From Clostridiaceae bacterium (GTDB lineage: Bacteria; Bacillota; Clostridia; Acetivibrionales; Acetivibrionaceae), in assembly GCA_012519925.1 (NCBI GenBank), contig JAAYPF010000239.1:1-39853 (forward strand): a stretch of 39,853 nt of DNA, read 5' to 3'. Every line of letters starts with the position of its first letter. Position 1 is the first letter of the stretch. This document shows positions 1-39,853 of this stretch, piece by piece. Position numbers and translations under genes: made by a program. The notes below the pieces were generated by a model. It ran no database searches, was not told the DNA's origin, and saw only the letters and a program-made list of their open reading frames with translations.

Positions 1-878
1 GGATCTGTTAGTGTGTCCCCAAGGGCAATATCAAATTTGTCATAATCAATATCGTGCAGGAACATATTAATTCGGCACAGGTTATAGGTTGTGATGTTAA
101 TTTCTTGACCGAAAAAACCCTGGCGTACATTCTCTTTTCCTAAAATTTTAGCAAAATTTAGCAGTAGAGAGCCGGAACCACAAGCGGGGTCGTATACCTT
201 GTTGACTTCAGTTTTTCCTACTAATGTTAGGTGGGTAAGGAGCTCAGAAACTTCCTGTGGCGTATAGTATTCACCGCCGCTTTTTCCTGCATTGGATGCA
301 TACATACCCATTAAAAATTCATAGGCATCACCAAAGGCATCAATGGTATTATCTTTGTAATCGCCCAGTTTCATTTCTCCAACAGAATTCAATAGCTTTA
401 CAAGCTTTTCATTACGCATTGCTACAGTGTTACCTAGCTTATTGCTATTAACATCAATATCGTCAAACAAGCCTTTGAAATTGTCTTCGCTTTCTGTTCC
501 TTGTGCAGATGCTTCTATATTGCTGAAAATTTGTTCTAGTGTTTCATTTAAGTTTTCGTCGTCCTTTGCACGAGCTCGGACATTTTCAAAAAGTTCGCTA
601 GGTAAGATAAAGAAGCCTTTAGTCTTAACTAAATCCTCACGTGCCTGTTCTGCATCCTCGTCGGATAGCTTAGCATAATCAAACTCCGTATTGCCGGCTT
701 CGCATTCTCCGGCATTAATGTAAGCAGTAATATTTTCTGATATATAGCGGTAAAACAGCATACCTAAAACATATTGCTTAAAGTCCCAGCCATCTACGCT
801 GCCTCTTAGATCATTTGCCATATTCCATATCGTACGGTGTAATTCCGACCGTTCCTGTTCTTTTCTGTTATTTACCAT
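1..878 (-). CDS. hsdM: Type I restriction-modification DNA methyltransferase subunit M (N-terminal part, cut by window edge)
   Basis: Modification subunit of a type I restriction system. It transfers a methyl group from S-adenosylmethionine to adenine in the target sequence named by HsdS. The visible 292 residues begin with the helical HsdM N-terminal domain (about 1-160; [17 protein letters not shown] near 31-47). The methyltransferase domain follows, with [10 protein letters not shown] (about 201-210) and the AdoMet-binding motif DPACGSGS starting at D230. The catalytic NPPY/F motif and the C-terminus lie beyond base 1. The ATG at 878 is preceded by GAAAGGAAG, which lies in the end of the upstream HTH gene, so the two are probably translationally coupled. 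HsdS and HsdR would be expected further left, outside the window. Whether the gene is intact cannot be judged. The family call is very secure. Confidence 0.95.
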
Positions 879-882
879 GCCT

Positions 883-1104
883 CTACTTCCTTTCTTCAAC
901 CATATTTGGCACTAATTCCATGATGTCCTTAAAATCAACGCCAAGTGCCGTACAAACCTTTACTAGGACGTCCATACTGACATATTCGTTTTTAGAAAGT
1001 TTAGAAATTGACGATGGACTTATTCTAGCAGAAGCTTGTAAATCTTTCTTCTTCATATCGCGGTCTATCAATAATTTCCAAAGTTTTTTATAGCTAACGG
1101 TCAT
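883..1104 (-). CDS. Small Cro/C1-type helix-turn-helix regulator upstream of hsdM
   Basis: A 73-residue DNA-binding protein made almost wholly of one XRE-family helix-turn-helix. [20 protein letters not shown] (about 19-38) forms the HTH core, and [21 protein letters not shown] follows as the usual last helices. The frame is open further upstream to 1155, but the ATG at 1104 is preferred because AAGAGGTG lies 6-7 nt before it and the protein then starts where XRE domains normally start. Its stop is 4 nt before the hsdM start, so both genes share one transcript. By analogy with controller proteins it may set the expression of the restriction-modification genes; that role is inferred. Small XRE proteins of this kind often precede hsdM in Firmicutes. 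Confidence 0.88.
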
Positions 1105-1134
1105 CTTGGTCACCTCTTTACATATGTTTTTCAC

Positions 1135-1143
1135 ATTATAGCA
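1135..1143 (-). promoter_or_regulatory. Extended -10 promoter for the HTH-hsdM operon
   Basis: On the minus strand TGCTATAAT reads as an extended -10 element (TGnTATAAT) about 30 nt before the HTH gene start. No good -35 is seen at 17 nt; a TTGAGG lies 20 nt upstream. A vegetative sigma-A promoter is inferred. Confidence 0.5.
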
Positions 1144-1203
1144 CATTTTTTTCAATTACACCTCAAAAACTCTGCGTTTGTGAAGGGAATATACAACATT
1201 AAC

Positions 1204-1231
1204 AAAAGTAATTATGATTATGTGTACTTTT
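1204..1231 (-). terminator. Possible weak terminator hairpin after the kinase gene
   Basis: AAAAGTA and TACTTTT form a perfect 7-bp stem around a 14-nt AT-rich loop, between the end of the kinase gene and the HTH promoter. There is no GC-rich core and the T-run is part of the stem, so termination strength is doubtful. Confidence 0.25.
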
Positions 1232-1292
1232 CATTAAAGATGGATACCGCGAAAGCCGCTCTTTTTGTGTTTTTTCTAATGGATATGACAAA

Positions 1293-3410
1293 TCATTTAT
1301 CCTCTTTAGAAAGATCTATTTTCCATATAACATTGTTTTCTAAGTCGGATAAGAGGATATTACCGTCATTGTCAAAGGTAAGGTCGTTTGGTACAGCAAA
1401 TTGAGCACTGTAGCCTGGAGAGATAGCAAGTCTTTTAGCACCTTTACCAACTAAGCCTGCTACTGTTTCTGCATCTGCTAGCTTACCGTTATCTAAAACA
1501 AGTCTTCTTACTATATTTCCGTCAATTATATATATATAGTTACCAGCAGCGACAATTTTTTTGGGTGAATAGAAACTGCATTGCTCATTGTCAATATAAT
1601 CTTGTTCTTTTTCCTTACCTGCAAATATTCTAAAAATTCCATCGGATTTATCGAGTTTTAATATGGTATTGTTTGATGTGCTTAAAATAAATATGTTATC
1701 TTCTTGATCTATAGTAATACTATCAGCACTTCCCTGTAATTCTCTAGAAAAATTTTGACCACTAAGCCTATCTACAAAGGTAAAGTTTGTTTTGGATTTT
1801 AAACCAATATTATTAGGCTGCAAGACATAAATGTTTTCTGAGCTATCAAAGGCAAAATCCGAAATGTTGTATGCTGAGCCAATAGATTGATAAATTAAGA
1901 AGGGTTCATCGTTTTTAAAGACATATATTTCAGAAACGTATTGCTCTTTTTCGTTTATATAAGGCACAGTTGAAAAATAGATGTTTCCGCTAGATGTTGT
2001 TTTTACAAGGTCGATATCTTTGAAATTATCTAGATTGGGGTCAAGAGTCTTTATAACTCCATCTTTAATAGTTCTAAGTTTTGTAAAGTCGGTAAAATAT
2101 GTAGTATTATTAATTTTATTGTGAGATATGCTTGTTGGGTTACAAATAGTAGCTGATTGAATATCACCGTCAATAATATCTGAGCGATGACCTGTTCCTG
2201 CAAATGGAGCTACCTTTGTGTTTTTCAGATACTTTAAATTAATACTCACATTCTTAATTTCGTCCTGAGGCTTGTTTACTAGTACGGTCAGTTTTAAAGG
2301 TTTGCCGTTATAAGTACCATCAAAATCTGTTTTTCCTTCTTTTAGAGGTTGGATTTCATTAATATTGATTTTTGCCACATCTGTAACAGGAGAATTCCAT
2401 TCGATTTCTGATGCTTTTAGTTCTTCTCTAGTGCCATCGGGATATCTTTTTATAACTTTAAAAACTCCTGTCTGGTTAACTGACAGGGAAAGTATTTGCG
2501 GTGACAACATCAAAAGTGCCGCATTTTCTCTATTGAGTGCAGAAACACCGAAATAGATAGTTGAAAAGGAAATCATAGATGTTATGAGCATAGCCGTTAT
2601 CAATATACGATTTGTTCTTCTTAACCGTGCGTCTAGAATCTTTACTTTGTTGACATTTTTTAGATCGTACAACAATGCATCAATATTTTGATACCTATCT
2701 TTTAAATCTTTTTTTATGCATTTTCTTACTATGTAATCCATATTTTTCGATATGTTGCTATTATACTGAAGAAGGGTTGTATCATCGTACTTTGGCAGAA
2801 CACCGGTAAGTAATTGATGTAGTGTGATTCCAAGGCTGTATATATCCGAACGTACATCGGAAGTACCTTCGGAGGTTAATTGTTCAGGTGCGGCATAGTG
2901 TGGAGTTCCAGCAATTACAGTATCTTTTTTATTTATGCCTTTATACTCACGAGAAATACCAAAGTCTATTATTACAGGTCTATTATCCCTCGTAATTATA
3001 ATGTTATGAGGTTTCAAATCTCTATATATAATAGGAAAAGGTTTTAGGTTGTGCAAATAGGACAAAACTTCGCACAACTGTTTTGCAAGGGATATAACCC
3101 TTTCCTCAGAAAGGGCACCGTAAGCCTCTAGCATCTTATTTAAGGGAGTTCCTTCTATATAACTTTCGACAATAAAAAAACCTGTTTCATCTTCTATAAC
3201 ATCAACGATTTTAGGTAGGCTGATATGATTCAATTTTTTTAGTATGTTGATTTCAGTTAAGAGTTCATATTTTGTGTTGTTTTTATTAATATGTTTTATG
3301 GCCCAAAGGTTACCAAGTTCAATATTTCTGCACAAGTATACTTCCCCGGAAGCACCTCTGCCTAAAAGTCTTTCTATTTTATATTTTTGTTTTAGTACTT
3401 CTCCAACCAT
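1293..3410 (-). CDS. Transmembrane Ser/Thr protein kinase with extracellular NHL-like propeller
   Basis: A 705-residue Hanks-type kinase. The catalytic domain (about 10-250) has the glycine loop GRGASGEVY (18-26), ATP lysine K39 in AIKH, helix-C glutamate E53, catalytic loop YRDLKPHN with D131 and N136 (Tyr replaces the usual His), DFG at 149-151 and APE at 174-176, so it should be active. One membrane span lies at about 268-291. Outside it are a short Ig-like stretch (about 300-385) and repeats of the type 'GNIYFSTV', 'ENIYVLQP', 'DNIFILST' and 'GNILLSDL' typical of NHL/SMP-30 beta-propellers (about 395-705). It carries no PASTA repeats, unlike PrkC/StkP. It is the last gene of an operon with a small membrane protein and an RCC1/SLH protein, and a divergent FHA gene lies next to that operon. 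The ligand and substrates are unknown. Upstream of the ATG is GAGGTTAGGG, about 8 nt away. Confidence 0.92.
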   Translation of the reverse strand: MVGEVLKQKYKIERLLGRGASGEVYLCRNIELGNLWAIKHINKNNTKYELLTEINILKKLNHISLPKIVDVIEDETGFFIVESYIEGTPLNKMLEAYGALSEERVISLAKQLCEVLSYLHNLKPFPIIYRDLKPHNIIITRDNRPVIIDFGISREYKGINKKDTVIAGTPHYAAPEQLTSEGTSDVRSDIYSLGITLHQLLTGVLPKYDDTTLLQYNSNISKNMDYIVRKCIKKDLKDRYQNIDALLYDLKNVNKVKILDARLRRTNRILITAMLITSMISFSTIYFGVSALNRENAALLMLSPQILSLSVNQTGVFKVIKRYPDGTREELKASEIEWNSPVTDVAKININEIQPLKEGKTDFDGTYNGKPLKLTVLVNKPQDEIKNVSINLKYLKNTKVAPFAGTGHRSDIIDGDIQSATICNPTSISHNKINNTTYFTDFTKLRTIKDGVIKTLDPNLDNFKDIDLVKTTSSGNIYFSTVPYINEKEQYVSEIYVFKNDEPFLIYQSIGSAYNISDFAFDSSENIYVLQPNNIGLKSKTNFTFVDRLSGQNFSRELQGSADSITIDQEDNIFILSTSNNTILKLDKSDGIFRIFAGKEKEQDYIDNEQCSFYSPKKIVAAGNYIYIIDGNIVRRLVLDNGKLADAETVAGLVGKGAKRLAISPGYSAQFAVPNDLTFDNDGNILLSDLENNVIWKIDLSKEDK

Positions 3411-3436
3411 AGTATTTACCCTAACCTCATTGAAAA

Positions 3437-3643
3437 TTAATTATCTTCTTCGAAATCAACTGTGTTTTCATTAGAATCAATTATGTTTTCTTCTACCTTT
3501 TCATAGATAGATTTGTCAGAAATATTGTTTTTTGATTTCTGAGAAAAAGCGGGAAAATTAAGTTTCAAATATGCAATCAAAAGAACAATATTTATTATTA
3601 AAGTCATTAAGCCAATTAGTATATATATAATTTGATACTTCAT
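3437..3643 (-). CDS. Small single-span membrane protein between SLH protein and kinase
   Basis: A 68-residue protein that I do not recognise. Residues about 5-27 are a hydrophobic membrane helix. The remainder is a polar, acidic tail (KVEENIIDSNENTVDFEEDN) probably in the cytoplasm, since two lysines follow the helix. A clear GGAGG lies 4-8 nt before the ATG, which supports it being a real gene in spite of its size. It starts 13 nt after the stop of the RCC1/SLH gene and ends 26 nt before the kinase start, so the three form an operon. A role as an accessory or adaptor of the kinase is only inference from position; the Ser and Thr residues in the tail would be possible phosphorylation sites. 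Confidence 0.7.
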   Translation of the reverse strand: MKYQIIYILIGLMTLIINIVLLIAYLKLNFPAFSQKSKNNISDKSIYEKVEENIIDSNENTVDFEEDN

Positions 3644-3656
3644 TAGGACCTCCGAA

Positions 3657-6600
3657 TTAAAGCTTTTTATATAACCTATATAGAATTACTGCAGCTTCCT
3701 TTCTTGTGCAGAATTCGGTTCCTTTAAACTTTCCATCGCTTCTTTTGATTATAAGAGCTTCTCTGTTTCCAAGGGATACGAATTTGCGTGCCCATGATGG
3801 AATGAGGTCTTTGTCTTTAAAATTGAGCCATTTGTCTCCGCTAGGGAATAAATATCCTTTTTTGGTGTTTAATGTAGCAGAGCATATTGTTATTATTTCT
3901 TGCCGATTAATTTTATTATTTCCCTTAAAAGTATTGTCTTCATAGCCTGAAATCAAGCCCTCATTATGAGCTATAGCAACTGAATTGTAGAACCATGAAG
4001 TTTCTTTTACATCTTTAAAATTTGTAAAGGCATTTTCATCTATAATGTTAAGACTTTTTACAATAAGGCATGCGAACTCACTTCTGTTTAATTGATCATT
4101 GGGGTGGAAAGAACCGTCTCCCCTACCGATTATTATTCCTTTAGATGCAAGAACCTCAATAGCCTCTTGTATTGCCATATCCTCCGATTTGATATCGTTA
4201 AAGGTAATTGTTTCTTCGATTAGATAATATTTTCCGCTGTTTTTTATGTTTACCTTTAAAGTTTTGTTTTCTGCGTTCTCCCAACCACCCATATTGTATG
4301 ATTTAGTGCTTAAAGGGGTAAATGCTGCTTTGTAATCAAAAGTATCATTAATGAACAAAGTGGCATATTCTGACTTTTGAGCCTGTATCTTATTATTTGA
4401 GTTTAGTGCTAAAACTGTTTTGTTAGTTTTTTGAGCATTTGTAGAATAGGGATTAAAAAATATATCATTATATATTGTGCAATAATCTGGATTACCATCT
4501 TTGTAAGGAAGTTCTAGTCCGATAAAGTAATCAAGTTTATCGACTTTAATGCTGTTTCCATACATAAACTCAAGACTTACTTTACTTTTAGTTTTTGTGT
4601 TCACTTCTTTACTTTCATCAATCATGGTAATTTTCAAATCATCACTTAACAGCCTATCTATGTTCTCATGGTATAATATTATATTTCCAAAACTTGTTGA
4701 GATTTTAACATCTATTTTACTTTCGTGTAAGATGGAAATATCCTTAAGTATATTGACAATTAGTTGCGTATTTGTTAGGTCTACATCAATATTAATCATT
4801 TTTCTGATTATTCTATTTGGCTCATAATCCTGAGTAATTAAAAAAGCTTCTATATCATTGTTTGCCATTATGACTAAATCGATTTGGTGTGAAATAAGCT
4901 CTTTGCTGACATCTATAGAACCATTCTCACAAAAGACCTTAATATAGGCAACTTTTTCAATTGCCTTCTCAATTTCTTTTTCAATGAGAGCGTTTTTTTC
5001 GTTATAAATGTCATCTGCGTTTTTGTATTTTTCAACTATGTCAACAACTTCTTTTTCAAAATCTTTAATTATTTTTTCATAATCCACATTTGATACGACC
5101 GGGGTGGCTTCTGGAATTGAAGCGGGTATTGTTTGTGTGGGGTATACTACAGTTGATGAATTGTTCTTATTGCTACCGCTGGTATTTTTACGCTTAGGAG
5201 TATAGTAAGTAGGTGTAGGAGTAGGATATGGTGTGGGTTCAGGAGTATAGTAAGTAGGAGTAGGATATGAAGTAGGTTCAGGAGTATAGTAAGTAGGAGT
5301 AGGATATGAAGTAGGTTCAGGAGTATAGTAGTAAGTAGGAGTAGGATATGAAGTAGGTTCAGGAGTATAGTAGTAAGTAGGAGTAGGATATGAAGTAGGT
5401 TCAGGAGTATAGTAGTAAGTAGGAGTAGGATATGGTGTGGGTTCAGGAGTGTAGTAGTAAGTAGGAGTAGGATATGGTGTAGGTTCAGGAGTGTAGTAAT
5501 AAGTAGGAGTAGGATATGATGTAGGCTTTGGAGTATATGTATCTACAGGAGATTGCACAGCTAAATTTCCCTTGTAGGATACTTTGTAAAGGATTGATTG
5601 TTCTTCGCTTTGAGGTATATCTTCTAGCAGAAGAATTGCTATACCTAAATTCGAATCATAACTGTAGATATCATTTACAACTGTTTCTTCTGTTCCGTTG
5701 GTATTTAAAATTGAAACTGTAAAATCAGAGGGGCTAACTGTTACTGGAATGTCACCTAAAAACTGTATATTCATATGATTTCCAATTACAGATGCACTGT
5801 CGATATATGAGGGGATAGCTATTTTTTGGGGTTTAAGAACAAAATCATGACCGATATCTGAAAGTTGAAACAGCGAGCCATCATTAGTTATAAAACTATA
5901 CAGCATATAATCTACGGCAATATCTGAAACATTGTCAAACAAAAATGTTGGGGTTGTATTATTATCTACAGCATAGATATGAGTTGAACGTTTACTTTCT
6001 TCCCAAATCCATAAATCACCACTTGTGTCTATTGCTAAAACATAATTATAGGCAGATACCTTTGAGATGTTATTCATAAGTTTAACTCTAGAGGGATTGT
6101 ATGCAGTGAAACTCTGGTCGTAGAAGCTTTCAATACCAAAGGCATATAGTGTGTTATCTGAAGTTATAAAGTAAGTAGAAAAAGGCGAAGGAATAACCTC
6201 AAGTACATCATCATGTACATTTTGGGGTTCCATTACGCTTCCGCCCTTCTGGTTTACACCTAGATGATCGTTAAGATTAGAGCCCCAGGAAAATAATTGG
6301 GCTTCATTATTTATGGCAAAAGATGAATCACCTTCTACAGCTATTTTATCGACATTATCCATGATTTTTATAGGTTGATAGCTATCTTCATAGCTCCCGC
6401 TTCCTAATTGACCGTGGTTGTTCTGACCCCATGACCATAGGGTGCCATCGTTCAGTAGAGCTAAAGTATGCCTCGGACCACAGACAACAGACTTTACAAC
6501 AGGGTTTTCTGAACTTTCATCTTTGTTAATTTCGATAGAAATGGGATTGTTTTTGCTATCCGTAGTACCATCACCCAATTGACCATAGGCATTATATCCC

Positions 6601-7097
6601 CAACCCCAAAGACTTCCGTCGCTTTTTATTGCAAAACTAGTGGAGCTATCTTTTCCAGTACTTATAGCTATTACATCATCCATAATATTTTGTGGGTAAA
6701 TGCGATCAGTATTAGTTCCGTCACCTAATTCTCCAAGCTTGTTACTACCCCAAGTCCATAAGGTATTGTCGTTGGTAAGTGCAAGTATATAGCCTTGACC
6801 GATTTTTACATCATAGACGTTTTCAAGCATTTTTACCGGTGATGAAAACTTGTCTTGTTTCAGTACTGTGGAATTATCGGCGTATGCACACCATTCCCAT
6901 AGACTATTATCATCAAGCAAACCAACGCATATTTCACCAGCATTGTATACGTTTTTCCATGAATTGGTGTTGTTATTTATAGAATTATCTGCATTTAATG
7001 CTACAGAATAAAGATTGTTTGGAATTAAGCCAACTATAAAAAGTGCTAATAAGACATTACAAATAAACCGTTTCTTAAAACGTATCCTTTTAGCCAT
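3657..7097 (-). CDS. Secreted RCC1-repeat protein with Pro/Thr/Tyr linker and three SLH domains
   Basis: A large cell-surface protein (1146 residues). After a signal peptide (about 8-36) come RCC1-type propeller repeats (about 50-420; for example TLWTWGSNKLGELGDG, SLWGWGYNAYGQLGDG, TLWSWGQNNHGQLGSG). A short beta domain follows, then a Pro/Thr/Tyr linker of about eight YTPEPTxYPTPTY units (about 520-634), a mixed region with an acidic helical segment (about 665-710), and three C-terminal SLH repeats (from about 965). The SLH repeats carry NRSE, NRQE and TRKE in place of the canonical TRAE, and should bind pyruvylated cell-wall polymer. RCC1 propellers commonly mediate protein-protein contacts; the partner here is unknown. 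The frame extends to a GTG at 7127, but the ATG at 7097 has GGGGGGAG 6 nt upstream and begins a good signal peptide. First gene of the operon that ends in the transmembrane kinase. Confidence 0.92.
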   Translation of the reverse strand: MAKRIRFKKRFICNVLLALFIVGLIPNNLYSVALNADNSINNNTNSWKNVYNAGEICVGLLDDNSLWEWCAYADNSTVLKQDKFSSPVKMLENVYDVKIGQGYILALTNDNTLWTWGSNKLGELGDGTNTDRIYPQNIMDDVIAISTGKDSSTSFAIKSDGSLWGWGYNAYGQLGDGTTDSKNNPISIEINKDESSENPVVKSVVCGPRHTLALLNDGTLWSWGQNNHGQLGSGSYEDSYQPIKIMDNVDKIAVEGDSSFAINNEAQLFSWGSNLNDHLGVNQKGGSVMEPQNVHDDVLEVIPSPFSTYFITSDNTLYAFGIESFYDQSFTAYNPSRVKLMNNISKVSAYNYVLAIDTSGDLWIWEESKRSTHIYAVDNNTTPTFLFDNVSDIAVDYMLYSFITNDGSLFQLSDIGHDFVLKPQKIAIPSYIDSASVIGNHMNIQFLGDIPVTVSPSDFTVSILNTNGTEETVVNDIYSYDSNLGIAILLLEDIPQSEEQSILYKVSYKGNLAVQSPVDTYTPKPTSYPTPTYYYTPEPTPYPTPTYYYTPEPTPYPTPTYYYTPEPTSYPTPTYYYTPEPTSYPTPTYYYTPEPTSYPTPTYYTPEPTSYPTPTYYTPEPTPYPTPTPTYYTPKRKNTSGSNKNNSSTVVYPTQTIPASIPEATPVVSNVDYEKIIKDFEKEVVDIVEKYKNADDIYNEKNALIEKEIEKAIEKVAYIKVFCENGSIDVSKELISHQIDLVIMANNDIEAFLITQDYEPNRIIRKMINIDVDLTNTQLIVNILKDISILHESKIDVKISTSFGNIILYHENIDRLLSDDLKITMIDESKEVNTKTKSKVSLEFMYGNSIKVDKLDYFIGLELPYKDGNPDYCTIYNDIFFNPYSTNAQKTNKTVLALNSNNKIQAQKSEYATLFINDTFDYKAAFTPLSTKSYNMGGWENAENKTLKVNIKNSGKYYLIEETITFNDIKSEDMAIQEAIEVLASKGIIIGRGDGSFHPNDQLNRSEFACLIVKSLNIIDENAFTNFKDVKETSWFYNSVAIAHNEGLISGYEDNTFKGNNKINRQEIITICSATLNTKKGYLFPSGDKWLNFKDKDLIPSWARKFVSLGNREALIIKRSDGKFKGTEFCTRKEAAVILYRLYKKL
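5196..5540 (-). repeat. In-frame 42/39-nt minisatellite encoding the Pro/Thr/Tyr linker
   Basis: About eight tandem units encode YTPEPTxYPTPTYY. Most are 42 nt; two are 39 nt because one Tyr codon is missing, and the last is irregular. The x position alternates Ser and Pro. Neighbouring units are nearly identical at DNA level, so the array has expanded recently and is likely to vary in length between strains. All changes keep the reading frame. Confidence 0.9.
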
Positions 7098-7133
7098 ATC
7101 TATCTCCCCCCAAATGTTAAGACTCACACATAC

Positions 7134-7163
7134 ATAATACCCTAATTAATGAAGAAATTACAA
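7134..7163 (-). promoter_or_regulatory. Promoter of the RCC1/SLH-kinase operon
   Basis: On the minus strand TTGTAA (-35) is followed after 18 nt by TATTAT (-10), about 37 nt before the chosen ATG. It is a plausible sigma-A promoter, weaker than the divergent one at 7233-7261. Confidence 0.5.
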
Positions 7164-7232
7164 GGGTTTTATGAGCCTAAAACAAAATATCTGATGCAAA
7201 TAATTTTGAGTACGCACCTGTTTATCTAAAAC

Positions 7233-7261
7233 TTGCAAGACGCAAGGGTTTCTAATATAAT
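7233..7261 (+). promoter_or_regulatory. Sigma-A promoter of the FHA gene
   Basis: TTGCAA, a 17-nt spacer and a perfect TATAAT. The predicted start of transcription is near 7268, giving a leader of about 36 nt. It diverges from the RCC1/SLH-kinase operon promoter, so the 206-nt region between the two genes could carry shared regulation. Confidence 0.75.
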
Positions 7262-7303
7262 AAATATGTACAAAATCAGCAAATAAAGGTAGTTGAGGGC
7301 GTA

Positions 7304-8374
7304 ATGAAAATTAAGGTATTCGGAGATGCGATAAGTGGATTACAAAGAATTATTTTTGTAAATAAAAAGGAATGTGTTGAAAAGCTTGAAATAAGCCTTG
7401 ATACCTTTGAAAATTGGGAAAAGGGCAGGAGCAAACCTAGTGCAGGCAATTCCGAGTATGCCAAAAACGTATCAATTATTGATGTTATGGAGGTCTTTGA
7501 GGCTCAATATAATAAGCGTTTGGTGCGGGGAATGATGGATAGGGAGCTGCTGGAGGATTTTTTATCTTGTATGCCTTTACCCGAAGCTACAAAAGAATAT
7601 CTAAGTGAGTACATAATGAAGCCTGGCTTTGCACAAAAGACTATCGAATGTGCATATGAGTATCACAATTTGTTGCAGAACAAGGCTGAATTTTTGTGGA
7701 AAAAAGTAATAGAAATATATAGTGACAATGATTTTGGAGAAAACAAGAGGAAACTAAAAGTTATACTTGGTAATAGAACTGTTATTGTCAGTACTGATTT
7801 AGGTATAACCTTGAAGAAACTAGCGGAAGGAATAGTTAGCGAACTTTCAAAAAGAGATCTCATAGAAAATGAATTTGAATATAAGAAACATTATTCATTC
7901 CGTATTAGGGATAAAGAAAAGAAAATACATGTTATTAAAGCTAATGAACAGACCCACTTAAGCGACATTGAAGAAATAAATTATAATAGAATTGAAATGG
8001 TTGAACGCATTGGAGAAACAACTGTAGTAATTACTGCTAATATGGAGGTAGAAGAAGTAGTTTATCCTTTTATGGAAAGAATCTTAGAAGATAATTCTTC
8101 TAACCCTGAAAAATTTAGAGTGTTTAAAGATTATTTCGTTATAGGGAGAAGAAGTGAAGATTCGGATTATGTTATTTCCAGCAGATTTATTGGGAATACA
8201 CATGCTCTAATAAATTTAGAAAGTGGAAGGTATTATATAACCGATCTCAATTCAAGAAATGGTACATATGTAAATGGTGAGCGGCTTAAGCCTTCCGAAA
8301 AACGTGAGATATTTAATAATGATATTATAGGAATTGTTAATTTTAAGTATTTGTTTGCAATTCCAGAGAATTAA
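7304..8374 (+). CDS. FHA-domain protein with an HTH-like N-terminal segment
   Basis: A 356-residue protein without signal peptide or membrane span, so probably cytoplasmic. Residues about 270-350 are a forkhead-associated domain, which binds phosphothreonine peptides. It keeps the Gly-Arg of strand 3-4 (IGRR, 280-283), SSR (292-294), H300 and NSRNGTYVNG (316-325). The N-terminus contains SLDTFENWEKGRSKPS (about 31-46), very like the end of an XRE helix-turn-helix, but the preceding helices are not clearly recognisable. The middle (about 60-265) matches nothing I know. GAGGG lies 4 nt before the ATG. It is transcribed divergently from an operon encoding a transmembrane Ser/Thr kinase, the natural source of phosphothreonine, so it may be the reader or response protein of that kinase. 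That link is inferred from gene position. Confidence 0.88.
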   Translation: MKIKVFGDAISGLQRIIFVNKKECVEKLEISLDTFENWEKGRSKPSAGNSEYAKNVSIIDVMEVFEAQYNKRLVRGMMDRELLEDFLSCMPLPEATKEYLSEYIMKPGFAQKTIECAYEYHNLLQNKAEFLWKKVIEIYSDNDFGENKRKLKVILGNRTVIVSTDLGITLKKLAEGIVSELSKRDLIENEFEYKKHYSFRIRDKEKKIHVIKANEQTHLSDIEEINYNRIEMVERIGETTVVITANMEVEEVVYPFMERILEDNSSNPEKFRVFKDYFVIGRRSEDSDYVISSRFIGNTHALINLESGRYYITDLNSRNGTYVNGERLKPSEKREIFNNDIIGIVNFKYLFAIPEN

Positions 8375-8399
8375 AGCAAAACAAATAAAAGAGAAATGC

Positions 8400-8426
8400 C
8401 AAAAGGGAAAATTAGCTACCCTTTTG
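8400..8426. terminator. Bidirectional terminator between convergent genes
   Basis: CAAAAGGG and CCCTTTTG form a perfect 8-bp stem with an 11-nt loop, midway between the FHA gene and the convergent HTH gene. The A and T runs in the stem can serve as slippery tracts for either direction. Confidence 0.6.
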
Positions 8427-8481
8427 ACTAGAATGGAAAAGATATGTATTCTTTGTGAAACATATAAAAGTATGATTTTTG

Positions 8482-8979
8482 CTACAGGCCTATCTGCCCT
8501 TTTTTGTAAGAAAAACAAGTGCGTTCAAATATTTCGTAGTTTTCAGCAGGGTCATTTTTTTGATAAGAGTTTTCTATAATGAATTCATGATATTTGTTAC
8601 AAAGTATTTGTTCGAGCCATATTACATTAATTATAAATTCATAGTAGCGTTCATTGGAATAGCTGCTGTAGTAGCTTTTTTCATTAATAAAGAAAGGATC
8701 TCTTTTTGTAATATTGTATAGGGCATCGGCTAGTTCTTTTGTTTTGACGGTCTTTTTAATTCTTTGAAGGTCGTTATCATCTTCGTTAATGGAAAGCTTT
8801 TCATTGAATAGTTTTGCAATCATAACAGCGGTTTCGTCATCGAAGAATCTGTATGCAGTATTTTTGTAGCTTTTGAGCTTTGAGCTGAATGTGCCATCCT
8901 TGACACCAATAATCTTTGCTGCAAAAGATTTCTTTATACCTAGAACTTTTAAAGTAGTAAGAAGAACTTTTCTGGTCAT
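8482..8979 (-). CDS. Hypothetical protein with phage-repressor-like HTH N-terminus
   Basis: A 165-residue protein of no recognised family. The first about 60 residues (MTRKVLLTTLKVLGIKKSFA onward, with KIIGVKDGTFSSKLKS near 22-37) resemble a small Cro-like helix-turn-helix: a helix, a Gly turn and a recognition-like helix. The remainder (about 65-165) is charged and helical with many aromatic residues, and suggests no function. Cysteines are few and there is no signal peptide or membrane segment, so it should be cytoplasmic. The ATG at 8979 has a good GGGGGAG 6 nt upstream, which supports a real gene. It is convergent with the FHA gene and divergent from prfA. DNA binding is a tentative inference from the N-terminal pattern only. 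Confidence 0.7.
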   Translation of the reverse strand: MTRKVLLTTLKVLGIKKSFAAKIIGVKDGTFSSKLKSYKNTAYRFFDDETAVMIAKLFNEKLSINEDDNDLQRIKKTVKTKELADALYNITKRDPFFINEKSYYSSYSNERYYEFIINVIWLEQILCNKYHEFIIENSYQKNDPAENYEIFERTCFSYKKGQIGL

Positions 8980-9009
8980 ATATAACTCCCCCTGATAAAT
9001 TAAAATAAA

Positions 9010-9040
9010 ATTATAAGAATGGGCTTATCATTAAGTTCAA
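9010..9040 (-). promoter_or_regulatory. Possible promoter of the HTH-like gene
   Basis: On the minus strand TTGAAC is followed after 19 nt by TATAAT, about 30 nt before the ATG. The spacer is longer than ideal. Confidence 0.35.
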
Positions 9041-9211
9041 AGCTCTCTATTACAGAAAAATTAAGCTGTAATATGATTATATAATATGCCAAATACTAAA
9101 TAAGGAAAAGGTGAATTTAAGGATGAAGATTTTGGTGAAGGGTTTTACTAAAAATGGAAGATAAGTTTGTTGAAATGTTTTATGAAAAATATAGAATATG
9201 CTAGAAATACA

Positions 9212-9220
9212 TGATATAAT
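9212..9220 (+). promoter_or_regulatory. Extended -10 promoter of prfA
   Basis: TGATATAAT is an extended -10 element 42 nt before the prfA start. A second possibility just upstream is TTGAAA (9170-9175), 16 nt, TAGAAT (9192-9197). Either would serve prfA; the remainder of the 283-nt gap 8980-9262 shows nothing else clear. Confidence 0.5.
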
Positions 9221-9262
9221 ACTTGATTGTAGATTTAATATTCTTTGAATTAGAGGTGCAAG

Positions 9263-10336
9263 ATGTTTGAAAGATTGCAAGCTGCAGAAAATAGATATGA
9301 AGAAATGAATCATAAGCTTAGTGACCCTGCTGTTATTGAAAATCATGACGAATACAGAAAATTAATGAAAGAACACGCTGAACTTCAGGAATTAGTAAGC
9401 AAATATGGCGAATACAAAAAGGTTACACAGGAGATTGCTGATGCTAATGAGCTTCTAAATGACAAACTTGATAAAGACTTTAAAGAGATGGTAGAGCTAG
9501 AGCTCGAAGAAGCTAAGGAAAGATTGGAAATAATAAAGAAGGAGATAAAGATACTACTTCTTCCGAAGGATCCAAACGATGACAAAAATGTTATTGTAGA
9601 AATACGTGGAGGAGCTGGAGGAGATGAAGCTGCTTTATTTGCAGGGGTACTTTTTAGGATGTACTCAAAATATGCGGAGAGATGTGGCTGGAAAACAGAG
9701 ATATTAGACTCAAACCCCACAGAAATAGGTGGTTTTAAGGAAGTGGTTTTTGCCATTGAAGGGCATGGTGCTTTCAGCAGGTTAAAGTTTGAAAGTGGAG
9801 TACACAGAGTGCAGAGAATACCTGAAACGGAGGCAAATGGAAGGATTCATACTTCGACAGTTACCGTTGCAGTTTTAGCTGAAGTTGAGGACGTGGATAT
9901 TGAAATAAATCAGAATGATTTGAGAATTGATACCTATAGAGCTTCTGGTGCAGGGGGACAGCATGTTAATAAGACCGATTCTGCGATAAGAATTACTCAC
10001 ATGCCGACAGGTATAGTTGTATGTTGTCAGGACCAGAGATCACAGCATAAGAATAGAGATAAGGCTATGAGGGTTCTAAGATCAAAGCTTTATGAGATAG
10101 CTCAGGAACAGCAAGCGAGTGAAGTTGCACAGGCAAGGAAGACACAAGTAGGTACTGGTGATAGAAGTGAAAGGATTAGGACTTATAATTATCCCCAAGG
10201 AAGAATCACCGATCACAGAATAGGTCTTACTCTATACAAGATTGAAAGTATATTAGAAGGTGATTTGGACGAGGTTATAGATGCACTGATTACTACTGAT
10301 CAGGCTGAACGTCTCGGAAGTGGTGATGAAGACTAA
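9263..10336 (+). CDS. prfA: Peptide chain release factor 1
   Basis: Cytoplasmic class I release factor that reads UAA and UAG on the ribosome and triggers hydrolysis of the peptidyl-tRNA. The 357-residue length is normal. The N-terminal helical domain (about 1-100) is followed by [12 protein letters not shown] (116-127), the codon-recognition PET tripeptide (187-189, the RF1-type PxT rather than the SPF of RF2), and the catalytic GGQ at 231-233 within [20 protein letters not shown] lies 4 nt before the ATG. The methyltransferase PrmC, which methylates the GGQ glutamine and whose gene usually touches prfA in Firmicutes, is not encoded on either side here. The next gene is a ZIP transporter after a probable terminator. 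Confidence 0.98.
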
Positions 10337-10393
10337 TACTTAAGATTATAGCTTAATAGACTATTGTTCTTAAATAACCTTATACTATTTTAT

Positions 10394-10440
10394 TCTCCTA
10401 CTGAATATAATTATATATATTCAGAGGAGCCAAACTTTTT
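10394..10440 (+). terminator. Probable terminator after prfA
   Basis: CTGAATATA and TATATTCAG form a 9-bp stem, extended by CTCC/GGAG beyond a small asymmetric bulge. CAAAC and then a run of five T follow. The AT-rich core and the offset T-run make it moderate in strength. Confidence 0.5.
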
Positions 10441-10493
10441 ATGACGGAAATATCGTCTTTATAGTTGAGCTTCATAATGTAGGAGGGTAAATT

Positions 10494-11234
10494 GTGGAGT
10501 ATTTAATAAAGGTTACACTCATTGGCCTTATCTCCGGTATGACGGGTACAAGTATCGGTGGTTTAATGGTCTTTTTTGTTAAGAAGGTAAATAGGCGATT
10601 TATTAGCACTACTTTAGAATTTTCAGCAGGTTTAATGACCTCGGTGGTTTGTTTTAAACTAATACCTGAGGCTTTCAAATATGGTGGTATAAAGTTTACT
10701 TTATGCGGAGTTTTTTTAGGAGTATTTACCATTTTGTTAGTAGAAGATTTTATTGGAAGAGTTGAATTTATCAGGGTAAAAAGCAAAAACTCTGGACTTT
10801 TAAGGGCTGGTATTATAATGGCAATAGGAATTGCACTTCACAATTTTCCGGAGGGTTTTGCAGTAGGATCAGGGTTTGAAGCTTCCGTAAGTTTAGGTAT
10901 GATGATTACTGCAGTAATAGTGATTCATGATATTCCTGAAGGGATAGCGATGGCTGTTCCGATGAAAGCTGGCGGATTTACAAGTAAGAAGGCATTTTTG
11001 TTAACAGCACTCTCCGGCGTACCAATGGGGTTAGGAGCTCTGTTAGGAGCTTTAATTGGCGGAATTTCTCAAAAATTTATCGGATCCTGTCTTGGTTTTG
11101 CAGCTGGAGCTATGCTTTATGTAGTTTATGGAGAGTTGGTGGTTGAATCGAAAAGACTATATTCGGGAAGGCTTCCTTCTATTAGTAATGTTTTTGGGAT
11201 AGTTTGTGGTATAATAGTAACAACTATAAATTAA
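10494..11234 (+). CDS. ZIP-family divalent metal transporter
   Basis: An integral membrane protein of 246 residues with about eight hydrophobic helices, of the ZIP (ZupT-like) family that carries zinc and other divalent metals into the cytoplasm. The two metal-site motifs are HNFPEG at 116-121 and HDIPEG at 145-150, in the positions of TM4 and TM5 of the family. The GTG start is set by AGGAGGG 6 nt upstream. It follows prfA after a hairpin and precedes ywlC by 73 nt, and could be a separate unit. The exact metal cannot be told; many Firmicute members are annotated as zinc transporters. Confidence 0.92.
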   Translation: MEYLIKVTLIGLISGMTGTSIGGLMVFFVKKVNRRFISTTLEFSAGLMTSVVCFKLIPEAFKYGGIKFTLCGVFLGVFTILLVEDFIGRVEFIRVKSKNSGLLRAGIIMAIGIALHNFPEGFAVGSGFEASVSLGMMITAVIVIHDIPEGIAMAVPMKAGGFTSKKAFLLTALSGVPMGLGALLGALIGGISQKFIGSCLGFAAGAMLYVVYGELVVESKRLYSGRLPSISNVFGIVCGIIVTTIN

Positions 11235-11307
11235 TATAAAGGATCGAAAGTTCCATTATTAGGTATGGGATTAACTCTTTTGATGCAATGTGTAAGGAGA
11301 GAAAGGT

Positions 11308-12363
11308 TTGAAGACAGAAGTTTTAAAAATAGATATCCATAATGTTGATACAGCTAAAATAACCTATGCAGCTCAAGTTTTAAAGGAAGGTGGACTAGTA
11401 GCCTTTCCTACAGAGACGGTCTATGGGCTTGGAGCTAACGCATTAAATGAAGCAGCCGTGCTAAGAATATTTGAAGCAAAGGGAAGACCATCGGATAACC
11501 CTCTTATAGTACATGTTGCGGACAAGCAGTCTGTAGAAAAACTTGTGTTAAGAATACCTGATAAAGCAGTAAAACTTATGGACATGTTTTGGCCTGGACC
11601 TTTAACCTTAGTTATGGACAAGCAGCCTATTGTGCCAGAGATTATTACTGCAGGGCTTAATACTGTTGCGGTTAGAGTTCCGTCTCATCCTATTGCACTT
11701 GCGTTGATAAAAGCGGCTAAGTTGCCTGTTGCGGCACCTAGTGCCAATGTCTCCGGTAAGCCTAGTCCAACAGATGCAAGACATGTAATCAACGACTTAA
11801 ATGGTAAGGTAGATGTAATAATAGAGGGCGGATTATCGAATATCGGAGTGGAATCAACCGTTGTGGATATGGTTATTGAACCTCCGATGTTGTTGCGTCC
11901 AGGGGGAATAACACTCGAACAGATGGAAGCTGTTATTGGCTCTGTTCAGGTTGATCCTACCCTTGCACACAATAGCCTTGATGGCATAATTATACCAAAA
12001 TCCCCAGGGATGAAGTATAAGCATTATGCACCAAAAGCTAATGTTATAATTATAGAGGGCGAAGTAATAAACATTACGTCAAAGATTAATCAATTGGTAA
12101 AAGAGTACGAAGATAGGAACATAAAGGTAGGGATATTAGCTACCGAAGAGACAAAGAATCTTTATCCGGAAAAATTGACTGTATCTTTAGGTAGCAGACT
12201 AAGTCCAGAGACAATTGCTGCAAACTTGTTTAAAGCACTAAGGGACTTTGACAAAACGGATACACATACGATTTTTGCAGAAGCTATTGATAGTTCGGGC
12301 ATTGGTCTTGCCATAATGAATAGAATGAATAAGGCAGCAGGATATAATATTATTAAAGTATAA
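11308..12363 (+). CDS. ywlC: L-threonylcarbamoyladenylate synthase (Sua5/YwlC type)
   Basis: Makes threonylcarbamoyl-AMP from threonine, bicarbonate and ATP, the first step of the t6A modification at position 37 of tRNAs that read ANN codons. The YrdC-like catalytic domain (about 15-205) shows FPTETVYGLGANA (33-45), KGRPSDNPL (58-66) and PSANVSGKPSPT (144-155). A C-terminal Sua5 domain follows (about 230-351, starting near SPGMKYKHYAPKA), so this is the long Sua5 form of about 350 residues rather than short TsaC. The start is a TTG with AAGGAG 8 nt upstream. ywlE and rpiB follow, as in Bacillus subtilis. Confidence 0.96.
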   Translation: MKTEVLKIDIHNVDTAKITYAAQVLKEGGLVAFPTETVYGLGANALNEAAVLRIFEAKGRPSDNPLIVHVADKQSVEKLVLRIPDKAVKLMDMFWPGPLTLVMDKQPIVPEIITAGLNTVAVRVPSHPIALALIKAAKLPVAAPSANVSGKPSPTDARHVINDLNGKVDVIIEGGLSNIGVESTVVDMVIEPPMLLRPGGITLEQMEAVIGSVQVDPTLAHNSLDGIIIPKSPGMKYKHYAPKANVIIIEGEVINITSKINQLVKEYEDRNIKVGILATEETKNLYPEKLTVSLGSRLSPETIAANLFKALRDFDKTDTHTIFAEAIDSSGIGLAIMNRMNKAAGYNIIKV

Positions 12364-12465
12364 ATGTTTTGAGGATATCTTGTATAATGGAATTTTAATA
12401 TATAGGGTCAATTGCATTACAAAAAATTTGATTGGCTAAGGGAACTAAAATAAGGAGACAATAAA

Positions 12466-12951
12466 ATGAAAAAAGTACTTTTTGTCTGCACAGGGAATAC
12501 ATGTAGGAGTATTATGGCGGAAGGCATATTTAATAATGCTGTTATAAAAGAAGCTATGGAGCAGTTTAGAGCATACTCGGCAGGAGTTTCAGCATATGAC
12601 GGAGCTTGTGCTAGTAAGAATGCTTTAAGTGTGTTAAAAGATTGGAACATAGATATTAGCTATCATTTATCAAAGAGGATAATAGCTGAAGAAGTGGGCA
12701 GTGCTTTTTTGATACTTACTATGACTAGAGAACATAAGAGAGTACTGCTTGAATTGTTTCCAGAGGCTAGAAGAAAGACTTATACCTTAAAAGAATTTGC
12801 TTATGAGGACAATAAAAACATAACTGATTTTTCTGCTGATATAAGTGATCCTTATGGGGCGAGTGAAGAGGTATATAGAAAATGTGCAATGGAGATTCGT
12901 GAAGCTGTTTATAAAGTGATTGAAAAATTAAGAATTAATTCTTCTGATTAA
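12466..12951 (+). CDS. ywlE: Protein arginine phosphatase, low-molecular-weight tyrosine phosphatase fold
   Basis: A 161-residue cytoplasmic phosphatase. The P-loop CTGNTCRS (8-15) holds nucleophile C8 and R14, and the general acid is D128 of DPYG. T12, at the position of YwlE Thr11, is the residue that in Bacillus YwlE selects phosphoarginine; ordinary tyrosine phosphatases of this fold have Ile there. The position next to rpiB and downstream of ywlC also matches B. subtilis. The enzyme would therefore reverse McsB-type arginine phosphorylation, which marks proteins for ClpCP; mcsB itself is not in the window. AAGGAGAC lies 6-7 nt before the ATG. Tyrosine phosphatase activity remains possible. 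Confidence 0.9.
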   Translation: MKKVLFVCTGNTCRSIMAEGIFNNAVIKEAMEQFRAYSAGVSAYDGACASKNALSVLKDWNIDISYHLSKRIIAEEVGSAFLILTMTREHKRVLLELFPEARRKTYTLKEFAYEDNKNITDFSADISDPYGASEEVYRKCAMEIREAVYKVIEKLRINSSD

Positions 12952-12967
12952 TGCAAGAGTATGCTTT

Positions 12968-12999
12968 GTAAAGGACTATCTGCATTTGTCCTTACTTTT
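12968..12999 (+). terminator. Possible terminator after ywlE
   Basis: GTAAaGGAC and GTCCTTAC form an 8-bp stem with one bulged A and an 11-nt loop, followed by TTTTG. The T-run is short and overlaps the next -35 box. Confidence 0.4.
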
Positions 13000-13026
13000 G
13001 ACATAAAATTTGTAGTAATATAAAAT
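12998..13026 (+). promoter_or_regulatory. Sigma-A promoter of rpiB-upp
   Basis: A consensus TTGACA, a 17-nt spacer and TAAAAT. Transcription would start near 13033, 12 nt before the rpiB start; the GGAGG ribosome site at about 13035-13039 would lie at the very 5' end, so the true start may be slightly earlier. Confidence 0.7.
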
Positions 13027-13044
13027 ATAAATCTGGAGGGTAAC

Positions 13045-13494
13045 ATGAGAGTTGCAATTGGTAGTGATCACGCAGGGTATGAATTAAAGGATGCAATAGT
13101 AAAAATCCTTAAAAATAACAACTATGAAGTAGTTGATTTTGGCACATGTGATTCAAAATCAGTAGACTATCCCGACTATGGCTTAAAAGTTGCAGAGGCT
13201 GTAAAAGAGGGAGATTGTGAGAAAGGCATAATAATATGCGGTACAGGTATAGGAATATCAGTATCGGCAAACAAAGTGCCAGGTGTCAGGGCAGCCTTGT
13301 GTACAAACAGTCTGATGGCAAGATTAAGCAGAGAGCATAATAATGCAAATGTGCTTGCATTAGGAGCTAGAATAGTTGGTTTTGATTTGGCTATAGATAT
13401 TGTGGAAACATGGCTTAAAACTGAGTTTTTAGGGGACAGGCATCAAAGAAGGTTGGACAAAATTGAAGATATAGAAAAAAAATATGGAAGATAA
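13045..13494 (+). CDS. rpiB: Ribose-5-phosphate isomerase B
   Basis: Interconverts ribose 5-phosphate and ribulose 5-phosphate in the non-oxidative pentose phosphate pathway. At 149 residues it has the normal RpiB length. GSDHAGYELK (7-16), CGTGIGISVSANKVPGVRAA (65-84, with C65 at the position of the catalytic base) and H98 in REHNNANVLALGAR are all present. These fit RpiB rather than the LacA/LacB galactose-6-phosphate isomerases, as does its position between ywlE and upp. CTGGAGGG lies about 5 nt before the ATG. It probably forms an operon with upp, which starts 15 nt downstream. Confidence 0.96.
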   Translation: MRVAIGSDHAGYELKDAIVKILKNNNYEVVDFGTCDSKSVDYPDYGLKVAEAVKEGDCEKGIIICGTGIGISVSANKVPGVRAALCTNSLMARLSREHNNANVLALGARIVGFDLAIDIVETWLKTEFLGDRHQRRLDKIEDIEKKYGR

Positions 13495-13509
13495 AAGGAG
13501 AAATGGCAC

Positions 13510-14139
13510 ATGGAGAATGTTTTTGTACTGGATCATCCTTTAATACAGCATAAAATTTCACTTTTAAGGGACAAGACTACTCAGACAAAGGAATTTAGAG
13601 AGTTGGTAGTGGAAATATCCATGCTTATGGGATATGAAGTAACTAGACAAATGCCTTTAAAAGAGGTTGAAATTGAAACACCAGTTGGTGTAGCAAAAAC
13701 CAAAATCATCTCTGGTAAAAAACTAGGTATTGTGCCTATACTACGAGCTGGACTTGGCATGGTGGATGGAATGCTTAAACTGCTTCCTATGGCCAAAGTG
13801 GGGCATATTGGATTATATAGAGATCCTGAGACTTTAGGACCTGTTGAGTACTATTGTAAATTACCTGATGATGTGTGTGAAAGGGAGATAGTTGTACTAG
13901 ATCCTATGCTTGCAACAGGTGGTTCTGCATCAGCTGCAATACAGTACATAAAGGATAAGGGAGTAAGCAGTATAAAGCTAATGTGCTTGATAGCTTCAAA
14001 GGATGGAATTGACAGAATAAACAAGGATCATCCGGATGTCACAGTATATTGTGCAGCAGTTGATGAAAAGTTGAGTGAGCATGGATATATAATACCTGGA
14101 CTTGGGGATGCAGGTGACAGGCTATTTGGAACAAAGTAG
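13510..14139 (+). CDS. upp: Uracil phosphoribosyltransferase
   Basis: Salvages uracil with PRPP to form UMP. The 209-residue length and sequence are typical: N-terminal hairpin, [15 protein letters not shown] (73-87), and the PRPP-binding loop [12 protein letters not shown] (129-140). A C-terminal uracil site with [18 protein letters not shown] is also seen. AAGGAG lies 9 nt before the ATG, in the tail region after rpiB, so rpiB-upp are co-transcribed. glyA, found between rpiB and upp in Bacillus, is absent. Upstream control by a PyrR-type site is not visible. Confidence 0.98.
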
Positions 14140-14224
14140 ATGTTTTTTGAAAGTGGTCTAAAGCTTTTGTGAAAAAAGTACGAAGTATATTTTAGTAGTT
14201 TTTGACCGTAAAGGGGGGAAGTTT

Positions 14225-14671
14225 GTGAGACCATCTTGGGATCAGTACTTTATGGAAATAGTTGATCTTATAAAGAATAGGTCAACTTGTATAAGACGTC
14301 AGGTAGGAGCTTTGATTGTAAAAGACAAGCGTATTCTTGCAACGGGATATAATGGTGCTCCTATGGGTTGCAAACATTGCGACGAAATAGGCTGTTTAAG
14401 AGAAAAGCTTAATGTGCCGTCGGGTGAAAGACATGAGCTTTGCAGGGCTATACATGCTGAGCAGAATGCTATAGTGCAGGCTGCTTACTCGGGTACTAGC
14501 GTTAAAGGCGGAACACTTTATGTTACAAACCAACCCTGTGTTTTATGTGCAAAGATGGCAATTAATGCAGGTATTAAGAAAATTGTGTTTAAGGGAGATT
14601 ATCCAGATGAGTTAGCTATGGAATTGCTAAAAGAGTCAGGAATAAGAGTTGTAAAGTTTGAAATAGAATAG
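14225..14671 (+). CDS. Deoxycytidylate (dCMP) deaminase, ComEB type
   Basis: Zinc enzyme of 148 residues that deaminates dCMP to dUMP, feeding thymidylate synthesis. The zinc and proton-shuttle motif HAE (77-79) and PCVLC (104-108) are intact. [12 protein letters not shown] (41-52) and the cysteine cluster up to C57 and C73 match the dCMP deaminase/ComEB group, in which a second zinc site may occur. The start is a GTG with AGGGGGGAAG about 6 nt upstream. It follows upp by 85 nt, so both may share a pyrimidine-metabolism transcript. Competence proteins named ComEB are the same family; nothing here indicates a competence operon. Confidence 0.94.
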
Positions 14672-14782
14672 TAATATGAATAAGAGTCTTTATTGAATCT
14701 TTATTAGGTTTGTAATGTATAATAGTATAAAGTGGCAGACCTAAGAACAGCGGAAGTGCGTTTTGGCAGAATTGATAGTATT

Positions 14783-14811
14783 AGTGTGATGTTAAAAGGT
14801 ACTAGCACACT
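14783..14811 (+). other. Inverted repeat in the leader of the tagO-like gene
   Basis: AGTGTG and CACACT form a 6-bp stem with a 17-nt loop, 40 nt before the gene. A TATAAT occurs upstream near 14720 without a well-spaced -35. A leader structure is possible but unproven. Confidence 0.2.
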
Positions 14812-14850
14812 GTTTCACAAAAGATTAATGAAAAGAAGAAGGTGTTCTCT

Positions 14851-15975
14851 TTGTTTTATGAATACTTAATATATTTTGCGCTTGCATTTATAGTTTCCTT
14901 CGTTGCAACTCCGATAGCAAAGAAGGTAGCGTTCTGTATTGGAGCAGTTGATGTTCCTAAGGATGATAGAAGGATGCACAAAAAGCCTATAGCACGCTTA
15001 GGAGGCTTGGCGATATTTTCCGGGTTTATAATGGCACTGATGTTTGGTCTGGTATGTACAATTATAGGTGTTGTGGGAGTTACACCAGATGCACAGTTGT
15101 TAGGAATGCTTGTTGGTATTTTTATCATTGTAGGAATGGGCATTGTGGATGATATCAAACAATTAGGTCCAAAGATAAAATTTGTGCTTCAGATATTAGC
15201 AGCTATAGCCGTTGTTTGGATATCGGGTGACAAAATATCAATAATTACAAATCCTTTTTCAACTACGGGGATTACGGTGCTTAGTGATTTTATTGCATAT
15301 CCGCTTACAATATTTTGGATTGTAGGTATTACAAATGCTATTAATTTTATTGATGGGCTTGATGGTCTTGCGGCTGGAGTTTCTTCTATTTCATATTTGT
15401 CGCTTATGTTTATAGCGATACTGCAGGGAGAAGAGCAAACAGCTATGATTATTGCTATCTTAGCTGGATCAACGCTAGGATTTCTTCCCTATAACTTTAA
15501 TCCAGCAAAAATATTTATGGGTGATACGGGTTCTACATTTTTAGGTTTTACTCTCGGAGTAATCTCGATTCAAGGGATGATGAAGACTTATGCGGCTATA
15601 TCTATAGTCATTCCAATATTAGTGCTCGGTTTACCTTTGTTTGATACTACTTTTGCGATTATAAGAAGAATTGTTCAAAGGAAGTCTATTATGGCTCCAG
15701 ATAGAGGTCATTTACATCATAGACTTATAGACATGGGATTTAGTCAGAGACAATCGGTTGTGACAATGTACGCGGTTAGCGGTGCGTTAGGTCTTGCAGC
15801 AATTGTTTTAGCTGATAAGGGTGCTTTAAGTGCTGTTATACTTATAATATCAATATCTGTATTTGTTATAGCCGGTTCAAGGTATATGAATGAAATTAAC
15901 GATGCTCCTGAATCAAACAAAAGTGTTGAAGAAGAGAAGGTATCAGTTTTAACTATGCAGAAAGCAGAAAAATAG
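14851..15975 (+). CDS. tagO: Undecaprenyl-phosphate N-acetylglucosamine 1-phosphate transferase (TagO/WecA family)
   Basis: Polytopic membrane enzyme (about 374 residues, ten or eleven helices) that moves GlcNAc-1-phosphate from UDP-GlcNAc to undecaprenyl phosphate, the first step of teichoic acid or other wall polymer synthesis. Family motifs: DDRRMHKKPIARLGG (38-52), the Asp pair D100-D101 (GIVDDIKQLGP), NFIDGLDGLAAG (165-176), FMGDTGS with D225, and DRGHLHHRL (284-292; the HLHH loop marks the WecA/TagO side rather than MraY). The frame reaches a GTG at 14842, but that GTG lies within AAGAAGGTG, a ribosome site well placed (6 nt) for the TTG at 14851. The next gene encodes UDP-GlcNAc 2-epimerase, and the pair fits linkage-unit synthesis. 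Confidence 0.92.
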   Translation: MFYEYLIYFALAFIVSFVATPIAKKVAFCIGAVDVPKDDRRMHKKPIARLGGLAIFSGFIMALMFGLVCTIIGVVGVTPDAQLLGMLVGIFIIVGMGIVDDIKQLGPKIKFVLQILAAIAVVWISGDKISIITNPFSTTGITVLSDFIAYPLTIFWIVGITNAINFIDGLDGLAAGVSSISYLSLMFIAILQGEEQTAMIIAILAGSTLGFLPYNFNPAKIFMGDTGSTFLGFTLGVISIQGMMKTYAAISIVIPILVLGLPLFDTTFAIIRRIVQRKSIMAPDRGHLHHRLIDMGFSQRQSVVTMYAVSGALGLAAIVLADKGALSAVILIISISVFVIAGSRYMNEINDAPESNKSVEEEKVSVLTMQKAEK

Positions 15976-16004
15976 TAGTTTGAATGGAGATTGGGAGGAT
16001 TATT

Positions 16005-17159
16005 TTGGACAGATTAAAAGCGACAGTTGTTTTTGGAACTAGACCGGAAGCCATAAAAATGGCACCTTTAGTTACAGAATTAAAGAAATATAGTCAAATA
16101 GAAACGACGGTGTGTATTACGGCTCAGCACAGACAAATGCTAGATCAGGTTATGGACATATTTGGTATTAAGGCTGATTTTGATTTGGATATAATGAAGG
16201 ACAGACAGACTCTTGCGGACATAACTACAAGGGGGTTAGAGGGCTTAAACAAGGTTTTTGCTGAAGTTAAGCCGGATATTGTTCTTGTACATGGAGATAC
16301 CACTACTACCTTCGTCGGAAGTTTGGCTGCTTTTTATAATAAGATCAGTGTTGGTCATGTCGAAGCAGGTCTTAGGACAAATGATAAATATTTTCCTTAT
16401 CCGGAGGAGATGAACAGGAAGCTTACAGGTGTTTTGGCGGATATTCATTTTGCACCTACTAAGACCAACAAAGATAATTTGCTAAAAGAAAATATAAAAG
16501 AAAACAAAATATACATAACTGGAAATACTGTGATTGATGCTATAAGGACTACAGTAAAGAAAGAGTATGTTTTTGAGAGTGCAGGACTTAAAGATGTTGA
16601 TTTCTGTGGTAAGAGGGTTATAACTGTTACTGCACACAGAAGGGAAAATTTAGGTACCCCGCTTAAGAATATTTGTGAGTCATTAAGGTATATAGCGGAT
16701 AGCTATGATGATATAGAGATAGTATATCCGGTGCACTTAAATCCTGCTGTTCAGTCTGTAGCAAGAGAAATTTTAGGTGGACATAATAGAATTCATTTAA
16801 TTGATCCGATAGATGTTCAGGATATGCACAATCTTATGGATAGATCCTATTTGATAATGACAGATTCCGGAGGATTACAGGAGGAGGCACCATCTTTAGC
16901 AAAGCCAGTATTAGTCCTCAGGAATGAAACCGAGAGGCCCGAAGCTGTAAAAGCAGGTACTGTTAAGCTTGCAGGTACAGATAAAGATAGAATCATCAGT
17001 CTTGCAAAGGCACTTATTACTGATGATATTGAGTACCAGAAGATGGCTAAAGCTGTTAATCCATATGGGGATGGTTTTGCGTCTGAAAGAATTGCAAAAG
17101 CCCTTTTATATGAATATGGTTTATCAAAAGAGAAACCTTTAGAGTTTTTGGTAAAGTAA
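16005..17159 (+). CDS. wecB: UDP-N-acetylglucosamine 2-epimerase (non-hydrolysing)
   Basis: Interconverts UDP-GlcNAc and UDP-ManNAc, supplying ManNAc for wall teichoic acid linkage units or surface polysaccharide. It corresponds to MnaA of Bacillus. The fold has two Rossmann domains. Motifs seen: FGTRPEAIKMAPL near the N-terminus, HGDTTTTF, GHVEAGLRT and FPYPEEMNRKL, then TAHRRENLG, and TDSGGLQEEAPSL with a following E-R-PEA. The frame is open to an ATG at 15984, but GGGAGG lies 6 nt before the TTG at 16005, which gives the usual short N-terminus (384 residues). It follows the tagO-like gene closely. It is the last gene before the atp operon, as mnaA is in Bacillus subtilis. Confidence 0.95.
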   Translation: MDRLKATVVFGTRPEAIKMAPLVTELKKYSQIETTVCITAQHRQMLDQVMDIFGIKADFDLDIMKDRQTLADITTRGLEGLNKVFAEVKPDIVLVHGDTTTTFVGSLAAFYNKISVGHVEAGLRTNDKYFPYPEEMNRKLTGVLADIHFAPTKTNKDNLLKENIKENKIYITGNTVIDAIRTTVKKEYVFESAGLKDVDFCGKRVITVTAHRRENLGTPLKNICESLRYIADSYDDIEIVYPVHLNPAVQSVAREILGGHNRIHLIDPIDVQDMHNLMDRSYLIMTDSGGLQEEAPSLAKPVLVLRNETERPEAVKAGTVKLAGTDKDRIISLAKALITDDIEYQKMAKAVNPYGDGFASERIAKALLYEYGLSKEKPLEFLVK

Positions 17160-17190
17160 ATAATAAAACTGACGAAATCTCGGATTTAAT

Positions 17191-17325
17191 AGAGGGTGCA
17201 TCGGTTGGTCGTTTCGCTACGATAGACTGCTTGCCTATGCTTTCTTAGGATGCGAAGTATCCGTCGAAGGGAACCATAGGGTTCCTTAGCGAACAAGAAA
17301 ATTCATTTTCGAAGCGAATATTCTT
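17191..17325 (+). repeat. Intergenic hairpin repeat element, copy A (upstream of atpI)
   Basis: This long form shares three blocks with copy B (19109-19240). The first 40 nt are about 60 percent identical with no gaps. ACTGCTTGCCTATG (17226-17239) is identical. CTTAGGATGnGAAGTATCC (17244-17262) differs at one base. The end is AAGAAAATTCAT (17295-17306) within a 10-bp stem having one mismatch (right arm 17316-17325). Copy A alone has an extra GGAACC/GGTTCC hairpin (17270-17285). It encodes no evident protein. It could be a structured RNA element or a small non-autonomous mobile repeat. Confidence 0.6.
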
Positions 17326-17352
17326 GAAAAAATTTTTAGGCTATGATAATAT
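17324..17352 (+). promoter_or_regulatory. Possible promoter overlapping the end of repeat copy A
   Basis: TTGAAA, a 17-nt spacer and TAATAT. The -35 box starts in the last two bases of the copy A hairpin. It would give a leader of about 300 nt for atpI. Confidence 0.35.
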
Positions 17353-17515
17353 TATTCCATTCAATATGTTTTACAAATAATGCTTAGATTTTTGATATGA
17401 GTAAACATGAACTTAAGTTCAAAATATTTGAATATGACGATGATGCCGAAAAAGCTGTGTCTGCTATAAAAGCATTTGGTTTACACCAACGTGCTTAGGA
17501 CATAAAAAGAGTGTT

Positions 17516-17545
17516 TTGACATATCAAGAGATTTGCTTTTGTAAT
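17516..17545 (+). promoter_or_regulatory. Candidate atp operon promoter
   Basis: Consensus TTGACA, 18-nt spacer and TGTAAT, giving a leader of about 105 nt before atpI. It is the best sigma-A match in the 498-nt gap 17160-17657. The gap otherwise holds repeat copy A, a weaker upstream promoter and a 33-codon frame at 17397 that I reject. Confidence 0.5.
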
Positions 17546-17657
17546 TATTTTACTGGATTTATGGCTTTATAAAAGTGAGCTATTTACAGCTCTAAATCTA
17601 TTGAAATGGGCATTATGTGGTGGTGTTGGCAAAATATTTTGTAAGGATGAATACAAT

Positions 17658-18050
17658 TTGAAGGCTATGATTTTTCAATGTTTTATAAAAACAAGGGTTA
17701 TAGTAGTTTATATTGTTTTAATAATTATTAGCCTTATTTTCTTCGATAAAAGAGGGAATATAGTTATAGGCTTAACTTGTGGTTCAGTGTTTGGCATACT
17801 GAAATATATTGGTACATCAAGGCTTATATCAAATATTCTTTTGCTAGGCGAAAAAAACTTCTCTTTATTAAAGATGTTTGTTAAATTTTTATCAACACAG
17901 ACTTTAACAGTTTTATTTATGGCAGTTTCAATAAGCATAAATAAATGGTCTTTTTTGGGAGTTGTAGCAGGTATATTGATTATACCACTGATAATACTTA
18001 TAAATAGCCTTACTGAGGCTTTGGGATTATCTCATAATAACTTTCAATAA
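17658..18050 (+). CDS. atpI: ATP synthase protein I (AtpI family)
   Basis: Small hydrophobic protein of about 130 residues with four predicted membrane helices, at the position of atpI directly before atpB. AtpI/UncI proteins are not part of the finished enzyme; they assist c-ring assembly or magnesium supply. Sequence similarity in this family is weak, so the call rests on membrane topology, length and position. The frame is open to a TTG at 17601. I prefer the TTG at 17658 because AAGGATG lies 8 nt before it and the extra 19 residues carry no family feature; an ATG at 17667 is another option. It ends 12 nt before atpB. Confidence 0.78.
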   Translation: MKAMIFQCFIKTRVIVVYIVLIIISLIFFDKRGNIVIGLTCGSVFGILKYIGTSRLISNILLLGEKNFSLLKMFVKFLSTQTLTVLFMAVSISINKWSFLGVVAGILIIPLIILINSLTEALGLSHNNFQ

Positions 18051-18062
18051 GAAGGTGTAAAT

Positions 18063-18818
18063 GTGGAAGGGTTTGGAGAAAAAATCACAGAAGTAATGAC
18101 AAGTAAAAAAATTGATTTCCATCTATTTGGATATACCATACCCATTTCAGATGCGGTTATAACTATGTGGATTATTATGGGAGCGTTGATAATACTCTCA
18201 CTATTGTTTACACGCAAGCTTAAGACCATTCCTAAGGGAAAGCAGAATGTTGTTGAAACCATTATTGAGTTTATTAACAAGTTGACTGAAAGTTCAGTGG
18301 GACATCATTGGAGAATTTTTGCTCCCTATATTGGAACAGTGCTTCTTTTCCTTGTTTTTGCCAATACAATATCAATATTTAATATAGTTCCTAGTGGTGA
18401 ACAATTATATAATTTAACGCATATTAAAATGTTAAAAAAAATTCCTGATTTTAATCTTCTACCACCTACAAAGAATGCTAGCGTTGCTATGGGATTTGCC
18501 GTTATGTCGATGGTAGCTGTTATGATTTCTGGAATAAGGGTAAATAGATGTAAGGGCTGGTTGAAAAGCTTTTTAAAACCAGTTCCAGTTTTGTTACCTT
18601 TTAAAATACTCGATTATTTTATAAGGCCTTTATCCTTATGTTTTCGCCAATATGGAAATGTGCTGGGGGCAGTCATTATTATGGAATTGCTTTATAGTTC
18701 CCTACCGGCTTTTCTTCCTGGTTTGGTAAGTATATATTTTGACATTTTTGATGGAATTTTGCAAGCATATGTTTTTGTGTTCCTTACATCGCTCTACATT
18801 GCTGAGGCAATAGAATAA
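18063..18818 (+). CDS. atpB: ATP synthase Fo subunit a
   Basis: Membrane stator subunit with the two half-channels for protons at the c-ring. It has 251 residues and about six helices. The essential arginine is R195 in RPLSLCFRQYGNVLG, the family RLFGN-type motif (here RQYGN). The long gap between the first and second helices in bacterial a subunits is matched by the IFNIVPSGEQLYN loop. GTG start with AGAAGGTG 5 nt upstream; an ATG at 18061 is out of frame and runs into an early stop. It sits in the standard I-a-c-b-delta-alpha-gamma-beta-epsilon order. Confidence 0.97.
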   Translation: MEGFGEKITEVMTSKKIDFHLFGYTIPISDAVITMWIIMGALIILSLLFTRKLKTIPKGKQNVVETIIEFINKLTESSVGHHWRIFAPYIGTVLLFLVFANTISIFNIVPSGEQLYNLTHIKMLKKIPDFNLLPPTKNASVAMGFAVMSMVAVMISGIRVNRCKGWLKSFLKPVPVLLPFKILDYFIRPLSLCFRQYGNVLGAVIIMELLYSSLPAFLPGLVSIYFDIFDGILQAYVFVFLTSLYIAEAIE

Positions 18819-18831
18819 GGAGGTGAATAAA

Positions 18832-19050
18832 ATGGGAAATGTCGCATTTGCAGCAAGCTTGGCATTGCTGGCGTGTGTAACTGCCGGTATAGGTATTAGT
18901 TATGCTACAGCAAAAGCTGTTGAAGCAGTTGCTAGACAACCGGAAGCATCATCAAAAATCCAGACGGTTATGTTGTTGGGAGCAGCTTTAGCAGAAGCAA
19001 CAGCTATATATGGATTTGTTATTGCGTTATTGATGATATTGGTTAAATAA
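18832..19050 (+). CDS. atpE: ATP synthase Fo subunit c
   Basis: Hairpin of two membrane helices, 72 residues, that forms the rotor ring. The polar loop ARQPEA (34-39) and the ion-binding glutamate E55 in ALAEATAIYG are present. The sodium signature of Ilyobacter-type rings (a Gln in helix 1 and Ser or Thr directly after the Glu) is absent: the helix 1 position is GIGIS and the residue after E55 is Ala. Proton coupling is therefore inferred. A GTG at 18823 is in frame but forms part of the very strong AAGGAGGTG that serves the ATG at 18832, 6 nt on. The strong site fits the need for many c copies. A long 266-nt gap with a repeat follows. Confidence 0.97.
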   Translation: MGNVAFAASLALLACVTAGIGISYATAKAVEAVARQPEASSKIQTVMLLGAALAEATAIYGFVIALLMILVK

Positions 19051-19108
19051 ATGATATGTATATTCCATAAAGGTTTTTTATGAAAGGGCATTCTCCTTTT
19101 CTAGTTAA

Positions 19109-19240
19109 AGAGGTCTCTTAGGCTGGCTGTTCCGCCGTGTGGAACTGCTTGCCTATGTGTCTTAGGATGAGAAGTATCCTTTTAGGGTGAATTTGAGTCC
19201 GCTAGATAATAAGAAAATTCATGAGTGAACCGAATTTTCT
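19109..19240 (+). repeat. Intergenic hairpin repeat element, copy B (between atpE and atpF)
   Basis: Same layout as copy A. GTTCC/GGAAC hairpin (19129-19145) where A has TCGT/ACGA; identical ACTGCTTGCCTATG (19144-19157); CTTAGGATGAGAAGTATCC (19161-19179) with an AGGAT/ATCCT stem. It ends in a perfect 9-bp hairpin AGAAAATTC/GAATTTTCT (19212-19240, 11-nt loop). Sequence differs from A in the stems while pairing is kept, which suggests selection for structure. Confidence 0.62.
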
Positions 19241-19316
19241 GGGTTTATATAGTGCCTTAGCTCTCTTCTTTAAATGGAATACAATTGTTTATTTAGTCTT
19301 TAGAAAGGAGCATAAT

Positions 19317-19817
19317 ATGGATTTATTATTTAATATACCAGATTTTGTATGGGCCATAATAAATCTTATAATATTGTACTTAGTTCTGAGAAAGATCCTT
19401 TTCAAGCCTGTTACAGAATTTATGGAGAACAGATCTAACTCAATTAAGCAGCAGCTAGAAGATTCGAGAGAGGCTAATGAAAAAGCTCAGGAGCTTAAAG
19501 AGAGTTACGAAAAGATGATTGCTTCAGTAAAAATGGATGCTGATAAAATAATGAAAGAGGCAAAAATAAAAGCACAGGATAAGTATGATGAGATAATAAG
19601 ACAAGCGAAGGCTGATGCTGAGGCATTGAAAGCAAACGCAAAAGAAGAAATTGTAACGGAAAGAACGTTAATGATGGAAAACATGAGAAGTGAAATTATA
19701 AACCTTGCTTTAGAAGCTGCATCAAAAGTAGTAGAAGCAAATATGGATACCGAGTCAAACCGTAAGCTTGTAAATGAGGTGTTAAATAGAAAAAGTATTG
19801 CTATTTCAAAAACGTGA
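19317..19817 (+). CDS. atpF: ATP synthase Fo subunit b
   Basis: Peripheral-stalk subunit of 166 residues: one N-terminal membrane helix (about 8-28) and then a long charged helical coiled coil (about 40-150), rich in Ala, Glu and Lys, that reaches up to subunit delta. The frame is open from 19221, but GAAAGGAG lies 6 nt before the ATG at 19317, and only this start puts the membrane helix at the N-terminus as in the family. The upstream part of the open frame crosses the end of repeat copy B. It is separated from atpE by 266 nt and from atpH by 128 nt, unusually loose for an atp operon. Confidence 0.96.
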   Translation: MDLLFNIPDFVWAIINLIILYLVLRKILFKPVTEFMENRSNSIKQQLEDSREANEKAQELKESYEKMIASVKMDADKIMKEAKIKAQDKYDEIIRQAKADAEALKANAKEEIVTERTLMMENMRSEIINLALEAASKVVEANMDTESNRKLVNEVLNRKSIAISKT

Positions 19818-19841
19818 TTTATATTTTATTAATAGCAAAAG

Positions 19842-19889
19842 GTCGCTGCATGCTTAGATGATAAGAACATTCATTGTGTATTAATGTCT
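19842..19889 (+). repeat. Intergenic hairpin repeat, short copy D (between atpF and atpH)
   Basis: Only the 3' part of the element is present: GCTTAGATGATAAGAACATT and then CAT, compared with AAGAAAATTCAT in copies A and B. The left arm (19864-19874) pairs with the right arm (19880-19889). The C in the left arm is matched by G in the right arm, so pairing is largely kept; one T-C mismatch and one unpaired base remain. Confidence 0.45.
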
Positions 19890-19945
19890 AAAGTATTGAA
19901 TATCTTTTGCTGGTCTATGATAGCATATGAAAGGAGGTATTGAAA

Positions 19946-20482
19946 ATGCCATTAGTGGAATGCAGATATGCTGAGGCATTAATTGAAATAACTGAAGAAA
20001 ATTGTAGTACCGATGAAGTACTAACTCAGTTTAATGAATTAATAAATATTTTTGAAAGCAATCCGGAATTGGAAGGATATCTTAAAAACCCTAGTATACA
20101 GTTAGAGGAAAAAAAGAGATTGTTAGGGAAAGTATTCGAAGGCTTAGGTAATGAAAGTTTCTTGAGATTTTTGTACTTATTAATGGATAAAGATAGAATT
20201 AAATACATTAAGGGTATTTTAATTGAATACAAAAGGCTTGTAGATAAGAAAAGAAATATTTTGAACTTGAAAATAAGTTCTGCAGTTCAATTAGATGAAC
20301 TACAGATTAAGAAGATAGAAGAAAAGTATGCACAAATTTACAAAAATGATACGGTAAGCTCTGTTGTGGAGATAGATAAATCCTTAATTGGCGGTATTAA
20401 GGTACAAATTGGTGACAGAGTAGAGGATTATTCGGTAAAGTCACGATTGGATAGCCTTAAGAATTTGCTGACGGAGAGGTGA
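19946..20482 (+). CDS. atpH: ATP synthase F1 subunit delta
   Basis: Connects the alpha-beta head to the two b subunits of the peripheral stalk. The 178-residue length is normal. The N-terminal helical domain starts RYAEALIEI, and the family C-terminal signature is seen near the end ([20 protein letters not shown], with the Gly-Gly pair). The frame is open from a TTG at 19940, but AAGGAGGT lies 7 nt before the ATG at 19946. Its TGA stop overlaps an ATG at 20482 and lies 5 nt before the preferred atpA start, so delta and alpha are translationally coupled. Confidence 0.96.
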
Positions 20483-20487
20483 TGGTT

Positions 20488-22011
20488 ATGATTCTTAGGT
20501 CTGAAGAGGTTAGTTCTATAATAAAGAAACAGATAGAAAATTACGAAAATAAAGAAAAAATTGATGATGTGGGCTATGTATTACAGGCAGGAGATGGCAT
20601 AGCAAGAATTTATGGTCTTGAAAAGTGTATGTATGGTGAACTTTTAGAGTTTGAAAGCGGCGTTTATGGAATGGCAATGAACCTTGAAGAGGATAACATA
20701 GGAAGTGTTCTTTTTGGAGAGGGGCTTGACGTCAAGGAGGGAACGTATGTTAGAAGAACCGGAAAACCTGTGGAGGTGCCGGTGGGCATGGAACTGATAG
20801 GGAGAGTTATCGACCCTCTCGGAAAACCTATTGATGGAAAAGGACCAATTAAAACAGACAAGTTCAGACCAATAGAGAGAGCAGCCCCGGGAGTTGTCGA
20901 AAGAAAGTCTGTAGGGATACCACTTCAGACAGGAATTATGGCAATCGACGCTATGGTTCCTATAGGAAGGGGTCAAAGAGAGTTGATTATCGGGGACAGA
21001 CAGACTGGAAAAACTTCTATAGCTGTGGATGCAATAATTAACCAAAAGGGTAAAGATGTATTATGTGTTTATGTTGCCATAGGTCAGAAGGCATCAAGTG
21101 TTGCAGGTATAATAAACACTCTTAGGGAATATGGTGCTATGGAATATACTGTAGTGGTTTCCTCTACTGCAAGTGAAATGTCCACTATTCAATACATAGC
21201 TCCTTATGCGGGATGTGCTATTGCGGAAGAATTTATGTATACTCACAAAAAGGATGTATTGATAGTATATGATGATTTATCAAAGCATGCTGTGGCCTAT
21301 AGGGCAATGTCGCTATTATTGAGAAGACCTCCCGGTCGAGAAGCATTTCCAGGAGACGTATTTTATTTACATTCAAGGCTTTTAGAAAGGGCCGCTAGAT
21401 TATCTGACGAACTTGGAGGAGGGTCCATAACTGCATTGCCTATAATTGAGACGCAGGTAGGAGATGTTTCGGCTTATATACCTACAAATGTTATTTCAAT
21501 TACCGATGGACAAATATATCTTGAATCACATTTGTTTTTTTCAGGACAGAGACCTGCTGTAAATGTAGGTTTGTCAGTATCTAGGGTAGGAGGTGCAGCA
21601 CAAATAAAGGCTATGAAGAAAGTAGCTGGCTCAATTAGGATAAACCTAGCTCAATACAGGGAATTGGCTGTGTTTGCCCAGTTTGGTTCAGATCTTGACA
21701 GGGCAACAAGAGATAAATTACTTCAGGGTGAGAGACTAGTTGAAACATTAAAACAATCGCTACATAAAACTTTGCCTGTTGAAGATCAGGTTATAGTGTT
21801 GTTCTGTGCTACAAACCGGTATCTTATGGATCTGCCCACGAAAAAGGTAAGGGAATTTAATAAAGAACTTCTAAAATATATTAAGGAAAATCATGCACAA
21901 ATTCCTGAAGCAATCCGCATTACAGGGAATATGGATGAAGAGGTAGAAAAACTTCTAAGAATTGCAATAGAAAGCTTTAAGAGTCAATATCGCATTGAAA
22001 AATCTATTTAA
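20488..22011 (+). CDS. atpA: ATP synthase F1 subunit alpha
   Basis: Non-catalytic nucleotide-binding subunit of the F1 hexamer, about 507 residues. Walker [10 protein letters not shown] (169-177) and Walker B LIVYDDLS are present. The arginine finger is R366 in [12 protein letters not shown], which reaches into the catalytic site of beta. Of three in-frame starts at 20479, 20482 and 20488, the ATG at 20488 is preferred: it has GAGAGGTG 6 nt upstream and gives the usual N-terminus [16 protein letters not shown]. The start region overlaps or abuts the atpH stop. Confidence 0.98.
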
Positions 22012-22025
22012 GCTGGTGATAAAAT

Positions 22026-22913
22026 ATGGCTCAGATTAGTGAGATTAAAGGAAGAATAAGAAGTATAAAAGACACAAAACAAATTACAAAGGCCATGAAG
22101 CTAATCTCTGCGGCAAAGTTAAAGAGGGCAAGGAGACAGCTAGATCATGCGTTACCTTATTTTGAGAAGGTTAGATCCACTATGGTAGATATTTTAATGC
22201 GTAGTGGAGATATTAAGAATAAATTCTTTGATTTAAGGGATGAAAAAGAAGGAAAGAAAAAAGCTTATTTAGTTCTAACAGGAGACAAAGGACTTGCTGG
22301 AGGCTATAACCATAATGTGATAAAGAAGGTTGAAGAGCACTTTGAAGGAGATAAAAATGCTCTTTTGTTTGTAGCTGGTAATGTAGGCAAGTATCATTTT
22401 TCTAAGAATAAATATAATGTATACATGGAGTTCGAGTATCCTGTACAGAATCCTACTGTTTACAGGGCAAGAGATATATCAGAACTTATATTAAAGCTCT
22501 TCGCAGAAGGTGTTTTTGATGAGATGTATTTAGCCTTTACATATATGCAATCAACGGTGTCGATAGAGCCACAGGTTATTAAATTGCTCCCGCTAGAACT
22601 TGATGCACTCAAGGAGGATATGAAAATTACTGAGAATATAGAGGGTAAAATTGAAAATACCATAGTATATGATCCATCACCCCAAGAGGTACTAGACATT
22701 CTTGTGGGAAAGTATGTAAAAGGGGTTATCTATGGAGCGTTTGTTGAAGCGTTTACTAGTGAACAGAGTGCAAGAATGACCGCTATGGACAGTGCAACAG
22801 CTAACGCTGATGATATGTTAGCAGCACTTAGTCTTAGTTATAACAGGGCGAGGCAGGCTAAAATTACTCAAGAATTATCTGAAATAGTAGGTGGAGCTGA
22901 GGCTATGAAATAG
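22026..22913 (+). CDS. atpG: ATP synthase F1 subunit gamma
   Basis: Central rotor shaft joining the c-ring to the alpha-beta hexamer. It has 295 residues with the two conserved coiled-coil ends: MAQISEIKGRIRSIKDTKQI at the N-terminus and the C-terminal helix SARMTAMDSATANADDML followed by LSYNRARQAKITQELSEIVGGAEA. A Rossmann-like middle domain contains LTGDKGLAGGYN. GGTGAT lies 5-6 nt before the ATG, 14 nt after the atpA stop. Confidence 0.97.
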   Translation: MAQISEIKGRIRSIKDTKQITKAMKLISAAKLKRARRQLDHALPYFEKVRSTMVDILMRSGDIKNKFFDLRDEKEGKKKAYLVLTGDKGLAGGYNHNVIKKVEEHFEGDKNALLFVAGNVGKYHFSKNKYNVYMEFEYPVQNPTVYRARDISELILKLFAEGVFDEMYLAFTYMQSTVSIEPQVIKLLPLELDALKEDMKITENIEGKIENTIVYDPSPQEVLDILVGKYVKGVIYGAFVEAFTSEQSARMTAMDSATANADDMLAALSLSYNRARQAKITQELSEIVGGAEAMK

Positions 22914-22952
22914 TTCATAATGCTAGTAGCAGTTTCAAGACTATTATTCTAA

Positions 22953-24374
<1,422 letters not shown>

Positions 24375-24393
24375 AGTATTTAGGAGGTTTGTT

Positions 24394-24801
24394 ATGTCCG
24401 ATACATTCTATATAGAGATATTGACGCCCGATAGAAAGTTTTTTTGGGGCGATGTGCAATCAGTGGTTCTCAATACTCCTTCAGGAGAAATTGGGATACT
24501 AAAGAACCATATGCCTATTGTTGCATTAGTTGAAGTTGGAACGATAAAAATCAAGAAGAATAATAATTGGATTGAAGCAGTATTAGGTCAGGGTTTTATG
24601 GAGGTAACGCAAAATAGAGTTATTATTCTAGTAGATACTGCGGAGTGGCCTGATGAGATAGATATAAACAGAGCGAAAGCAGCAAAAGAAAGAGCACAGG
24701 AAAGAATTTTAAGGCAGGCGAATCAAACGGAATACATACAATCTAAAGCAGCATTAGCTAGAGCTATGGCAAGACTAGCAGCAGGAAAACGGGGAAAATA
24801 A
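24394..24801 (+). CDS. atpC: ATP synthase F1 subunit epsilon
   Basis: Rotor subunit that can inhibit ATP hydrolysis. The 135 residues comprise an N-terminal beta sandwich (about 1-85; [31 protein letters not shown]) and a C-terminal helical hairpin (about 90-130, rich in Ala and Arg). TAGGAGG lies 6 nt before the ATG. Its last codons form the left arm of the operon terminator. In B. subtilis ywzB and ywmB follow atpC; here about 10 kb of surface-protein genes intervene before ywmB. Confidence 0.97.
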
Positions 24802-24816
24802 TACTTTCCCTTTTTT
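24792..24816 (+). terminator. Terminator of the atp operon, overlapping the end of atpC
   Basis: GGGAAA (24792-24797) pairs with TTTCCC (24805-24810), and a run of six T follows. The stop codon of atpC lies in the loop. This is a short but well-formed rho-independent terminator. Confidence 0.75.
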
Positions 24817-25167
24817 AGAGTATAGGAATTTATAAACCACTTCCTTGAGTTTACAACAAAACACTTCTTGTTCTTTCTATCCAAGATTTGTTTTAAAAAA
24901 ATCCAACATGATATTTAATATTTTACGCAATTATGCCGATAAATTAATATATTATTAATATTTCTATCGTGTAAAATATAAGGTTATGCCAAAAAACCAA
25001 CGAGTCAATTGATAATTCAAAAGATATGATTTGCATTGTCTATTTAGCAGAATAATGTTCCTATGTTGGAAGCTTTAAAACTTCTGAGATAGGCAGTGAT
25101 ATTAATATATTATTGTTTATTTTTGATATGACCTAAATGATTCGAATAAACAGTTGGAGGATATGTT
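24817..25167 (+). other. 351-nt AT-rich gap before the fibronectin-III genes
   Basis: It holds the 18-nt repeat AGTATAGGAATTTATAAA (24819-24836) and two copies of ATTAATATATTATT (near 24944 and 25100). A 7-bp inverted repeat GTTTATT/AATAAAC (25115-25151) ends just before the ribosome site of the next gene. No convincing promoter, riboswitch or open frame was found. Confidence 0.5.
24819..24836 (+). repeat. 18-nt repeat after the atp terminator
   Basis: AGTATAGGAATTTATAAA is repeated exactly at 39669-39686 after spoIIQ. An 11-nt core TATAGGAATTT also occurs at 38565-38575 after spoIID. All three lie just downstream of a gene or operon end. Confidence 0.6.
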
Positions 25168-28100
25168 ATGAAATTAATAAAAAGAGTATTTACTATTATT
25201 TTAGTTGCAGTAATACTATCGACATTAATGCCTTCATTTCAACAATATGTTTGGGCGGCGTCTTCACCTGTTAAGATTTATGTTGACAGCTATAAAGATG
25301 GTAAGCTTAACATTAGATGGGATAAAGTCAGTGGGGCAAATTCGTATGCAATTAGTTATCATACGCCAGATAATAAGGTGCAGATTAAAGCAGTAAATTC
25401 TCAGGATAATACATATCAGATTATAGATCTTCAAGATGACTATATATATGATTTCAAAATAAATATATACAGTAGCATTTTTGATGAAGATAGTATAGAT
25501 AGTATAGATGAAGATGATCTAGAGACTGTAACGGATAATATAATAGGCGAGGGACTATTGTACTATCTGCCAAGAGTTAGCTTTCAATCCACTGTAGAAG
25601 AACAAATTAGGAAGGGTATAGATGGTGGAGGTTATGAAATTGGAGATGAGCCGAGGATTAAGTTGGAATGGAATATGCCGAAAATTTGGGTTGAAGGCAT
25701 CGGATATATAAATGCAAATAGAACAGAGGCACTAGAGGTTGTAAGATATAATTTAGAGGATGTTTATAAGAACAATATAGATATGTCAAAATTTAACTTC
25801 CGAATTAACATATCTAGTAGTGAGGCTACTCTAAATAGTGGAGCTGCTCAATCTGCCATCTTTATTGAGTATAGTGATGATGACTCTAAATATATAGCAT
25901 ATCTGTCAAATAATAACGATGTAATAGCTGATGTGCAAAACCAAAATGGTAAAATGAGTTTGACATTGGTTGGAAGAAAGGATACTTCTGCTCCTTTGCC
26001 AGAAGTTAAAGAACCGGAAGCAGCTGAAGGATATTTACCTAATAGTGATATACTTCCTGGAACTGTTTACTATATGAATATAAGACCTTTATACCAGGAT
26101 AATGATGGAAATATTCAAAGTGTAATAAGTGTTGCAGCACCGGGTGATTTTAATGGAAGCATTCTAAAAGGAGAATTTCCATATACATATACGCCAATAA
26201 GACTTCAATTGACTAAAGATTCAGCTAACAATATTTATGTAAAAATCTATAGAATAAATCAAGGAAGTCTTGATCTTCCGAGACTTTATTATGAAGTGCA
26301 ATCTAGTAATGACCAGACGATAGAGGGCGATTGGATTGTAAAAAAGACTATAGATGACAGCTATTTTGTTAAAGGAGCCGAGAGCGCCCTAACAGTTATA
26401 TCCGATGTGGGAGTTAACAATGAAAACTTTTATAAGATAGTTGTAAAGACTGATACCACTAAAGACAGAATTGAATCAAAGCCTTTGAAATACATACTTG
26501 CAGAAGACACAAGCAAATCACCAGTGCCCGTAGGCGTAACAGTTGTTGATAGAAAACCTGTAACAAGATCAGTTGAAGTTGATGGTAAGACTATAATTCA
26601 GAAGTCATCAGATATTACAATATCGTGGGAAAAGCCGGCCAATTGGGATGAAATTAGAGCAAATACTAACATAGAAGAAGATGTTGTATATCATGTAATG
26701 TTTAATGTGAGTGAGTATGAGGATGATTCCATGCCTTATCCCGAGTTAAAAGCTGACGACACAGTATATGGGTATTTTCCGTTGATATACAGAAAAGCTT
26801 TGTATTTTTCATCAAAAGAAGTAAAAGAGAATGGAAATCGTTTAGAATATACCATCGACGGATTTGATCTTTTTAAAGGGTATTGTTTACATTATTTTGA
26901 TGAAAGTGGCAATGCGATAATAAGGCAGGATGCTGAAATAAGAAAAGGGTTGGATGAAAATGAAAAGAATTATCCTAATTTTTTGCTACCTAATAAGGTT
27001 TATTATCTAAAGATGTATACTACAAGTAATACCGATACCGATCGTAATTCAATGGATATAGAAAAAATGTCAGATAAATCGTTAACTATAAGTTTTACAA
27101 CAAGGACAATAAATGAAATTGATGTTCCTCTTCCTAAAAATATGAGAGTAGTAGCTAATGAAGCAGATGTGAGTAGTGTAGTAGATAATGAAGCAGATGA
27201 AAGTATAGGAGAAACGACAATAGTTTCAAATTATGTTGATCTTCAGTTTGATAAGGTAGATCTAAACTGGAGCAATTACATAGCTGATACAACGGTTTCA
27301 AAAGCAGTATATTATGATTTTTATATGAGTACCCGCACAGATTTAAACTCCTTCATAAAAATTGGAACAACAGAAGATTTGGAGGGGGATATTAAGTTTG
27401 TTGGTGCAGAAGACGCACAGAGTACTTCTATAAGAATGACAATCCGAGAGTTTGCGAACGGTACAATAGCCTATACCAATTTTGGTTCAAAGCTCAAACC
27501 GAATACTACCTATTATTTTATTGCAAAGACAAGGTTGAGAGCAGAGGGTATGGAAACAGAGAGAGAATCAGATTACAGTTCTTTGCTTTCAGTTACAACA
27601 GTAAAGGGGGTAATGGGAGAAGCCGATGAGACATTAAAACTTCCCTATGCTCCTGTTGATTTTCAAATTGCTCTTGATGAAGAGGGAAATCAAATTCTCA
27701 CCAGTACAAAGGTTACTTTCAAATGGACTAGGGAAGAAAGTGATGTGGTATACAATATTATTTCCTCATCAAGAAAGATAGCTGCCAATGAAAAAGAATA
27801 TGAAGGCAATAATGATGCTATATATCAAAGTTTTCTTGCAAACTTTGGTGAAATTATCCTTGATCCTTCTCTTGAAGATTTACCTGCAAACTTTGAATAT
27901 GATCCTGTTACAAAGGAATGCAGATATACTATTGATAAATGGCTATCTCCAAACAAACTATACTACTTTAGCATAAAAGCAATAAAGAAAGATGACAATA
28001 CCAATTACAGCCCATGGGTATCCATACCCGTTACCACTAACCTTATTGAACAACCAGCATATTTAGAGGCAGTGGCGGATGTGCAATTAGGGTTCTATTT

Positions 28101-30162
28101 TGACGATGGTGATATAGCGACTGAGGCAAAGGATTATAGTGTACATATAAAGTCGGAGAAAGATTTAAGATTCAACCTTCTTAAAAAGGATAAATATACC
28201 ATTATAAAATTTGGTACATTAAGCTATGTAAGGTTAATAAATCTGCAAGCAAATACTTATTACGATATAAGGGTATATAAAAATGAGGGCAGTGAATTGG
28301 TGTACACAAAAGACGAGATGTATACCCGGGATTCCTACCATCAACTTGAGATCAAGTGGAGAGGTCTTTCTGAGTATAGATATGAGGTTGCAATAAAGTC
28401 ACCTTGGGAAGATGATTATATTTTACTAGATGAATCTAATTTTGAGGAATATACAAATACCCAAGGTAGGGTATTGCCTTATTATGGAGAAAAGAACACT
28501 AAGACTAGTGGAACCGATTATGAATACTATTATGCTAGGATTAAGTCTATTCCAGTAAAGCTGGTAGATGGAAGTTATGAGAATCAGCCTTTAAAATCAA
28601 ATACTAAATACTACATAAAGGTTAGAGCTAAAAAGGTAGATTCGGTGGATTTGGGAATAATATCCTATTCAAAATATTTAGATCCTATTTTTATTAGGAC
28701 AGATTTTAGTCAGGAGGATTACGATAGTGAGGATAGGGAGACAAAAACAGAAGCTTCATTTTTAGATAGAATCAAGAGACTTGAAGAGGCGTTATTCTGG
28801 AGAATAAATATTAAGAACCAGGCTGAAAACAAGTTGCTGTTGAAAGGAGATAGGGTTGTAAATGAAATAGAGAACAGTGGAACCTATATTTTTACTTTAG
28901 ATATTTCTCATTTTGCTAAATTTGCTACCCTTGATCAGATATATATACCTGTTGAGGTAATTAAAGCTTTAGAATTACAAAACAAGAGCCTTTTGATCAG
29001 GACTAATGGTGCAGAGTACAGTGTAAGGCCAAATACTTTTGATTTAAATGCTAGACCGGAGATAAAGGAGCTAAAAGAAAATAATAATATTAAGGGTATC
29101 TACTTGACTTTAAATATAGGTCGCAGCCAAAAAGGTAAAGTTGCTATTCCCAATGGATTTGAATCAGTGTCTTATATTAATGAATTAGAGATTGATGCTG
29201 TAGGGACGTCCTTAACTTATACACAATTTAAGGCTCAGATACAAGATCGGTTGTATAATAAGGATTCTGGCCTTGTTCAGAAGAAGCTTGAAGAACTACT
29301 CAATAAAGAATTATCCGATTCTAAATATTTAGATCAGTTAATGAACGAGTCTATTAGTGATATTGAAATTGAACTATCTGAATTTATTTACCTCAAAATG
29401 GAGGGTGGAAAAGGGATTTCACCAATAACCATAAAAAGCAAAGAAATAAACAGTTTTGACAATCCGATGTTAATTAATCTTAATTATAATGAACATACAG
29501 GTTTGAAATTGCCCTATATTAGATATTATGGTAGCAATAAGTGGCAAAAGCTAAATCAAAGTTCTGCTATTTCCTATAGCAAGCTGGCATTTAATGTAAT
29601 AATGACTGGGGAATATGCCATATTTGCACAAGAAGAGTTTGCAAAGGATTTGTTGGAAAACTACTATCATACGCCTAATATAAGAATGCTCCTTTCTAAA
29701 TATGATTTGAGTGGAGTGTTTGGAGATATGAGATCTTTCCTTCCTGAAGATAGCGTAAAAGTGAAAGAAATAATACTTTTATATGAGACAATAATAGGTT
29801 TAGACCAAGGTGAAAGTGGTCTTACAATTAATCAAAAGGCACAAAGATATAACCTTGAAAGTCTTATAGCCTTCGGAGGAGTTGTAAGAGATGTGAGCAG
29901 ACAGGAAACTGCCAAAGTAATAATGATGATGTATTCGGCTAAAACAGGAGTCAATACAATCAGTTTGATTCCTAATAGCAGTAAATCAGCTAAGGATATG
30001 TCTAGGGTAGATAAGGCATATTATAAAGATGTTCTTATTTGTGTAGATTTAGGATTGATAGAGCTTAATGACGAAGGTAGGTTTATCCCTGATGGAACTA
30101 TATCTAGGGCTGAATTGGCAACTGCCTTTGTAAAGTTACTTAAGCTTACTGGAGATATATAA
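25168..30162 (+). CDS. Very large secreted fibronectin type III protein with degenerate SLH-like C-terminus
   Basis: Exported surface protein of 1664 residues. A signal peptide (1-31, ending VWAA) leads into repeated beta-sandwich units of fibronectin III type (about 35-1190), recognised by recurrent W-x(n)-Y pairs such as LNIRWDKVSGANSYAISYHT, and by 'LxPNTTYYFIAKT', 'LSPNKLYYFSIKA' and 'LKSNTKYYIKVRA'. Residues about 1195-1500 form a tail domain also found in the next gene. Near 1590-1660 one SLH-like repeat is seen (YYKDVLICVDLGLIELNDEG, then IPDGTISRAELATAFVKLL, with SRAE in place of TRAE). With only one clear SLH, firm wall anchoring is uncertain. GGAGG lies 7 nt before the ATG. First of three co-oriented surface genes. 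Confidence 0.88.
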   Translation: MKLIKRVFTIILVAVILSTLMPSFQQYVWAASSPVKIYVDSYKDGKLNIRWDKVSGANSYAISYHTPDNKVQIKAVNSQDNTYQIIDLQDDYIYDFKINIYSSIFDEDSIDSIDEDDLETVTDNIIGEGLLYYLPRVSFQSTVEEQIRKGIDGGGYEIGDEPRIKLEWNMPKIWVEGIGYINANRTEALEVVRYNLEDVYKNNIDMSKFNFRINISSSEATLNSGAAQSAIFIEYSDDDSKYIAYLSNNNDVIADVQNQNGKMSLTLVGRKDTSAPLPEVKEPEAAEGYLPNSDILPGTVYYMNIRPLYQDNDGNIQSVISVAAPGDFNGSILKGEFPYTYTPIRLQLTKDSANNIYVKIYRINQGSLDLPRLYYEVQSSNDQTIEGDWIVKKTIDDSYFVKGAESALTVISDVGVNNENFYKIVVKTDTTKDRIESKPLKYILAEDTSKSPVPVGVTVVDRKPVTRSVEVDGKTIIQKSSDITISWEKPANWDEIRANTNIEEDVVYHVMFNVSEYEDDSMPYPELKADDTVYGYFPLIYRKALYFSSKEVKENGNRLEYTIDGFDLFKGYCLHYFDESGNAIIRQDAEIRKGLDENEKNYPNFLLPNKVYYLKMYTTSNTDTDRNSMDIEKMSDKSLTISFTTRTINEIDVPLPKNMRVVANEADVSSVVDNEADESIGETTIVSNYVDLQFDKVDLNWSNYIADTTVSKAVYYDFYMSTRTDLNSFIKIGTTEDLEGDIKFVGAEDAQSTSIRMTIREFANGTIAYTNFGSKLKPNTTYYFIAKTRLRAEGMETERESDYSSLLSVTTVKGVMGEADETLKLPYAPVDFQIALDEEGNQILTSTKVTFKWTREESDVVYNIISSSRKIAANEKEYEGNNDAIYQSFLANFGEIILDPSLEDLPANFEYDPVTKECRYTIDKWLSPNKLYYFSIKAIKKDDNTNYSPWVSIPVTTNLIEQPAYLEAVADVQLGFYFDDGDIATEAKDYSVHIKSEKDLRFNLLKKDKYTIIKFGTLSYVRLINLQANTYYDIRVYKNEGSELVYTKDEMYTRDSYHQLEIKWRGLSEYRYEVAIKSPWEDDYILLDESNFEEYTNTQGRVLPYYGEKNTKTSGTDYEYYYARIKSIPVKLVDGSYENQPLKSNTKYYIKVRAKKVDSVDLGIISYSKYLDPIFIRTDFSQEDYDSEDRETKTEASFLDRIKRLEEALFWRINIKNQAENKLLLKGDRVVNEIENSGTYIFTLDISHFAKFATLDQIYIPVEVIKALELQNKSLLIRTNGAEYSVRPNTFDLNARPEIKELKENNNIKGIYLTLNIGRSQKGKVAIPNGFESVSYINELEIDAVGTSLTYTQFKAQIQDRLYNKDSGLVQKKLEELLNKELSDSKYLDQLMNESISDIEIELSEFIYLKMEGGKGISPITIKSKEINSFDNPMLINLNYNEHTGLKLPYIRYYGSNKWQKLNQSSAISYSKLAFNVIMTGEYAIFAQEEFAKDLLENYYHTPNIRMLLSKYDLSGVFGDMRSFLPEDSVKVKEIILLYETIIGLDQGESGLTINQKAQRYNLESLIAFGGVVRDVSRQETAKVIMMMYSAKTGVNTISLIPNSSKSAKDMSRVDKAYYKDVLICVDLGLIELNDEGRFIPDGTISRAELATAFVKLLKLTGDI
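27150..27199 (+). repeat. Imperfect 30-nt tandem duplication in the fibronectin-III gene
   Basis: A 20-nt segment encoding VANEAD/VDNEAD recurs 30 nt later with one base change. It is an in-frame duplication in a linker between fibronectin-III units. Confidence 0.7.
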
Positions 30163-30239
30163 ATGCTTTTCATTTAAAATATAAAAGGATTTTAGGCTGT
30201 GATTAGGTGGAAGAATTTCTGAAAATAGGAGAAATTGAT

Positions 30240-33200
30240 ATGAAAAGATTTTATAGAGTATTAGGTTTAATATTATTATTGTCAATAATTATACAAAACT
30301 TTTCGGGAATAAGGGTATTTGCCTATATACCTGATACTCCGAATGCACCAACGCAGTTCAGGGTTGAAAAGCTAAACGAAGACCAGCCTCCGATAGGATT
30401 CGATGAGTTTGATAAATATTATGTGGATTTAAAATGGGGCTTAGAAGGTGAAAGTGGTATTTATTCGAATTTATATCTTCAGGAGGTTGCAAAGGGTTAT
30501 AGACCCGTTACTTCTCGTGTATTAAAGGAACGTGATATACCGAATAAAACGGATGATAATATACCGAATAAAACGGATGATAATTCTATTAGGCTAAAAG
30601 AGCTCAAGTCGGGAACTATATATAATTTAGATATGACTGCTTATCGTACTTATCCTGATGGAGACAAAGTATATAAAAGCCCGGAATCAGGATTGTCAAA
30701 TAAGGTAAAGGTGCTTACTGATATTGAGATTGCTGCCTATTCTCAAGGAACAGATAAGATAAAAATTGAGTGGGATGATGTATGGGATACTCAAGGAAGA
30801 ATATCATATAAGCTCTATATTTCAGAAAGCGAATTGTTTTCAAATACTCAACCCATATACATTGGAAATTCGCAGATAGGAGAAGGAAAAGCAGTAACAG
30901 TCAATGAAGCAAATGGAAAACTTGAATATATTCATAATGTGAGAGATTCAGGCAGAGTCTACTATGTACGAATTGAACCAGATATTAGCAATGATGAAAT
31001 TAAGAGAACACAATATACTAAGACGGTAAAAGCGAGCAGTTTTATACTAGTAAAGACTTCGAGAGTGGCATCATCGGATATGGGGGTAATATGGAAATTA
31101 GAGTGGAGCCCCGTTGTTACAGGTCTTAGTTCAAGTGGCATTAAGGTTTCATATCAAATATATAGAGGAACTATAGGTTCTAATACTCTAGCTCAGTATA
31201 TGGCAGAAACAGACGGTACGAACTTTTTTATCACTTTGCCTGAAGGTGAAGTCACACAGTATTTCTTGATTAGGGCTATAGTGACTAGAGGTGGTGAAGA
31301 TGTATACAGGGGAATAAGAATTGAATCGGATCAAATAATTGTAGAGGAACAGGAGACCCCTACAACCCCTACAACCCCCGAAATAGTAGATTTGTTTGAA
31401 AGGGTTGCTGGAGACGTTATAATAAGCTATGAAGAAGAGCTGACTTCAACCGGGGCTACTATTCTTTGGAAAGCTCCAATAAAAGGAAATGGAGAGCTAG
31501 ACAGTGATGTTACTTATGATATTTGGCTAGTAACCGACCCTAATACTTTGGATGCACCTCCTGAAAATGAAAAGATTGCATCTGACTTTATGGTTGGGTC
31601 AGCAAACCACATAATTAACAATAACAAAGTACTCGGGTATAAATATAGAGTTGAAGGTCTTACACAAAATTCGACCTACTACTTTAAAATTGTTGCTAAG
31701 AAGAAAGCTGTTGAGAATGTAAATGGCGTTGTACAGAGTGTTACATATCAATCGGATGCAGCACTTAAGGTTATAATTACGCCTATTGATGAACCTATAG
31801 ACCAGCCGGTAATTCCTGCGAGACCTCCCATTAAGATAAAGGAGAGTTCGCCAGGGGAGTACATGATTACAGAAAAATCCGTAACTATTCAATTAAAGAA
31901 CCTATGGTATGAAAAGTTTAATTTTACGGGCAACAAGTGGGAATACATTACAGACGAAGAACTAAATACGAATGAAGAATTAAAAGATATTTTCTTTGAC
32001 AATCAAAATGGAACTGCTACTACAGTAGTGAATGATGTTTACTATAGAAAAGTGGCCTATGATTCAGGTGTTACTTTTGATGTTGGCTGTATTGAATATG
32101 TTGAGGGAATGAAATATGAAGATATACAAAGCATGCAGCCAGACAAGATAACAAATTTCCCATCTATAGCTAATGATGCAACAGAAAACCCAAATCTAAA
32201 CCCTGATGGAATGCGACACAACGTAGTTATAGACTTGACAGATCTTGAACCTAACAAAATATATGTTATATGGGCTAGAGCTGTCAGGTCAAGTGCCAAC
32301 CTTGCCTCCGGTCCATCGGACCCTATAGTATTTACTACTTTGCCTGTTATTATAACACCAGTGGAAAAACCCGTTGTGCCATATTTTAATTATAGCTTAG
32401 CCAGTGATAACTATATTGATATTGGATGGGATATTGTACCGGAATATAATTATTATCTTAAGTATGGCGTTGAGGACAATGTAAATGCGGCTTCAAACCA
32501 GATTACTATTACATCACAAGAGCTTGAGGATGCTATTTATTACAGGGTAGGGGATTTACAACCAGACACCTTATATTATTTCTGGGTTCAGGCTGAAGCG
32601 ATTAATGCTGAAGGTGAAAGTAGTAAATCTGATTGGAGCGATTCCTATGCTGTAAGGACATTGGAATTAATTCCGCCTGAAACGCCAAAGGGTTTTGGAA
32701 TAAAGAACTCAAAGGATGCCATAACAAAAAACACTATTACCTATGAATGGATGATGGAAGAGAATATACATTATATACTTGAAATTGCTAGTGATATAAA
32801 TTACAGTAGCTCCTCAGAATATCTAGTAGGTATGGGTTCTGAATATACGGTTAATGAATTACTGTCCAACCACAGGTACTATGCAAGGTTGTACGCCTAT
32901 GATCCAATTAAGGGACTTCGTTCTCAACCTACCCAGAGTATAACTGTGCGAACTAAAAGAAGTGATGACGATTATGATTCGGACCAGGATATTGAGGATA
33001 TAATAACCGGCGAATTTGTTGAAAAAGATAAGGAAATAATAAATGATACATGGAATATAAGAATAACTGGTGTTAATGCAGATCGTTTTGTACAGCATGT
33101 TTTAACCGATAACAAGCTCGATTACAGGCTGGATGTATCCACACCACCTTCAAAATGCAATGTGATAAGTATTTTAATATCCGATAAAGTTTTTAAAGCT

Positions 33201-34109
33201 TTGACTTCTATTGGTGAAAATTTAATAATTAGAACTCAAAAAGTTGATTTAATAATAAGACCGGGAGTTTTGACGACTAATATAAGTAATCCACTAGTAA
33301 ATATAGATTCAAGGGTGGACTATGAAATTACAATTTCGACATCTGGGCTAAGTGGAGATGGTATAAAAAATATGGACGTCAAGCTAGAGGCTGGGAACTT
33401 TAGAATTAGTGCTCTTGAGGGGGCTAATAAAATTCCTGTTAATAAGGTATTAAAACCTTTGAAGTTTGAAGTTATGTATGATAAAGAAAATTGGTATAGT
33501 AACGGAAAGACATCAGGTTTTGTGTATGATTCAGTTTTGACAACGTGGACAAGGGAAAATGCTTTTGCGACATTTGATAGAGATACAAATAAAGGGAAGC
33601 TGACGTTTGAGACATTTAAACCTGCTGATATTATAGTAGCACAATATGGTAATGACTATTTTGACGATATATATTACCATAGTTATGAGACAGTTATAAA
33701 TAATGTGGCAGCTGCTCATGATATTAAAAGTATAAGTGGAAGATTATTTGGACCCGATTTGAATGCTACTGTGGGTGATAGTGTCAAACTGATGTTTGAT
33801 TCTTTAGATTATAAGTATGGAAACAATTACATGAATGAAGCATTTAAATCAGGCTTTATAGTCTATGAGGATATTAATTTATCAAGTAAAAATTGTAATG
33901 CTTCAAAGGCATATTCGATGATAATTAGACTATTTGAAATTAAATCGGGAACAAGGTTAGCAAGCGAAAGGAAATCAAACTTTATAGACAATAACGGATT
34001 TACAATTATACGTGAAGGAAAAGCTATCTCATCGGACACTATTGTTAGCAGAGGAGAAATAATGTACCTTATAGAAAAACTGCTTGTATACATAGGTGAG
34101 ATAGATTAA
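30240..34109 (+). CDS. Second large secreted fibronectin type III protein, paralogue of the preceding gene
   Basis: Exported protein of 1289 residues. A signal peptide (about 1-32, ending RVFAY) is followed by several fibronectin-III units (about 38-905; for example 'LKSGTIYNLDMTAYRTY', 'LTQNSTYYFKIVAKKKA', 'LQPDTLYYFWVQAEA'), with a TTPTTPTTPE linker near 375-383. The tail (about 908-1289) is related to that of the upstream gene: both share an IRT-x(n)-RP segment inside a beta-rich domain (upstream LLIRTNGAEYSVRP, here LIIRTQKVDLIIRP), and the C-terminus resembles worn-out SLH repeats. Only a weak SLH signature remains. The frame opens at a GTG at 30207, but AGGAG lies 8 nt before the ATG at 30240, where the signal peptide begins. 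It follows the first gene by 77 nt and is followed after 70 nt by an SLH gene. Confidence 0.87.
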   Translation: MKRFYRVLGLILLLSIIIQNFSGIRVFAYIPDTPNAPTQFRVEKLNEDQPPIGFDEFDKYYVDLKWGLEGESGIYSNLYLQEVAKGYRPVTSRVLKERDIPNKTDDNIPNKTDDNSIRLKELKSGTIYNLDMTAYRTYPDGDKVYKSPESGLSNKVKVLTDIEIAAYSQGTDKIKIEWDDVWDTQGRISYKLYISESELFSNTQPIYIGNSQIGEGKAVTVNEANGKLEYIHNVRDSGRVYYVRIEPDISNDEIKRTQYTKTVKASSFILVKTSRVASSDMGVIWKLEWSPVVTGLSSSGIKVSYQIYRGTIGSNTLAQYMAETDGTNFFITLPEGEVTQYFLIRAIVTRGGEDVYRGIRIESDQIIVEEQETPTTPTTPEIVDLFERVAGDVIISYEEELTSTGATILWKAPIKGNGELDSDVTYDIWLVTDPNTLDAPPENEKIASDFMVGSANHIINNNKVLGYKYRVEGLTQNSTYYFKIVAKKKAVENVNGVVQSVTYQSDAALKVIITPIDEPIDQPVIPARPPIKIKESSPGEYMITEKSVTIQLKNLWYEKFNFTGNKWEYITDEELNTNEELKDIFFDNQNGTATTVVNDVYYRKVAYDSGVTFDVGCIEYVEGMKYEDIQSMQPDKITNFPSIANDATENPNLNPDGMRHNVVIDLTDLEPNKIYVIWARAVRSSANLASGPSDPIVFTTLPVIITPVEKPVVPYFNYSLASDNYIDIGWDIVPEYNYYLKYGVEDNVNAASNQITITSQELEDAIYYRVGDLQPDTLYYFWVQAEAINAEGESSKSDWSDSYAVRTLELIPPETPKGFGIKNSKDAITKNTITYEWMMEENIHYILEIASDINYSSSSEYLVGMGSEYTVNELLSNHRYYARLYAYDPIKGLRSQPTQSITVRTKRSDDDYDSDQDIEDIITGEFVEKDKEIINDTWNIRITGVNADRFVQHVLTDNKLDYRLDVSTPPSKCNVISILISDKVFKALTSIGENLIIRTQKVDLIIRPGVLTTNISNPLVNIDSRVDYEITISTSGLSGDGIKNMDVKLEAGNFRISALEGANKIPVNKVLKPLKFEVMYDKENWYSNGKTSGFVYDSVLTTWTRENAFATFDRDTNKGKLTFETFKPADIIVAQYGNDYFDDIYYHSYETVINNVAAAHDIKSISGRLFGPDLNATVGDSVKLMFDSLDYKYGNNYMNEAFKSGFIVYEDINLSSKNCNASKAYSMIIRLFEIKSGTRLASERKSNFIDNNGFTIIREGKAISSDTIVSRGEIMYLIEKLLVYIGEID
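30537..30584 (+). repeat. Perfect 24-nt tandem duplication
   Basis: Two identical 24-nt units (30537-30560 and 30561-30584) encode IPNKTDDN twice. The exact identity points to a recent replication-slippage event in a loop of the first fibronectin-III unit. Confidence 0.9.
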
Positions 34110-34179
34110 GATGATTGCCAAAAATAAACACTTAAAAAACTTAAAAAAAGCCTATATAAAGAAGGATTTGAGGTATGCA

Positions 34180-35035
34180 ATGGTGAATATAAATAAAATA
34201 GTAGTATACATAATAATAATCAGCAGCGTTATCCTTTTTAATGTGAATCTCTCGTTTTCTCATGGACTTAATTATAAAACTGAGCAATTAGGAAACAATA
34301 AAGAAAGAGTTCTGTTAGAATGGAGTGATAAAGAGGATAGAAAAGGATTTGCCGTTTTATACCACTATTTTGTAAATGGTAAGACTTTGCATATTGGATA
34401 TGAACTAAAAGAGGATTATCCTAAAGAAGCATATATAGATTATGATTTGAACAGTGTTTTAAGTCCTATCAGAGTCAACATTCATGAAGTAGGTAAGCAA
34501 GATTATGCACCTTTTATTGACATTAAGGATGAAGAGACAAAAGAGTATATTACACATCTACATGATGCTGGAATTATAGATGGTTTGCCCGATGGCAGTT
34601 TTTCTCCAGAAAGTCTTATAAGCAGGGCAGAATTTATGGTAATATTGGTTAAGGCTTTAGGCATTGAGGGAAGAGTAGAAGAGGTCAATAGGTTTTCTGA
34701 CATAGACAAGCATTGGGCAAAAGAGTATATCCTTTTGGCAGCGGAGAACGGGCTAATTTCGGGATATGAGGATGGTACTGTAAAGCCGGATAAAAACAAT
34801 AACAATAGCTGAAGTTAGTACCATTTTAGCTAAATCATTTTCTTTTAAAACTACAAACAATGCTATATATTCTAAAGTTAAACAAGGTAAATGGTATAGT
34901 AGTTTTGTTAAGAAAATGTTTGATGTTGGGGTGTTAACTGTTAAAGACAGTATTTACAAAACTTTTGATGAAGAAAGCAATATTAATAGGGGAAATTGTG
35001 CTATGATGATAAGTAGAGCTATTTCAACCTATTAA
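34180..35035 (+). pseudogene. SLH-domain surface protein with a frameshift in its second SLH repeat
   Basis: A signal peptide (INKIVVYIIIISSVILFNV region) is followed by a short beta-rich domain and three SLH repeats. SLH1 (YITHLHDAGIIDGLPDGSFS, then SRAEF) is complete. SLH2 begins ISGYEDGTVKPDK and then the frame runs to a TGA at 34810-34812. If one A is dropped from the run of five at 34792-34796, the protein continues TITIAEVSTILAKSF, completes SLH2, and runs through SLH3 (WYSSFVKKMFDVGVLTVKDS, then NRGNCAMMISRAIS) to a TAA at 35033-35035. The gene is thus broken by one base, or the sequence has an error there. The ATG at 34180 has GAGGT 5 nt upstream; an in-frame ATG at 34111, 1 nt after the preceding stop, is the alternative. 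With three SLH repeats the intact protein would anchor to the wall, perhaps with the two neighbouring proteins. Confidence 0.8.
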
Positions 35036-35056
35036 TTGCAAAAGATAAAAGAATAT

Positions 35057-35089
35057 ATTGCATGTATATCCCATAATGGATGGGGCAAT
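35057..35089 (+). terminator. Possible terminator after the SLH gene
   Basis: CCCAT/ATGGG (5 bp, 5-nt loop) is stacked on ATTGC/GCAAT (5 bp) with an 8-nt bulge on the left side, and AATTTT follows. A modest terminator that would separate the surface genes from ywmB. Confidence 0.35.
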
Positions 35090-35130
35090 AATTTTAGTAT
35101 TAGAATTGTTCATCTTGTGGGGGGATATAT

Positions 35131-35889
35131 GTGTTTGTTAAATTAAGTAAATATTTCTTTTTGTTTATGTTTTTCACAATACTATTTAAATTATTTAGTA
35201 CAGAGGTATACTATAAAGGGATAGAAAATACTTTTTCCTTGTATGATGCTTTTTTAAGCACAGGTGCTAAATTTGTTAATAGTGAAACTTATATATGGTC
35301 TTACATTGATGCACAAAAGCATAGTTCGGAAAACATATTGGATTTTGCACAACAGCTTGCAATTGACTTAGAAATAACAAAAAGTGCTGATTTTTCAAAC
35401 AAAACTGTTAGTAATTCTTTTACAGATAAAACAGATATAATAGGAACGTGTGCTGGCGACACAAGTGTTTGTGTTAGTATACAATTAAATAAAGATAAAT
35501 TGCAAAAAAGCAATATATCCATAAATGTGATTAATAAGGCGGAGTATCAGGATATAAATGATAGTGCTATATTACTTGAAGAAAAGTTTAGAAAAATTGG
35601 GTTAAATCCTAAGGTTAACACTTGTATTATAGGATGCTTTGATGGTAAGCTAGATTATGAAGAAATGAACAGGATAAGCAAAACTATATTAAAGGATACA
35701 AAGGCAAAAGATATAAAAAGTATATACGATAATAACCTAATTAGCATATCGGCCTATTCTCCTTATATTGACAATACTATTGAGCTAGAGGGGACAAGGT
35801 TAAATATGAATATAGCTTTAAGATATAATGCTTACGAGAATAAAACATACATATGGCTTGCGACACCTGTAATTACAATTGAATATTAG
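35131..35889 (+). CDS. ywmB: YwmB-like protein (TATA-box-binding-like fold) upstream of murA
   Basis: A 252-residue protein with an N-terminal signal anchor or signal peptide (about 5-24) and an extracytoplasmic alpha/beta region. Sequence similarity in this family is low. The call comes from length, topology, the late [19 protein letters not shown] and [21 protein letters not shown] segments, and above all from the position directly before murA, spoIID and spoIIQ, as for ywmB in Bacillus subtilis. Two Cys pairs (about residues 110-116 and 168-172) might form a disulphide. The start is a GTG with GGGGGG 6-7 nt upstream; an ATG two bases earlier is out of frame. Function is unknown; a link to cell-wall synthesis is inferred from the neighbours. 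Confidence 0.75.
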
Positions 35890-35962
35890 ATTTTATTTAG
35901 CATTCCTGACTATTGAGGAAGCACACACAAAAGATAAATTTATGATGAAAGGAAGAATTGAC

Positions 35963-37228
35963 GTGCCCAAATTGATTGTTTCTGAAGCAAATCCATTGAG
36001 AGGAACTGTAAGAATAAGTGGTGCAAAAAATTCTGTTTTACCCATAATAGCTGCATCTTTATTAGGTGACAGAGAAAGTGTTATTGAAGAAATTCCGTAC
36101 TTGTCTGATGTAAAAGTAATGTGTGATTTACTTAAATCGTTTGGGGCAAATGTTGAGTTTTCAGATAGTAGAACCAGGTTGAGAATAAATCCAAATTTAA
36201 TAGACAATACTACAGCACCTTACGAACTTGTAAATAAAATGAGGGCATCTGTTCTTGTTATGGGTCCGTTGCTTGCAAGAATGGGTGTTGCAAAGATTTC
36301 TCTTCCCGGTGGGTGTGCTATTGGCTCAAGGCCTGTTGATCTTCACCTCAAAGGGTTTGCAGCTATGGGAGCAGAAATTACTCAGGGGCATGGGTATATA
36401 GAGGCAAGAGTAAATGGCCAGTTAAGAGGTAGTAAAATATACCTTGACTTTCCTAGCGTTGGTGCTACCGAGAATATAATGATGGCTGCTGTACTTGCAG
36501 AAGGTCAGACAATAATTGAAAATGCAGCAATTGAACCAGAGATAGTTGATTTGGCAACATATTTGACTACAATGGGTGCCGATATTAAAGGTGCAGGTAC
36601 CGATACAATAAAAATTAATGGAGTTGATTCTTTAGCCGGTGCAACACATGCTGTTATTCCAGACAGGATTGAGGCCGGTACTTTTATGGTAGCAGCAGCA
36701 ATAACCGGTGGAGATGTCAGAATAGAAAATGTAGTTGCGGATCATTTAAAGCCTATAACTGCAAAGCTTAGAGAAGCAGGAGTTGAAGTTTCGGAAGAGC
36801 TTTCGAGCTTACACATCAAGTCTAATGGCGATATAAAACCTATAGACATAAAAACTCATCCTTATCCGGGTTTCCCTACAGATATGCAGTCACAAATGAC
36901 TTCGCTTATGACAAGAGCAGAAGGCACTAGTATGGTTATAGAAACAATATTCGAAAATAGATTTATGCATCTTGCTGAGCTCAAGAGAATGGGTGCTAAT
37001 GTGAAGATTGAAGGAAGAAGTGCAATCATAGAAGGTAGAACCCAATTGACTGGTGCGAAGGTTAAAGCGACAGACTTAAGGGCAGGTGCAGCACTAATAT
37101 TAGCGGGTCTTACCGCTGAGGGTGTTACAGAAATTACTGACATTGAACATATTGAAAGAGGCTATGTTAATATACATGATAAGCTTAAGGAACTCGGAGC
37201 TAATATTGAAAGAGTTGATGAAAATTAA
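35963..37228 (+). CDS. murA: UDP-N-acetylglucosamine 1-carboxyvinyltransferase
   Basis: First committed enzyme of peptidoglycan synthesis: adds enolpyruvate from PEP to UDP-GlcNAc in the cytoplasm. 421 residues. K22-N23 in [11 protein letters not shown] and the active-site loop [15 protein letters not shown] with C118 (equivalent to E. coli Cys115, the fosfomycin target) are present, as are the family segments TENIMMAA and GFPTDMQ. The frame is open to an ATG at 35879, overlapping ywmB, but AAAGGAAG lies 7 nt before the GTG at 35963, and this start gives the normal MurA N-terminus. A strong terminator follows. The place before spoIID corresponds to murAA of Bacillus. Confidence 0.98.
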
Positions 37229-37256
37229 TAACGCATAGAAAATTATAATAGCAAAC

Positions 37257-37302
37257 AAAAGCAGTCCAAACCAATATATAAAGTGGTTTAGACTGCTTTT
37301 TT
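37257..37302 (+). terminator. Strong rho-independent terminator after murA
   Basis: GCAGTC-C-AAACCA (37261-37273) pairs with TGGTTT-A-GACTGC (37284-37296), 12 pairs with one mismatch, and six T follow. A-runs before the stem pair with the T-run. It separates murA from spoIID. Confidence 0.92.
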
Positions 37303-37420
37303 GCTTGCGATTTTCTTGAGTTAAAGAATAATTCAAGCACATACAATCATATTTATAGAGATAAGTCCATTTCAAAAATAACATACCGCTACATAACAGC
37401 AAAACTATGAAGTTATAAAG

Positions 37421-37468
37421 CTCTTAAGCGAATAAGAAAAGTTATGAGTGAAGTGGATTTTTAAGAAA
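37421..37468 (+). repeat. Intergenic hairpin repeat, diverged short copy C (upstream of spoIID)
   Basis: CTTAAGCGAATAAGAAAA (37423-37440), followed by ATGAGTGAAG (37444-37453) and GGATTTTTAAG, aligns with the 3' part of copy B. The stem is less regular than in A and B. The 309-nt gap 37229-37537 otherwise contains the murA terminator and a GCAAA/TTTGC inverted repeat near 37491-37504. Confidence 0.4.
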
Positions 37469-37537
37469 ACTTTCCTAAAAACAAATAAGCAAATATGTTT
37501 GCACTATTCCTAAGAAAAAGTGAGATTGGGGATAATT

Positions 37538-38548
37538 ATGAAAAAAGTAATTTACTATATTGTGATTATGATTATTGTTACAATAATTCTACCAATGATA
37601 ATTGTGGGGGGGTGTGGTACCGTAATTGAGGATGTTAAACCAAAAGATAAATTAGAAAAATCAGAAGTAAAAATAAGAGTATATATGAAAGACAATGATA
37701 AGGTTGATGAAATGTCTTTAGAGGAGTATGTAAAAGGTGTTGTTGCGGCAGAAATGCCGGTAGAATTCGAGATTGAAGCACTTAAGGCTCAAGCAGTTGC
37801 TGCTAGAACCTATGCGTTTAGTAGAATTATGAATCTATATCCTGCTAAGGAAGATACCCATAAAGGTGCACATATCTGTACAGATTCAAAGCATTGCCAA
37901 GCGTGGGTAAATAAGGAGGACGCAATTAAGAAATGGAGTTCTATAAATGCAAATAGGAATTGGAAGAAAATTGAGACGGCAGTTAATGAAACTGAAAATC
38001 TAATTTTGCTATATGATAATAAACCTATCAATCCGCTATATCATGCAAATAGTGGTGGAAAAACCGAGAATTGTGAAGATGTATGGGAAGGTGTCGAGGT
38101 CCCATACCTAAAAAGTGTAAAAAGTGACGGAGATGCTGAGGATCCCAATTTTAAGGTTGTTAATGTCTTTAAAGAAGAGGATATAATTGAAAGTTTAAAA
38201 GCCGAATATCCTGAAATATCTCTCAACGAAGATGATTTGTTAAGTGATTTTAGTATATTAGAGCTCTCAGAGGGTGGAAAGGTAATGAAGTGTAAAATTG
38301 GGAATATCGAAATTAAGGGTACAGATTTAAGAAATATACTTTCGCTAAGATCAACCAACTTTAAAGTTGAAAAGGGAAAAGAAGATGGATTAAATATTAC
38401 CACAATAGGATTTGGGCATGGAGTGGGTATGAGTCAGTATGGTGCAAATTACCTTGCAAAAAATGGAGGTTCCTTTGAAGAAATATTGAAGCATTATTAT
38501 AAGGGGGTATTAATAGGATCTTGCAGCAAATTAAATATAGACAAATAG
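37538..38548 (+). CDS. spoIID: Stage II sporulation protein D, peptidoglycan lytic transglycosylase
   Basis: Membrane-anchored enzyme of 336 residues that, with SpoIIP and SpoIIM, thins septal peptidoglycan so that the mother cell can engulf the forespore. The anchor is at about 5-26. The catalytic glutamate is E72 in VVAAEMPVEFEIEALKAQAV, the place of Bacillus E88. Conserved family blocks are seen at HANSGGKTENCEDVWEG and GFGHGVGMSQYGA. Two cysteines (in HICTDSKHC) could bind zinc as in clostridial SpoIID. The frame starts at a GTG at 37520, but GGGGAT lies 4 nt before the ATG at 37538. A sigma-E promoter is expected; only an isolated CATACAAT (37340-37347) was found. A CG-Cys near residue 26 might alternatively be a lipobox. 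Confidence 0.95.
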   Translation: MKKVIYYIVIMIIVTIILPMIIVGGCGTVIEDVKPKDKLEKSEVKIRVYMKDNDKVDEMSLEEYVKGVVAAEMPVEFEIEALKAQAVAARTYAFSRIMNLYPAKEDTHKGAHICTDSKHCQAWVNKEDAIKKWSSINANRNWKKIETAVNETENLILLYDNKPINPLYHANSGGKTENCEDVWEGVEVPYLKSVKSDGDAEDPNFKVVNVFKEEDIIESLKAEYPEISLNEDDLLSDFSILELSEGGKVMKCKIGNIEIKGTDLRNILSLRSTNFKVEKGKEDGLNITTIGFGHGVGMSQYGANYLAKNGGSFEEILKHYYKGVLIGSCSKLNIDK

Positions 38549-38564
38549 GCAGGTTTTTTGATAA

Positions 38565-38575
38565 TATAGGAATTT
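38565..38575 (+). repeat. 11-nt core of the post-operon repeat, downstream of spoIID
   Basis: TATAGGAATTT matches the core of the 18-nt repeat at 24819-24836 and 39669-39686. No hairpin terminator is seen between it and spoIID apart from a preceding T-run (GGTTTTTT). Confidence 0.35.
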
Positions 38576-38642
38576 GCATTTTGTAAGTTCGCCCAAAGGA
38601 CGATAAGTTCATACAATTATTAAGAAAATTTTTCATCCCTAT

Positions 38643-38670
38643 GTATATTGTTGCCATATACGGAAACAAT
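38643..38670 (+). promoter_or_regulatory. Sigma-F (forespore) promoter of spoIIQ
   Basis: GTATA (38643-38647), a 14-nt spacer, and GGAAACAAT (38662-38670). The second box fits the sigma-F -10 pattern GGnnAnAAT at every fixed position, and the first fits the GyATA -35. Transcription would start near 38677, just before the GGAGGTGG ribosome site. spoIIQ is a known sigma-F target in Bacillus. Confidence 0.8.
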
Positions 38671-38690
38671 AATATATGGAGGTGGAAAAA

Positions 38691-39569
38691 GTGAATTTTA
38701 AAAAGTTATTCCCAGGAAAAAAAGAGTCGCAGAAAAAAGTTTTGGATTTTTTTGATAAAAAGGGTTTTTATGTTGTTTTGACCTTATGTATTGCTATTAT
38801 AGGGGTAACAGCAGCACTGATAACTTCAAAGAACATTTCATCGTCAAAAAATTATACCGATGATGGAATAATCGTTGACGAGCTTGTAGGTAATAATTCT
38901 GCTGATGAAAGCAGCATAAGCATTGCTTCAATTCCATCGGAATTAGATGTGATTGCTAAAGCACAAACTGAAGAGCCTAAAGCAACAAGTAAGGCTACGC
39001 CGGAAAAACAGGATTCAAAAGCTACGGCTGAACCGAAAAAGACAAATAGCACTAACGAGCCTTCAAAGACGGTAGAACCATCAAAGAATAACAGTACGAC
39101 AAAAAAAGCATCAACAGATTCTGAAGCACAGACAGTTTCTGCTGCTGAAAGCAAAAAGTTTTCAATGCCTGTATTTGGAGAAATATCCTTTGAATATGCA
39201 CAAGATAAGTTAGTATATTCAAAAACTCTTGATGAGTGGAGAGCACATGCTGGTTTGGACTTGAAAGCCGATAGGGGAACTCCTGTAAAAGTGGTGGCTG
39301 ATGGTGTTGTTACAGAAATCAAGAATGACCCTAGACTTGGAGTAACAATAATTGTAGATCATTTAAACGGATTAAAAACAGTTTATGCGAACCTTGCAAA
39401 TGGAGATATGGTATCACCTAACCAAAAAGTCAAGCAGGGCGAAGTGATTGGTGCTGTTGGAAATACTGCAAGTTTTGAAGCCGCCGATCCTCCACATCTT
39501 CATTTCGAAGTACTTAAAAATAACAAGAACGTGGATCCTTCTGATTATTTACCTAAGAAAGCAAATTAA
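38691..39569 (+). CDS. spoIIQ: SpoIIQ-like M23 (LytM) endopeptidase-fold sporulation protein
   Basis: Forespore protein that, with SpoIIIAH from the mother cell, joins the two membranes during engulfment. 292 residues: short cytoplasmic N-terminus, one membrane span (about 26-45), a Thr/Lys/Pro/Glu-rich linker (about 85-155) and a LytM domain (about 160-285). The zinc ligands H186 and D190 (HAGLDLKAD) and HLH (269-271) are all intact, as in Clostridioides difficile SpoIIQ and unlike Bacillus SpoIIQ, so peptidase activity is possible. The frame is open to an ATG at 38676, but that lies at or before the predicted sigma-F transcription start. GGAGGTGG 5 nt before the GTG at 38691 fixes that start. 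It follows spoIID by 142 nt, in the same order as in Bacillus. Confidence 0.93.
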   Translation: MNFKKLFPGKKESQKKVLDFFDKKGFYVVLTLCIAIIGVTAALITSKNISSSKNYTDDGIIVDELVGNNSADESSISIASIPSELDVIAKAQTEEPKATSKATPEKQDSKATAEPKKTNSTNEPSKTVEPSKNNSTTKKASTDSEAQTVSAAESKKFSMPVFGEISFEYAQDKLVYSKTLDEWRAHAGLDLKADRGTPVKVVADGVVTEIKNDPRLGVTIIVDHLNGLKTVYANLANGDMVSPNQKVKQGEVIGAVGNTASFEAADPPHLHFEVLKNNKNVDPSDYLPKKAN

Positions 39570-39571
39570 TA

Positions 39572-39592
39572 AAAAAGTTCGACAAACTTTTT
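39572..39592 (+). terminator. Short hairpin directly after spoIIQ
   Basis: AAAAAGTT and AACTTTTT form a perfect 8-bp stem with a 5-nt loop, 2 nt after the stop codon. It has a weak AT-rich core with T in the stem. Confidence 0.5.
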
Positions 39593-39608
39593 AGAGAAAT
39601 TATATAAA

Positions 39609-39647
39609 AGCCTTTTCTTACCAAGCTATGATAAGAAGAGGTTTTTT
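39609..39647 (+). terminator. Main terminator downstream of spoIIQ
   Basis: CCTTTTCTTA (39611-39620) pairs with TAAGAAGAGG (39632-39641) with one G-T pair, and six T follow. A good rho-independent terminator. Confidence 0.85.
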
Positions 39648-39668
39648 ATTATTTGGTGTTTTTCTTGA

Positions 39669-39686
39669 AGTATAGGAATTTATAAA
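39669..39686 (+). repeat. 18-nt repeat after the spoIIQ terminator
   Basis: Exact second copy of AGTATAGGAATTTATAAA seen at 24819-24836. The rest of the window, 39687-39853, is AT-rich and shows no gene, terminator or clear promoter. Confidence 0.6.
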
Positions 39687-39853
39687 AATCCAGTTAAGAG
39701 GAAAATGAGTAAAAAAATGTATAAGTAGAAAATTAGATGACTAAGTGATAAACTAAATGAATGATAAACAAAGTGCAAAATACAATATCAGCAATGATGC
39801 TAACTTTCAAAATGATATTATGCTTAAATGTTAATTGGGAGACATACTTAAAA

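Follow-up and report, generated by a model that had tools for sequence, protein, structure and literature searches.

A clostridial locus joining an NHL-propeller kinase to wall and FHA proteins is a candidate envelope phospho-signalling system

Within 39,853 nucleotides of Clostridiaceae DNA (the window), we found a compact locus that, judged by sequence, encodes an intact NHL-propeller kinase, a mini membrane protein upstream of it, a stalked SLH wall protein and an HTH-like FHA protein. We tentatively favour, as possible rather than probable, a stand-alone envelope signalling locus that derives from the kinase/FHA/surface-protein set accompanying clostridial Tad pili and that works as a phospho-relay. 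We infer that the signal would pass from the wall protein, by way of the kinase and then the FHA/HTH protein, to DNA. The locus looks like a variation on known kinase/FHA signalling. To our knowledge, neither the ligand nor a direct gene-control output is known for most non-PASTA bacterial Ser/Thr kinases. Here, one locus brings together a sensor and candidates for a wall ligand, a phospho-docking peptide and a DNA-binding reader, a gene set that relatives split into parts. No title among the matches listed from open-licence PMC papers concerned such a locus.

The four reading frames of the initial annotation are present at its coordinates and carry the domains it named (ORF check, Pfam), and the leftward kinase, mini and RCC1/SLH genes are separated by gaps of 13 and 26 bp. 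To these four we add a fifth member of the neighbourhood (Table 1). For the RCC1/SLH gene, the probable start codon is the ATG at 7097, which follows GGGGGGAG by six bases, and not the GTG at 7127.

Table 1. Features of the locus, in window positions.
Feature	Position	Strand	Basis or remark
Transmembrane Ser/Thr kinase	1293..3410	(-)	Pfam Pkinase; NHL propeller structure and profile matches
Kinase, six-bladed NHL propeller	about 1311-2219	(-)	1rwi structure match; NHL profile matches
Kinase, Big_2-like domain	about 2274-2519	(-)	Profile match to LigA Big_2
Kinase, membrane span	about 2541-2609	(-)	Read from sequence
Kinase domain	about 2655-3389	(-)	Pfam Pkinase 2.1e-49; bounds set in this analysis
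Mini single-span membrane protein, 68 aa	3437..3643	(-)	Position upstream of kinase; tail motif
Wall-anchored RCC1/SLH surface protein	3657..7097	(-)	Pfam RCC1 and SLH
Wall protein, SLH	about 3666-4022	(-)	Pfam SLH 9.3e-31
Wall protein, conserved stalk	about 4173-5030	(-)	Stalk relatives
Wall protein, Pro/Tyr/Thr repeat linker	about 5148-5555	(-)	
Wall protein, RCC1-like propeller	about 5856-6965	(-)	Pfam RCC1 1.8e-34
Wall protein, N-terminal hydrophobic segment (signal peptide by eye)	in 3657..7097	(-)	
Divergent intergenic region	7098..7303	(.)	Sigma-70-like sites
Sigma-70-like site	7163-7134	(-)	Pattern scan
Sigma-70-like site	7233-7261	(+)	Pattern scan
HTH-like/FHA protein (P0002)	7304..8374	(+)	Pfam FHA; HTH profile match; model
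P0002, HTH-like N-terminus	about 7310-7444	(+)	Then helical region
P0002, possible beta-grasp domain	about 7739-8008	(+)	Model
P0002, GETTVVI	about 8009-8032	(+)	ETT motif
P0002, FHA domain	about 8111-8359	(+)	Pfam FHA 8.5e-19
Fifth conserved gene, 165 aa	8482..8979	(-)	Conservation at locus

The locus is more than a chance assembly because its synteny recurs in other genomes. The complete five-gene neighbourhood is kept in a genome of the same genus (G001), and Pseudobacteroides cellulosolvens carries it in two halves, one with the mini protein, the kinase, a short FHA protein and the fifth gene, the other with the RCC1/SLH protein and a long FHA protein. The initial annotation had staked its proposal beforehand on kinase and FHA genes being neighbours elsewhere, and it survives this test since an FHA gene lies beside kinase relatives at 6 of 8 loci. 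Around the kinase G028b, no HTH-FHA gene occurs within ~13 kb in one direction or within the 9 kb covered in the other; the kinase of G029 sits on a contig that ends too soon to show such a neighbour. The divergent RCC1/SLH–FHA pair occurs at four loci, the window counted. A profile built from the four known members of the fifth gene, run over 58 genomes of the order, recovered these four and no more, all of them adjoining kinase and FHA genes. The fifth gene product matched no solved structure and no known family; by eye only, it appears HTH-like.

The kinase retains RDLKPHN, DFG and the APE region, so that the complete active site described initially is borne out and the kinase is intact. 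Its external propeller-like domain proved to be a six-bladed NHL propeller, a description that we refine by adding a Big_2-like domain. The modelled propeller superimposes on the sensor of Mycobacterium tuberculosis PknD (1rwi) with a Z of 21.2 and an rmsd of 3.0 over 240 aligned residues, the kinase part of this model being poor, and the ectodomain matches 1rwi by profile at 2.9e-9. The architecture does differ from that of PASTA kinases, as claimed: a Pfam scan of the window kinase detected no PASTA repeats, and NF033483 scored 163 bits against a cut-off of 450, through the kinase part only. Yet PknD is an established precedent for joining a kinase to an NHL propeller outside the cell, and it shares with the window protein the order of kinase, membrane span and six-bladed propeller. 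Unlike PknD, the window kinase has the additional Big_2-like domain and is encoded with SLH wall, mini membrane and HTH-FHA partners; no phosphate-transport genes were seen alongside. NHL kinases form one tree group (support 100/100), which joins five DUF6382/Tad-type kinases (96/89, with long branches flagged). Thus, the window kinase domain groups with the Tad/DUF6382 type in a tree from which PknD is absent. One member of the family, in G354, lacks the activation-loop Thr, and a kinase search in the order of that genome found G354 alone among 22 genomes. Across the phylum, the ectodomain profile matched 7 of 398 genomes (E <= 1e-10), over its full length in the window's own genome alone and over one part in the other six.

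Loci of relatives show how the set varies. In G057, the NHL kinase lies amid Tad genes, accompanied by genes for a mini protein, an SLH protein and a DUF6382-FHA protein. Clostridial Tad/Flp clusters, which hold a kinase, a DUF6382-FHA gene and also PP2C, share with the window a sister kinase group and an FHA neighbour. The window differs from these clusters in that an HTH-FHA protein stands in place of DUF6382-FHA (Pfam found no DUF6382 in P0002), and we saw neither a Tad gene near the locus nor a PP2C gene at the locus itself. In G099, the propeller forms a protein of its own, which has a signal-like start and is encoded between a kinase gene and a PP2C-like gene; this arrangement is consistent with a sensor role.

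What might the propeller sense? The stalk of the wall protein tracks the kinase among genomes, being found in 6/6 kinase-bearing genomes of the order vs 1/52 others (E <= 1e-14; Fisher 1.7e-7), and of the eight loci, only four have its gene adjoining the kinase set (G000, G001, G057 and, as a partial relative, G354). The initial annotation had suggested the RCC1 protein or another wall ligand for the propeller. RCC1 as this ligand is not supported: the SLH protein beside the G057 kinase has the stalk and lacks RCC1, and the 20 kb read around each of the RCC1-stalk-SLH relatives in G028 and G030 contains neither kinase nor FHA genes.

A small single-span gene lies immediately upstream of the kinase at all eight loci, with gaps of 9–57 bp. 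In the window, the mini protein ends in an acidic tail with Thr61 (3461-3463) within ENTVDF, and a tail Thr followed by a hydrophobic +3 residue is present in 8/8 mini proteins; this motif was tested after it had been noticed, in short tails, with a product over the six less related loci of ~6e-4. From its sequence context, the tail Thr is a possible FHA docking site. The proposed logic, and it alone, resembles that of PpkA–TssL–Fha in type VI secretion, where, according to excerpts of PMC3953482, PpkA phosphorylates a membrane protein that is then bound by Fha; no type VI genes were seen at the locus.

The HTH-like N-terminus proposed for P0002 has gained weak support. Residues 3-47 match a HigA-2 antitoxin profile weakly (E 0.0011) and residues 1–40 form a three-helix model (pLDDT mostly 76–85), but Pfam found no HTH in the window protein. 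The FHA fold best matches EmbR (Z 11.8), in VIA-align rows that spanned mainly the FHA domain. Excerpts of PMC4601284 describe EmbR/PknH as coupling FHA to DNA binding, and P0002 is likewise proposed to combine a DNA-binding N-terminus and a C-terminal FHA domain with a dedicated membrane kinase. Unlike EmbR, its HTH would be HigA/Cro-like if real, Pfam detected neither an OmpR-type winged helix nor BTAD, and there is an extra middle domain. The strand and helix order of that domain fits a beta-grasp in a low-confidence model (pLDDT about 50–71); comparison with ubiquitin-like YukD/EsaB gave no convincing sequence match.

The scanned region contains 38 sigma-70-like sites vs 39.7 in shuffles, so the two sites in the divergent intergenic region are not significant alone. 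By eye, the rightward site in Table 1 aligns in G001 and the leftward one in the other three loci. A palindrome at 7232-7246 was considered as an operator and rejected, only half of it being kept in G001.

How could these parts work together? In the phospho-relay that we tentatively favour, the propeller would sense either the stalk protein or the condition of the wall, and the activated kinase would phosphorylate the Thr in the mini-protein C-terminal tail, the ETT motif of the FHA protein, or both. The FHA domain may then dock onto this tail at the membrane once it is phosphorylated, or bind the protein's own ETT in its phosphorylated state as in GarA/OdhI; either event would alter where the HTH-FHA protein resides or how it binds DNA. 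Through the divergent promoters, this protein would control the supply of surface protein and kinase, with the fifth gene product as a possible co-regulator. A more ambitious version, which we consider doubtful, is a previously undescribed full wall-to-DNA phosphothreonine relay: the SLH wall protein and NHL kinase would sense the envelope, the kinase would mark the mini-protein Thr, and the mark would recruit or release an HTH-FHA regulator with its own ETT switch, the whole having arisen by uncoupling of a Tad-pilus kinase module and a swap of DUF6382-FHA for HTH-FHA.

Alternatively, the locus could be a GarA/OdhI-like switch only, in which the phosphorylated ETT closes on its own FHA domain and the mini protein is merely the kinase's membrane partner. 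GETT precedes the FHA domain invariantly in 4/4 long FHA proteins, a permissive pattern finds one or more ETT-like motifs in 8/8 of the listed FHA proteins of DUF6382 type (DUF6382 itself having been checked in Pfam for two of the eight), and ETTVVI of P0002 resembles ETTSVF in a peptide from excerpts of PMC8546545, which report phosphorylation of the GarA/OdhI ETTS motif. However, in G028 and G030 the kinase-linked short FHA proteins lack GETT, yet the mini proteins there keep the Thr. We judge this switch unlikely as the sole mechanism. P0002 is longer than GarA/OdhI, with more domains, and no tie to 2-oxoglutarate metabolism was seen here. The phosphate site itself invites another reading, that the FHA domain serves as a structural adaptor independent of phosphorylation and that the gene order reflects joint regulation of wall protein and kinase with no relay. 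Indeed, the canonical SxxH reads GxxH in 4/4 long forms, replacing the phosphate-contacting Ser, and excerpts of PMC11217815 describe T7SSb EssC FHA domains that lack the site and bind a pseudokinase. An adaptor is nonetheless rather unlikely, for GR, His and NG are kept, Gly occupies the same position in 6 of the 8 DUF6382-type FHA domains listed, and the two short forms keep the Ser.

Another possibility is that the kinase regulates a Tad pilus or other machinery encoded elsewhere in the genome, and not this locus, in place of the Tad-type kinase found in the sister genome G002 next to PP2C and DUF6382-type FHA genes. G002 has no NHL kinase; contig C197 of the window's own genome has DUF6382-FHA and (by eye) PP2C-like genes and no kinase match in the 12 kb read of its 32 kb; and stalk/SLH relatives adjoin Tad genes in G057 and, by eye, in G003. 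Against this, we saw no Tad gene near the locus, and the local FHA partner is of a different, HTH-bearing kind; we hold such a role to be distinctly improbable. Finally, the set of genes recalls in its layout T7SSd/T7SSe kinase-TseH-TseJ. In excerpts of PMC11217815, the T7SSe set comprises a kinase, an FHA protein, a large envelope protein, a single-span protein whose cytoplasmic tail is short and a ubiquitin-like protein, the first four types being encoded here too. A TseD/TseH/TseJ-like accessory module of type VII secretion is nevertheless very hard to credit: the window's own draft genome has 0 WXG100 matches (E <= 0.001), and six 20 kb stretches of T7SS type from relatives showed, by eye, neither mini protein nor NHL kinase. 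In a look for an FtsK-type ATPase (TsxC/EssC) among the five FHA ORFs of the genome, none was of EssC size.

An anti-phage kinase system was considered and rejected, since PADLOC matched the kinase domain only and neither the FHA protein nor the fifth gene. Not seen at the other loci, contractile-injection-like genes lie, by eye, beside the RCC1/SLH–FHA pair in P. cellulosolvens.

The four genes named in the initial annotation are all present in the window. Three run leftward with intergenic gaps of 13 and 26 bp and encode the RCC1/SLH wall protein P0003, a mini single-span protein and a Ser/Thr kinase with a six-bladed NHL propeller ectodomain (NHL kinase); the FHA gene (P0002) is divergent. 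The kinase carries the catalytic motifs, the mini protein has a single hydrophobic span near its N-terminus followed by an acidic tail, and P0003 comprises an RCC1 propeller, a Pro/Tyr/Thr repeat linker, a conserved stalk that matches no Pfam family, and SLH repeats. We also found a fifth gene, absent from that annotation. Promoter-like sites were as numerous in the scan as expected by chance, and alignment across loci is a better argument for them than the scan count: by eye, the FHA-gene site aligns with the same-genus genome G001 and the RCC1/SLH-gene site with the other three loci.

Coordinates of features in the window and at loci in relatives
Feature	Sequence	Position	Remark
HsdM, type I restriction methylase subunit	Window	3-899	Cut by contig end
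VanU/Cro-like HTH gene	Window	883-1155	Adjoins HsdM
Promoter-like site, RCC1/SLH gene	Window	7163-7134	Site scan
Promoter-like site, FHA gene	Window	7233-7261	TTGCAA, 17, TATAAT
Fifth gene	Window	8482-8979	
Three surface-protein ORFs	Window	25168-34812	After ATP synthase epsilon gene
Contractile-injection-like, Hsp70-like and soluble kinase genes	L006 (P. cellulosolvens)	11993-20264	By eye
ABC transporter	L129 (G354)	948-3278	
PP2C-like, separate propeller and kinase genes	L130 (G099)	7425-11784	
Stalk/SLH protein and pilus cluster	L163 (G003)	8838-19016	Cluster by eye

A profile search (E < 1e-70) located kinases with the same ectodomain at seven loci in 6 of 58 order genomes (the own genome G000, G001, Pseudobacteroides cellulosolvens G028 twice, G029, G030 and G057); four of these loci had built the profile and the other three were found by it. 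Among the 391 class genomes examined, G354 holds a whole kinase protein, for a total of n=8 loci, and among 398 genomes of the phylum the whole profile matched in the own genome only. The gene immediately upstream of the kinase encodes a small single-span protein at all eight loci (gaps 9-57 bp). The sequence of the mini protein changes fast: BLAST linked the window protein to the G001, G028a, G028b and G029 copies (E 3.4e-5 or better), weakly to that of G354 (0.005) and not to those of G030 and G057, which were assigned by position, size and layout. Rarity of kinase and FHA genes as neighbours, which the initial annotation had named as refuting its reading, is not what these genomes show. An FHA gene lies within the kinase cluster at 6/8 loci: HTH-FHA, as in P0002, in G000, G001, G028a and G030, DUF6382-FHA (the Tad-cluster type) in G057, and another FHA gene in G354. 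For the G028b kinase, the nearest HTH-FHA gene found is ~13 kb off and the 9 kb read in the opposite direction contain no such gene; the 5.4 kb contig of the G029 kinase ends too soon to show an FHA neighbour. Gene set, domains and co-conservation are established for the locus. In the class genome G099, a kinase gene and a PP2C-like gene flank a gene for the propeller alone, a trio in which a sensor propeller is split off a kinase. The G354 cluster joins an ABC transporter that has two FHA domains at its N-terminus to FHA, PP2C-like, mini and NHL kinase genes.

The locus is split in P. cellulosolvens. One site (L094) groups the genes for the mini protein, the kinase and a short FHA protein with the fifth gene and lacks RCC1; another (L006) has a divergent RCC1/SLH-long FHA pair without an adjoining kinase. 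The G030 locus is of the kinase-side type (mini protein, kinase, short FHA, fifth gene), and G029 has an RCC1/SLH-FHA pair (L093) with the kinase on another short contig. The FHA protein thus stands with the kinase at one place and with the wall protein at the other; in the window it has both as neighbours. The fifth gene family occurs in 4/58 order genomes by profile search, these four being both the source of the profile and the genomes that have kinase and HTH-FHA genes side by side; the 391 class genomes gave one further weak match (4.2e-4). The L006 pair has, by eye, contractile-injection-like genes beside it, together with genes for a soluble kinase and an Hsp70-like protein, possibly another kinase/FHA-controlled machine.

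Which part of the wall protein accompanies the kinase? A stalk profile (P0003 about 700-985), which took sequences from four of the six kinase genomes (G000, G001, G028 and G057), matches 6/6 kinase-bearing order genomes, the G029 match covering 53 positions only, cut by the contig end. Among the 52 other order genomes it matches one (G003) at E <= 1e-14, three at E <= 1e-9 and six at E <= 0.001. Co-occurrence of 6/6 versus 1/52 gives a Fisher value of 1.7e-7, for a cut-off chosen after the search, six genomes spanning three genera only and kinship uncorrected. The stalk gene adjoins the kinase set at only 4/8 loci. Near the G057 kinase, an SLH protein shares stalk and SLH with P0003 (6e-61) and has no RCC1, and the 20 kb read around RCC1-stalk-SLH relatives in G028 and G030 contain neither a kinase nor an FHA gene; stalk and SLH, rather than RCC1, are therefore the more constant companion. 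The protein after the G354 kinase has part of the stalk in common with the G057 protein (1.3e-13), its similarity to P0003 itself being not significant (0.06-0.12). The stalk/SLH link to the kinase is not exclusive either. In G003, a stalk/SLH surface protein stands beside what looks by eye like a Flp/Tad pilus cluster, a hint that this stalk family is part of Tad pilus biology.

In a tree of 29 kinase domains, the eight NHL kinases form one group (100/100), which joins five TAD-labelled kinases (96/89) in a tree with long branches flagged. Three of these five lie near Tad genes by eye (G002, G003, G007), and those of G004 and G005 are apart from FHA and Tad-like genes. The G057 NHL kinase is found among Tad genes (T2SSF 1.7e-10; Tad 21.9 bits, just below the cut-off of 22.3; prepilin peptidases by eye), after the DUF6382-FHA gene. 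From these sequences, we read the window locus as a Tad-type set that would have left its pilus cluster and gained an HTH-FHA partner. Another contig of the own genome, C197, carries a DUF6382-FHA gene and a PP2C-like gene with no kinase match in the 12 kb read, so that the window kinase may also serve these genes.

The P0002 model (mean pLDDT 69, six sequences) runs from a three-helix N-terminus through more helices and a strand/helix region (148-233) to the FHA domain; the pattern of that region, at pLDDT about 50-71, would fit a beta-grasp fold. The best structural match of the FHA domain is EmbR (Z 11.8, rmsd 2.4, 89 aligned); many other FHA domains score nearly as well. The kinase model (four sequences, mean pLDDT 54.5 overall) is poor in the kinase part, its propeller being mostly at pLDDT 70-90. 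The propeller resembles PknD (1rwi; Z 21.2, rmsd 3.0, 240 aligned), teneurins (Z 20-22) and Pizza designs (20-21), and the sequence profile agrees with the structural match. PknD is described as an NHL-propeller kinase reported to use its propeller as an osmolarity sensor, and EmbR as an FHA regulator working with the kinase PknH (PMC4601284). A kinase-membrane protein-FHA logic is described for type VI secretion (PMC3953482), and the closest printed set is that of T7SSd/e, as described with a kinase, the single-span TseH and the FHA protein TseJ (PMC11217815). In the own draft genome, however, no WXG100 match was found at E <= 0.001. Our literature search found no description of such a locus; its parts are of known kinds, and neither their combination nor the mini protein has, as far as searched, been described.

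Could phosphothreonine connect these proteins? For such a relay we infer a ligand, substrate sites, FHA binding, DNA binding and a direction of control. Each of the eight mini tails contains a Thr that is followed at +3 by V, I, L or F and preceded within five positions by an acidic residue; a hydrophobic residue at +3 is suited to several FHA domains. In alignment A4, of four of the eight mini proteins, the only invariant tail residues are Thr61 and Asn29, at the membrane border. Shuffled tails carry the motif with a chance of 0.17-0.69 each (product 1e-4 for all eight, 6e-4 for the six less related), and because the motif was defined after the sequences were seen, it is a candidate lead, not proof, for the relay. 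GETT is invariant in the long FHA proteins, and the P0002 sequence ETTVVI resembles the ETTSVF described as phosphorylated in GarA/OdhI (PMC8546545). In DUF6382-type FHA proteins (L084, L085, L086, L087, L091, L092, L097 and L133), the linker ahead of the FHA domain carries one or two DETTLL-like motifs, a possible shared phosphorylation switch. Counting against the relay, SxxH, which with GR and NG is described as the phosphothreonine site of FHA domains (PMC1262709), is replaced by GxxH in 11/17 FHA domains (16 proteins compared), the window's included; both short FHA forms keep the Ser.

Elsewhere in the window, the three surface-protein ORFs are adjacent and encode 1664 aa (weak fn3 and one SLH match), 1300 aa (fn3) and 233 aa (SLH). 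The latter two almost touch, and a single SLH protein split between two frames may account for them.
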